Below, piece after piece: positions 1 to 64,000 of a DNA stretch of 64,000 bases. Within the stretch, counting starts at the first letter, position 1, and every line of letters begins with the position of its first letter. The position numbers and the translations under genes are program-made. This DNA comes from Dryococelus australis (taxonomy: Eukaryota; Arthropoda; Insecta; Phasmatodea; Phasmatidae), in the NCBI GenBank assembly GCA_029891345.1, contig CM056997.1, forward strand, positions 212,637,212-212,701,211, given 5' to 3'. The notes beneath the pieces were generated by a model, which was given only the letters and a program-made list of their open reading frames with translations, was not told where the DNA came from and ran no database searches.

Positions 1-2706
1 ATGCCAGTGATAGTACCGCACATTTACACTTTGTGTTGTTCAAAAGTTTTTTCACGACTGCTCCACAGTCTATTGAGTAAATGTAACAAAATATTTTTTT
101 GGGGCGAACGATGTCTCCAGTAGTTTGTAAGTGAGGAGTAACTCGCAAACTATAATAATTTGTGCCATAAAAATATAACTGTGAAGTGTACTTTTTCAAC
201 TGAGGATAAAAAAGTACTATGCATTCACAGATCTTTCCAAACAGTAAAGATTGGGGTTTGTTGTATACTGCGACCCAGACTGTCACTTGAAACCCATGTT
301 TACTTGCATATCTAACAATTATACAAGTAGCACAACCACCATGAACAAGTGTGATCCAAATACTTGTAGCCTTCTGCTCATGTGTTCAAACAATCCAGCT
401 TTATCTAATCATTGCCAATTTGTGGGTGATTATTGTATGTACCAAATGGTGGATATATTGGTTGCATTGACAAATTGGGTTGCAGGAATAATCTGCGCAA
501 CTTTTCCGATAAATCCAATGACCATAGCTCACAAAGCTAGGTTAGTGATTCAAACAGGATGTTATATTTGCAACAAAGAGTTTGGCAAGGTTTTTGTGGT
601 TGAGTATGACCAATTGATGGGCAAATTCAGATGTCACGCACACAGTAAGTGCAATTTGAATTGTATACTACCAAAAAATATACTTGTGGATGTATTTCAC
701 CACCTGCAGAATTATAATGCCCACTTTCTCAAAAAGCCCTTGACTCCATGACACATTGTACAACCTGACGGAACCATGGTAATCTAAAATGCAATTGATC
801 TTTTATTTCTTGGATTGACTTTGGAAAAGTAGGAATCCATTACCAAGCACATTCCCAATGGGGTTGACTTGAAATGGCATAAGCAATTCGTGCCACTGTG
901 CTTCAATGACTCATTAAATTTTATCAGTGCACCTCTGGAGATATTGGCAGGTAATTTGTTGCCTGCACAGTTGAGAATCACCCTCTCACTGTTTCTAGTC
1001 AATACTCAGTTTGAATTGGCTCAAAGAAAGTGAGTAATTCCTTATGACTTTGTTCAGTGATTAGATAGTCTGATGTGTACATCACTTCCACCAAAGGATG
1101 TATTTCATAATGTAATGAAATGTGAGAACATTAGCGATGAAGACTATGCTCATGCCAAAGCCACATTGGATGTGTTCCATTGTCTAAATTTATTGCAGTA
1201 CACCATTTATTATTTATGTGTGGACACATGTTTGCCAGCAAACATATTTCAGAATTTGAGGACCATATGTAAGGCTCGTTATGATCTTGACCCGGCCATG
1301 TACATCACAGTTCCATTCCTCTCATGGTATGCTTTATTTGTAAAGACAGGTGTACAGCCCTGGAGCTGATGACTGATACAGACATGTATCTTTTAGTATA
1401 ACATGGGGTTAGGGGTGGTATTGCCCAGGTTTTCAGAAGATGTGTGGAAGCCAACTATATATACATGGGCAATGAGTACGACCCCAGTTTTGTAGACAAA
1501 TACATCTGTTATTTCGATGCGAAAGGCTTGTACAGTCATACCATGAAATGTAAGCTTTTCATTGGCAATTTTGAGTGGGCTGAGTCAGAGTGTTTTCGTC
1601 ATAGGATTTGGCCAACACTGGGAATATTTTCTTTTTTCCAAATTAAATTCACAATGCCCTAGCAGATCTGCCTCTTGCCCAAGTGTCTGGCATACCTCCA
1701 AATGGAACAACTTAGAAATTGTATTTAACCTTCGTGCCACTTAAAAATTATGTTATACACTGGAAACATTGCTGCACTTCTTGAGTTATGGAGCCAAACT
1801 TGACTCTGCTCATCGTGTTCTGGGCTTTGAGCAGAAGGTTTGGATGGCCTTGTACATTAAGAATAATATTGAGAAATGTGCCCTGGCTGTGAACAACTTC
1901 GAAAAATAGCTTTTTAAATTGATGAAAAACTAAGTCTATTGATAGACTTTGCAAAATGTCCACCAGAAAAGGGACATACTTATTGTATCGTGGTATGACA
2001 CAATTTACAGGGTGGCAGAATTGATCAGGCAACCAACTTTCAAAACAAGGTGAATCATTAATGAGAATCTTGTCCTTATTGAGATGTCAAAGAGCTGTGT
2101 TATGTTTAACATGCCTTTGTACACAGGTGTTGCCATTCTTGACATTTCGAAATTGTTCTTGTAAGATTTTCATTATAACTACATGTCCCAAAAATTTCCT
2201 CAGTCTGTTTTGCATTTTTAATACTGTAATACTGACTCCCTTATTTAAAAAATTCGCTGCTCTGATGTTTATAAAATAATTTCCCCAGATTTAGAGATGT
2301 AGTTTTACACATCCAACTATGCACCCTATAATATGCAAGAATTGAAAATAGTCAATAAAGTTGTAACTGGAGTGATGAAGTATGAATGTGCCGGCGGCAT
2401 CATTACACATTTTGTAGGCCTACATTCCAAATTTTATGGATATATTGTTGCGAATGAACAGTGTATACTCAAAGCGAAGGGCGAAAAGGCTAACGTGTTG
2501 CAGTTGCTCCACTGCATGGATTATAGGGAATGCCTCGAGCGAAATTCAAGGGTACTGGTGAACCAGTATCAATTACATTCGAATGACCACAACATCTACA
2601 CCAAACACATAACAAAAGTGTCACTGTCAACAGCAGATGAAAAATGCTTCACTGAGCTAGATGGCATGTCGACCTTGCCTTGGGAGCTCTACTGCATCAA
2701 TAACTA
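1..2706 (+). pseudogene. Fossil protein-primed DNA polymerase B of a Polinton-like element (copy 1, left end cut by window)
   Basis: Decayed family-B DNA polymerase of the Polinton/Maverick and adintovirus type, which copies linear element DNA from a protein primer. Visible landmarks in order are a Cys pair (CYICNKEFG), a segment ending CNLN, the exonuclease-like block HHLQNYNAHF near 700, a palm-like block YFDAKGLYSHTMKCKL near 1515-1560, and a C-terminal conserved block (KYECAGGIITHFVGL to LPWELY) near 2370-2690. The same landmarks recur in the same order at 18.5-21.7 kb, with clear protein-level similarity between the copies. The gene is broken, with on the order of ten interruptions, and its beginning lies outside the window. 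The divergence suggests an old copy. Family assignment is from recognised motifs; the parent element's boundaries are unknown. Confidence 0.85.
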
Positions 2707-3453
2707 AATTTCTTTCCCTTACTCACCAACCCACTGCAACAAACACTGACAGCCCAAAATTAGCAACAACCCAAATATGCCAGCTCAACAACCACTGCTT
2801 CAACAACCACCGAACCTGACAACCATCCACTGCAAGAGTCTACCCAATATCACCACCATCTCCCCGGTGTGATACCATCAAATTCGTTTCACTGCGAAAC
2901 CAACTACATGCCATCAGCACCACCATCTCACATGTTTGGGACCATTAATTTCGTCTTACTGGGAGATCAACTTCACATCATTGTCATCAGCACCATCCCC
3001 CAGGTGTGAGAGCACTGACACTCTCCACTGGATTTAAAAGGGAGACCAAATACATGGTTAACACCATTATCACCATCCAATACTGTTACTGCAGATACGG
3101 TTAATCAACATTGAATAGGTGTGAAGGTAGGCCCACTAGCATGGATAGCCTAATTGCGATGTAAGAGTCACAAAGGAGTGTGCTCCTGTATATGCAAGTG
3201 GCAATATTTAAAAATTATCAACAAATTGTGTAAAATGATGGAAATTTTGAGAAAGAAATGTGATCCAGAAGAGTAATGTATGTAAATTTTTGTGTCAAAA
3301 AACTGTGCTGTCGATAGGTCAACACCTATCATTTTGTTTTATGTATATATGTTTTAAATAGTATGTGATGCAAATATTGTGAATGAAAATGTAATCCAGA
3401 AGAATAATGTATATAATTTTTTGTGTATAGTGTATATACATTTTTGGGTATAT

Positions 3454-3490
<37 letters not shown>

Positions 3491-3856
3491 AAATAATGTA
3501 TTTTATGGTGGTTGGGAGAAAAATGGGATCTATTAAAATGTATTTCAAACTGATTATTTGTTTAATTCACTATTTACCTTACATCGAAACATAATGAACA
3601 CATTTAAATTACAGTGTCTGCCATTTACATACAGTGATGTGCTTAAATATGATGAAAATAAATCTCAATATAAAAACATGTTATTCTGGAATAATTTAAC
3701 AAGAGTCTTAACAACAAATATTTAAGAGAAAAGCATGAGCGAGTCAATATATATAAAGTGTTGTAATATTTTATCAACCATGAGTTATAATTTAAAAAAC
3801 AATAGACTTAGTCAAACATATGCTGTGTGAAAGAAATAATGGGTCATGGTGCCTCC
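2707..3856. other. Non-coding stretch downstream of PolB copy 1
   Basis: No gene is recognised. The first 350 bases are rich in CAAC and CCACC triplets, like the stretch just after PolB copy 2, which suggests both are the same 3' part of the element. A short direct repeat (the motif ATCCAGAAGA with flanking similarity) occurs near 3260 and 3390. A TA then TG dinucleotide tract lies at about 3453-3490. Confidence 0.6.
3453..3490. repeat. (TA)n(TG)n microsatellite
   Basis: An uninterrupted run of TA dinucleotides passes directly into TG dinucleotides. Confidence 0.9.
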
Positions 3857-4112
3857 GACCTATGCTCCTTCCAGACATACACTGACAATTTTGTAAAATA
3901 AATGCCAGTAGTTTATATATATATAAAATATGTTCCAATGTGGCCGATGGGGTTACAAACATTCATCTGATGACTGGAACTCAGTCTGCACTGAGGAGCG
4001 ACAGGGTGAGGATGTGCATTTTGTGTCTTGGTATGCATAATTAGCTTCTATACTTGTGAAATTGGTAATTTGCGACATGTAATAATTCAATAAATTAATG
4101 TATATGCGAGTA
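3857..4112 (+). repeat. Repeat A, copy 1 (left of the Polinton-like element)
   Basis: A block of about 255 bases that recurs in the same orientation at 24928-25184. Shared landmarks in order include CACTGACAATTTT, AAAATAAAT, a GACTGGA[AG][CT]TCAGTCTG block, GCGACAGGG, and the closing CGACATGTAATAATTCA. It ends about 40 bases before the left inverted arm of the Polinton-like element. No coding potential or tRNA-type promoter was seen. It may be a dispersed repeat or a piece of a longer unit that also carries PolB. Confidence 0.75.
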
Positions 4113-4153
4113 GTAGGCAAGGGAGTTTCAGATGAAAGGGCATACCATCTTGC

Positions 4154-5370
4154 TGATATCAAATGGTTAAATGGATCGAAAGGGTTAATTAAATTGATTG
4201 AATGATTTTATCAAATTGGAAGTGTTAATCAAATTAAAAGGGTTAAATTTTATGCAAGGGTTAAATTTATTGAAAGGGTTAGATGTATTGAAAAGTTTAA
4301 GTTTTTGTGTGTGTGTTTTTTGCAAGAATGTACTAAGGGCCGATTTTCTACCTTTCTTTTTTTTCGGGTGGAGAATATCTCTGATAGATGTTGTCAATGC
4401 CACGACTGGAACTCGACTGAGGTGTAGCTTGTTGGGGATGGGGTGTATATGTGTGGTGAGTTTTAGGTAATAGTGGCATAAGTATTATTTGGAGGGGATA
4501 TTGCTCATAGATGGAAAATAGACAATTTTTTTGTTAACTAAACAGACAGAGACGTATAATTAACATGTGAGAGAAATAATTTCAGAGTGTTTAAATGAGT
4601 TCTACGTATGAATAAATTACACTAGAGATAATTATAACTCCCTGGTCTCATAAAAAATAAAGTGCAATTACGTGAGTCTCCAGGTTCCCTAAAGAAATTA
4701 GTACATAATGAATATCAATTAAACGTAAAGAGATGATTACATCTGCAATGTGATTTTACTACCCCGAGCTGTATGTTAGAAATATAATTTACACGAGACA
4801 ATTATAATGAACGAACACAACTAAGGGAATAACAAGTGGTAAACGATCACAATTTCATGAGTCTTCAGTATAAAATGAATTATTAACGATCTACAACAGA
4901 TAAAAAATGTCCCTATAAATTAAATGACCATCTTTCTAATCACAAGATATATATAAAACTTCTGAAATGGAATCCACATGTTAAAAGAAAATTTTTAATA
5001 TAGGTCTATTCACTCGGGAGGTCACTGCAGCATTAACTTGGGTATAGGACTTACGTAAACTTATAACCTAAGTTTGATTCTAGGCTGAGGTGAAAAACTA
5101 TGACATTTAAATGAAGATAAAAAAAAGTTAATGAACACAAGTACATGAAAAAGACTAAACATGTAATGAAATCACACAAAGAACTCCCCCAAAACACATC
5201 TGTCTGCCTCGGAGGCTGGTGAATCAGTGAAGCAAGCTTATGTCGAGAACCTGACTATATATACGTGGAGTGTGGTTGAGTGGAAATTTACGAGAAAAAC
5301 TGTGAATACGACTGAATGATCGATAATTTTTTAATGAAAGTTTCACTATTGTAAGAATAATTCATTTTTA
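4154..5370. repeat. Left terminal inverted repeat of the Polinton-like element
   Basis: Reading inward from TGATATCAAATGGTTAA, this arm matches the reverse complement of 24586 down to about 23350. Shared blocks include GTGCAATTACGTGAGTCTCC near 4660, a GGGAATAACAAGTGG-type block near 4825, CCCCCAAAACACATC near 5190 and GAAAGTTTCACTATT near 5340. The outer 150 bases are a degenerate tandem repeat of about 18 bases with the core AAGGGTTAAATT. Divergence between arms is substantial, including several indels. The inner edge is approximate. Confidence 0.8.
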
Positions 5371-5755
5371 ACACAATTTATTTCCATTGAAGTGTAGGGA
5401 CACTCTGATAACTTAATCCCACAAAGCATAATAGTGCAACAATTTATAGAAACGTACTATATGTATATTTTTTAATAACAGATGTACTACAAAAAATTTT
5501 CCATTTAGTCTGTGAAATTCATGGCACTAGTTACCGAAATGACAGTTGAAAATAATTCTTAGTTTCGTCGACTGAACACAGAAATGTAGTTTACATGAAA
5601 GTTATTTTATTCCCGATAAATTAATTGTTCAAATATTAAAATGAGGATCGTGGCTAGCACTCTCCAAAGTCGCTGGCCGACATTGCAAATCGGGGATCTC
5701 GCTACCCCTTAGTCGCATCATGAAGCCAGCTGCACCCGGGGAAGTCGAGAGAGCC
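5371..5755. other. AT-rich stretch inside the Polinton-like element
   Basis: No gene recognised. The last 110 bases rise in GC content and lead into a TATA box. Confidence 0.5.
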
Positions 5756-5790
5756 TATTTATACGTGCATCCTGTACAAGTGTTGTCATT
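5756..5790 (+). promoter_or_regulatory. Core promoter candidate: TATA box plus initiator
   Basis: TATTTATA at 5756-5763 is followed by TCATTA at 5786-5791. The distance from the first T of the TATA box to the A of the initiator is 32 bases, the normal spacing for RNA polymerase II promoters, and TCATT fits the arthropod initiator TCAKTY except in the last base. A GC-richer block with open frames follows. Confidence 0.5.
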
Positions 5791-5796
5791 AAACTA

Positions 5797-6574
5797 AAAT
5801 GCCAGTGGACAGCTAAAACTTTTCATGTCGCTACTCACTTCACGCCCGCCCACCATCCCAACTACTCCGTTTTCCAAACCACGACTTTGTGTGAAAAGAC
5901 AGTTTCTTTTCGAGGTCGTGGAACAACACCCCAGAGCACATCTTCGGCGACCTGCTCCCCTCCCCTCCAATACAGAGTTCATTTTCGGAGGGCTGCCCTT
6001 TCGAAGGCCATGCACCCTGCCATCGATCCAACACTGCAAAAACCTGTTTAGCATCAACCTCCCCTCCTCCACCTAGACAAGCCAAGAATACATTTCTGGA
6101 GGAATGGCCCCTTCCAATTCCGGACTTCGCAAAACCTGCCGCTTCAAGGTCACAGAGTATTTTCGGATGACTTCCTTGTCCACAAAGGGCGCTGCAGAGA
6201 TTCTGCTATCGATTATAGGCCACACACCTCCTCAACATACACCACTCAACAACGTGTTTCCAGAGAGCTGGCTGTTCCACACAGTCCTGGTCCTCCTCAC
6301 TCACCCCAGAGCGCACATTTTCCGAGAAGAGAGGTGCCTTGCGGAGGAATGGTGGTTAATTTCAAGGTCACAGCCAGTATTTTGTGCAAAATGTTATGAA
6401 GGCTCCATCCCTCAGGCAGCAACGGATTTTGAACTGACCTGGGCTAGCTCCTCCTCCGTCTTCTTCCCACAAACTGCTATATTCGGTCGAACACTGAAGC
6501 TTCCTCTATTTTTCGAAATGCAAGAGCCTGGCGTATTCCCGGCAAAATTAAAATTACACGAGTCCCACCAATGA
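5797..6574 (+). other. GC-richer block with two unidentified open frames and an internal repeat
   Basis: Two plus-strand open frames (5825-6076, 83 residues; 6104-6574, 156 residues) lie downstream of the TATA/initiator pair. Neither resembles a family I know; both are rich in Pro, Ser, Phe and Arg. Minus-strand frames of similar length also exist, so coding is not established. Blocks around 5925-6120 and 6300-6385 resemble each other (CCCCAGAGC[AG]CA, GGAGGAATGG, TTCAAGGTCACAG), so the region contains an internal duplication. It could be a decayed element gene or a repeated non-coding transcript. Confidence 0.3.
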
Positions 6575-7350
6575 AACTTTATTTTCCTCATCACTAAGAA
6601 ATACCTTTCCAATAGTCTTTAACACACAATAACTTCAATTAAAATATAAACCGTTTTAAGTAAAATTTTATGTTTAATTCTGTAAAAATGCAAGACTTTT
6701 TAAACTTTACACTGTTTTTCATCAAACTTTTATTCACTTTTCCAGCAAACTTATTAATTTTCATACCAACACAAATATAAGAGTTATTTTCACTTGCTAA
6801 ATTTTAAACATTGAAAGAAAACCAATCTTTTTCAAACACGCATCTTTCGACTTACAAACTCACGTTAAAACAAAATTGCCCAAAAAAAAATGTTTTTACT
6901 CTCAATCCGTTTGAAAATATTTATTCATCTAGTAGAGAAAACATACATACTCCAGGTGTATTAAAAATATTTGTGCGTATTTTACAGGTTGATTTCTCCG
7001 TAACTTTCCCAGCCTATACAATATATACACTATCTACCATAAAATTGTATATATTTACAAATTGTTGTCCCTAGAAAATAAATATCGATGTGATATCATT
7101 GAAATAGGACATATCCAGCTTGAAATGACTGCTAGCAAAGCTGAAATCTATTAAATATCACAATATTTCAACTGACTTTCCAAAAAGGTATAAATTTAAG
7201 CCAATTTAAAGGAAAATGGCAGCCATTTTGAATCCATTTACTATATATGGAGGGATAAATAAATTTTTTCTCAGTGTTAAGTCATTATCTGCCATCCTCA
7301 CTTTGTGTGTATATGTGTGGCTGTGCATTGCATTAGCACTAATGAGACTT
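6575..7350. other. AT-rich stretch, nothing recognised
   Basis: Short open frames at 6811-7074 and 7216-7431 have no recognisable similarity and compositions expected by chance. Confidence 0.5.
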
Positions 7351-7495
7351 AGGTGTCTACTACATCGACAAGTATCTACACCAAGAACAATGCCAGATGT
7401 CTACAACTACAATGACAGGTATCTACTATAACTCGAGACGTCTACAATAATGACAGGACACCACACCGAGAACGACACCAATAGTCTACAACAGC
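7351..7495 (+). repeat. Degenerate tandem repeat, units of 41-44 bases
   Basis: Units start at 7351, 7395, 7436 and 7480, each opening with a variant of A[GA][GA][TC][GA]TCTAC and containing AATGACAGG or a similar block. The last unit is partial. Confidence 0.6.
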
Positions 7496-7658
7496 TTCAA
7501 TACATCATCTAGATCTACAAGGGATTTCATATCTGCATCAGATCGCAACAGGTCAATGCTGTGACAATTGTGATTCTGAATGTCTTGAACTATTCATTGC
7601 AATTTTAGCATATGGGAAGGCTAAAATGTTATTTAGTTTAGACTGGTCCCAACTGTGA

Positions 7659-7952
7659 GTGCTGCTGAAAGAATTTATAATTTATTATACAGGCCGCAAA
7701 ATAAAAATAGTGTATTCATTCCTTGATGAACATTTACAAGCTGATGAGGATTTCGTATCCTATTTGCCATGTGAAGACTGCCCTTATGGCATGCCTGCCT
7801 TTGCTAATGATAAGAACTTCCAACATATGCAGAGGGATTGTATGATGCGAAGACTGGAACAGCTACCTGATGCTAGAATGATTCCTGATATAGTAATGTA
7901 CGACACCAGAGGTGATGAAGTATATTCTGAGGCGAGTACTGTGATGTTATAA
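7659..7952 (+). CDS. Small unknown gene of the Polinton-like interior
   Basis: An open frame of up to 97 codons with no ATG at its start; the frame opens at GTG, so the true 5' end is probably a spliced exon. TTTATTATACAG just before 7691 would serve as an acceptor. The protein has a Cys-x2-Cys pair in PCEDCPYGMPAF, a further Cys in QRDCMMRRL, and an acidic tail (DTRGDEVYSEA). The Cys pair could bind metal or resemble a redox motif, but I recognise no family. It lies just upstream of the EHW gene family and on the same strand, so it may belong to the same gene cluster. Coding status is inferred from length and composition only. Confidence 0.35.
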   Translation: MLLKEFIIYYTGRKIKIVYSFLDEHLQADEDFVSYLPCEDCPYGMPAFANDKNFQHMQRDCMMRRLEQLPDARMIPDIVMYDTRGDEVYSEASTVML

Positions 7953-8258
7953 ATAAAAAATTTATGACAGACTTTTGTACATAGTGTATAAATAAATAAC
8001 ATAAAAATTATTTGCTAAGCACAAGGTTTCGAAAACTACCATGACAACTCCTTTGTAATTAAGTTTCTATTTCTTATGCAACTGATGCAAATTACTCTAA
8101 AGTAATTTCATTGTCAAACGTTATAATACTAACTACTGCCAGGAAAAAAAATTCTGTTTACAACATAAAAGCGAGGCCTTAAGAGAATATTTGTACAAAC
8201 ATCCTACCTATGTGTAGATATATTAATTTTCGAAAAATGGCTTGTTGCAGGTATACCT

Positions 8259-8594
8259 GTGCAAGATTTCGAAGAAAAAAAAATGGAGAAATTCAACCCA
8301 GAGAAGACGTACTCCAATATTTTTCGAGGATACCAGAATGTATGGTTCCTGTCTCTAGATGACATATACTTCCAAACACATATGTGCAACAGAGATGAAC
8401 ATTGGAATTTTGCAAAAAGTTTCGGAGGAAATATGTATACAGAACGAGTGTTGTGTTATGAAGAAGAAGACTGTCCGGTTTATAATATGTGGCCTGACAG
8501 CAAACTGCCCTGTTCTTCTTGGGACTTGTGTTTTAAAATTCGCACAATAGAAATAACCAAAGAACAAGGTGTTCATCAAATAAAAAAAAATTAG
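8259..8594 (+). CDS. EHW-family protein, member 1 (unknown function)
   Basis: An open frame of 111 codons. The central motif THMCNRDEHWNF recurs as HVHVCNNIEHWYY in the open frame at 9417 and as MHMCSGDEHW in the broken member at 8899. Around it the three align over most of their length: an Asn/Asp-Pro-type start (FNPEK), a GYQNVWFL block, the motif, a Gly-rich stretch, a Cys, VYNMWPDSKLP, and a charged tail. His, Cys and Trp in fixed spacing suggest a structural or metal-binding core, but this is inference. The frame can be extended upstream without an ATG to an acceptor-like TTGTTGCAG at about 8250, so the true start may be spliced; the ATG at 8259 is the first in frame. No known family was recognised. 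Confidence 0.5.
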   Translation: MQDFEEKKMEKFNPEKTYSNIFRGYQNVWFLSLDDIYFQTHMCNRDEHWNFAKSFGGNMYTERVLCYEEEDCPVYNMWPDSKLPCSSWDLCFKIRTIEITKEQGVHQIKKN

Positions 8595-8808
8595 TAGAGA
8601 GTTTTACAACAGCCCCACCTTAATCACTGAAACCAGTAATAATAAGGAACACATCAAGAAAATGCAAAGCAATAGCAGACTTCTAATACCACCATGTGGA
8701 ATGTGGGACTGTGAGGTTTGGAACAGTTATCTTTGTGTCTGTAAATTTTATTTAATCAATTTGATGTTGAAGAACTAATCTTACCATAAACTGTAAGAAT
8801 ATCTGACT

Positions 8809-8826
8809 ATATAAAGAGCGAGAGAG

Positions 8827-8875
<49 letters not shown>

Positions 8876-8895
8876 CGTACACCAGAGCTTCAGTT
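8809..8895 (+). promoter_or_regulatory. TATA box and initiator separated by a GA microsatellite
   Basis: TATATAAAG at 8809-8817 is followed by GAGCG, a GA/AAGA dinucleotide tract to about 8872, and TCAGTT at 8890-8895, a perfect arthropod initiator, four bases before the ATG of a broken EHW-family gene. The TATA to initiator distance is 83 bases. The microsatellite of roughly 50 bases accounts for the excess over the 31-33 bases seen at 9380 and 12156. The layout matches 9380-9416 (TATGTAAAG, GAGAGCG, TCAGTC, ATG). Confidence 0.55.
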
Positions 8896-8898
8896 ACG

Positions 8899-9213
8899 AT
8901 GGAGATATTCGACTCATCACTTCATTATGCAAGTGATACTCGAGGATTCAGACAAGTGTAGTTTCAAATTGAAGATGTTGACAGTCCACTACAGATGCAC
9001 ATGTGCAGTGGAGATGAACATTGAAGTTGTTCAATAATCAATCCTGAACATATGCAAGGAGAAGTTGGAGATTGCATTGGACGCAAGTGTGTAGTGTATA
9101 ATTAAACACCTGACACCGATTTGCCTCTTAGTTTAACTGAATTAGAAAGGGACATGGAAGGTGAAGAAATCACTAAATATCCATCATTTAGGAAAATTAA
9201 ATATAAGTTGTGA
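8899..9213 (+). pseudogene. EHW-family protein, member 2 (broken)
   Basis: The plus strand from the ATG at 8899 encodes recognisable pieces of the same family as 8259 and 9417: FDSS near the start, the motif HMCSGDEHW, a GE-type block, and PDTDLP followed by a charged tail. The gene is broken a few times and belongs to the fossil Polinton-like element. Its position between two open members, on the same strand and with the same promoter layout as the third, indicates tandem duplication followed by decay of the middle copy. Confidence 0.55.
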
Positions 9214-9379
9214 AAGGAGTATTACTCTGAACATGTTGTTTGAAGAGAACAATGCAACAACAAGCCACATTTTACATACATCGGTGACCAAGAATTAATT
9301 TATATCTGTGGCATTTGGAATTGTAAAGTTTGGCTTAGCAAGAACTGTTCAAAATGAGAATAAGTGATGTTAAAACAGC

Positions 9380-9416
9380 TATGTAAAGGAGAGCGTGCAG
9401 TATTTAATCATCAGTC
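9380..9416 (+). promoter_or_regulatory. TATA box plus initiator directly before an EHW gene
   Basis: TATGTAAAG starts at 9380 and TCAGTC, a perfect match to TCAKTY, lies at 9411-9416. The A of the initiator is 33 bases after the TATA start. The ATG of the open frame begins at 9417, so the transcript leader would be about four bases. Compact leaders of this kind are unusual for host genes. Confidence 0.6.
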
Positions 9417-9719
9417 ATGGCTAGAATCTTCGACCCTACAGACGTATACAAGTTTCTGCAATTAGGATACAGAAGAGTGTTCTTCACACCATACAATGGT
9501 ATTTTACATGTTCATGTCTGCAACAATATAGAACATTGGTATTACATTTTCGACAACAGTCTCGGCATTCACTTTGGTGAAGAAATAGCATGCAATTATT
9601 GTGCCGTAAGATATCTTCGACCCAACAGTGACTTACCAAGAACTTTAGAAGATTTTATGATTGCCAGTCTTAGCAAGGAGATAGAAGAGGAGCGAGGAAA
9701 TGGAGTAATCACCTACTAA
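9417..9719 (+). CDS. EHW-family protein, member 3 (unknown function)
   Basis: An ATG-started open frame of 100 codons ending in TAA. It begins MARIFDPTDVYKFLQLGYRR, carries HVHVCNNIEHWYYIFDN at about residues 31-47, a GEEIACNYCAVRYLRP block with two Cys near residues 54-68, SDLPRTLEDF, and a charged tail SKEIEEERGNG. It aligns with the frame at 8259 across nearly the whole length at clearly diverged sequence but fixed spacing of H, C, EHW, GE, C and LP. The start is supported by the TATA/initiator pair ending one base upstream. No signal peptide or membrane segment is visible. I do not recognise a known family; it could be a lineage-specific accessory protein of the element. It is the best-supported open gene in the window. 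Confidence 0.6.
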   Translation: MARIFDPTDVYKFLQLGYRRVFFTPYNGILHVHVCNNIEHWYYIFDNSLGIHFGEEIACNYCAVRYLRPNSDLPRTLEDFMIASLSKEIEEERGNGVITY

Positions 9720-10647
9720 CTCATCAGACCACACAAGGGAATCACCATTCGTTGGAAGGATACCTGTGACAGGGACATCCACACCTTATTTTTTAACAAG
9801 GAGGATTAGTTTTCCCGTCTATGTGTAATTTATATGTGTGTGAAGTGACTAATGCAGTATAATGTTCCCAATTAAGTACAAGTATGCATTTTTTTATGAA
9901 AGTTTGTATTCTGTAACTTATAACTTATTATATTCACATTATGTTGTTAAGGAAATATGTGAGTCAAACATTCATTTTAAATGTATGTATTCCTCTCAAG
10001 CTTTCACACTATAAGGTAAACCATATAGTTATGATTCCAATTTTATCTAACTGCAACACTTCTGAATGACTTGTAAACCAGTACAGACCACACACAGTAG
10101 ATTTTAAGTGCAAGCTTAAGGGCGAATGCATTGTAAGATCATACTGTGATGAATAAACATGTTTGAAACCCTTTGTTTATAATACAGACACTGTTTTGCC
10201 CTATCAGTATTTCGAAGAATGTGATAAATTTTTCATGCTTTATATCATTATAGCAAAACATGTTTGGTCACACTTCTCATACTGGGTGTGATTCATCAAA
10301 ATGTTATGGGCATCGAGCAATAAAATTAGCAAGAATAAAATTTAGCCCTAAAACACATTTCAACTTACAAATTTAGAGAAAGAATAAATTCATCAATATA
10401 CATACATTGTTCCTTACTAATTCTTCCCAGTCTAGTGTTAGATTACACAGTAGTAACATAACGTATTTTCATCCTGCAAATCATTACATTAGTGTCAATC
10501 AAGGGAAATCTGTTTTAACTTACACTGTATGTGCAGATTTACAGACTTGCAACCATATTTTCATTTTAAATAATTTATTTTTCTCTAAATGAAAAGAGCC
10601 ACAAATTCATTCAATGCAGTCATAACACGAAATATCCAGTGGTTTAT
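9720..10647. other. AT-rich spacer
   Basis: No gene recognised. GATGAATAAAC near 10150 resembles a polyadenylation signal and could end the transcript of the upstream EHW gene. Confidence 0.4.
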
Positions 10648-10788
10648 ATGACTGCAAACACACCTCTTCCATCTAGTATTGAAGATGTACACTCACATTA
10701 TGTTGAATCATTTCCTGACTTGTTTGAAAACATTGTTTTACATGCCCCTACTTGTAAAGAAATTGTTGTGTACAAACAGACAGATTAA
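10648..10788 (+). CDS. Very small unknown open frame
   Basis: ATG to TAA, 46 codons, beginning MTANTPLPSSIEDVHSHYVE and continuing with balanced hydrophobic and charged residues (FPDLFENIVLH). It lies in the same orientation as the EHW family in very AT-rich DNA. It is too short to be convincing alone and no promoter was seen. Confidence 0.2.
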   Translation: MTANTPLPSSIEDVHSHYVESFPDLFENIVLHAPTCKEIVVYKQTD

Positions 10789-11624
10789 AACCAGGACATA
10801 AGAAATACTCTCTCATTGAAAGCAGAGTTCAAGAAGGGGATCTGGATCCAATTTTAAGAAAAATGTAGGTAAATTTTGTTCAAGTAAGTTGCTAACATTT
10901 TACAGTAATATTGGTTTTTAAAGAAAAATGTTGTATTTATTTCGAATCAACTTGTACTTGATAGTGTTCTACAATTTGTGTTACCCTGTAATTGTTTCAG
11001 AGCAAGTTGTACATTCATTTTTGGAAATACCTTTAAAAAAAACTGTAATGTGTGGGACATCTGATACTTGTTTATATGTTTTAAAATGTTGTAAATAATT
11101 TGAATCATACTATACTTGTTTGGTGTTGTGTGTGATAATGTTTTGAGACATCCTGTAGTTACTTATGTGTTATGAAAAATTACATATTTTATTCTGTTGA
11201 AATAATAATAGTAAAATATATTTGTGTATATTTTGTCAATAAATATGATGTAAAATGAATCATTAGTTTTATAAAACACATTACTCATTAAAAGTATAAT
11301 TGTTTTTCTAAGAAAAATATGTTCTCGACACAGATAATGTGAGAGAAAAGTAATTAAAATGTCATAACACACACATACACATGAAGAGATATATATTCTT
11401 AGATTTACTATAAAAAAATATATGTTGCATTAACAAGAAATACTCGTCTAAAGAAAAATCCAGAGGAAAAAAAATAAAATCAGATAACAAACAAACTATT
11501 AGTTCAGCGAAAAATAGTTTGAAACTAAATATATATTTGAAGTTGTCATCTGGCAAAAAGATGTCTACTGAAAAAAAAAAACAATAATATTTTACAAAAC
11601 ACCTTAAATACTTAAAATAAGTTG
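10789..11624. other. AT-rich stretch, nothing recognised
   Basis: Low-complexity AT-rich DNA; open frames on the minus strand are rich in Phe, Ile and Tyr as expected from composition. Confidence 0.5.
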
Positions 11625-11785
11625 TTAAATGTTGCCAGCCTCAGTAGAGTAACCATTTTATACAAGGAATCTCTGGGTTCGAATCCTGCATTAGCCAGGT
11701 TTGATATAAGCTAGGTTAGAGTCTTGGGTAGGTATGATTCTAATATATAGATTCTGGGTTCGAATCCCGGGTAAGGCATGTTTGA
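11625..11785 (+). repeat. Two tandem tRNA-like units with B boxes
   Basis: GGGTTCGAATCC occurs at 11675 and again at 11756, each preceded by CT and each a perfect RNA polymerase III B box. A CAGCCTCAGTAGAG block near 11637 resembles an A box for the first unit. The second T arm pairs well (CTGGG with CCCGG); the first pairs poorly. Similarity continues after each B box (GTTTGA), so this looks like a duplicated tRNA-derived sequence, either a tRNA pseudogene pair or the head of a dimeric SINE. Neither folds into a convincing functional tRNA. Confidence 0.55.
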
Positions 11786-12155
11786 AACCTTATGATCATA
11801 AAAGGAATAATGAACGAAACACGGAATTTAAAAAATATACAATAGATTGATAATCGTTTGTTCGTGTTATATTGCAAAAAGCCAGAATTGGGATTGAAAT
11901 TGTATGTGTACAAAATCGTTCAATAAGAACATAATTCAAATCTAATGACTTAAAACTGAATAAATGAATGTTTAACATGTTGAATTCTAACATATACATG
12001 CTAAATTTAAAAAAATCGCATTAAATCATTTTAATGCATTAAATATGCCTAAAAATTGGTTTTTGAAAATGTTTCAAATACATCATATGTACGCTTATAC
12101 ATTTCTAGAGCGAATTAAACAATATAAATTTTTTCGGCAAGGGGAAGAGATGGTC
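11786..12155. other. AT-rich spacer
   Basis: Nothing recognised until the TATA box at 12156. Confidence 0.5.
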
Positions 12156-12190
12156 TATAAATAGGAACGCCCACCCACACATCGTCATTT
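12156..12190 (+). promoter_or_regulatory. Core promoter candidate: TATAAATA plus initiator TCATTT
   Basis: TATAAATA at 12156-12163 and TCATTT at 12185-12190 fit the TATA and TCAKTY consensus exactly, with 31 bases from the first T to the initiator A. An ATG opens an 81-codon frame at 12216. The local GC content rises sharply at the TATA box, unlike the flanks. Confidence 0.6.
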
Positions 12191-12215
12191 TCTGCTTTGA
12201 CTTCATTGGGTCAAC

Positions 12216-12461
12216 ATGTCCTACCCTCTTGTGCTCGGACACTCTGTGAACCAGTCCCGATTGTTAGGAGCTGTCTGCCTAACCTCGATTATTCAAGGAC
12301 ACCAGTTGCCCATTCATCAGCCACTACCTCTGCCGGGACATGACGGGACGGGGTTGTGCGGTGAAGGAACACCTCGCTTCCAATTCACAGCTAGCTTGCG
12401 AATTCACCCTCTTGCTGAAGCAGACACACTGGATTCTCGCCTGCCTGCCCGAGCGGGTTAG
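12216..12461 (+). CDS. Unknown small protein downstream of a strong core promoter
   Basis: An 81-codon ATG frame in GC-richer DNA starting 29 bases after the initiator A. The product (MSYPLVLGHSVNQSRLLG onward) is rich in Leu, Pro, His and Gly, without recognisable domain, signal peptide or membrane helix. The promoter is better supported than the protein: the transcript might instead be non-coding or spliced. It sits on the same strand as the EHW genes and PolB inside the Polinton-like element. Confidence 0.35.
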   Translation: MSYPLVLGHSVNQSRLLGAVCLTSIIQGHQLPIHQPLPLPGHDGTGLCGEGTPRFQFTASLRIHPLAEADTLDSRLPARAG

Positions 12462-12589
12462 TGCTCAACCAACCTGACCTTGGGTTTAGGACTCGTTCGA
12501 AGCCTATCAGCTTCGCTACTAGAGTTGAAGTAAATGGATAAAATTTAAAAAATCTGGGTTTTTTTTTATCTTTGTGGAATTTTTTTTGT

Positions 12590-13300
12590 CAAATTTTCGT
12601 AACATTTATCAAAAAATTGTTACATTTGAATTAATTTTCGTAAAATTTATTAAAACATTGTTTCATTTTAATTGTGTTTAATTTTTTAGTAACTTTTACC
12701 ACTTTTTCAGAAAATTTTCTTAAAATCTTTAGAATCGTTAAACTTTTTATCAAATCATTAACACTATTTATGAAATTGTTAAACCTTATCACAAAGTGAA
12801 TGAAATATTCATTAAATCGCAAAAATATTTTTAACACGTCTTTAGAATACTAATGAGCTTTTCTTAAACTCGTTAAACTTTTTAACAGGTCTTTAAAATT
12901 TGAAGAAAATTTTATAAACATTTTATAAAATCATTAAAACTTTTAATAAAAGTGAATGAAATCTTTTAGAAATCGCTGAACTTTTTAACAAGTCGTTAAA
13001 CAATTTTTAACAAATCATTAAAACTTTTATTAAACCAAATGAAATTTTCATAAAATTGTTAAAACTGTTAAACAAGTCTTTAAAATTTGAATGAACTTTC
13101 TTAAAATCATTAAACTTTTATTAAATCATAAAAACTTTTTAATTAATTGTTTACAACTTGAATGAACTTTTAAAATTGTAAAATTTTTTAAAATAATCAT
13201 TACATTTTTTCATGAATCATTTACAACATGAATGGAGATTTCTTAAAACCATTGTCCTTTGAATAAACAGAATAAAATTTTAGAAACTTTTAAACAAGTC
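12590..13300 (+). repeat. Degenerate tandem repeat, about 20-22 bases
   Basis: About thirty diverged units of a motif close to AAATCATTAAACTTTTTAAC, often followed by AAGTCTTTAAAATTTGAATG. Units vary in length. The TTAAA-rich motif recalls the 18-base repeat at the outer tips of the Polinton-like arms, but the G-rich core (AAGGG) is missing here. Confidence 0.65.
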
Positions 13301-14080
13301 TTTAGAATTTGAATGAAAATTACATTAAAATGATTCTGAGTGAGATATATATTATTTTAGAATTTATTAAAGTGTAATTTGCTTGTTAGTGTTAATTAAT
13401 GGTAATTCATATGAGTGTGTATGGAAGGCTGTGAGTGTGGGTGCAGGGGAAAATTAGGTTTCCATTAATTTTTAGGTGGGTTGTTGATGTGTATTTGAGG
13501 GGAAATTTAACATTGTTTTGAAGGAGATACTAAATGACCGCCATTGTCTCGCACTATGGATAGCAGGCCGAAACAATATCTCAAATTCAGGCCTTCTCTA
13601 CACTGTTAAATACTCGTAAATATATTTCAATACCATCTAGAATAAAATACAAAGTACTCAGAGAAAAATTTGTTGGGGGAGGACTGTGTGTGTGTACGTG
13701 TGTGTGTGGGTGAGAGAGAGAGAGAGATATAGTTGAGTAGTATTTTAAGACATTTTATATTTAAAAGTTTAGTTTTAAGAGTGTTTGTTTAGTTAGTATA
13801 ATTAATATCGAGTGTGATCCTCCCTTGGTAAAATATTTAGACATCAATTATTAAATGTATGAAAATCCTTATTAAAATTATTTCGATGGCATAAATGATT
13901 TTTAGGATGTACCATAGAACATATATTTTAAAGGTAAGATACGTATTTTTTTCAGTGAAAAATACATAAATTTTATTTTTACAGTGTACACTAGTTTTGA
14001 TAGTGTACACTACATTAATGGCTTAAGATTCAATATTTTTCAAAAAATCATATTAAGTTTGAAAGTTATTATTACTGGGC
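13301..14080. other. AT-rich spacer with TG/GA microsatellite
   Basis: No gene recognised. A TG tract running into GA dinucleotides lies at about 13685-13728. Confidence 0.5.
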
Positions 14081-14356
14081 TTAACATTTTATGTTGTGTT
14101 GTAAACACAGTCTGCTTGCATTAAAATTTAAAATTTGTGAAAGACAGACAAGGCGAAGCAGGTCCCGGGCTATGGTGAATTGTATAGTGGTTGTACCTGC
14201 TTGAAGGGATCTCATGTTGTGGACTGAAGTCGACGGAGTAGAGTGGCCGGAGGGGAAGTAATGACTCTTCCTCCTGCTGGAGCCCATGTGCGCCCCCAGG
14301 CTCCACGCAATAGCGGGTGAAGGGAAGGTTGTATGGCCGGGTAGGGAAAGGGGAGA

Positions 14357-14809
14357 GTGCCTGAATGGTGGCACGTGATGCGGGTAACGACAGTTTACTG
14401 CACGTCCCTGCAGTCACGAGTTAATCTATTGGATGACGATCTCTACTTAAGTGATTCGAGCACGGATTCACTTACAGAGAGATCGTTTACACCTGAAGGT
14501 CAAAATGTGTCTGCTTCCCCAAAACATGAGAAAGTTGATCTTTTAAATGATGACTTATTTCTATCAGATGCTGAAAATTCGTGTGATTTGGAGAGTGCTC
14601 AATCTGTTTCACAACCGACTTTTGAGTCGAATAGAAATATTTCGCCAAGGGAGCCAGAAAATAGTTCTTTTTCCGATTCCCCAGTCTCAGTGGAGCCTTT
14701 GCCACACCTGACATACGAGCTCATGGCTACTGCATTTGTAGTAGGCAATAGGCTTAACAGTGATGCACGTTTTTATAATTTTTTGATAGGTGTAAGGTCC
14801 CTTTATTAA
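14357..14809 (+). CDS. Unknown acidic protein with a duplicated DDLxLSD motif
   Basis: Open frame of 150 codons. After a start region of doubtful coding value, the acidic part reads VNLLDDDLYLSDSSTDS at about residues 22-38 and VDLLNDDLFLSDAENS at about 56-71. The pattern is a repeated (N/D)LL(D/N)DDL(Y/F)LSD followed by Ser/Asp-rich linkers, typical of disordered interaction or phosphorylation segments. The C-terminal part (LTYELMATAFVVGNRLN) looks foldable. TGCACGTCCCTGCAG just before 14415 could be a splice acceptor, in which case the coding exon begins there. The family is unknown. The GC-rich stretch 14120-14415 before it has open frames on the minus strand too and may be a promoter or leader region. 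Confidence 0.4.
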   Translation: MPEWWHVMRVTTVYCTSLQSRVNLLDDDLYLSDSSTDSLTERSFTPEGQNVSASPKHEKVDLLNDDLFLSDAENSCDLESAQSVSQPTFESNRNISPREPENSSFSDSPVSVEPLPHLTYELMATAFVVGNRLNSDARFYNFLIGVRSLY

Positions 14810-16090
14810 GCTTAATAATGTCATCACCACAACCAGTTAGTGTTTCAGTTACCGTAGCGGGTAAGTACTTGAAAGCCCTCACGGCGGAGGAAGGAGCTAC
14901 GGAAATATTCTATTTTCAGAGCAATGTGCACTCCCTGTCCTACATACATCCGACGTGGGTTTAACTCTTTCAAGTTTACTGGTACGACATTTGAACCATC
15001 TAACTTTCACACCCAGAAGTGTGATGGTACATTATCTGTACCACTGGTTTGCAAGGTCGCTAAGAAGATGCATGATGGTCTACTCTGTGAACCACCTAGC
15101 GGAGCGCTTGCTAGTGTCTCTTCAAGCCACTAACAGATGGTATATGTGTATATTTGAAGTGGCGCACATTCCATGCTTCCTTTTTCATAGCCATGCGACC
15201 AACTAGAGTGTATTCTGCGACAATGAGTGTGTGTAAAGTTAAACAAAGAAGATCTTTTTGTAATTGTTTACACTGTATGGACTGATGGTAAGACTGTGCT
15301 TTTAATACATCTAAACTGTAGTTGAAATATAAACAAAGCAATAAACTATGTAGATTGTGTGTGGTTATCGAACAGTATTAAGAGTGCAAATTATGTACCT
15401 CCATGCATCAACAGTAGTTCACAACGGAATACAACAAAATTCTAAGGAATTGGCAAAAATATGTTTTATGGCAAAATGTATAGTTTATAAAACTACAAAG
15501 CATGGTGGTTATTAAAACTCGAATATCAATTTAAAAATATCTCAATATTAATGTCCAGAACTTGCTAACACCTAATAATTTTTGGAAATTAGTAAGTAGT
15601 AAATAAATGTAAATTGTTTTATAAAAACCACTATATGTGTACATGGTAGTAATTGAAACATAGGTATTTATTTATAAAATGTATCCAAATAAATGTCTGG
15701 AAAATTTATAAAATACCACCTAGGAAAATTTTTGGACCATAATAACAAAAATATCTTCTCTGCGATGCACCCTAGAGAAGGAAACACGCCATTCAAGGCC
15801 CTGGCTTTCGAAACATACACCTTATCTTATAGGGTCGACACAATTGGACCCTGACAACTGGAACTACATATCCAAGGATGGAAGGAACTGGAGTAACCTG
15901 AGAAAACATGCGAGCCCGTTGTAGTGTCCGCAATATTACCCAGATTTGAAAATAATTGTGTGACATGATTTTAATTCATTTTATAAAAAATTGTTCATTT
16001 TCTATGTGCACAAATAAATTACTGACACAAAGTATATTAAAATTTGAATTTTATTTCCTATTAAATGCATACAGCACTGGTGTAGTATGT
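14810..16090. other. Spacer with very short open frames
   Basis: An ATG frame of 48 codons at 14818-14964 (beginning MSSPQPVSVSVTVAGKYLKA) follows the acidic gene by a few bases. Two overlapping frames at 14924-15206 are unidentified. From 15210 on nothing is recognised. Confidence 0.35.
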
Positions 16091-16264
16091 CTCAGGTAAC
16101 AAGGCAAGACTGACATTTCTCTTCGTAGATAAGTATATGCACATAGGATAGCCGAGACCTCGTCTTTTCCAAGAAGCCAGGGCGGATAAGAGGCCACTAC
16201 AATGATAATGCTAGGTATGTTTCTTGGAAGAGAAATGTCATTTTCTTGCCATCTTACCTGAGAT
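16091..16264. repeat. Fold-back inverted repeat (MITE-like), 174 bases
   Basis: CTCAGGTAACAAGGCAAG and the following TGACATTTCTCTT at 16091-16123 are matched in inverted order by AGAAATGTCA, CTTGCC and TTACCTGAG at 16230-16264, leaving a loop of roughly 105 bases. It lies 155 bases before the piggyBac coding remnant and could be a subterminal inverted repeat of that transposon or an independent fold-back element. Confidence 0.7.
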
Positions 16265-16419
16265 ACAAGAAATAGAAGATTACAACATCTGGCGGAATAA
16301 TGTATGGAGTATGTAAAGATATATGATTAGGGTTATTTACATTTATAATGGCATTTGTGAATTGTAACAATTTCAATGCCAGTTAGTTAATTAAAATATG
16401 TAATTTTACAGCTGAAAAA

Positions 16420-18240
16420 ATGAAGCTGCGTTCTCACCAAAACATTAAAGAAGAAGACATCCCATCTGATCTGGATTCAACCGATGAAGATCTTGATGAC
16501 TCAGATGATGATCCAGACTACACTGATTCATCATCTTTAGATAGTGAAAGTGTTTCAAGCATCCACCCTAATCGATTTGACGATATGTTTAGTCCAAGTA
16601 CTTCTTTTCCCATACACAGACACATTGGTACTGTTGGTGTTGCAGGTCCTTCGACAACACAATAATGCCATGTCTAAACAACTACTCTGGGATCTGGTGA
16701 CAACATCGAACCTTCCTAGAAAAAACTATTTGGGGGAAAAGTAATCGACCTACAAACCCAGCAGTGTTTGCATCAAGAAAGGGACCAGCAGTGTGTGTGA
16801 CTGACATAGAAGAACTTACATCAAATCATTTGTTCCAATTTTTCATAACATCAGAAATAGTAGAACTTATAGTCTTTCAGACTAATTTATATGCAGAGAA
16901 AAATTATCAGAAGATAGGCAATGTGTACATACCTACAACAGCAGAAGAAATAAATACATTAGTGGCATAAATATCCTTATGGGTGTAAAACCCCTTCCAA
17001 GCTACAGGGACTATTGGAGTACAGCAAACGATTTCCACGATCGATGATTACATTAGCCAGTTGATGACTGTGAATCGATTTGCTTGGCTTCTGAGAAAGT
17101 TACATCTGAATGACAACAGTGCTTTGTCAAGACCCGGTGATGTGAACTATGATAAACTGTACAAGATTCGACCATTTCTATCCAGAGTTGCTGAGAACTT
17201 TCAGAAAAATTTTGACTCCAGTGAAATCACAACAGTTGACGAATCTATGATTAAATTCAATGGAAGGTCGTCACTGAAGCAATACATGCCGAACAAGCCA
17301 ATAAAGTGTGGATATAAAGTTTGGGTGTTAGCTGACAAATCAGGTTATTTACTGAGGTTTGAAATTTACTCTGGGAAGAAAGGCGGTAATGTGGTGAGGC
17401 AGCTTGGGGAAATAGTTGTTAAAACTTTAGTACATGATATGTGTGGAAGGAATCTCAGAGTATAATTTGACAATTATTTTACTAGCACCTCTCTGCTTTA
17501 AAATTTGAAGGCAAAGCAAATTTATACATGTGAAACTGTAAACCCAACAAGAAAGAATCTGCCTACACTAAAAGAAGTTAAGAACATGAAGTACAAGGAT
17601 TATGACTGGGCTACAAGTGATACTGGACTAAGCATGATGAAGTGGAAAGACAAAAGATCTATTCATTTGCTGTCAAATTTCCATGACCCAGATAATGTGG
17701 TTGAAGTAATGAAAAAATAAAAAGGTGGAACGCAAGTAAAGGTGCCATGTCCCAAAGCACTGGGTCATTACAACAGTCATATGAATTGTGTTGATAAATT
17801 TGATCAAATGAAAGGGACCTATGAAATTGACCAAAAAAGTAAAGAGTGGTGGCACCGAATTTTTTTGGTATTTCATTGATGCCAGTGTCGTAAATGCGAA
17901 CATTTTGCACAAGGAAATGGAACTCCCGCAAGTAAGCCTAAATAACTTTCGCAGGGATATATCAAGAACTTTATTTAGCAGTGCCTTTGTTTCTTCACGA
18001 GCTCAAAAGGAGAGGAAGTGAACCAATGTCGAGGAAATAAAGAAAAATAATCCGCATGTACCCAAAGCAGTCCATTTAGAAGGTTCGGCTCACCAACCAG
18101 AACGATCTACAAGACGAAAATGTGCTAAGTGCAGCAAAAAAACAAGTCAAATTAGAACTAAATTGATCTGTTCAGTGTGCAAAGTGCCTCTCTGTTTGGG
18201 AAAAATCAAATCTTGCTTGCAAGACTACCACAGAGTGTAA
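16420..18240 (+). pseudogene. piggyBac transposase remnant
   Basis: The coding remnant follows the DDE_Tnp_1_7 plan. It starts MKLRSHQNIKEEDIPSDLDS with a long acidic N terminus (16420-16665), then TSNHLFQFFITSEIVELIV (16820-16880), the block VNRFAWLLRKLHLNDN (from 17067), and the first catalytic Asp in TTVDESMIKFNGRSSLKQYMP (17234 on). The second Asp lies in FDNYFTS near 17467 and later acidic residues in NCVDKFDQMKGTY near 17788-17826. The protein ends with a Cys-rich tail (KCAKCSKK, ICSVCKVPLC) and SCLQDYHRV before TAA at 18238. All family landmarks are in order. The frame is broken about five or six times, for example after 16665, 16970 and 17465 and inside 17720-18010, so it is inactive. 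Terminal repeats and TTAA boundaries could not be fixed; a TTAA at 18491-18494 lies next to PolB sequence. Confidence 0.9.
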
Positions 18241-18303
18241 AGGGTGGTTTTGTGTTATTGAACACAATGAAACTATGCATATTCAGGTTATGGTAATTAA
18301 GGG

Positions 18304-18327
18304 TGGTGGTACAAAATATGTACCACC
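18304..18327. other. Short perfect hairpin after the piggyBac gene
   Basis: GGTGGTAC at 18304 pairs with GTACCACC at 18320 around an 8-base AT loop. It lies 64 bases after the piggyBac stop and may be a subterminal site of that transposon. Confidence 0.5.
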
Positions 18328-18495
18328 TCTGCTTATAGAGTAATTTGTTAATATTTATTCATAATAAATATGGAGAGGTGATTTTGTAGTCATTTATGTC
18401 AAGTTTAAGCAATAGAATACATTTTTCGTGTTAAAATAAATTACTGTGCGTGTGTGCAATACTTTAAAAGAAATGTTCTGTGCTTGAAAGTTAAT

Positions 18496-21400
18496 CTATG
18501 ATAATGATATTGTTCCTTGTCTCACAAACACATTTGAGGAGTTTGGTGCACATGGATCTGGCTGGGGTCAACAAATATTGACGTACATGGATGTACATGT
18601 GTCCCAATACTGGCCGTTCACCATCGGTGGTGTGCACACTAAACTACCAAAGTGTATTGCTGATAGGAAAGCTTGTGTCGATGTACATTGTCTGGAGGGA
18701 ATGTGTTGTCACTACGCTGTCATAGCATCTTTGTATCCTGCCACGCAATCTGTCAGTCATTCCTCTTCATATCCAAAACCTCATGAGGTTTGGAATACTG
18801 AAGGTTTGTCGACACCTGTAGTCATACAGGATATTCGTAAGTTAGAGGAGAACAATCCTATTTATATCATTGTCTACTGTGTGGCGGACAAAGACAGCAA
18901 TATATTTGACAAAACTTGCGAAAAAGGTGGGGCTGTAGTACTCATGCTTATTCCTCCTGTATGTCATCACAAACATGTAAATATCTTGGCTATTCGCGCG
19001 AGTGGAAATGCCGCTCATTTGCATTTTATCTGTATTAGAAATTTGTCAAAGCTGGTTGGTAGTCAGCTGAATAAGAGACAACAGAAAAAAATTGTTTGCG
19101 ATCATTGCATCCAGTACTTCCAAAACTGAGGATAAACTCGCAAGTTACACTATTCTTTGCCAGCAACAAAAGGCTGTACATAGTACTTTCCCCACTGGGA
19201 ACAACAAGTACCTGGAATTTAAAGATTACAGCAAACAGCAGAGATTGGGTTTTGTGGCCTATTGTGATGTTGAAAGGTGCCTGAAACCCATGTCCACTTG
19301 CTTGCCTAATGATGAAATGAATAATACAACTATCAACAACCAACATGTTCAATATGCTTGTAGCATTTTGTTTGTCTGTTCATACAATCAAAGTTTATCT
19401 AACTATTTTGAGTTTATGGGTCCTGATTGTATGTACTAATTAGTTGATTAATTAGCTGATCTTACAAAGAGGGTAGCAGGAATCTACAGCTTGATGGTTC
19501 CGATGAAGCCAAAAACCCCTGCTGATGAAGCTATGTTGGCGTCTCCGAAAAGTTGCCACATTTGTAAAGAAAAGCTCGGTGCAGATGATATTGTTGTCGA
19601 TCATGACAATCTGATGGGTGAATTCAGAGGTCGCGCACATAACAAGTGCAACTCGAATTTCAGACTACCCAAAAGAAAACTTGTCGCTGTTTTTCATAAC
19701 CTGCAAAACTATAATGCTCACTTTCTCATAAAGCTATTGGCTGAACGTCACGTACCACAACCTGATGGAACCATGGTAAACAAAACCCAGGTAAAATTTT
19801 AAGTGAATGGAATGACCCTTGAAAAATACAAATGTATTGCCAAACAAATTCCCAATGGGATTGATTTCAATAGAAAGGTGCAATATTTCAAGTTACGATT
19901 TGTTGATTCATTCCAAGTAATGAGCGCACCTCTGGAAACTTTGACAGGTAATTTACTACCTGCGCACTGAGTATCACCCGCTCGATGTTTCCAGACAACA
20001 CCCAATTCGAATTGGCAAAACAGAAGGGAGTTCATCTTGTGACTTTGTTAAGTCACCAGACAGTCTGATGTGCAAGTCACTCCCACCAAAGAACACATTT
20101 CATAATGTGATGAGATGCGAAGGCATTAGCGATGAGGATTATGCTCACGCCCAAGCCGCATGAGATGCGTTCAACTGCATAAACTTGCTGCAGTATGTCA
20201 TTCACTACTTACGTGTGGAAATTTGTTTCCTGGCTGATGTTTAAGAATTTCAGGACTGTATATTTGGCTCATTATGGTATTGACCTCACCATGTACGTCA
20301 CAGGTCCATCTCTTTCGTGGAATGCTTTATTGTCAATGGTGGGTGCGTGGCTAGAGCTGTAGACTGATCTAGACATGTATCTTTTTGTAGAACATGGGGT
20401 TAAGGGTGGCATTACCCAGGTTTCAAAAGGGTGTGCGGAAGTCAACAATATTTACATGGGTGAGGACTACAACCCTATTGTGGCATCGAAATATATATAT
20501 GTTATTTCGACGTCAAAGGGCTGTACAGTCATATGATGCGATCCAAGCTTCCGATTGGCAATTTTGAGTGGGTTGAGGCTGACGTGTTTTCAACATGGGA
20601 TTGTTCAAACACGGTGAATGGTGGTGGCACTGGTTTTTTCGTGGAAGTTGATCTGTCTTTTCCGGAGGAGTGTCATGATACATTATCTGATCTGCCTTTG
20701 GTCACAGAAAATGGCGTACCCCCAAATGGTTCGCATGAGAAACTTGTTTTAACACTCGCGACTTGAAAGTAATATGTTGTTAACGGGGAAACACTGAGGC
20801 AGTACTTGATGTACGGGGCCAAACTTGACTGTGTTTATCGCGTTTTGTGCTTTGAGCAGAGGCTTGGATTGCTCCGTACATCGAGTTAAACATTGAGTAA
20901 TGTACCCAGGCTGCGAACGCATTCGAGAAATCGTCTTTCAAGTTAATGAATAATTCAGTTCATGGAGCTGATAGGACGCCCTACATTCCAGGCAAGACAG
21001 ATTATCGATGAAAATATGGTCCTTATCGAGATTGCAAAGAGTTCTGTTGCATTCAACAAACCTTTGTACACTGGTGTTGCCAATCTTGATCTTTCTAAAT
21101 TAACCCTCTACGAATTTCACTATCAGTATATGAGTACAAAATTTCTTCCACCATCCTTACACCTCCTTCATAGTGATACAGATTCCTTGGTATATTATAT
21201 TGCTTGTGAGGACATCTATAAAGTAATTATCCCAGATTTAAAGGCGCGGTTTGATACATCTAACTGTGCTCTCGATAACCTGCAATGATTCCCTCGCCAG
21301 AATAAAGGCCGTACAGGGGTAATGAAAGATGAATGTGCTAGGCACGTCATCACACACTTTGTGGGTTTACGTCGCAAGCTTTACGCATACATTGTTGGGA

Positions 21401-21655
21401 ATGAACAATGCATATGTAAGGCGAAGGGTGTAAAACCTAACATGTTACAGTCACTCAGGTACGAGGATTATCGAGATTGCATCGAAAATTGCACAAGGGT
21501 TTTGGGGACCCAATGTCAGTTCCGTTCGCGTGCTCATCAAGTCTACACTGAACACGTAACCAAGGTAGTGTTGTAAGGTATGGATGATAAGCGGTACATT
21601 GAGGCAGATGGAATATCAACTTTACATTGGGGACATTACAGAATACCTAAGCAAT
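18496..21655 (+). pseudogene. Fossil protein-primed DNA polymerase B (copy 2)
   Basis: The most complete PolB remnant. Landmarks in order: EEFGAHGSGWGQQIL with the following YWPFTIGG and LPKCIADRKA blocks typical of the N-terminal region of this family, KHVNILAI and NLSKLVGSQL, a Cys pair CHICKE, the exonuclease-type HNLQNYNAHFLIKLL (about 19697-19740), the palm motif-A-like YFDVKGLYSHMM (about 20505), PPNGSHEKL, the catalytic motif C DTDSLVYYI (about 21175-21200), and a C-terminal block MKDECARHVITHFVGL to ISTLHWGHY. The first part of the usual gene, upstream of 18496, was not found; piggyBac lies there. The remnant is interrupted on the order of ten times. It belongs to the Polinton-like element bounded at 4154 and 24586. 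Confidence 0.9.
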
Positions 21656-23349
21656 TTTTTTTTCCTCCCTACAGTAGAGTAAACACCACAATAAATGCAG
21701 TCCACCCATGACCCCACAACTGCCACCACCACCACCACACCGCCGATGACGTCCATCTACCACCACCACCACACTCACCTCCTGTTCCATGACCATCATC
21801 ACAGCCATCTACAAATGTCTACAACTTTTTGCAACATATCATACATCACCATTCAGTACTGCTGTTCCCTGTTTGTTTAAATGTAAAGCTTGTCAAACTA
21901 TAATAACAAGAATACACCTGTCTTCGATACATTTTACAAAATAATAATAAGAAGAAAGTCATATTGTGACAAATCATCTACTGGAAACTGTGTGCGTGTG
22001 AGTGTGTGTTACACGCTGTCGTCGGCGTGTGCAAGTGATTGGAAAATATCCCAGATTTGACAAATGAACGCCCCTCTGTGCGTGTCAACAAACACACCAC
22101 CCGAATGTGTCGCTAATGAAAATAGTAGCTGTAAATAGATAGGAAAAGGATGTCGACCACAACGATGTCTTATATTTGTAAATATTTTGTTAATGTTTTT
22201 GTTTTGTAAATTTTTTTTTTTATCTTTAATCTGTGGAAGACAATTTTGTAATGTTGTAACAGTAGTAGTAGTAATAGTTGTTGTAGTAGTTGTTGTAGTA
22301 GTAGGTTTAAGATGTAAATAACTTTGATGAAATGTTTGATATTTCAAAATATAAAACGTCATTGATAAAATGTCTTGTTTTTGTTCAAATGTATGTGAAA
22401 AATTTGTTTGGTAATAATGTTTGTAACATGATTCTTGTATATTGCATTCACTTGTTATGTTTGTTTTAAAGCATGTCAAAATTTTTAATGTAGATATTAG
22501 TTTAATTTGTAAACAATTGTAATTGAAAATGTCTTTTAGTGTGTTAGTGTTTTATGTAATGTAATTTTCTGTGAACATTGTAAACATTTTAGCTCTTAAC
22601 GATGATTAAAACAAAAATTGAATAAAATTATTATATGTAAAAGTTGAATACTGTCACTTGATATTTATAAGTTAAAAAATTCCCTATGCCATTATATAAC
22701 ATCTCATGAATGATTGGATGTGTCATAAGTTCTTGAATATGACTGCATTCGAATTGTTTAAATATTATTGAGACGAGTAGGTGTTGGTAAGTTGTTTGTT
22801 TGAATTTAATGCCAGGTTATTTGTTTGCTCACTTTCACTATATATATGTACATATATAAGTAGTTTGCTTACAATTTGATGACTGAGAAAAACTAAAATT
22901 TTACGAAAACACACACTGAAGAGCTGAGGAGAACTTACAAAAAATATGTTGGAGAAAATCGAACATGTCTGAATGAATGAATTCGAAAGGAAAGGGAACA
23001 GATTATTATCTCGAGAAAACTTTGCCGGGCCGCTGGTCAAGTTCAAGAACCCTAGGGAATTTAACGAAAATGAGAGTCACACAAAGACCTTTTGTGGGCC
23101 AGGTAGAAAGAGCCCTTAACGTCACATTATAATGTTTCCCGCTGCCCTTCAACTCTACAGCTGGGAGAGTCTGGCTAACTTTAAAATACAAATATTTTTC
23201 TCACAGCAACACGATTACAACTGTGGCAGCTGATGATTCAACACGACGATGTCTGGTGGTGGTAAAAGCACACTCATACTTTATACAAACTCAGAAAATA
23301 AAATTTAAGTTTTTTTTTTAAAGTTAACTCTTTCACAAACATGGATTCT
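21656..23349. other. 3' interior stretch after PolB copy 2
   Basis: CCACCA-rich sequence at 21715-21790 parallels the CAAC/CCACC-rich stretch after PolB copy 1. A GTA/GTT triplet tract lies at 22258-22306. A 156-codon minus-strand frame (22009-22479) reads through that tract as a Thr run and looks like a composition artefact. Nothing else recognised. Confidence 0.5.
22258..22306. repeat. Imperfect GTA/GTT triplet repeat
   Basis: About sixteen AGT/TGT-type triplets in a row with interruptions. Confidence 0.8.
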
Positions 23350-24295
23350 TCTTCTTAAAATAGTGAAACTTTCGTAAAAAAAATTATTATTTCCTCAGAC
23401 GTATTCAGAGTTTTTCTCTCATATTTCAACTCAGGCTCTCGACGTAAGCTCGTTTCATTGATTCACCGGCCTCCGAGGTGGCTGGATGTGTTTTGGGGGA
23501 GCTCCTTGTGCGATTTCATTACGCGTTTAGTCATTTTCATGTACTTGTGTTCGTTAGCCATTTTGTGTTTACATTAAAATTTCCGTGTTTTTTCACCTCA
23601 GTCTAGTATCAAACATAGGCTATATAAGTTGACGTAAGTGCTACATCCAAGTCAGTGCTGAACCGACCTCCCGAGCGAATGGACCTATGTTAAACATTTT
23701 CTTTTAACATGTGTATTCCGTTTAAGTAGTTCCTCACCAGTCTCACAGGCAGACGAACAAGTAATATTGTCAGGTATGTGCGAGGTGCATCAAGTAGTGG
23801 TACATTTATCCAGTGTTTAGTAAGACTGTAGTTTCATTTATAGGGACATTTTTGATTCATTGTATATCTTTAATTAATTCATTTTATACTGGAAACCCAC
23901 GTCATTCTGATCGTTTGCCACTTATTCCCGTAGTTGTGTTCGTTCGTTATACTTCTCTCATGTAAATTATATTTCTAACATAGAGCTTGGGGCAGGAAAA
24001 ACACATTGTAGATGTATTCATCTGTTTACGTTTAATTGATTTTCATTGCGTAATAATTACTTTAGGACACCTGGAGACTCACGTAATTGCACTTGTTTCT
24101 TTATGAGACTAGGGAGTTGTGATTCTCTCTCATGTAATTTATTCATACGTAGAACTCGTTTATACGCTCTGAAATAATTTCTCTCGTGTGTTAACTATAT
24201 GTCTCTATCTGTTTAATTAACAAAAAATCGCCTATCTACCATCTACGAGCAATATCCCTCCTAAAAATACTTATGCCACTCTTGCACAAAACTCA

Positions 24296-24361
<66 letters not shown>

Positions 24362-24586
24362 CTCGTTGACAACACGCCACAACAGAACTCCTTCCCAACC
24401 CACAAAAAATAAAGAAAATTGTCCCTTATTACACTCTTATACAAAACACACAAAAATCAACCTTTTTCAATATATTTAACCCTTTCAATAAAATTAACCT
24501 ATTCATTAAATTCAACCATTTTATCACTTTTAACTCTTTCAATTTGATTAACCCTGTCAATCAATTTAATTAACCATTTGATATCA
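23350..24586. repeat. Right terminal inverted repeat of the Polinton-like element
   Basis: Reverse complement of the left arm (4154-5370). Inner landmark AATAGTGAAACTTTC near 23362; middle landmark GGATGTGTTTTGGGGGAG near 23484; outer tip ends ACCATTTGATATCA. The outer 130 bases show the same 18-base degenerate tandem repeat as the left tip, in inverted orientation (AACCCTTTCAATAAAATT type). A TA microsatellite at 24297-24350 interrupts it and has no counterpart of that length in the left arm. Confidence 0.8.
24297..24350. repeat. (TA)n microsatellite inside the right arm
   Basis: About 27 TA dinucleotides followed by CA dinucleotides. Confidence 0.95.
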
Positions 24587-24927
24587 AATTAATTAAGTCA
24601 ATAAAAAAGGCTTCATCCCTTTATATCAAGGACCGCCCCGGCCCTACTACTTCTGCGCTTTATGACTTCAAATGTAATTCGCCCTTTGTTATGTGAACAT
24701 TATTGGGGCCATATAACACATGGCCATAACAAGTTGTTCAATGCGCAATCTCTCATTACTCACTGAGAGTAGTAGGTAATTACTCATTGCACGGTACTTC
24801 AATTGTAACTGACTTTTTATCTGTTACTATTACATTTTTTTTACGGCAAGTGCGTGTTATTATTTATTCCACTTATTTAATTAATATAGTTACTTATTCT
24901 ATTTACTAATGAACCACAATAACTCCG
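24587..24927. other. Spacer between right arm and repeat A copy 2
   Basis: No counterpart on the left, where only about 40 bases separate repeat A from the arm. Nothing recognised. Confidence 0.5.
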
Positions 24928-25184
24928 CAGCTCCGACCTCTGCCACTTCCAGATAAACACTGACAATTTTCTAAAATAAATCCGAGCCATTTATATACTA
25001 AACATGTTCAAATATGGCCGCCGGGATTATAAGCACACATACTGGTGACTGGAGTTCAGTCTGAATTGAAGGGCGACAGGGCGTGGATGTGCAATTATTG
25101 TCTCAGCATGCATTATTAGCTTTTGTACTTGTGCAATTGGTAATTGCGACATGTAATAATTCAGTAAATTAATGTGCCTGCAGT
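24928..25184 (+). repeat. Repeat A, copy 2 (right of the Polinton-like element)
   Basis: Direct-orientation partner of 3857-4112, with the same landmarks (CTCCGACCT, CACTGACAATTTT, GACTGGAGTTCAGTCTG, GCGACAGGG, TGCGACATGTAATAATTCA). Similarity stops at about 25184. Confidence 0.75.
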
Positions 25185-26128
25185 TTTTGATTTAAATTGT
25201 TTTCTGGAATCATATATGTTGAACCGGAACTTACCTTGGAGTAAAGCTAACATGTAATACATCCCCAATTTCTTAAGGATTTTCCTCGTTGATTCGCCCA
25301 TAAGCTGATGTGAGAAAATGAACACAGGCAAATACGGCATCCCGGTCAATCGTAAGAGAAAGTAGCCAACTTGAGCGTGCATGCTCACATATCTGGTTGT
25401 AGTTTTGTCGTTAATTAATGACAACAGTACTGTTCCCGTCAACTAAATTTTAATTGTAAAGTTAACTGTCTTGTTATTAATACATAAGTATATGTACATA
25501 TTCAGTAAATATATGATCATACCTATATACGTTTTAACTAGCACTGAAAGGGTCTACTACTTGCAAAACTACGCGTGGGCACATAGTTTTTTTTTTGCGT
25601 ATATTAAGGATTACTTTTGTAAACACCAACAAAGTTGCTTTGGTAACTGCCAGCCATTGAATTTTGTTGGGGGTTCTGGGAATCGAATTTGGATATCCGC
25701 GGTTAAAGGTGATCGCATTCCAGTTTGCCACTGAAAAAGTGAACTTCTTCTTTTACCTAGGTATATATCAAATACGGATTCCAGAGAACACCAATAAGTT
25801 AGAACTTTTCAAACTAAATAGGTACGGTAAGCATTTTTCGAGGTTTACTGACACAAGTAAATGTTTTAAGAATCAATGGTGACCAGTCTAGCTGCTGAGT
25901 CCCGCACTTACTGATTTAACACAGTAGCAGTTCTCCTCCCACCCACTCTCCCAGCCTCTGCTTAGCCTTCCTCATATAACGGAGGAGGCTAGTGTGAGCT
26001 AGTTTTGGACAGGTACACTCACATACCTATAGTTTAGGGTATCTGGTCGACACGACTTCAAGCAACTGCCAATTTATTTTTGACTCCTAGTAGGCCTGGC
26101 TAATATTGCAATGTGTGCCGAGGGCTAT
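25185..26128. other. Unassigned stretch
   Basis: A minus-strand frame at 25161-25442 contains CTCCAAG|GTAAGTTCC, a consensus splice donor near 25236, but no recognisable protein. No other feature was seen; CT-rich DNA at 25930-25985 precedes the 5S-like sequence. Confidence 0.4.
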
Positions 26129-26232
26129 GCAGTGGTGCCCGGCGGCCACTCGTCCAAATACTGGACCCCCCCGACGCTGTTGAACCACTGCGATCAGAAG
26201 ATCACGCCGAGTTACCAGCGCGGTACTGACGT
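26129..26232 (-). pseudogene. 5S rRNA-derived sequence (SINE3-like head or 5S pseudogene)
   Basis: Read on the minus strand, the segment aligns without large gaps to about 100 bases of an arthropod 5S rRNA gene. The best matches are in the internal RNA polymerase III promoter: GGTTCAACAGCGTCGG corresponds to the 5S box A region, and AGTATTTGGAC followed by GTGGCCGCCGGGCAC corresponds to the intermediate element and box C. TACCGCGCTGG near the 5' end matches the 5S 5' strand. Similarity drops outside the promoter. Preferential conservation of the promoter is the pattern of 5S-derived SINEs (SINE3 type) rather than a random pseudogene, but one copy cannot decide this. A body would lie at 26128 and below on the minus strand. 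Confidence 0.6.
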
Positions 26233-28998
26233 CAGAACCGCTTCGCCCATCAGTGCCTAGTAAACTCCTTGCCTATTTGCAGCTCAGCCAACAGGAGTTT
26301 TTCGCAGCACGCAGTAGCCAATCAGACACAAAACGCGGTTCACAGCCATGCACAGCTAGTAAAATAATGAGTACATCGACATCAAAGTAACTGACATACC
26401 ATTTCGCCCCTGTGTATTTATCTACTCTGTGGAGAGAGTGAGAAAAGTCTTAAGAAATCTACAAAAGTTTATAAGTAATTTGGACAAATTTGATAGCTTA
26501 TTTACGTGAACCTACAAGAGAGCAGTGCTCGTAAAAAGCAGAAAGTTTTGCACAACTCCGAAATCAACCAAGAATCCAGGTGATTTGAAAGGAAATACAT
26601 ACGTTTAACGGGACAGAAAATCATGTATAAGTTAATAATAAGTAAGATTATTATTTTCTGTGATTACACTAGCCACATTCAAATTTATATTTACTGATTT
26701 TAGTGCATACATTTAAAAAAAAACTAATTTTTTCATTTGTAACTCTGAAATATTAAAGTTTGATATAGCACAAGTAAAGCGCGTTTTCCAAACGTCAAAT
26801 ATAACTGTGCCTTATGTATCTCTGGTGGATAGACACTTTTATTTGACAGAACAATGCACCCATTTTGTAGAAAACGTTTAGGTGCCTGTTAACACTGTCG
26901 CATACACGTTTGCAATAGTGACGGCTAATCTCAGGACGGGTTTCAAAGTTGTTTCATTTTTTTCACAGATACTATGGAGATATAAGATACATAAATGAGT
27001 ATGGGGTCAAATTATTGTGAGCTGATTCGAGAAAATTCATATTTAAATGATTTTAATAACTTTCAGAGGTGCATCTGGATTAGATAGCACTTCCAGGTTA
27101 TTTTATATACAAGCGCAATCTTCCATAGGGATATGAACGTGAACGAGCAATCGGAAAAAAAAAAAAAAAAAAAAAAAAAGTGCCAAAATTTATCCAGTAC
27201 TGGTTTTTGTATTTGTTTCTAAGTTTGTCACCTCCTAACCACTAAAAAGTTCCTACCTCTGCATTATATTTTAATTGTGATCGCTGTATCATTCCAATGA
27301 ACTTTTCAGACTACAGGGAGCTTTCAAATTACGTATATTAAATGTGTGCTGTATATTACCACTATGAAACTGTGTGTGTGACGAGTTTGGTTGTCTCCTA
27401 AATATAGCATATAGCACAAGGGTTTTATACTTATGACAACACTAAATTACGTTTTTTTTTGTTAAATTGAACTTTTACGTACAAACTATCCGTCAATTAC
27501 AATAATTTCTTGTATAAATAATGTGAATAAATACGAATAAAATACGTATATTTGTAATGGCTTTTAAATAGTGTTCATGCAAAATTGTATATAACTGAAT
27601 GCGCAAGAATGAGGTGCGTTGCCCCTCTGGTGTAATTTTCTATTCTAAGTAAAGCTTTGTTTGAATGAAGCGGTGGAATTTCCTGGAAGTAGAACTTAAT
27701 CAGGGCTTCAGAAAAGTTTGAAGTAATCGTGAATGTAGTGTAATGCTAGTGTAATGTTGAGATGCATGGCCAGTAAATTTAGTTCTTTTTTTTTTATGCA
27801 CACTAAAGTACGGATCTCGCATGGTTCCAAAAAAAATAAGCATGAATAAAGTGACGAGGTCCATGGCATTGTTAAGTTTACATGTGGTGGTGGATACAAG
27901 ATGATGAGAGATGAGGATACTTAGAAGGGCTTTCGAAAGAGTTCATTGAACCGTCAACGGCTGTAGGTACCTGGATGCTGAACAGAGCGCGTTCTGAGAA
28001 GGCGAGAGAGATCTCGTCAGTGCTCGTGGTCGCTTAAGTAAGCGGTTCTTTATTAATGCAAATGCAAACAGCATGCCATGTGGGTGGGTGTCGTTAGTTC
28101 CAGCGAACACTGAGGCAGCAAACCAATCACTGTGACAAATAACGCGTATTTCCAGTATGTTATATCTAAATCACAGTGTTCAGCCGCATCTGTTGTATCT
28201 TTGCAAACACGGACAATACAAGTAGCTCCCGATCGCAGCATATAGTAAGTCATACAACGCAAATGTTGTGATAAGCAGTAACCAGACAAATTGTTCACAA
28301 TGATTTCAACAAATCACTTGTAAAAACAACCAGACGAAAAAATTATATCTAACGAAGTAAATTAAAAATTAAAAAACACCAAGAAAATAATACATTGAAG
28401 TATTGAAATACGCCCATAATACTTATGGACACTTTATTTATTTCTTGCGGCAAGTATTTGACTAATTTTAGAGTATAACGAAGTGTTTACCTTAGGGATT
28501 CATTACATTTAAAAGCTGTAGATATATCTTTAAAATTACTTTCTATGTAAGATAGATTTTCATGCATCTAATATGGCAACAAGGATTTTGAATCTGTGGT
28601 TGATATTTTGTCTTCATCGTAACGCATATTGAGTACGTAAGTAACAACGTCATAATAGAATAAATATAAAAAAAATCTGACAAGCTGTTGGACTCTTCTG
28701 AATCTCGGCACTCTCAACAGTGGTTTAGAAGAATTTTTAATACTGGGTGTAAGGCGACCAATATTTTTATCACCGCTAGGAATTCTGGGCAATACCCGTG
28801 AAATTAATATTATTTCTGGTACAAACCCGCTATCATTTTCCGCCAGTTACAACATACACGTCACAATATTAGTAATGAGTATAAGTAACATTTTCTTCTG
28901 ATAAATTCTGTCTTAGAAGGAATAAAAACCTTTCTAAGAAATGTTTACGTGTACCGAGGTTTTATTTGTCTAAAACTTCGCAGGTTATTAATAATTCT
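26233..28998. other. Unassigned AT-rich stretch with a poly-A tract
   Basis: A run of 25 A lies at 27155-27179 and may be the tail of an unidentified retroposon on the plus strand. A TGACGTCA octamer occurs at 26227-26234. Minus-strand frames at 27708-28298 and 28568-28792 are unidentified. Confidence 0.4.
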
Positions 28999-29110
28999 TT
29001 CATTCGCTACGAGGTGGAAATATCCTCGCGACATTTCCTATGAATTTCCCTTGTACGTCTGTGATCGCATTCAATGAAATCCATATTTCGTCTGCCCAAT
29101 TTCCCAAATG
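28999..29110 (-). pseudogene. Possible Harbinger-type transposase fragment 1
   Basis: The minus-strand frame reads WISLNAITDVQGKFIGNVAR then IFPPRSE. This recalls the HARBI1/DDE_Tnp_4 block in which a Leu-Asn-x-Gln-Ala segment leads to D-x-x-G-x-F-x-x-(V/I)-x-A-R-x-P-G-S. The match is short and lacks the following Gly-Ser-x-His-Asp signature, so it is tentative. A diverged copy of the same 75 bases occurs on the same strand at about 30110-30185. Confidence 0.35.
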
Positions 29111-29429
29111 TGTACTACAACTTTTTATAACAACACAATAAAAAAACCTCCGCAGCGTAGCTATGCAAGAAAATTCTCTTCCGATGTATTTTAGCCCAAG
29201 TGTCTGAAAATAATGGTCCACTTGTGTTCAAACGGAAACGGTAATTTAACTAAAATTATCATTTTACCGCAGGCGTCTGTAAAACAAGTACTTACCGACG
29301 TGCCTGAATTAGAAAAATGTGTGTTTTGAAAATTAGTAGCTAAATCTGCAACATCAATTTTTTTTGGTTCTACAGTGTCTCTATACGAAACTTCTTATAT
29401 CTGGCCAGATTTTCCCATGGCACAACTCG
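29111..29429. other. Spacer
   Basis: Nothing recognised. Confidence 0.5.
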
Positions 29430-29745
29430 CGAAGAAGTCAAACCAGCCAGAGCTCAAAGAAATCAAACCTTCCCGCTCTTTGGAAGGGCAAATAGCTCAA
29501 ACTAAACTGAAATATTTCAGACATATAATGTGGAGAAACAATTCACTGTAGAAGATCTGATGCTAGAAATAATTGAAGGCAAACAGAAAATGAGATGGGT
29601 GAATGGTGTCTAAGAAGCCAGGGAAAAGAGCCTGGAAAGTCTTCGATAAGTGGCAGAGGAAATGGAAGCCTGGAGAGACATGGGTCACAAAGGTTTACGA
29701 AGAGTCGGAAACGACTGGACGAGGAAACAACAACAAGAAACTCCC
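29430..29745 (+). pseudogene. LINE open reading frame 2, 3'-terminal fragment
   Basis: The plus strand reads LKEIKPSRSLEGQIAQTKLKYF then RHIMWRNNSL, LMLEIIEGKQKMRWVNGV, and in another frame EAWRDMGHKGLRRVGNDW. This matches the conserved extreme C terminus of a class of LINE reverse transcriptases (SLE-x-QI-x(3)-KL-x-YFGHIMRR, then IMLG-x-x-EG-x-R-x-x-R-x-RWxD, then DR-x-AWR-x-x-VHG-x-x-x-SR). The reverse transcriptase domain itself is absent, as expected of a 5'-truncated copy. The frame is broken at least twice (after NNSL and near 29611). No poly-A tail is obvious after 29745. Confidence 0.7.
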
Positions 29746-30059
29746 AAAATGTTTTATTATATTTTTTGTTCTTAGGAAATCATTCTTTCAATAAATAAGT
29801 TTAATTAGAAATGACAAAATGTATTGTGTTTTGCTAGTGTACTCTGAAGCTCACACTGACGTGAACTATTGTACTGTGCCTATATAGGTTTCATTGAGGT
29901 GTTATTTCTGAAAAACTTTGGGTTTGTGGGATCGAAATTTGTTCAGACACCTTTAACAAATAGGCAACATAAAAGAAACTCATATAGAATGCTATTCTGC
30001 TGCCACTGGTAGACATAATTCCCTTGTCTTCAAATTAGTTTTGTGCATAAAGTGGTTAT
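29746..30059. other. Spacer
   Basis: Nothing recognised. Confidence 0.5.
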
Positions 30060-30185
30060 ACTGAACCTGCAGTACGTCATCCTGCCATATTGTGTAGTAA
30101 CTACAAGGCGGTAATGTTCCCACCACAACATGTTTTATGAATATTCCAGTTACGTCTGCGGGCGCATCCAATGGCGTCTGTATTT
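30060..30185 (-). pseudogene. Possible Harbinger-type transposase fragment 2
   Basis: Minus-strand DNA from about 30185 (CCATTGGATGCG, GCAGACGTAAC, ATTCATAAAACATGT) aligns with fragment 1 (CATTGAATGCG, ACAGACGTACA, ATTCATAGGAAATGT), and similarity continues into CC[AG]CCT[TC]GTAG. The two fragments lie about 1.1 kb apart in the same orientation and are visibly diverged. Function assignment rests on fragment 1 and is weak. Confidence 0.35.
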
Positions 30186-30549
30186 TACTCTCCACAACTC
30201 CCCAGCCGTGAGCAGAAAGATTTCTCTGCGACCAATGCCTGGCATTTATTTACAACTGACTCGCGGGCAGTGTTAACCTTTCTGTGGAAAAGTTTGTCAC
30301 GTGAAATCCAGACTCGTACATATTTCTCATATGAACATATAAAACAAAAATCGTCGTGAACAATATAGTTTACAGGAAATAAGAATACATTGAGATATTA
30401 CGGCAACTAAAAATTGAGGCGCTATCACTTCATGTTATAATTTGATACCAAACTAGGCGACATACAAGCATTTGTCAGTTTTTCGTGTGCCACTTGACTC
30501 CGCTCATCCGGCACGCCCCCGTAGTATGTTGAGACAACAGTAAGCATTC

Positions 30550-30563
30550 AGCACTCGAGTGCT
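30550..30563. repeat. 14-base perfect palindrome
   Basis: AGCACTCGAGTGCT reads the same on both strands. It lies 44 bases before a short tandem repeat. Confidence 0.8.
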
Positions 30564-30606
30564 TTCATTCTGCATGACAGAGTCGACTTTCAGAGCGAGC
30601 GAGAGC

Positions 30607-30727
30607 GACAACTGCTGAGGCAGAAAATTACCTCCGCTCTTATGTGTGACAACTGCCGTGGTAGAAAATTACTTCCGCTCTTATGTGTGACAACTGATGA
30701 GGCAGAAAATTACCTCCGCTCTTATGC
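30607..30727 (+). repeat. Tandem repeat, 3 units of 41 bases
   Basis: Units start at 30607, 30648 and 30689, each opening GACAACTG and containing AGAAAATTAC then TCCGCTCTTATG. Few differences separate the units, so the expansion is recent. Confidence 0.9.
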
Positions 30728-32061
30728 TGTCATGCGGAATTGTTAGTCTCGATTGATAAAATATAAAACAATTTAGTATTGATAAACTGTGCACACATGG
30801 AACGCCTACTCTAATTATTCTGTAACAAATAATTTTATATAGGAAAACTCTTCCTGAAAACGTTTTTCTTTTACAGAAATTTTTGCAACTGACAAGAACT
30901 GTACCGAATATGTTACTTACAGTGTTTTTCAGATCTTCATTTTAAGCGTTTCGGATGTTGTAACATGAGTTATGGATTTTATTACAAAGAGTACAACATA
31001 AACTTAATATCTGGTTATACTTTTTTTTCTCACTTAAAAGACCAAATGAGATATAAGTAACTCAATATTATGGGAGATAAATAGCTGCTACTATAGGTAG
31101 CCTGTTTTTAATTCACAGGCATATTAGACTTCGTGTAACTGTTATATATTAACACATACCCAGAAGCTGAAGCAGACATAAGGTAAAGATTTTTTGGCGG
31201 TTGTGAAATACATTTGTTGCATATATTTTGCAGCGTGTCAGTTCTACTCGCAGCGGACACAAGCATGAGATCATCGGAAATCAAATCACCACTTAACGTA
31301 AAGTTAATACTATCGCACTCTTAGTACGTTCAACAAACAAGGTATTTTCCAAATATGTTAGTACTTCAATTCCATGTTCAGTTCATAATTCAAGCAAAGC
31401 ATCCATCATGTCACGGGTAGATCCATTTTTAGGGGATAGGGCTACGTTATTCAATTATTTGAGAATCTTCTGTGTGTCACAGTGTCGTGTAACAAACAAA
31501 TTACCACTTTCTGTAGACAGTATTCCAAGGTGTATTGTAGTCGTAATGCATATACACTAGCTGATCGACTTCTAATAACGTCTTTATTTGCAGACTATTG
31601 CACTAGAAGTTTTGTTTTCTTATTAGATTTTAAATCAACTAAATAAAGCACGCCTTTTCGTCTACTGCACTTACTTGGTTAGGATTTTAAAAAATGGCGA
31701 TAAATTATTTAATGTTACAATAACCTAGAGGTTAAGGATTTCTCAAGGTATATATTTCTGTTCCTTATCAAATAAAATTAATTTGTTATTTAACTAATGA
31801 ACACAATCAACTTAACCCTCTAGAATAACATTCTAAACGAACTCAAGTTCTTTGTTTTAATGGCGAAATTTTACTATCACAAACAAACAACAGACACCAA
31901 ATTATCGTTAATTACAAAAATCATCTGTTCCCGCATGTGGAAGTAACTATCCAGGTATAAGAGTGCTTTCATTTGGAGAGATGTTAACGTTCACAATCTT
32001 CAGGTTGTTTAACACAGTTGTCTTTCCATTAAAGCACTGTAATCTTTACCCCATTACATAT
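30728..32061. other. Unassigned AT-rich stretch
   Basis: No gene, repeat array or RNA gene recognised. Confidence 0.5.
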
Positions 32062-32062
32062 T

Positions 32063-32098
<36 letters not shown>
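32062..32098. repeat. (TA)n(CA)n microsatellite
   Basis: TA dinucleotides passing into CA dinucleotides. Confidence 0.9.
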
Positions 32099-32284
32099 TA
32101 AAATCCGGACATAAGGTAAGCTTCAAAATACGTAACTTACTCGACCTGCAAATTCCGGGCTGGAGTTAGCATGGGTTAAATGCGTAATAAAATTAATTAG
32201 TTAAAGTGTGGATTAATTTTAGTCTGACACACAGTTTCGATTGTAATTTCGTTTTCCGGCAGGTGAAGCCGCAGGCAACATGTA

Positions 32285-32290
32285 GGTGTT

Positions 32291-32324
<34 letters not shown>

Positions 32325-32327
32325 AAC

Positions 32328-32369
<42 letters not shown>

Positions 32370-32425
32370 GTATAAAAAAACACATATATATATATAAAGT
32401 GTGTGTTTTTTTATACTCGAGGCCT
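32285..32425. repeat. Nested AT palindromes with CTCGA arms
   Basis: ACTCGA near 32326 is inverted as TCGAGT near 32365 around a long TA run. TCGAGTATAAAAAAACACA at 32365 is then inverted as GTGTGTTTTTTTATACTCGA ending at about 32420. The segment could form two alternative hairpins sharing the middle arm. Confidence 0.75.
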
Positions 32426-33809
32426 TGTCAGAATATAAATCGCCATTTGTTAACAAAATCATCTCGTGAAAAAGTTTCAGGAGACGGAGTTTTTGTGGTT
32501 GCTTATGTTCATTTTGTTGCATATTTCGCAGTGATATTTACACTGATAAATTGCACTTACTGGTGGCATTGTCTTACACGAGCACCTCGTACAGTAGAGT
32601 AGTAGCACATATTTGTATGCGACCTGGTTCCCTAGGGCTAGTTAAAAGCGCCCGTAAAACTTATGCTATTTTCCGCGTTTGGGGCAGAAAAGCGTGGAAG
32701 TGATAAAGGCGTAACTGCTGCAACCATAAAGTGGCTCTATCGCCTCTACGCGTAAGGCTATGGACTGGCGTGTAGTGTTCTCGTCGCCTTACGCATACTT
32801 ATGGAACTTCAAGCGACGACTCTATAATTTGCTGATGGTGAGACTGCAGCAAGGTTCAATGCAATGACAGTGATTGTGAGTTTCTCCGCGTGTATTTTCC
32901 ACATATTTTGAGACAAAGAGCTTTGAAAAGTTGGTCTGAACTATGTTGGTGTGCCCCAAAATGGAATTTACAACGTGTGATACGTCTTGAAAGGATTCAA
33001 CAGGCCTTCTATGAAGTTTGTCTACTTTTCGTAGATAGCATGTTGAGCGCACGTTTAATACTTAGTCTGTGTCCAAACGTGCATTTCAAATATTTCTTAC
33101 GCCGCTGTAGTGCCATATATGCAGTATTTTAACAATATTAAAGTGCCAGCATTTTCCACTATGTTTTGAAGATATTTCACGGTTATGCGACATAATATCA
33201 ACAAGAGTTTATTAAATGTGCAATACCACTTTTAAAATAAATTTAATATAATCTTGCTCAGCCCAACTAAGATAGTTTTGAACTTTGTCTTCACATGAAA
33301 GAAGTCATGGAAACGCCACAGATAAATTTCTTTGAATTCTGGTGTTTTGTTTGCCTGCGAATGTGGTTTACATTTTGATTTGTATTTTATTGTAGCCATT
33401 TAAAATTAAATTACGGACAAACCACAAACGATTTCAACTTGATTATTTTTCAATTTAAATTGTAATTAATTTGTAGAACAGGATTCGAAATTTTATTGAA
33501 CTTCCATTGTTTAGATTAAGGAGGGAAAAGGAACAAATAAACGAATACAATATATTGATGAGGAACCAAAATAAAGTAAAAAGTGGTAAAATAAAAAAGA
33601 ACATAATAGGTTGCTTCGGGCTAAGTGGGTCAAACGTTGCGAGGTAATTATTTGTACAAAATGGAAGGAAAACATAATACGGCTCGTGGCTGTAAATCAT
33701 CATTGAGGGAAGTACGCACTCTTAATACCGGAGGGTTGGTAATGCTTTAATAAAAATAAATAAGAAAATACGCGATATTAAATAACTAATTTTACTATAT
33801 CGCTTTATA
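32426..33809. other. Unassigned stretch
   Basis: GC-richer DNA at 32630-32830 (CGCCTTACGC and TACGCGTAAGGC motifs) stands out from the AT-rich flanks but carries no recognisable gene or tRNA. Confidence 0.4.
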
Positions 33810-36556
33810 GCCCTCTAACATTAGCACATTTGGGCCTGCCATCAGTGCAATGTACGATGTAATGAAAGGATGTTGATTGATACTTTTCGACAGATTAATA
33901 ACTACCATGTTCGGATTAACGAAAAAGGTAGCCTCGTTGTAACACTCTCATATTATCGGTTCTCCTTGTAATTCCCTTTTTGGTTACTTAAGCTAAGCAA
34001 TTTGTCTACGGTTTGGGTGCAGTATGAAGTTAAGTAATCCAGTGGATTGTTGTTGGGTCTGGTAAGCGACCTGTACGTCATTTCAGACGCACATGAACCG
34101 AAGGACAATATTGCCAAATAACAGCGTTCACTATTCGCCACACAGTTATGCAGCCTGCCTTGCGAACGTTCGCCAGCCTGACTACTGAGCTTTGGCTGGT
34201 AAGCGGAGAGGTTTCCGCAACGTTATCATCCCGGCTACCAAATGATCCAACGATTTCATCACCGGCTTCTTGCCATCGGTTCATTGCTGGCAAAGAAGAC
34301 AGAAACCCGTGCGCGTGTCGTCAGGACACGCACACGGTTCTTCAACTAGCACATGTACAACAATTGCAAATGTTGTTACGGTGAGTCATACGACAGTGTG
34401 GCCCATTCTACATTACTGTATATCTCATGGAAGATGGCACGATTTTGACAGTCAGTGAGTGGCAACTTGACGTATACGAAACAAACAAAGCGTCGTTTAC
34501 AAAATCGTGTATAAGCTTATGCACGAACGAACAACAGTTAATACTAAGTTGGCTGTTCTGAGTACACCGGCGACGCACATCAGACAATTGCAAAATACAC
34601 GATAACAAAGAGTTCCTAGATTAATTAATATATTTTATTTTACGTCGTCACAAAACAATGGTTCTACGTGTTACAAACTAATCTGCGTGCTAAAGTCCTA
34701 CTGTCCATCCATGCTTTCCATAAGTGTTTTATATTAATTCCAAAAGCCTACAGAAATATTGCATAGTAATACTGAATTATTTTTTCAAATAGTTTGACGA
34801 AATATGTTTCAAATTCGTGTCGTTTCGAGACAGTAATAGGAGAGAAGTCAAGTTTTAAATAGCACGATTTCGAGGCGACGAACCTGCTACTACCGCGCAC
34901 GGCTCACACACTTTACCATGTCGTACGCGCCATCTGTATGTTCTTTCTCGAATCTAACCAGCTATTATGCTCAAATGAATATGTTTCGTATGTAAAATAA
35001 CAAATTTACGAACAGACACCAATAGTTTTATTTGTCCATGAGCTCTGCATAATTTTTAAAGTAACATGTATTATGTGTACAGCGATTTTGAATACTAGTA
35101 ATTTCTATTGGGCCAGTGGCTGTCCGTCTATGTCTTAAACACGCCATTTTTTTTTCTTCGGAAACCCATTTCCTTGTTTTCGCGTAGCTTCCAACTGATG
35201 CACCAGCTGATGTCGAAAGGATACATACACTAAACGTAAGCATTCGTTGAACTGTCAAACTCTTGCCATCTTATATGAGATAGACAGCAGATAGCAAGTG
35301 ATATTGCAGGCGTGTATAACATCTGTCCCCGAATGATTGCTCAAGATGGTTTCAGTTTCGCTTGTGGCTTTTGTAGCAGGGTTGCTATGATACCTCACTT
35401 TGAAAATTTGGTATTGTTCACTGACTAGACACTTTCGTAGAGGACGGGATATTTAACAGTCATTCAGGAAGCATCTGGGATAAGAAAAGTCCGCATGCTA
35501 CGTTTCCACAAGTATGTCAGGTGAGATTCCCAATCAACGTGTAGTATGGCGTCATCGACAACCACCTCATAGGGCCAACTGTACTATACTTCCTGATCAG
35601 TTGGCCAGAGATCTTTACCGTGATTTTTTTTTGCCTGAGATATTGCCTGTGTTTTTGGAGGATGTACCACTTTTTGTCAGATGTGACATGTAGTTTCGGC
35701 GCGATGCATGGTGCACCATCACATAGCAGCGCCACTGTAGCGTCACACCTGAACGCAATATTTGACAACAAGCTGTTGATTTACTGTAGCTCCGTCGAAT
35801 GGCCTGCGCGTTCACCCGATCTAAGTCCACTTGATTTTTTTTCCTTTGGAACCATTTAAAGAGTTTGGTGTACGAAACCCCTGTAGAACGACAAGAGGAC
35901 CTTCTGTCACTGATCATGGACGCTTGTAACTTTATACGAAACACGCCAGTTATAGTGAGAATAACACGACGATCCTTGCTGCGGAATTTCCATTTGTGTG
36001 CTGACGCCCAAGGTCGCCACTTTGAAGAACTGTTTGTGCATGTTCTGTTAAATGAATTTAAAAACTTACGAGTAACTGTTATAAGACTAGTAATAATAAT
36101 AAACATTTCCGATGTACTATAATGTATGGTTACTTTATTTTGATTGGTTATTTTAATTACTGGCATTATTTTGCAGTTGTCACTCGGTGTATGTTTGATT
36201 GAAATTTTGCAGGTAAATCTCAGTGCATGTGTAATTTAAACTGCATAGAGAACTTTAATGCATAATCAACAGCAGTGCACTGGATTGTTCAAATTTGTAC
36301 TTGCGCCCACGCGGTAGACAAATCGCTTAGAATTAGTAGTTCAGGTTGCATAACTGCAAAGCGTTATAACTCAACATTTTATTACCAAGAGAACCCATGT
36401 CATAAAAACATTACACCACACAATCTTTTTTTTTTTTTGTCATATTTGAACACGGTAGTTATTAATCTGTCCAAAATATGGACTGATATTAATTGTTACA
36501 CCACTTTCGAACATTATAATAATGTCTCGCTTAATTTTACTAATGTTAGAGGGCGG
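33810..36556 (+). mobile_element. Tc1/mariner-type transposon, DUF4817-like subgroup, inactive
   Basis: Ends: TA then GCCCTCTAACATTAG at 33808-33824, and the inverted CTAATGTTAGAGGGC with GG then TA at 36540-36558. The TA flanks fit the Tc1/mariner target. N-terminal helix-turn-helix remnant at about 34145-34460, including RLPNDPTISSPASC and VSHTTVWPILH. Catalytic remnant at about 35400-36070: DNHLIGPTVLYF, HLNAIFDNK, the strongly conserved EWPARSPDLSPLDFF (from about 35797), then VYETPVERQEDLLSLIMDAC, TRRSLLRNFHLCADAQGRHFEELF. These follow a family common in insects with the pattern WPARSPDLTPLDFFLWG-x-x-K-x-x-VY. The frame is broken many times. About 0.9 kb between the two coding parts (34460-35340) does not look like this family and may be a later insertion. 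Confidence 0.85.
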
Positions 36557-37329
36557 TATTACCAAACAAAAATGTACACATTTAAGAGATTCGTTTGCAT
36601 AAACGATATACCGAAATGTGTTGTTTAATATTACGCAGTTTCTTATTGATGTTCATAAAAGAATTCCCATCTCTTTTGCATTAAGAAGAGTGCGTAAAAT
36701 GCTTAATAATCACTTACTGCTATGCTGCATCATATTTTTGGTCCAATTTTGCTTAAAAAAATCCCCTTACAACATTTCGATAATTTGGTCTGAAAGAACG
36801 GATATTGAAAAAGAGACGACAGTTAGTCAAATAGCGACACATAAACAACGAGAACTGCACAACTAGGCATAACAAGACAAAAACAGTTAAAACTACAAGC
36901 GAAACACGGAAAGCAGTAAGTAACAGTGCAACAGACGTTGGAAAAAAACTACAGGCAAATATTATAACATAATAAAGGTTAAAAAAATTATAATGGTGCA
37001 GCTTGACAACGAGCGACTCATAAACAACAAACACAGCAAAACTGTAAGCAGACAACACCAGACATATTTACATACAAAACACAAAACAGCAAATATAAGA
37101 AAATATATCATTGTATCAACCAGTCCGACAATGAATAATCCAATGAACAAGGACAGTGAAATTGTAACAAGACGAAAACAGTCAAATATTTAGCAAAATT
37201 CATAAGAACTGCTCCCACATCAGGTGTTTAACTGGACCACTGTCTCTTGTGCCATACATGAAGTAATGTATTTTATCAGTTTTTAATATGTTTTGGTTCC
37301 TCGTCCGTATATTGATTTCTTCCTTTCCC
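36557..37329. other. Unassigned AT-rich stretch
   Basis: Short unidentified frames on both strands; nothing recognised. Confidence 0.5.
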
Positions 37330-37577
37330 AACAAACACGAAAAGTACGGGCCGGAATCGGGCCGGTAAAAGATACCCGACAAACTCCGGCCAGATGATGT
37401 CGGCCCGCTGTCTTATGCCGGAAGCGGTCCGATAGATGGCGGCAAGACGCCGGGCCTGCGATGTCTAGATGTCATTATGAAGCTGGGCCTGCAGCGGCAT
37501 GACGTCCAGAAATAGGACGTATAACCATGAAAAAACCTTAACTTTTCGATAAAATTTTTTAGCAATTGTTATTTCCT

Positions 37578-37629
<52 letters not shown>

Positions 37630-37671
37630 ATTTCATTCTTAACACTTTATACGATATGAAAATCTTTTGAT

Positions 37672-37745
37672 TGCCAAATGCCGGATATGAACCTAAGAGC
37701 CTTGAATTAACAGTCCAGCATGCTAACCTATACACCACGGGGTAA
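37672..37745 (-). pseudogene. tRNA-like sequence, Asn(GTT)-type anticodon loop
   Basis: On the minus strand a tRNA outline is visible: GTGGTGTATAGGTTAGCATG as D arm and A box, a CTGTTAA anticodon loop with GTT at the anticodon position, and TAGGTTCATATCC as T arm and B box. Several stem pairs are mismatched, so this is a decayed tRNA copy or a SINE head rather than a working gene. Confidence 0.55.
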
Positions 37746-38432
37746 GTTGCTGATACTCTCCAGTAATGTCAAACATATCATGACATAAATTATTATATGT
37801 GAATGTATAGATTACATGACAATATAACAAATAATTTTAAAACAACTGATTATTTAAAAATTGTTCCTTCGTTTCTTCAAAGGCTTGCAAACAAAATAGT
37901 TTTTGTTAGTTTTTAATATATCTGTCGGATGGTTGTAAAATTAAAAAAAAAAATCATAGTAAAAATGCCATGGGCTACCACGTGTCACATATATAATCAT
38001 GAAAAAAAAAACATGATAATGGTTAACACATGGTCTCAAAAAAGGCATCATGCCATTAACAGCTTGATAACATTTTACCTATAAAAAAAAAAAACATTCA
38101 AATGTTTGTCGGCAAAAATACATCATATTTGTATCTTTGGTGTGATAAAGATCCATGTCTCTAAAACGTTAGCGTGCCGGAATAAATAATATGACATACA
38201 GCTTACCGAAAAAATAAAGGTGCTATATCAGAATCGGGCCAGAATATTATTTTTGCTATTGGCGACACATTGGCCGTGAGATATCATACCGAAATAATTT
38301 AGGAGGTAGCCATCTGTTATCCAAAATATACAGCGAGCCGCTGTCGTGTTTCTAACGGCAAACATACTGTCTCAAAAAAGACGTCACGCCGTTGCCAGAT
38401 GACTGTCTTCTGGCCTTGAAACGACAGTTGCT

Positions 38433-38472
38433 GACAGTACAGGTATCGGGCCGACAGTACAGGTATCGGGCC
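38433..38472 (+). repeat. Perfect 20-base tandem duplication
   Basis: GACAGTACAGGTATCGGGCC occurs twice without gap or difference. Confidence 0.95.
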
Positions 38473-39689
38473 GACAATTTGCTGACACTTTGCCGACAGG
38501 TTGTGTTTGCTGGATTTATTTGTTTCTTTTTTGTGGTCACTCTAGTTAATGGAAGTTTAATACAGTTTAGAATTCAATGTTAACGAAGTTTATCTTATTT
38601 AAGCAACATTGGCAGTTCATTTAGACTGTGGCCAAATATACTAATTATGCAGAATTTTCGAATTTGTATGAAAAAGTAAGTATGTAAAAAATCACCGTAG
38701 GTACCATAAATAATTAATGTATAATTGTTTTCCTCGTTTCTTCACTTTTATCGCACTACGCGACTGATTGGTTTAAAAAATACACTAACAAGAATTTACA
38801 GGTATGACTTTCCTTTATATAGCTAAAAATAATTTTTATGAAGTTGTAAAAGGTTAGATGGTAGGTGGGTCTAAATCTAAAAAAAATGTTTTGTACTTCT
38901 ACAAGAAAAATCCTTGGTAAACCAATTGCCAAGAAAATCCATTGTAAAACTACAAAGAGTTTTCTTGTAAAATCTGCACAGCATTTCTTTGTAATATTAC
39001 AAATAATAGCCTTGTATTACAACTGGCATTATTGAGAAGTGTACATAAAATTACTTTTTCCCTTCTAGAAAACAAATGTGATGAATTAATAACAGAGAAC
39101 AACAAAAAAAATAAATAAATTCGAAATATAACAGGCCAACGCTGAAATATCTTTTTGAATGGATTTGCTTATTCTTATGGTTTTTGGTGTGCTGAACCCG
39201 ATTACAACAGTAAAAAAGTCGTATCAATCACAATTTTTTTTCACATTTCAACACTCAGGTTTTAAATAATAGAATTTCTTAAAAGAATTCAACTGTATTT
39301 TAAACTTATTAAATTAATTTACCTTATTCTTATAAATGAAATTTTTAGCGAATTGTACATTATTTCATATACTACTTAAAATTGCGAAATTGGGTAATCT
39401 TTTTGAATGAATATGCTTAATTCTGGTTGTTATTATTGTGCTGAATCCGAATATGACATTATGGAGGTCATATCACGCACCCTTTTTTTTTTACTTTTCA
39501 GTACTCAAGATTTAAAGAAATTACATTTTTAGTAAATTCAATGGTATTTATATATAATTTAAAATGCTAAAAATGGGTTTTAATACATTTGTAAGTGGTA
39601 GCACTGGTCAAATTGATGTACTGTCTAGCTATAGTATACAGATTTTTTTTTTTTTTTTTGTTATTGTCACTCTAACCGCACTTTTCTAC

Positions 39690-41400
39690 CTTTCAGTGCA
39701 TGTCGTGGCTAGTCGTGGTTCTAAAAACTTTCCTGGCAGTTTTTGTTATATCTGTGGTGAGTTTTTAATTAAAAAACATCAAAGGAACATTATAGAGTTC
39801 ATTAAAAAAAAAGAATACTTCTCATGCTTTGGAACTAAAATTGGTCGTCAGGATAAGTCTTGTGCGCTGCATAAGGTGTGCCATGTATGTGTTGAAGATC
39901 TGAGAAAATGGTCAAAAAAGGCGAAATAAGTCTTTAGATTTGCTGTTCCAATGATATGGAGGGAGCCAAGCAATCATTGTAATGTTATTTACTTTTGGAG
40001 CTTTGATGTTACTGGTTACAACTCAAAAATAAGAAAGTTATAAGGTACCATTACCTTCCGTCTGCCATCCGGCCAGTAGGCCACTGTCAAGATCTTCCTG
40101 CCCCTAAACTACCAGAAGTTTTTGTTGGTGTTATTCTGGATATGTCTAGTGATGCCCAGTCTGATGCAGATGAACAAGGTAATGATGAATTTTAATGTGC
40201 AGACAATTCAGAACCTAAGTTGTTTACTCAAACCGAGCTGCAGATTTGGTTCGGGATTTGTACTCAACGAAGGAGAAAGCTGAACTGCTTGGCTCCAGAC
40301 TCAAAGAAATGAACTTGTTGGCAGTAGGAACAAACATCTATGTGTATATGAGAAAAGAGCAGATATTTTTTTTTCAATTTTCAAACAATAAGGTGATTTA
40401 GTACACTGCTCAAATATTGACGGTTTGATGAATGAATTCGCAATTGAATATAAAAAGGAAGAATGGAGGCTGTTTATAGATTCTTCTAAAATTAGTTTAA
40501 AGGCTGTCCTATTACACGATGGCAACACTTATGCATCATTACCTGTTGCTCATTCAATGCATATGAAGGAAAGCTATGAAAACCTAGATACAGTTTTAAA
40601 TAAATCAAATTATTTCGCTCATGGTTGGATGATATGTGGCGACTTGAAAGTGTGATGCATGCTCCTTGGCCAGCAAAGTGGCTTTACCAAATTCCCATGT
40701 TTCCTATGCGAATGGGACAGTAGGGCAAGGGCTCAACAGTGGTCCAGAAGAAACTAGCCTGCAAGAAACTCCCTCAAGCCTGGATAGAAGAGAATTCCTC
40801 GCAAGAATCTCGTGGACCCGGAAACCATTGTGATGCCACCTCGCCACATTAAATTAGGCCTTATGAAACAGTTTGTGGAAGCCTTATCAAAAGATGGTCA
40901 ATGTTTCCTGCGAGAAATGTCCTTATCTGTCAGAAGCAAAATTGAAATAAGGAGTGTTTGTTGGGTCAGACATCCCGAAAATTATGTTCCATTCCAATAT
41001 TGAGTCAAAAATGACTTCAAATGCGAGGGAGGCTTGGGTATCATTCAAGGAGGCTGTTACCAAATTCTTGGGAAACACAAAGGACCCACATTATATTTCT
41101 ACTGTAGGAAACATGCTAAAAAAGTTCAAAAAGTTAGGATGTTTGATGAGCCTGAAGATTCACTTCTTGAACAGTCACCTTGATTTTTTCCCAGACAATT
41201 TGGGTGATGTCAGTGAGGAGCAAGGTGAGCGTTTTCATTAAGACATCAACGTGATGTAAAGATGGTATCAGAGCCGCTGGAACACCAATATGATGGGAGA
41301 CTACTGTTGGTTATTTCACCGAGACGTTCAGAAAGCAATTCACCATAGGAAAAGCTATATGAGGAGCTTGAAGGAGAAGAGGGAGAGGAAATATAAGCCA
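39690..41400 (+). pseudogene. Element X protein remnant (widespread metazoan repeat ORF, class unknown)
   Basis: Recognisable blocks of a large protein found repeatedly in arthropod genomes. The N-terminal zinc-type segment FCYICGEF then CALHKVCHVCVEDLRKW lies at residues 60-116 of the frame at 39564-39929, with C61, C64, H103, C106 and C109. After a decayed middle come YKKEEWRLFIDSSKISLKAVLLHDGN then ASLPVAHSMHMKESYENL (40449-40590), GQQSGFTKFPCFLCEW near 40675, PPRHIKLGLMKQFVEALSKDGQCF (40834-40910), and MSLKIHFLNSHLDFFPDNLGDVSEEQGERFH (41146-41241). The order matches the family. It is broken many times. I remember this family as a common uncharacterised transposon-like ORF and cannot name its superfamily; the terminal repeats here argue for a DNA transposon. 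Confidence 0.75.
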
Positions 41401-41666
41401 ATGTACACATAGAAAGATATTTTCATGTTTATACTTAAATAAATGTTTTCATCAAATTACAACAATAATTTATTTTTCATTCCTAATGTATGTTCCGCTA
41501 ACTTTCTAGTTTATAACGAAGACGAAACTGTGGATGATAAAAATAAACTAAGGTCAGATATGGATTCAGCACCCAAAAAAATTATAACAATCAGTTATTA
41601 ACGTTAAAAAAGTTTTAAACATTTTTTTTTGTTGGCCTGTGTAATTTACGAAAAGGAGGTAACACA

Positions 41667-41745
41667 TTGCCAGCACGGGGATTAGAACTCACACCCCTTG
41701 TATTACCAACCTGCACTATAACCACAAGACCAACTTGACTTACGA
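41667..41745 (-). pseudogene. tRNA-like sequence inside element X
   Basis: On the minus strand, TTGGTCTTGTGGTTATAGTG resembles the D arm and A box of Glu/Asp-type tRNAs and GTGAGTTCTAATCCCC resembles a T arm and B box, about 45 bases apart. Stems are imperfect. Likely a tRNA pseudogene or SINE head. Confidence 0.55.
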
Positions 41746-42266
41746 GAAGTCGGTTTTTTTTGTACTTTAAACATAGGGTAACTACGTACAATATAATACT
41801 GAAACTATACGGTTAAGAAGAATAGGTACATTTATTTCTTTTTAAGAGATCAGTTGTTGAGTTAAGAGCCGATTTAAGAGTTCTATATAGCTAGGAAACA
41901 CTAACAACTAATGTATAATATGGTCACTTTTTATTGAAATTGTCGTTTTATTACGATTATCTGAGTTATTTTGAGTGACGTAATTCGTACTTGCAACACA
42001 CCTCTTTTTGCACGCAGCTACACTTTACATCACCAATAGTTTTTGCACAATCAGCTATATATATATTTTTACGTTATTGAATGTCCGCCATTTTGCTGAA
42101 GCTCGTGGGAACCGTTCACCATAGTACAAACATTCCCTAAGGTCTATTACAAACGATGGACCTTGTAGTTTTACAAGAAATATTTGTGTACTGTTACAAG
42201 CATTTGTAAAATTACAAAGAATTTCTTGAGTAAAAATTGCAATTTTTTTTTAGAGTGCTTGATGTA

Positions 42267-42390
42267 TAGTTGACAGTGATATCATTAGAGATGGAACCAG
42301 AAACAAATGGAATGTTAGTTAGACAAAGTTAGACCCAGGTCTCAAGTACAGAACGCCTTCCACCGTAACCTGGTCTGCACTATGGAGGTA
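42267..42390 (-). repeat. tRNA-derived SINE, copy 1
   Basis: Reading the minus strand, a tRNA-like head (ATAGTGCAGACCAGG, then GACCTGGGTCTAAC as a weak B box) is followed by the body CTGGTTCCATCTCTAATGAT and ATCACTGTCAA. The same body follows a tRNA-like head at 45100-45249. The 3' end abuts the right end of element X. Confidence 0.55.
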
Positions 42391-42399
42391 GGCTTCGCA

Positions 42400-44660
42400 G
42401 CATCAACCTCACTTGTATTCAGTTTAATATTTCGGTAATATTTACAGGGACACTGTTTTGAAAACAAGTGCATGAGACACTAGAGTCACACAAAATATGT
42501 ATGGTATACGTCTGCATAACTTGTGTGCAGAATTTTGGTGGAAACTGTTTGATTGGCTCCCGAGATATGGCATAAAAATTACATTTTCTCATCTAGCACT
42601 ATTTGACAAAATAGTGGGCCAAAAAAGATATCTGTAAGCATATCTGATGTTCGTGATGGTTACTCTCAACAAACAAACTTCGAAAGAATTTGGTTAAGCT
42701 CTTTTTTATAGATGCGACGAACGTATCTAAAAATGTATATAGCAGCCATATTGAAAATATGAAACATAAACATTTACATGGCGCACTGTAGGACTTTTGT
42801 GTGCAAAATTATGATGGAATCGGTTAATTTTCTTCTGAGACATTAAAAATCGTAATAATTCATGTGGCACTATTTTACAGAATGACTGACAAAATAAAAT
42901 TTCTGCAGACACATTAGATTGTTTCAATTGATATTCCTAGCGAACAAAGTTAAGTTGAAATATGTTTCAATGTTTCGTAGATAAAACATACAAAACTAAA
43001 AATTTTATATGGCCATTTTGAGTATAAAATAATTACTTAATTTAAACATGCCAATTTGCATGAACTGCCATAGTGCTACTTGTCTATCAAATTCAGTAGA
43101 AATCGGTTTATTGTTTCCTCAGATATAAGAAGAAAAATTTACGCCTATTTAATTTTTATTCGTGTAACTTTATCTTACAAAATTACTGAGAAAAGTAACT
43201 CCGTATATCCATTTGACTGTTTTAATAGATACTGCCAGAATACAAAGTTACTATGAAATTTCTTCAAGGTTTCGTATTTGTAACATGCTATGCTAAAATG
43301 TCGATATGTCCGCTTTTTTTTAATTAGCTGGCCCTCTTAAACATAGCCAATCAATCATTGCTTACCACAGTAGGTACTAAGTGTTTGCCAAAACGGTAGT
43401 AATCTGTTGATTGTTCTCGAGATACGACAAAAGGTTATTTATTCGTGTGGCACTATCTTACAAAATGGAGAACAAAAGAGTGTTTGTGCAGACATATTTG
43501 ATGGTTGTAATAGATACTGCCAGCACATACAGTTGAGTTGAATGGGTAGATTGTTTCGTACATACAGCATACTAAAGTAAAATATTTATGTGATCACTAT
43601 TTTTAAAATAATTTTCCGACCCACTTAAAGCATATCAGTTTAGACGGCCTTGCACAGTTATACTTCTTTGCCAAATTTGATAGAAATCAGTGGATTGTTT
43701 CCCAAGATACGAGTAAACGTTATTTAACCATGTTGTACTTTCTTACAAAATGGTGTAAAAATTAGACTATGTATTGATACATAAGAATGTTGTGATAGAT
43801 ACTGCCAGCACCTTAACATAGGTTGAAATTGATGACATGGTTTTGTTATTATAGTGAACGAATCTGAAATGTTTCTATAAACCCCCACCCCCTCCATATC
43901 CATTTCGAAAATAAGTGTCTGGCCCACTTAAAACAGATCTGTTCAGATGACCCACTGTATTACTATTCGACTACCCAATTTGGTAGGAACCAGTCGATTG
44001 TTTCACGAGATATTATATAAAATCTTCATATTTTTAACGGATGCTCCCCTACCAAGTAGCAAACAAAATACTCTATGTACTGACACAATTTCTCCTTGTA
44101 ATAGATACTTTCAACTTACAAAGTTTTGTCAAGATAGGTTGAATGGTTTGGTATACATAGCTGATGAAACCTAAAAAATTAAATGGATATCATTTTAATA
44201 ATAATTATCCTATAATTTAAAACTACCGGTATTGACATGGCCTATAATAGTATTATGTACGCTCCAAAGTCGGCAGGACTCGGCGGTCTAGTTCGCGATA
44301 TGTAACATAAAAACTTGAATTTCTCATATTGTGCTATCTTTCAAAATGGCGGGTAAATAAGATTAATGCTTTCTGAATTCAATACTACTATAATGCACTG
44401 TCAATGTGCCAATTAGTGTTCAGATCTGTCTATTTTTTTTCCATGATACAACTTGTGCTCTCGATATTTAATTCGCCATTTTGAAAATATGTACCCGGCG
44501 TAATCAGAGCCATATAATCTCGCATTCGTTTACTAAATACTACATGCGTATTGAGTTTTATTAAGTTCGGTTCGCAGGTTTAAAAGTTATTAGAGGGGGT
44601 TGGGGAGGGACCATACCTTCTTTACAGACATACAGGTGATTTGGAAAGTAGGTAAAAAAT
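42400..44660 (+). repeat. Modular repeat block 1: about seven ~290-base modules
   Basis: Each module contains, in order, a variant of CCAAATTTGGTAGAAATCGG, a TTGTTTCCCGAGATA block, GGCACTATCTTACAAAATGG, and ATAGATACTGCCAGCA. The GAGATA-type blocks lie near 42562, 42835, 43123, 43425, 43703, 44004 and 44292, a spacing of 270-302 bases. The block ends in a conserved terminus at about 44575-44640 (GGTTTAAAAGTTATTAG then a TTACAGACATACAG tail) also seen at 53215-53240. No coding potential. Modules are diverged from each other, so the array is old. Confidence 0.75.
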
Positions 44661-45099
44661 TAACAATTTTTTTTTTTTGGCGTTTGATCGCTTCTAAGAC
44701 TCGATCATATGTGCTGTTGTTGAATTTTCCGTTCATATGCCATAACTTCAATTAAATAACACAGTGAAACTTATTATAATACGTTTACATCTTACAAACG
44801 TCTTCAAATATACTCTCCAAATTTTATTCATGATTTATCTGGTATCTGGAAACAGAAATAATTTATGTATAATTTAAAAATAATGCTACATTGAGGATTA
44901 TTAGGCCTACTTCATAATTAGTCGAGACATTTTAGGAATTTGTGTTCGTTCCATATCGCAATAAATATTGCCAGATATATGTATTGTAGTTTAAAAACTA
45001 GAAGTTAATGATAACTAACGAGCCTACTTTCCTCTACATGGGTGCAAGTAAATTTTAGGGAAGTTCTTAAAAGCTCATTTCGTAGAGAAGCGTTCACGT
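44661..45099. other. Spacer
   Basis: Nothing recognised. Confidence 0.5.
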
Positions 45100-45249
45100 C
45101 TCATTGACAGCGATGTCATGAGAGATGAAACCAGGAACTTGACAACAGTACCAAGACAATTAGAATACCAGAGTGACTTACCAGGGATTCGAATTAAGAA
45201 AAAAATCGTAAAATTAAGTTAGCGTGCAGACAATTGCACTACGCAGGTA
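45100..45249 (-). repeat. tRNA-derived SINE, copy 2
   Basis: On the minus strand a head with CTGCGTAGTGCAATTGTCTG as A-box region and AATTCGAATCCCTGG as B box is followed by the body CCTGGTTTCATCTCTCATGA and CATCGCTGTCAATGAGACG, shared with copy 1. The head directly abuts the left end of element Y. Confidence 0.6.
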
Positions 45250-46533
45250 CACTGAAAAAATAATGCTAAAATCACCTGACAAGTGTAACGTAATATTCGC
45301 AAAATTGTGAGGGAAACATAGTTTTCCTTACGTGTAAGTTAAAATTACCACACTTGGAGTAAAATTCATGTACACGGTAGTGAAAAATCCCATACATGGC
45401 TGGGAATATTACCTTACGGCGTGTGGATCTCCTAGTCAATTTGTAACTATTTGATAATTGTATAATATATATTTCTAACTTAAAATTAATTTTATTTGTC
45501 TAGTCATATAAGCTGTCCAACAAGGCTCTTTACATGTAAGGTATAATCACCGCACTCTGGAGTAAAATTCACGTACAAAGTGGTGGAAATTTCAGTAAAT
45601 GGATGGTAAAATTACATAACGACGCGTGCATCACTTCAGCATTGTCTAAACAGCTAAATGGTAGGACGGGCGGAAGAAACAATAATTTATTAAATTAATT
45701 TTCACTTATACTATCATGTTTTCGTGATAGAGGTCCATGGTTCGGGCCCATCTTCCAGCAATTGACAAGGGTTTTAGAGTTGAGTGTTCGGTTACAATTC
45801 GTTAAAGGATTTCGGTAATAAAAATCAACAGTATTGATACCCCATGTTCTTTTAATATATTTTAATTAAACAATATAGTTAATATTACCTTACTTGTATG
45901 GGATTTCCCCCCACTTTTGTCAGGTACTTTTTCCGTACGATTAGGGAATAGTACCTTACTTGTAATGTAAATTTACTACACATTTGACAGGTAATTTTAC
46001 CTTACATGTAGAGGTAATTAGCTTCCCTTACATGTAGGGGAGATTCGGGTAATGGCGAACGCGGGGTAATCGCGAACACTCGAATATCGAGGTATCTACA
46101 TGTACAAGACTGGTCTGGATGGTGCTGGCATCTGCAGTTTACTTTGGGAAACGACAGTGCCATTGATGTCGGAGTTGTTGCGAAGCAGTGAACAAGATTT
46201 TGGTTATTTTTTGGTGTTGTGTTATAAGTAGAGTGTTCATTTTGAAAGAACGTATGTGGGTAGCTTTGATTTTTAATCCCTATATATTAATTAAAAGGGG
46301 AAATGTCACAAGTTTTTGGCTATTGTTTCCACTGTAGACAGGAATTCGTAACCTAAGTAATGCTCGACAAACATAATGGCGTACTTTGGGGTAATGGCGA
46401 ACAACAATCCTCTTCATATTCGCCATTTACCCACACTGATAAATTAAATTTTCGTCCCTAAGTGTTGTGTTAAATATTGAAAATAATAGTTTAACATTGT
46501 GATAATTAATTAAATTGACACATATTTAATTTT

Positions 46534-46870
46534 GTGACAATAAAAAAATAACTGCACCATAAAAAATATTGTGAACTGTACATAATTGCATGTAAATATT
46601 TACGAAGCTTGTACGGTAAACACATTATTTTTACATAATTGGAAAGCCCTATGTGTTTGGCGTCGAATCTCATAAAACTCCATTGCAGGAATTACTTACT
46701 TAAATCGCAACCCTCTAAAAAATCCAACCTGATCAATTTTAACCCGTAAAAAATCCCAATAGAGATATGAGAATAAAAAAATAACTGCACCATAAAAATA
46801 TTGTGAACTGTACATAATTGCATGTAAATATTTACGAACTTTGTAAGGTAAACATATTATTTTTACACGT
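46534..46870 (+). repeat. Direct duplication of about 105 bases
   Basis: The segments starting ATAAAAAAATAACTGCACCA at about 46540 and 46774 match over roughly 100 bases with few differences, separated by about 130 bases. Confidence 0.85.
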
Positions 46871-47329
46871 GAAGAAGAATTACGGTACTCTTCTGTGATA
46901 TTCTCTTATGGCCTACATGACAACGAAATATTAAGCTCGAAATGGCAAACGTAGTATTGTTCAACATGCGCAGAACCTGTTAAATTGACATTTATTTATG
47001 TTTATAATTTCATTGCATCTTCATATTTTGGTTATGGTGTAATATAGAACACGTGTGTGCTGAATCGGGCAATCCAATAGCACGTGTGATTTGGTCTATT
47101 GAAGCTGTAAGCGGCCAAATCTGGTTTCAGAACTTGTTACTTTAAGCAGGGTACCCCACCGACCCTTCTACCAGCCACTTTGTGCAGTTATACTCAATTC
47201 TTTTTAATTTCAGGCATCAATTCCCTTAACATCCCAAGTAGTATAATGACCCAGCAGCAATTTGTCTGCGCATAACAGTCGCACATTGCCTGCATACTAG
47301 TGTCAGTCAGTAGGCTATATTTGTATCAT

Positions 47330-47478
47330 TTTGTCAGCATGTGACTAGCATGTTGCCAGTATTTAATTAGCATATGACCGGTTTATATTGCCAGCACATT
47401 GAGAACACATGACCAACACATTACCAGCACGTGATCAGCACATTGGAAGCACGTGACCAGCACACTGCCAGCATGCTG
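47330..47478 (+). repeat. Degenerate tandem repeat, about 22 bases, seven units
   Basis: Variants of CCAGCACATTGCCAGCACGTGA follow one another, becoming more regular towards the right end. Confidence 0.7.
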
Positions 47479-47773
47479 TATGTTACAACAAACAATAGTA
47501 CCTGTGTGACATTTCTGGCACATGCAGGCAACATACTGACGCTGCTGTGATAAGTTTAGTATTGTGCAATGTTTTTACAACGTTTCGGGCGCCATCTGTG
47601 CTGTTTTGGAACATTACACAAAAAATATGGCTGTCCATACCATCTAATGGAAACACAAATTGCAATTTTGTATTTAAAATGTCATTAAAAGGCAATTATT
47701 TTGTAATTATTTATATTCGATTTGTGAAAAACCAAAGGTCTTCTTAGATTATTCCTATGTTATCTCACAGCAG

Positions 47774-49143
47774 ATGGCAAGAAGCAAGAAGAGAACGACC
47801 GATAAGGCTAAATTAACAGAGGATACTATGTCGAATGCTCTCGCTGCTATCCAGGAGGGCAAGAAGATTCGTCATGTTTCAAGATTATTCTAAATTCCAA
47901 TTGGGGCTCTCCACTGAATAATGAAATCCGGCAATTGTAAGAGTCCTCAGATTGGTATAAAGCCAGTTTTCACTGAGGAACAGGAAAAGGAGATTTCTGA
48001 ATATTCACTGAATTTGGCAAAACTTTTCTATGGCATGTAGGCTGATAAACTGAGGCATTATGCTTTCCAGTATGCTATGGGGAATGGTATCAAGTGCAAT
48101 TTTAATGCAGCTAGCGGTATGGTTCACAAGGACTGGATGTACGGTTTTTTGAAGAGAAACCTTTGGGACCCACTATTCAGCAGGGTTTTTGCACCGTAGT
48201 TATTCCACCCTCGTCGACATTAAAAATGCGCTGTGGTGGAAATTTGAATTTATCTATGGCTAAGCTCAAATTCGGAAAAAAAAAAAAACTAAGCACAGGT
48301 TTCAACCCTCGGATATTTCATTCTTTGGGCCATTGAAGGCAGCACGCAACAGAGACCATGACAAGTTTTTAAAGCACCATTCTGCAGAAAAGATCATTCC
48401 TACTGATGTAGCATCCATTTTCCATACAGCTTATGTTACTGTCGCAAACATGGATAAAGCAGTGTCGGGGTTCAAGAAGGCAGGAATTGTTTCCTTAAAT
48501 GAAATAATTTTTTTCGGACGATGATTTATTCGCTGCATCACGGTTGATGCCGACTGTGGTGGATGAAGAAAACTCACCTAATAACATCTTAGCCGCCGAT
48601 GCTGAAAATTACATTCTTGGACCAGTTCAAGACAAAAGGATGGCCACAACTGAATCTTGCAGAAGAAGTGATGAAAACGACGATGCTCTTCGTGCTCCAA
48701 CAGAGCAGATATGTCCCCTTTGCCAGGACATTCAAAATGGCCACAAGCCAAACGAGGGCAGAAGCAGCATTCATGAATGATTACTTCAACCCCACCGAAA
48801 GCTGTTTACAGAGAAGGCGGAAAAGGAAAGAAAATGAAGGAGAATGATTGGAAATGAAACAATTATCAGCTGCCGGAAAGAAACGAAGAAAAGTGCTGAG
48901 AAACCTAAACTTAGAATCTTCGTGTGAGGAAGACGTGGACGAATCTCAACTGTGTGATGATGAATCAGACGATATTGACCTGATGGCGAACAGTGCACAT
49001 ATTTGCTGCATTTCTCAGCAGTTTTGTCTCGCAATAGTGAAATTTGGTTCAAGTGTGTCTCTTGTGAAAATGAGGCACATAAAGACTGTACAGCATGCGA
49101 GCGAAGGGAAGGGTTCTCTTGTGATATGTGTTTGAAAAGCTAG
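47774..49143 (+). pseudogene. pogo-like transposase remnant with C-terminal PHD-type finger
   Basis: Starts MARSKKRTTDKAKLTEDTMS then ALAAIQEGKKIRHVSRLF, a psq/CENP-B-type helix-turn-helix. Next is KPVFTEEQEKEISEYSLNLA with LRHYAFQYAMGNGIKCNF and KDWMYGFLKRN, the second DNA-binding domain. The DDE part is largely lost: only scattered blocks such as the FKKAGIVSLNE region (48460-48500) remain, corresponding to the family's GF-x-x-x-GI-x-P segment. The C terminus reads WFKCVSCENEAHKDC then GFSCDMC, a Cys/His finger known from insect pogo relatives. The frame is broken several times (for example after SRLF and after 48524), and the catalytic core is shortened. Ends at TAG 49141-49143. Confidence 0.8.
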
Positions 49144-49714
49144 AAAGAAAAGGACCTGTTTAAAAAACAGTGAAAAATTGTTGTTCATTTAATTGCTTTG
49201 AAGTAACATGTGCATTATTTGCAAGCTGCAGTAATGTTATTTAAATGATTAGTTTAAAATATTATATCTTGAAAGGGTTTTAATATTGTTGTCTGATAAG
49301 GTTTAGCATAATTTACAAAAAGAAGAAATATATAGTTTTTAAGAGAAATATGTATTTTTGAATTATAGATAGAGTTTCCCAAATAAAATGTTAATGTGTT
49401 TTCAAAATCGTTTTATTTTTCACATGATAACACGTGTTGTGGTGTAATGGCGAACATGTGTTCGCCATTACCCCATGGTGTGGAGCAATGGCGAACAATG
49501 CTGACTTTTAAAATATATTTTTTTTTCTATTCACGAATTACTGCGTAATATGTTATATAAGATATACAATTGTTCAGCACTAAATACTGAATAACAGAAA
49601 CACCGAATTAAGCAAATAATCTGTTAACAAACAACTCAAAACAAGCATCCCCCTTAAGTGTTCGCCATTACCTCACCCTCCAAGGGAATTTTACCGCAAA
49701 TTTTTTTTACAGTG

Positions 49715-50110
49715 CAGGATTCAGAGCATTACCTTCAGATGTAATCAGTGTAACGTTTTGTTTTGAATGAGGGTTCATTGATCTGATCTATTTACCCGGC
49801 CATTCTGAAAATAGGTGTTTGAGCCACCAAAACACATAAGTTTACATAACCTACTATAACGCTACTTGTGCGAAAAATTTGGTGTAAATAGGTTGATTGA
49901 GCTCAGATATGGCATGAGAACTTAATTTGCTTAAACGAGGGCTATCTTACAAAATTTTCCAAAAAGAGACTGTGCGTGACGTTTTGTATAGATACTGCCA
50001 GAATAAAAGGTTTGGTTGAATGTTAAATTGTTAAACAGTTATGCCAAGCTTATCAAAATATTTATATGGCTGTTATTTTTAAAATCATTGTCTTCCACCA
50101 AATCAGGTGC
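49715..50110 (+). repeat. Modular repeat block 2: about one module
   Basis: Contains the module order AAACACATAAGTTTACATAA, AAAATTTGGTGTAAATAGG, CTCAGATATGGCAT (49900), CTATCTTACAAAATTTTCC and ATAGATACTGCCAGAAT. Interrupted on its right by unrelated DNA. Confidence 0.65.
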
Positions 50111-51955
50111 AATTAGCAAACACGCACTATAGAAAACAATATTGGCAGGATCTCAAAACTAGCAATTAAAAACAGCGCACGCAAAATTTCAGTGAAACAT
50201 ATTTTATGTTATTAATTATTCTTCAAATCGTAATACTGACAATAAATTGCTTGAAAAAACACAGCACAGCCTTCAATAATATATGTTCTCCATAATAAAC
50301 ATGAAAAAAATTACTACGGGTGCTCTTAAAATATTTCAGGTACAAAAAGGACTGATTCTCACCTATGAATAAATTAAAATTACAATTGCTTTGATACTAC
50401 AAGGAACAGGTAATCCTTGACTATATTAAAATTTAATAGCACCCAAAACTGTGCCTAAAGCAAGTAAACCTATATTTACACTTGACCACAATATCAAGGA
50501 AAGTGCTAAGGCACGTTCACTGCCTGAACGAATGGCAACTTTAAAAAGTGCAATGCTAGCCTAAAACCATAATCTCATATGCTGTAAATGCTTTTGAACA
50601 GACAAACATAAAAACAGACTTCTACAAAAAGCCCTAAAATAGTAATTAAAATACAAATTACACTCAAAGGATGAGGTTTTGGTGTGAACCCTGCTGTTCA
50701 CTTTTTACTTGCGAGACGCGCGTACAGACGCCACCGGCTTTCATGCCGCGTCAAACGGCCGAGAAACAATTTCTCAACTCAGGAGCACAAGCACCAAGTA
50801 TGTGGCTAGAATTTACATTGACTAAGCACACTCAAATTGTATAAATGTAATATAAAAAATCGACTAAAAGGATGGTGAAAAATTACACCAAATATTAAGT
50901 GCTCAAACCACAAACACCGCAAAATTCTACAAGTGACACTAAAATGCAAGCGCATTAATATTCCAACTAATACTCAACAAATTGAAATCCTTAAAAGACA
51001 ACACTATCATTATAATGAGCGGAAAAGGCGGCGGCGTGTAGCCCTACAAAAGCGCCTAATACACATGATACATCAAAATTTAACTTAAAAAGACGTAGCT
51101 GATGCAACCTCGCTAGGGGCGCCAGACTAAAATGAAAATATACTATCAGGCCTAACAAAGCCCTAGAAAGTAACTTAAGTACACCAAACAAAATATTAAA
51201 ATACTTCTGTCCAGTCGAGCAGTGAGCTGACGATGCAAAGCAAATAGGAAACAGGCTCGTGGCAAATGGGGCTAAATGTTAAACGAGCCATTTCATTTCT
51301 CATAAGTTAAAAAAACCCACGTTCTAAACCCACTCAAGAAACATTAGAACGTATCTACAACTCTCCACAAGGAGTAAACTACCGAAAATATTTAATACGA
51401 ACAAACAGTCTACTAAAAATGACTACAGTGCAAAATCTCTAAGGGCCACACTAAGCACTACGCTCTCAACTCACTACTTATTATTGACGCCTCTCACCCG
51501 GCATTACAAGAATATTAATGACACTGAGTATTAAATATTAATAAGATATTACTTTAGTATTAGTTGTACTGATAGAGGTGCGTCGCAGAAGCTCTATCTC
51601 CCGTAGCCTATCGGAGTAGCATTATGAATATTGGCTGATTGCTACTTGCATGGGCAGGACACAGTGCCCGCCGAATATTCACTTACAAAAATCTAAGCTT
51701 GATCATGTTATGCAAGCAGGGAGGGGAGGCGTAAAAGGAGAAGCAAGGAGAAGGGAAGGGGAACGAGAGCGTTACAAAGAGGTCGGCTCGGGCGCTGTCC
51801 ACGTGCGGGAAACGACGAAACTACATAGAGGGCGCTAATGTCGGTCCAATAACGAAATGATGCGTAAAGTACATCGTTGTTTGGCAGCGCCAAGCAAAGT
51901 AAGGCCGAACATAGTTCTAATTTACGCACGCAAACGCTCAAGTGTTGCAGTCTGA
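50111..51955. other. Unassigned 1.8-kb segment interrupting the modular repeat
   Basis: Flanked on both sides by modular repeat sequence, so it is probably an insertion. GC-richer patches occur at 50700-50765 and 51650-51830. No open frame of recognisable family and no clear terminal repeats were found. Confidence 0.4.
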
Positions 51956-53300
51956 CCCCCGTTTAAATCATGTAATTTTACACGGCTTTCTGCAGGCGTG
52001 TAAAATTTTGTGGCAATTAGTTGAATCGATCTGGAAATATGGCAAACTCTTCAATCTACACACGTGACAAAATTTTGCAATAAAACCGCAGCGGAAAAAG
52101 ATGATCTCTGTATGCATAAGCGATGTTTCAAATTACTACTACTAGCGTGAACTATTTGGTAGTACTACGTTTTAGCCAAATTTGAAATAAGTCTGTCAAT
52201 TATTTCCAAACGCCACTATACAGGCCTCTGAGCCATTTGAGTAGCTATTACTTGGTATTCGGAAATGTCCGAGTTGCTGTGGGATTTGACTTGAAGCCTC
52301 ACCAGTCCGACTTCCACGCCACAGATCCCAAAATACGACATAAAAACTGTATTATTACATGTGGGGCCATTTTACAAAATTACGGAAATATGAGGCTTCG
52401 CATGGACAATATTGATGGATGTTATAGATACTGACAGCATACGAAGTCATATTATAAATTGGTTTTGTTGCTTTGTAAATGAAATATTCTCAGCTAAAAT
52501 TTTGATATCCCCGCCATTTTGAAAATGTGTTTGTCTGAACCCCCCCCCCCCCCCCCCAATTTAATCAGTTTACATGACCTGCCAAAGAGCTATTTGTTTG
52601 CCAAACTTTGGTAGAAACAGATTATTTTTTATTTTTTATTTTTTTTTGATATCGTGTAATTTTACATGTGATACTGTTATGCAAAATGCTGGACAAAAGA
52701 GTTTTAGTGTTGACATACTCGATGTTTGTAATATATACGGCCAGCATACAAATTTTAATTTCAATTAATTACATGGTTTCAGCGCTATAACATAAAATAC
52801 TTAACTAAAATAGCTATACGGCCACCATTTTGAAAATAAGTTTCTCATCAATTTTAGTTTCATACGTTCACATTACATATAATAGTATTACTTTCGTGCT
52901 AAATTTGCCGAAGATTGGTTGAGTAGTTTATGAAATATAAAGTAAAAGATTTATTTCTTAATTTGGTGCTATATTCCAAAATGGCGGACCACAAAAATAT
53001 TCACCTTTGAATTCAGTGCTTACACCTTGCGCTCTCAGGTTAAAAATTTGGTTTCAATTGGTTGAATTGTTTCCGAGGTATGAAACATCACCCTATATTT
53101 TAAAATGGCCGTCATTATGGAAGTAAGGTTCCGGCGTGGTCGAAAACTATAAAATTTAGGCGTGTTTCCTTAGAAATGCATATGTGTACCAAGTTTCTCG
53201 AAATTTCGTTCAAGCGTTTAAAAATTGATAGGCGTACACACATGCACAGATACACAGAGCCACATACACCACGTTCATACACATATACATATATGCTGCT
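51956..53300 (+). repeat. Modular repeat block 3: about four to five modules and terminus
   Basis: Modules with ATAGATACTGACAGCAT (52425), CGCCATTTTGAAAATGTG (52512), CCAAACTTTGGTAGAAACAG (52600) and AAAATGGCGGACC (52978) continue to a terminus: CAAGTTTCTCGAAATTTCG, TTCAAGCGTTTAAAAATTGA, then ACACACATGCACAGATACAC near 53235. An 18-base C run lies at 52540-52557. Confidence 0.7.
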
Positions 53301-53827
53301 CACTGTAAATAGAGCTTTTTTGAGGCTCTACTTACTTTTTCCTATGGGCCAGTTTTTATTATTTTGCCAATTTTTAAAATAAATGCCGTATAAGTAATAA
53401 ACATTTTGTTTTACCAGACTCGAAAGTTCATATTTAAGGCTACAATAAAATATATTTATTGACTATTATTCCAAATGAGTGTGTTTTCCAAAAATGCTCA
53501 CTTCATTGTGAATAGCCTATGTACACATATCCATGCATACACACGGAAAGGGAAGGGCTCTCATAAACCTTTCTTTCCTTAGGAAAGTGGGCGGACAAGT
53601 GTCCTTACGCAACTGAATTAAGCCAGAAACCAATAATTCAAGATGGAGTGTGAGGCTAAAGCACTGTTCGAATGGAACTTAAAGTATATTAGTTTTTTAG
53701 TATTTAGCAGCATTTAGTCCGGGCTCCATCGATTATCGCTTGTTCAAGTGTCATTACATATTGTAAACTAAATACTAATATACCAAATACGTCATCGTTT
53801 TAATCGACTAATTACGGTCACCAGACG
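53301..53827. other. Spacer
   Basis: Nothing recognised apart from AT-rich sequence. Confidence 0.5.
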
Positions 53828-54460
53828 TTTTAGTTAATTATTCCGCCTTCGTAATGCTCGAACTAGTTTGCAGGGTGTTACGAAACTTGGTTTTAGTTAA
53901 TTATTCCGCCTTCCTAATGCTCAAACTAGGTTGCAGAATGTTACGAAACTTGGTTTTAGTTAATTATTCCGCCTTCCTAATGCTCAAACTAGGTTGCAGA
54001 GTGTTACGAAACTTGGTTTTAGTTAATTATTCCGCCTTCCTAATCCTCGAACTAGGTTGCAGGGTGTTACGAAACTTGGTTTTAGTTAATTATTCCGCCT
54101 TCCTAATGCTCGAACTAGGTTGCAGAGTGTTACGAAACTTGGTTTTAGTTAATTATTCCGCCTTCCTAATGCTCGAACTAGGTTGCAGAGTGTTACGAAA
54201 CTTGGTTTAGTTAATTATTCCGCCTTCCTAATGCTCAAACTAGGTTGCAGAGTGTTACGAAACTTGGTATTAGTTAATTATTCCGCCTTCCTAATGCTCA
54301 AAGTAGGTTGCAGAGTGTTACGAAACTTGGTTTTAGTTAATTATTCCGCCTTCCTAATGATCAAACTAGGTTGCAGAGTGTTACGAAACTTGGTTTTAGT
54401 TAATTATTCCGCCTTCCTAATGCTCGAACTAGGTTGCAGAGTGTTACGAAACTTGGTTTT
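53828..54460 (+). repeat. Minisatellite, about 10 units of 63 bases
   Basis: Units open with TTTTAGTTAATTATTCCGCC and end ACGAAACTTGG; starts at 53828, 53891, 53954 and so on. Units differ by few substitutions. Because 63 is a multiple of three, two long frames of 21-residue repeats appear (53854-54210 and 54183-54635); a unit of 62 bases near 54206 separates them. The open frames are a by-product of the period rather than evidence of a gene. Confidence 0.95.
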
Positions 54461-54936
54461 CGAAGAAACTATTAAACGTAAACCCAGATGTTTGCCTACG
54501 GAAAGACGTACTCCAGACGAGGATGGAATGTCACATGAAAGTCACCAAGCATACTGTAAATATATATTATTTTGGAGCCCTCCGATATGGCCAGAACCAC
54601 GCTTTCTCAGACTGCCATATCTTAAAATATACTAGCGGGTCAAAGGAAAAACTACAATAGGAGCGTGTACTAAATTTGCTATAGAATTTTCATTTAAAAA
54701 AAATGATAGCTTCACTTCTGAAAGCCCCACAGATATGTGAAGCACTACGAGAACATTGCACTCCAGTTCAGAGCACTGCGTGTAGCGGTGATAGCGCATT
54801 TGTATCGCGTGTCAGATTGACCCTTATAGTTCACACGCTTCTCGACTAAAAAAAAATAACAACGATGCAGGTAGGCGGTCCTTTTAATTAAAAATGGCAA
54901 CTGGAACACGGCGCGAGCCATCAGACCGCGCACAAG
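54461..54936. other. Spacer between minisatellite and satellite
   Basis: Nothing recognised; GC content rises after 54890 into the satellite. Confidence 0.5.
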
Positions 54937-57900
54937 CGTGCTGACGTCACAGGAATGTGGTAGACAGACATAACCACGCTCACAAACACGCTCGCTCAGC
55001 GGAACTGGTGGTACATACCTTCACTCTCACGAGATGTGAACAGTGGAGGCAGAGGGCCCCAGGGTAGCCACAGGCCGCCTGCAGAGTAGTTCGAACAGCG
55101 TTGTGTTGGGGAAGGTATTCGCGTCCTCCCGTGCTGACGTCACGGGAATGAGGTAGACAGACATAACCACGCTCACAAACACGCTCGCTCAGCAGGAACT
55201 GGTGGTACATACCTTCACTCTCACGAGATGTGAACAGTGGAGCGGCAGACGGGAGGCCCAGGGTAGCCACAGGCCACCTGCAGAGTAGTTCCAACAGCGT
55301 TGTGTTGGGGAAGGTATTCGCGTCCTCCCGTGCTGACGTCACGGAATGAGGTAGCAACATAACCACGCTCACAAACACGCTCGCTCAGCGGAACTGGTGG
55401 TACATACCTTCACTCTCACGAGATGTGAACAGTGGAGGCAGAGGGGTCCCAGGGTAGCCACAGGCCGCCTGCAGGGTAGTTCCAACAGCGTTATGTTGGG
55501 GAAGGTATTCGCATCCTCCCGTGCTGACGTCACGGGAATGAGGTAGACAGACATAACCACGCTCACAAACACGCTCGCTCAGCGGAACTGGTGGTACATA
55601 CCTTCACTCTCACGAGATGTGAACAGTGGAGGCAGAGGGTCCCAGGGTAGCCACAGGCCGCCTGCAGAGTAGTTCGAACAGCGTTTGTTGGGGAAGGTAT
55701 TCGCGATCCTCCCGTGCTGACGTCACGGGAATGAGGTAGACAGACATAACCACGCTCACAAACACGCTCGCTCAGCAGAACTGGTGGTACATACCTTCAC
55801 TCTCACGAGATGTGAACAGTGGAGGCAGAGGGGCACAGGTAGAAGCTCACCTAGGAGTAGTCCAACAGCTAGTAGTTAAGTTGTGTGAGGGAAGTATTCG
55901 CGTCCTCCCGTGCTGACGTCACAGGAATGAGGTAGCAACATAACCACGCTCACAAACACGCTCGCTCAGCGGAACTGGTGGTACATACCTTCACTCTCAC
56001 TAGATGTGAACAGTGGAGGCAGAGGGGTCCAGGATAGCCACAGGCCGCCTGCAGGGTAGTTCCAACAGCGTTATGTTGGGGAAGGTATTCGCGTCCTCCC
56101 GTGCTGACGTCACGGGAATGAGGTAGACAGACATAACCACGCTCACAAACACGCTCGCTCAGCGGAACTGGTGGTACATACCTTCACTCTCACGAGATGT
56201 GAACAGTGGAGGCAGAGGGTCCCAGGGTAGCCACAGGCCGCCTGCAGAGTAGTTCCAACAGCGTTGTGTTGGGGAGGTATTCGCGTCCTCCCGTGCTGAC
56301 GTCACGGGAATGAGGTAGACAGACATAACCACGCTCACAAAACACGCTCGCTCAGCGAACTGGTGGTACATACCTTCACTCTCACGAGATGTGAACAGTG
56401 GAGGCAGAGGGGGCCAGGAGTAGCCACAGGCCACCTGCAGAGTAGTTCCAACAGCGTTGTGTTGGGGAAGGTATTCGCGTCCTCCGTGCTGACGTCACGG
56501 GAATGAGGTAGACAGACATAACCACGCTCACAAACACGCTCGCTCAGCGGAACTGGTGGTACATACCTTCACTCTCACGAGATGTGAACAGTGGAGGCAG
56601 AGGGGTCCCAGGGTAGCCACAGGCCGCCTGCAGAGTAGTTCGAACAGCGTTGTGTTGGGGAAGGTATTCGCGTCCTCCCGTGCTGACGTCACGGGAATGA
56701 GGTAGACAGACATAACCACGCTCACAAACACGCTCGCTCAGCAGAACTGGTGGTACATACCTTCACTCTCACGAGATGTGAACAGTGGAGGCAAGGGGCG
56801 ACAGTGGAAGTTGCCCAGGGTAGCCACAGGCCACCTGCAGAGTAGTTCCAACAGCGTTGTGTTGGGGAAGGTATTCGCGTCTCCCGTGCTGACGTCACAG
56901 GAATGAGGTAGGCACAACATAACCACGCTCACAAACACGCTCGCTCAGCGAACTGGTGGTACATACCTTCACTCTCACGAGATGTGAACAGTGGAGGCAG
57001 AGGGTCCCAGGGTATAGCCACAGTCGCCTGCAGAGGTAGTTCCAACAGCGTTATGTTGGGGAAGGTATTCGCTCCTCCCGTGCTGACGTCACGGAATGAG
57101 GTAGCACACATAACCACGCTCACAAACACGCTCGCTCAGCGGAACTGGTGGTACATACCTTCACTCTCACGAGATGTGAACAGTGAGGCAGAGGGTCCAG
57201 GGTAGCCACAGGCCGCCTGCAGAGTAGTTCCAACAGCGTTATGTTGGGAAGGTATTCGCATCCTCCCGTGCTGACGTCACGGGAATGAGGTAGACAGACA
57301 TAACCACGCTCACAACACGCTCGCTCAGCGGAACTGGTGGTACATACCTTCACTCTCACGAGATGTGAACAGTGGAGGCAGAGGGGCCCAGGGTAGCCAC
57401 AGGCCACCTGCAGAGTAGTTCCAACAGCGTTGTGTTGGGGAGGGTATTCGTGTCCTCCCGTGCTGACGTCACGGGAATGAGGTAGACAGACATAACCACG
57501 CTCACAAACACGCTCGCTCAGCGGAACTGGTGGTACATACCTTCACTCTCACTAGATGTGAACAGTGGAGGCAGAGGGGGCCAGGATAGCCACAGGCCGC
57601 CTGCAGGTAGTTCCAACAGCGTTGTGTTGGGGAAGGTATTCGCGTCCTCCCGTGCTGACGTCACGGGAATGAGGTAGACAGACATAACCACGCTCACAAA
57701 CACGCTCGCTCAGCGGAACTGGTGGTACATACCTTCACTCTCACGAGATGTGAACAGTGGAGGCAGAGGGGCCCAGGGTAGCCACAGGCCGCCTGCAGGG
57801 TAGTTCCAACAGCGTTGTGTTGGGGAAGGTATTCGCGTCCTCCCGTGCTGACGTCACGGGAATGAGGTAGACAGACATAACCACGCTCACAAACACGCTC

Positions 57901-58055
57901 GCTCAGCGGAACTGGTGGTACATACCTTCACTCTCACGAGATGTGAACAGTGGAGGCAGAGGGGCCCAGGGTAGCCACAGGTCGCCTGCAGGGTAGTTCC
58001 AACAGCGTTATGTTGGGGAGGGTATTCGCGTCCTCCCGTGCTGACGTCACGGGAT
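54937..58055 (-). repeat. Satellite array, about 16 units of ~194 bases with CRE octamers
   Basis: The landmark GTGCTGACGTCAC occurs 17 times from 54939 to 58045, giving a mean spacing of 193-194 bases. Each unit also contains ACATAACCACGCTCACAAA, GCGGAACTGGTGGTACATAC, CACTCTCACGAGATGTGAAC, AGCCACAGGCCGCCTGCAG and CAACAGCGTTGTGTTGGGG, with small indels mainly in G/C runs. Every landmark contains the perfect palindrome TGACGTCA. On the minus strand each unit has an acceptor-like ACTACTCTGCAG, an open 60-base segment and a donor-like AAGGTATGT. Longest minus-strand frames (132, 95, 91 codons) cross unit borders but shift frame from unit to unit. Confidence 0.95.
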
Positions 58056-58663
58056 ACCCACTAGTGGTTACTGAAGCTGTCCAATACATTCATTACATTA
58101 TAAGCGAACATTTTTAGAAAGGTCGCCGCCAGCTTCTGGCGTTCCTCTAATATTCATATGAATTGCAAGAATTCCTTCGGCTAGCCTTCACGTCTTCTTT
58201 CTGCAGGTTGGCAATATCGCTTAACAGCTATTCGCCATTAATTGAACACTTTATGAAACTTTGGAAAAATGTCGCTACCTCTACGTGGATATATTGTAGC
58301 AGGGACACTGATTACCATGTGCCGAGTTAAGTTGGTGACGATAGAGAGAATATAGTTCCATATCTCAATGTAGAATTAATTGTTTTAAGTTAACATATAC
58401 GAGTACTGATATTATTTATTTTTCTTTCCATTTATAAATGATTACAAGTGTAAGAATTAGGAAATTTGTAAAATATTAGTTTTATTTTCCATGAGGCTTA
58501 ACTATTTGTGATTTTTAACAACGCGCATGACAAAATTAAAATGCGTTATATCAGAGTCATTGACAAACTATTCTTTAGCCTATTTTCATAGAATATTTCA
58601 ACGGAATTTAGCCTTGTAAACTATAATTAATATCGAATGTAAGGCCACCTCATTTTACCATAC
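58056..58663. other. Spacer
   Basis: Nothing recognised. Confidence 0.5.
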
Positions 58664-58830
58664 CCCAGTAGCAACATTTTGTTGGCCCAACGTTTGCCCA
58701 ACTTCTGGCTCTGGTGTTGGGCCAATGTTGGAAAACGTAAGTTGGCCCAACGACGTCAAAATGTCACTCGGGGCAATGTTGGCTACAGTGTATTTTTATG
58801 TTGGCTGCCAACTGAAATACGACACTCAAC
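58664..58830. repeat. GTTGGCCCAAC-motif cluster (probable transposon end)
   Basis: CCAGTAGCAACATTTTGTTG is followed by GGCCCAACG, GTTGGGCCAATGTTGG, AAGTTGGCCCAACG and GGCAATGTTGGCTAC within 150 bases. Clusters of this kind are known at one end of some DNA transposons in invertebrate genomes. No matching inverted end was located downstream. Confidence 0.55.
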
Positions 58831-60650
58831 CTACATTATTACGCCAATGAAAATTTATGGTTTCCTGCACGCTTTCCTATATTCTCTTTCTTTCAAACAT
58901 ATACCATATCAATTAAAAAATAAAATGCTGTGTGTTAGCTTTATGTTGGTTTATCATGTATATATTACAGATCACTAATCCAATGTATGACAGAAAAAAC
59001 CCAACTACTTACTAACGTTGGTATTTGTTGGTTATTCGTAGTATTTTGATCATTTACTAAATAATATTCTTTTCTCTTTCAGAAAGGCATTCACACAGTC
59101 AGTTATCCACAGTTAGCAATGTTTTGCGAAGATGTGTTATTCCATACATCATGCCAACTAATAAACAAAGTTTGTTGCTACTTGGAAATATACAGGATCA
59201 TTCTCTATTAGACCAAAATAATTTTGCAGGTGTTCCTGACGACAGTGTATGTCGAAAACAAACAACTTATGGCCTAAATTTTTCCCTGGGAGGGGCATAC
59301 CCTCATGAAAGTGCTACGTGGAATACGTATTTTACATTAAATGAAAATATATTGTAGGTGGGACGATATGGGTCATTACTCAGTGTTATTGTATGCAGTG
59401 ATCAAAAAAATATACTTCTCGCAGCAATCCCACCATAAGTAAAAACCAGATACGTCACACAGTTTGTGCTGTTAAATGTGCGTTCCTTACGAATTACCGC
59501 ATATGTGTAGGCTAAAAAATTATTTGGCATGCCAAATACCACAAAAATGCTCCTCTGCTGCAAAACTTTCGTCCAGGACATTTGCAGCATTACAGCAGGC
59601 TCAGTTTAAAGCGTGGTGCGTTAGAATGCCTGCTAGTTCTTCAGCACCCCTCCAAGTCTGTACACTGGGTTTCTGTCCTGACGGGAATCTTTACGTGTAA
59701 ATGTCACCTTTTACTCCGCGGTTGGTAATTTCGTGTATAGTTTTGGAAGAAGAGCGATTTGCGATTAATGCCAGCAGCGCAGTGACCAATCTTGTGTTGC
59801 GACATTTAATTGGTTTTTTCCAAAACAGAACTGCCTGAACGAATAACTTTACGAATTATGCAAGAAATTGTCAAAATAACGTGTAATTACAATCGCGAGT
59901 AAGTTGTTTATTTTTGGCTTCCCAACAAACCAGAGTTTTTGTTAAAGAATAAATCATATTTTTTATTACTTGAATATATTCCGGTATTGTTAGTAGTAGA
60001 AAAGCTCAGAAGACCAACATAAGTATAACGAATATATAGTCTATCGTTTGAAAGTGAATAAAATAAGTTAAAAATATATTGTCAAATAATATGTTACAAG
60101 GATTGAGCAATGTTCAATATATGATATATCTTCAACATATGTGGCTAATGTTGTTAGAAGTGGTAGAAATGAAGTACAAATCAGCGCAGACAGTTGTAAA
60201 AAATGGATGATATGATATAGTCCAAACCAGTGGAATCTCTCAACAGCATCAACTCTCTTGTGCTCCCAACACAAAAAAATTCTCAAGGTTGGAGCTCCAT
60301 TAATGTTATTGTTACTGCAAAACCTTAATCTGAAAAACGCTGCAATAGCATCAGACTTAAACTGAGGGCATTTCGAAAAATCGAGACTAATCTTCATAGG
60401 ACGTGCCTGGTGGGAATCACTTTACATACCGCACGTATCACTCATTCCATCCAAGTACACTTTCGAATTTAAGTAACTGCATTTATCCCTCAAGGTCTGT
60501 TTTGCTCTAACTATAAGTGAGGTCCAGAGACAGTCGCTAAAGGTGACAGGGATAGATTTGATTAGGACCGACCGCTTCTCACATGGACACCTCTATTGAC
60601 TTGCTCAGGAGTAAGCTTACTTAGAGAATTTTAATTGTTGCACCTGAGGG
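58831..60650 (+). other. Unassigned stretch with an acceptor-like site and an open frame
   Basis: TTCTTTTCTCTTTCAG at about 59067-59082 is a strong splice-acceptor-like site. An open segment of 90 codons follows (ATG at 59124, stop at 59355-59357), with NVLRRCVIPYIMPTNKQSLL near its start. A second frame at 59476-59700 (74 codons) is Cys- and Ser-rich. Neither is recognised. They may be exons of the element whose end lies at 58664. Confidence 0.3.
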
Positions 60651-61960
60651 CAGAACCACTAACATGTTGTACGAAGACTTCTTTTGTTAAAGGAAATTGT
60701 TCGTAAATGTTGCATTTTATTACATGGCACTATATTATAAAAAAGGCGACAAAATATGATCTCAGTAAACAAATGTCATGCTTCTAATCTATACTCTTAG
60801 CATAATCATGTGGTGTTATTTTCATAACTGTATAAGTTATCACTATTTATGCCGTTGATACTGCTTCTGAAAAAATATCAATTTGGTTTGACTACAAAAG
60901 TATAACTTGAAGTCTGAATTATCTGGGCATCAGTTAATTGTTTCCCGAGACAGGATACGAAAGATTAATCTTTCATGTTATGCTATCTTCCTAAATGCCT
61001 CACAAATGAGTTTATATATCAGCTTATTTGTTGCCTGCATAGATACTGTCAGCATAGAAAGCTAAGTTAGAATTGATTACATGGTTTCATAGATATAGCA
61101 TAGCGGCCCTATGTTGATGTGGCCGTCATTTTGAAAAAAATGTCAGACTGACTGCAACACGTCAGTTTATGCGACATCCTGCAGTATTACTTGAGTGTCA
61201 AAATTAGTAGGAATCGGTTCATTGTTTCTCGAGATGTCCCATTAAAACTTTATTTTCCACACTATGCTATCTTGAAAAATTGCGGATAAAATAGCTATGT
61301 TTTTATATATTTGATGTTCATAAAATTACTTTCACCATAACAATTTTGGTTGAAACTTGCCATTTTGTGAAGAAGTGTTTATCTATTACAATTGCATATT
61401 TGAACATGGTCTACACTAGTATTACATATATGCAAAATATGACAGGGGTCTGTCGTGTAGTTATCGAGATATAACGTAAAAGTTTTATTTTTTATGTTGC
61501 ACTATCTTCCAAAAAGGGGTGTTAATAACATTATCACTATGTGAATTCAATGCTTACAAGTAACAGTGACAACATACCAAATTTGGTTTAAATTTGTTAA
61601 AAGTTTCCCGATACACAATGTCAAAGATTTATTTTTCAATTTGCATTATTTTTCAAAATGATACACCAATAACATTTTCTGTTTCCATATTAAATGTTTG
61701 CAACATGCATTGCCAGAGCATCAAATTTGGTTAAAATCTGTTAAATGGTTCCCGAGGTAAAACGGAACTACTTCATTTTTAAATATGTAGTAATTTCCAA
61801 AATGGCAGGCCAATAAGAATATATTTTCTTAATTTCAAAGCTTATACCATGCAATATTAACGTACCAAGTATAAGGTTTCTTGTTCATCAATTTTTTCAG
61901 AAAAGATACATCATTGTCGGTATAATTAAAAACACTTTTGCACATGAATTATATCGTAAA
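60651..61960 (+). repeat. Modular repeat block 4, plus orientation
   Basis: Modules with TTTCCCGAGACAGG (60950), ATAGATACTGTCAGCATA (61039), GGCCGTCATTTTGAAAAAAA (61121), TTTCTCGAGATGTCCC (61226), TTATCGAGATATAACG (61460) and CCAAAATGGCAGGCC (61797). Spacing is less regular than in block 1 in its second half. Confidence 0.65.
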
Positions 61961-62089
61961 CAGATGGCTGCTTACAGCGCTGTATTTTACACCTTTCAAC
62001 GGCAGCTTTAACGTTTCAATAAAGAAATTTACGAATTGGTAGCAAGATATCAAAATGAATCTCTGCAATGAAGGAAGATTTGCATTGCA

Positions 62090-62144
62090 ATGTTCGCACA
62101 GTTTTCGGCCTTCTTTCCAGTGAAAGGAAGGCTTGAGGTGTATG

Positions 62145-62175
<31 letters not shown>

Positions 62176-64000
62176 CACCTACTTTTTTTTAACGCGTGAA
62201 CAGAATTTCACCAAACTCGGTATACAAATAGTTCTTAGAAAGGGAACATTAATTTTTAAGTTAAGACAACAACCGAGCATTACTTTCAATTTGACAGCTA
62301 TTTTAAAGGTTAGGATGATACGTCAATCGTGTGAACCACTCAACCGATTTAAACCAAATGTTGTATGTTCACAGCGCATCGTGTAGATATTGAAGTTAAA
62401 GACGGATATTGTTGTTATTCAGCTTTTTGGAACAAGGTACCAAATTAAAAAATAAGCTTTTACGTTATATCTGGAAAACTTCTCTACCAATTCTTGCCAA
62501 ATTTGGCACGTAAGTAAAAGAATGGTAGGCCATGTAAAAGTATGTGATTATAGTTAATAAGGCACTTATTTAAAAAATGGTGGTCATTCAAATATTTGAG
62601 ATTTTTCGGTATTATTGCCATACCGTTCGAGCAAATTCGACCAAATTTTGTATGCTCACAGCATCTATCATAATCATTATATATGCTAGGGAACAACCTC
62701 TTTATTCGGCAGTTTTGTAATAGCGTGACACATGAGTTAATAAAGTTTGTCATACCTTGGGAAACAACTATCCCTTTCCTACAAAATTGGGTAAACTAGT
62801 AGCACTGCGGCAGCCGATGTATGCAGGTATTTTCTAAGTAAGCTAGACACGTATTTTCAAAATGGAGGCCATATAGCTATTTTAGGATAATATACTGTAT
62901 TTTCGAAACGATGTAATCAATTCTAACTTCAATTTGTATTCTGGACGTATGTATCACAACCAACAAACGTGTCCACACAAAAATTCTTTGGTCCACAATT
63001 TTCTATGATAGCTTCACATTACAAACCAACATAATACCATATATCTGGAATAAACGAACAGATTTATACCACTTTTGGCAATCATGTATGACTGCATCAG
63101 CACATGTAAACTAAAAAGTTTTGAGAGCAGTATAAACATATTTTCAAAATGGCGGCCGTATAGACACTTTAGTTCAGTATGTTATACTAAGAAACTGCGA
63201 AACAAAAGTCACCTTAATTTTGTATGTTGGCAATATCTATTATATCCATAAAATTTGTCTTCGCAGACTACAGAGCCCCATTTCGTCGCCATTTTGTAAG
63301 GTAGTGCCAATGAAAAAGTAAAGATGCGTCATATTTCGGGGAACCCTCGACCGATTTCTTCCAAGTTTGGTGAAGACGATTTACTGCAGGCTATATTAAT
63401 TTGTTTTAAGTGTGAAAGTCCGCGATTTTGAGAATCACGTGTATAAAAACATTTCAACTTAGTGTGCTACATCTACGAAACTATTTAACCGATTTTAACT
63501 AACTTTGTGTATCTATGACAATCATCGAATGTGCCAATACATAACATTTGTGTCTTTTATTTATGAAGATCGTCAGTTGAAAAAATTGAGGTTTTATGCC
63601 ATTTATGGAGCAGCAATCAACCTATTGTAGGTAGTGATAGCGAAGGGTATGTAAACTAACATGTTTTAAGTGCGACAGTCCCCTTTTAAGGGTGTCCATA
63701 TAATATATAATATATTTTATGTTTGTATGTTATAGCTATAAAACAATTCAACAAATTTTCAACCAAATTTTGTAAGGTAAAAGTATTCATTAGAAGCAAC
63801 AATTCTGCATACAGAGATAGGCTACTATTCCGTATAGGTATTTTTGTAACATAGAGCCTGGGGAGATTATTGAACATTTTGCCATATTTATGGAACAATT
63901 TATATAATTCCCAAGAAATATAGCACACTATTAGTACTACAGAAGGAAATGCAAAGTTACATGATTTAAATGGGTTCCGACATTGATTTTCAAAATGACG
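62090..64000 (-). repeat. Modular repeat block 5, minus orientation, runs off the window
   Basis: Begins with the inverted terminus (TG dinucleotide tract at 62147-62175, then AACGCGTGAACAGAATTTCA) and continues with inverted modules. Landmarks near 62470, 62757, 63045, 63337, 63610 and 63905 are ~290 bases apart. AAAATGGCGGCC lies at 63148. The short open frames inside are artefacts. Confidence 0.7.

Follow-up and report, generated by a model that had tools for sequence, protein, structure and literature searches.

A tandem family of small Cys- and His-rich coding units in a decayed Polinton/Maverick-like element of Dryococelus australis

Three small, diverged coding stretches that lie in tandem in a Dryococelus australis contig raise the question of whether they form a gene family belonging to a mobile element, and whether any of them is still in use. 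The window considered here is the whole 64-kb stretch of DNA that was analysed, and BLASTP/tblastn, shuffle and profile searches of the array were run within it. Accessory genes of invertebrate Polintons are poorly catalogued. The reading to which the evidence points, with a probability of roughly 0.55, is an accessory family that arose by tandem duplication close to the left end of an old Polinton/Maverick element and has been decaying with it. The features on which the argument draws are collected in Table 1.

Table 1. Coordinates of the array, its upstream sites and its carrier element, numbered from the first nucleotide of the window.
Feature	Position	Strand	Remarks
Left 6-bp flank TATGCG (putative target-site duplication)	4103..4108		5/6 bases equal to right flank
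Polinton/Maverick element	4109..24651		20,543 bp; end motif, inverted repeats, near-matching flanks, PolB inside
Left terminal inverted repeat	4109..5369	+	972/1220 compared positions equal, 23 gap openings
Copy 1, first block	8283..8594	+	103 aa, open, ATG start
Copy 1, second block	8629..8736	+	Frame differs from first block; matches second block of copy 2
TATA-like box with TCAGTT initiator-like site, upstream of copy 2	8808..8895	+	Noticed after looking; putative role
Copy 2, first block	8899..9204	+	Broken, three stops; tblastn with copy 1
Copy 2, second block	9247..9351	+	Peptide and tblastn match to copy 1 second block
Copy 3, TATGTAA with TCAGTC 31 nt on, directly before ATG	9380..9416	+	Noticed after looking
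Copy 3	9417..9719	+	100 aa, open
Possible fourth-copy remnant (Cys to LP region)	10600..10692	+	Profile match, E 0.035
piggyBac-like transposon within element (limits approximate)	16387..18240	+	DDE_Tnp_1_7, E 1.2e-29 at 17061-17462
Broken PolB with endonuclease VII-like stretch	18488..21708	+	Pfam and identity to second PolB
Right terminal inverted repeat	23337..24651	-	Arms about 1.3 kb
Right 6-bp flank TCTGCG (putative target-site duplication)	24652..24657		5/6 bases equal to left flank

Copies 1 and 3 align by BLASTP with 30/95 identical residues (42.4 bits, E 2e-11), a score reached by none of 5000 residue shuffles. When copy 1 is searched by tblastn against the 64 kb at E up to 1, copy 2 (8899-9201, E 6e-9, 35% over 102 columns) and copy 3 (E 2e-8) are found, and no other place. 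The back-translated motif, with at most one mismatch allowed, occurs three times in the 64 kb, always within the array, against 0.02 occurrences expected. All three plus-strand copies have the same order of elements, namely F[DN][PS], G[YF], H-[MV]-C-x3-EH(W), a Cys pair, and [SD]-x-LP. Neither the W of EHW nor the distance between the paired Cys residues is constant among them: in the first block, H-x-C-x4-H is accompanied by C-x2-C in copy 3, C-x5-C in copy 1, and C-x4-C in copy 2. The BLASTP score, the shuffles and the tblastn matches thus show that the tandem family is real, a small Cys- and His-rich gene being present in three or more related copies, and uphold the diverged plus-strand copies with fixed motif order that a preliminary description had reported. 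The family is detectable in protein and hardly in DNA, where the pairwise scores are 35 for copies 1 and 2, 30 for copies 1 and 3, and 22 for copies 2 and 3, and the respective maxima over 500 shuffles are 32, 31, and 42. The first protein had been taken to start at 8259; because that codon is a GTG of the bacterial table (ORF 8259-8594), the eukaryotic start of copy 1 is placed at ATG 8283, to which the ATG at 8899 in copy 2 and that at 9417 in copy 3 correspond in the alignment.

The repeated unit appears to be longer than the first block described earlier. A second block, C-G-[MI]-W-[DN]-C-[EK]-V-W-x5-C, follows copies 1 and 2 (peptide comparison E 2e-6, tblastn E 8e-6), with 15/34 residues identical and with codon positions 1, 2, and 3 equal in 17, 23, and 13 of the 34 codons. 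Both blocks of copy 2 lie in one frame, with two stops between them in addition to the three in its first block, and the second block of copy 1 lies out of frame with the first, just 3' of an A run at 8582-8590. After copy 3 no second block is found by tblastn in the window, and the best other matches to this block in the window have E 0.17 or worse. The simplest reading is that the ancestral gene contained both blocks and that copy 1, which looks truncated, was shortened by a frame change; alternatively, the second block may be the start of the following unit. The unit may nevertheless not have been one gene, because the second block is missing after copy 3. The reported pattern of open outer copies around a broken middle one accordingly stands for copies 2 and 3, and for copy 1 it extends over the first block only.

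A three-copy profile searched against 3418 peptides of the window gives no further strong match. Its best match outside the three copies, the last array feature in Table 1, contains PV and LP in the order common to the copies, and its pairwise score is equalled by 8/1000 shuffles against copy 3 and 54/1000 against copy 1. A remnant of a fourth copy is possible there, although these values are only suggestive.

The carrier element begins with AGTAGT at 4109 and ends with ACTACT at 24651, the (AGT)2 // (ACT)2 end motif described for vertebrate elements in PMC8097293. Its PolB matches Pfam Endonuclease_7 (E 3e-5, above the cut-off) and DNA_pol_B_2 (E 3e-5, 23.5 bits, under the cut-off of 25.8). 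Stretches resembling endonuclease VII are a feature of Polinton PolBs. A second broken PolB lies at the left end of the window (129-2684) and is part of another Polinton-like copy cut by that end. The PolB of the element has 69% (19124-20959) and 68% (21008-21631) DNA identity to it and is matched by its peptides from 18998 on; the first 510 nt, before 18998, are only tentatively counted as PolB. Of 27 different pieces submitted to Pfam, 24 came from the element, which has 169 open stretches of at least 45 codons over 5.4-23.4 kb; no integrase, ATPase, protease, or capsid gene was recognised among those 24. Because no core gene was recognised among these pieces, the name Polinton rests on the ends, the inverted repeats, the flanks, and the broken PolB, and judged by these the element is a near full-length, old, and decayed Polinton/Maverick. 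The inverted repeats enclose the array (8.28-9.72 kb), which is separate from PolB (18.5-21.7 kb), about 2.9 kb inward of the left repeat and on the same strand as PolB; accessory genes would be expected in such a position close to an element end. Its earlier placement inside a Polinton-like element is thus supported by the end motif, the inverted repeats, and the near-matching 6-bp flanks.

Other observations concern the element, its surroundings, and the remainder of the window. Two direct-repeat units, each about 250 bp long and with 80% identity to one another, lie just outside the left end of the element (3853-4101) and about 280 bp beyond the right end (24931-25175), respectively, and might reflect an old tandem duplication of the element with its flank. 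At 7659-7952 there is a 97-codon open stretch with an AATAAA at 7952 overlapping its stop codon; it has no family match (best PDB E 0.28) and may be the end of another element gene, the overlap being as in compact viral genes. An acidic open stretch of 154 codons at 14345-14809 contains the internal repeat NLLDDDLYLSDS / DLLNDDLFLSDA, and a Pfam search with its 150-codon ORF gave nothing at E up to 1. Far to the right of the element, the ORF list contains a tandemly repeated coding-like unit LELGCRVLRNLVLVNYSAFLM at 53854-54635, and 54001-58000 is probably a satellite array, with G+C values of 0.49 and 0.57 for 2-kb windows, where the surroundings have about 0.35, and with repeated peptides in minus-strand ORFs.

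Sites resembling promoters were noticed upstream of the copies. TATA with TCAGTY forms an arthropod-type core promoter, and the combination of TATRTAA and TCAGTY 28-36 nt apart occurs only at copy 3 when both strands of the window are considered. Copy 2 has TATATAA and TCAGTT 5' of its ATG with a GA microsatellite between them, by which the two sites were apparently spread apart, and copy 1 has CATAAAA upstream and no initiator-like site there. This arrangement suggests that each copy was its own transcription unit; as the sites were noticed only after the fact, they serve as no more than a lead.

The divergence of the copies bears on past selection. When copies 1 and 3 are aligned over 97 codons, 31/97 residues are identical, and codon positions 1, 2, and 3 are equal in 53%, 60%, and 38% of cases, respectively. 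The Nei-Gojobori method gives a dN of 0.68 and a saturated dS of 2.37, and maximum-likelihood estimation gives a dN of 0.75 and a dS of 15.6; because dS is saturated, the dN/dS ratio is given no weight and the codon-position identities are used instead. Since position 3 is the least conserved between the copies, past purifying selection is supported, probably acting while the copies diverged as coding genes, and since they would have diverged while coding, the duplication appears to be older than the decay.

For present use, the main yardstick is the chance that at least two of three copies would be open, calculated from the lesions in the broken PolB of the same element. The lesion map of this PolB, which was read by hand with approximate places for the frame changes and with the stops checked as stop codons, contains 18 lesions (13 stops and 5 frame changes) over 3221 nt. 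For the whole of 18488-21708, 434/2922 windows of 300 nt are lesion-free, and the chance is 0.06 from the windows and 0.09 from a Poisson calculation. For the part from 18998, matched by the second PolB, 121/2412 windows are free, with corresponding chances of 0.007 and 0.05, and for the part from 19137 the values are 87/2273, 0.004, and 0.05; the window-based figure depends on a 213-codon open stretch that is, for the most part, only tentatively assigned to PolB. A clock based on the inverted repeats, with 4000 simulations each, gives a probability of staying open of 0.0225 for copy 3; for copy 1, taken over its first block, it is 0.018. Within the family, no lesion is visible in copy 3 or in the first block of copy 1, and the three first-block lesions all fall in copy 2, a clustering in one copy that has a chance of 0.11. 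All of these values apply to open copies that were chosen for the test because they are open.

The yardsticks, which extend from 0.004 to 0.11, disagree with one another and lean mildly towards the preliminary reading of recent selection or host use, since by some of them, though not by all, the open copies are mildly unusual. Present selection on a copy is possible on this evidence; the stronger claim of recent selection or host use is not sustained by yardsticks that disagree and by a first copy that appears truncated. A history in which the host retained one of the copies, copy 3 in particular, expressing it and keeping it under selection after the element died, for instance for defence against related elements, is considered unlikely. 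It would account for a copy 3 that is open over 100 codons and has a TATA-like box, an initiator-like site, and an ATG in order, and it agrees with the inverted-repeat clock (about 0.02 per open copy) and with the window-based PolB chances of 0.007 for the matched part and 0.004 from 19137. The whole PolB (0.06 to 0.09), the Poisson values on the shorter parts (0.05), and the comparison within the family (0.11) argue the other way, the yardstick is partly hand-read, its window-based form leans on the presumed 213-codon PolB stretch, and the second block is missing after the very copy that would have been kept.

Searches for relatives returned no convincing family match for the array proteins in Pfam, PHROGs, or NCBIfam, and the PDB likewise gave no convincing match, in agreement with the initial description of these small proteins as unknown. 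Weak matches in these four collections (E 0.033 to 2.7) were rejected as short stretches of unlike families. The best PDB match of copy 3 is 3s6p, a chain named 'Capsid protein' (E 0.046, 46 residues); the Cys and His residues of the motif have no like residues opposite them in this alignment, and 3s6p was found neither with copy 1 nor with a two-row profile. A search of phage records with copy 3 found nothing, and no relative of the array was found in IMG/VR or among prokaryotic genomes. The IMG/VR result says little about the array, because two PolB pieces of the same element are also without a match there. Six IMG/VR stretches obtained from motif scans were rejected, their likeness to the family being limited to the motif; their best tblastn match has E 0.024 and lies at a place away from the motif of that stretch.

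These results also bear on two other origins for the blocks. That they are remnants of Polinton core genes, for example of a capsid protein, diverged past recognition, would fit the fact that capsid, ATPase, and integrase are unrecognised elsewhere among the element pieces searched, and the 3s6p match is of the kind such an origin would give. This origin is nonetheless rather improbable, given the weakness of that match over 46 residues with the motif unaligned and its absence from the searches with copy 1 and the profile, units of only about 100-150 codons, and a duplication that would be older than the decay, the copies having diverged while coding; Polintons are also not known for tandem paralogues of core genes. 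Acquisition of a cellular gene from the host would be in keeping with the diverse accessory genes that Polintons carry beside their core modules (PMC8097293), and is very doubtful in view of the searches, in which neither Pfam nor the PDB gave a convincing match to a cellular family.

The nature of the encoded protein can be considered from its conserved residues. In the first block H-x-C-x4-H and C-x(2-5)-C, and in the second the Cys/Trp pattern, suggest a small protein stabilised by zinc, with a general likeness to small zinc-binding viral proteins. No zinc-finger family in Pfam matches the array proteins at E up to 1. The BIR domain of inhibitor-of-apoptosis proteins has in common with the array the occurrence of Cys, His, and Trp within a short stretch, but the order and spacing of Cys, EH, and W differ from those of the array motif, and no BIR family is among the Pfam matches with E up to 1. 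Modelled with AlphaFold2, copies 3 and 1 both consist of a helix, four strands, and a helix, with mean pLDDT values of 47.4 and 37.5, respectively, a confidence too poor to support a zinc fold. An intracellular location would be expected because no signal-peptide-like stretch is seen by eye at the N-termini.

The closest known counterparts are the accessory genes of vertebrate Mavericks (PMC8097293), which resemble the array in being small ORFs outside PolB and near an element end. The carriers also resemble the present element, whose 6-bp flanks nearly match, in having long inverted repeats that end in (AGT)2. The comparison is one of position and ends, and the array differs in being a tandem arrangement of one family; moreover, the carrier here is decayed and without a recognised capsid or integrase in the pieces searched.

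The most likely identity of the array is thus an accessory family of a Polinton, coding for small intracellular proteins that probably bind zinc. In the course of events that this reading implies, the unit would originally have been one small gene with two conserved blocks, the first with H-x-C-x4-H and C-x(2-5)-C and the second with C-G-x-W-x-C-x-V-W-x5-C, together forming a product held by zinc. Each unit would probably have had its own TATA-plus-initiator promoter and given rise to a separate transcript. The product would have been intracellular, with the host cell and not the particle as its place of action; a host-directed role might be expected because an accessory gene near the end of the element has been duplicated in tandem. 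The duplication would then have given rise to diverging paralogues that decayed along with the element, and a present function would be absent. A more elaborate proposal, in which an undescribed, fast-evolving, two-block Cys/His family forms a tandem array in one lineage of invertebrate Polintons with separate promoters, acts against host defence, and has a copy 3 that is still expressed by the host, is most improbable.

The two blocks and the three paralogues provide a profile with which animal genomes and DNA viruses can be searched, and the delimited element provides a place in which to set the family. Expression of copy 3, if it occurs, would make it an example of a virus-like gene taken into use by the host.
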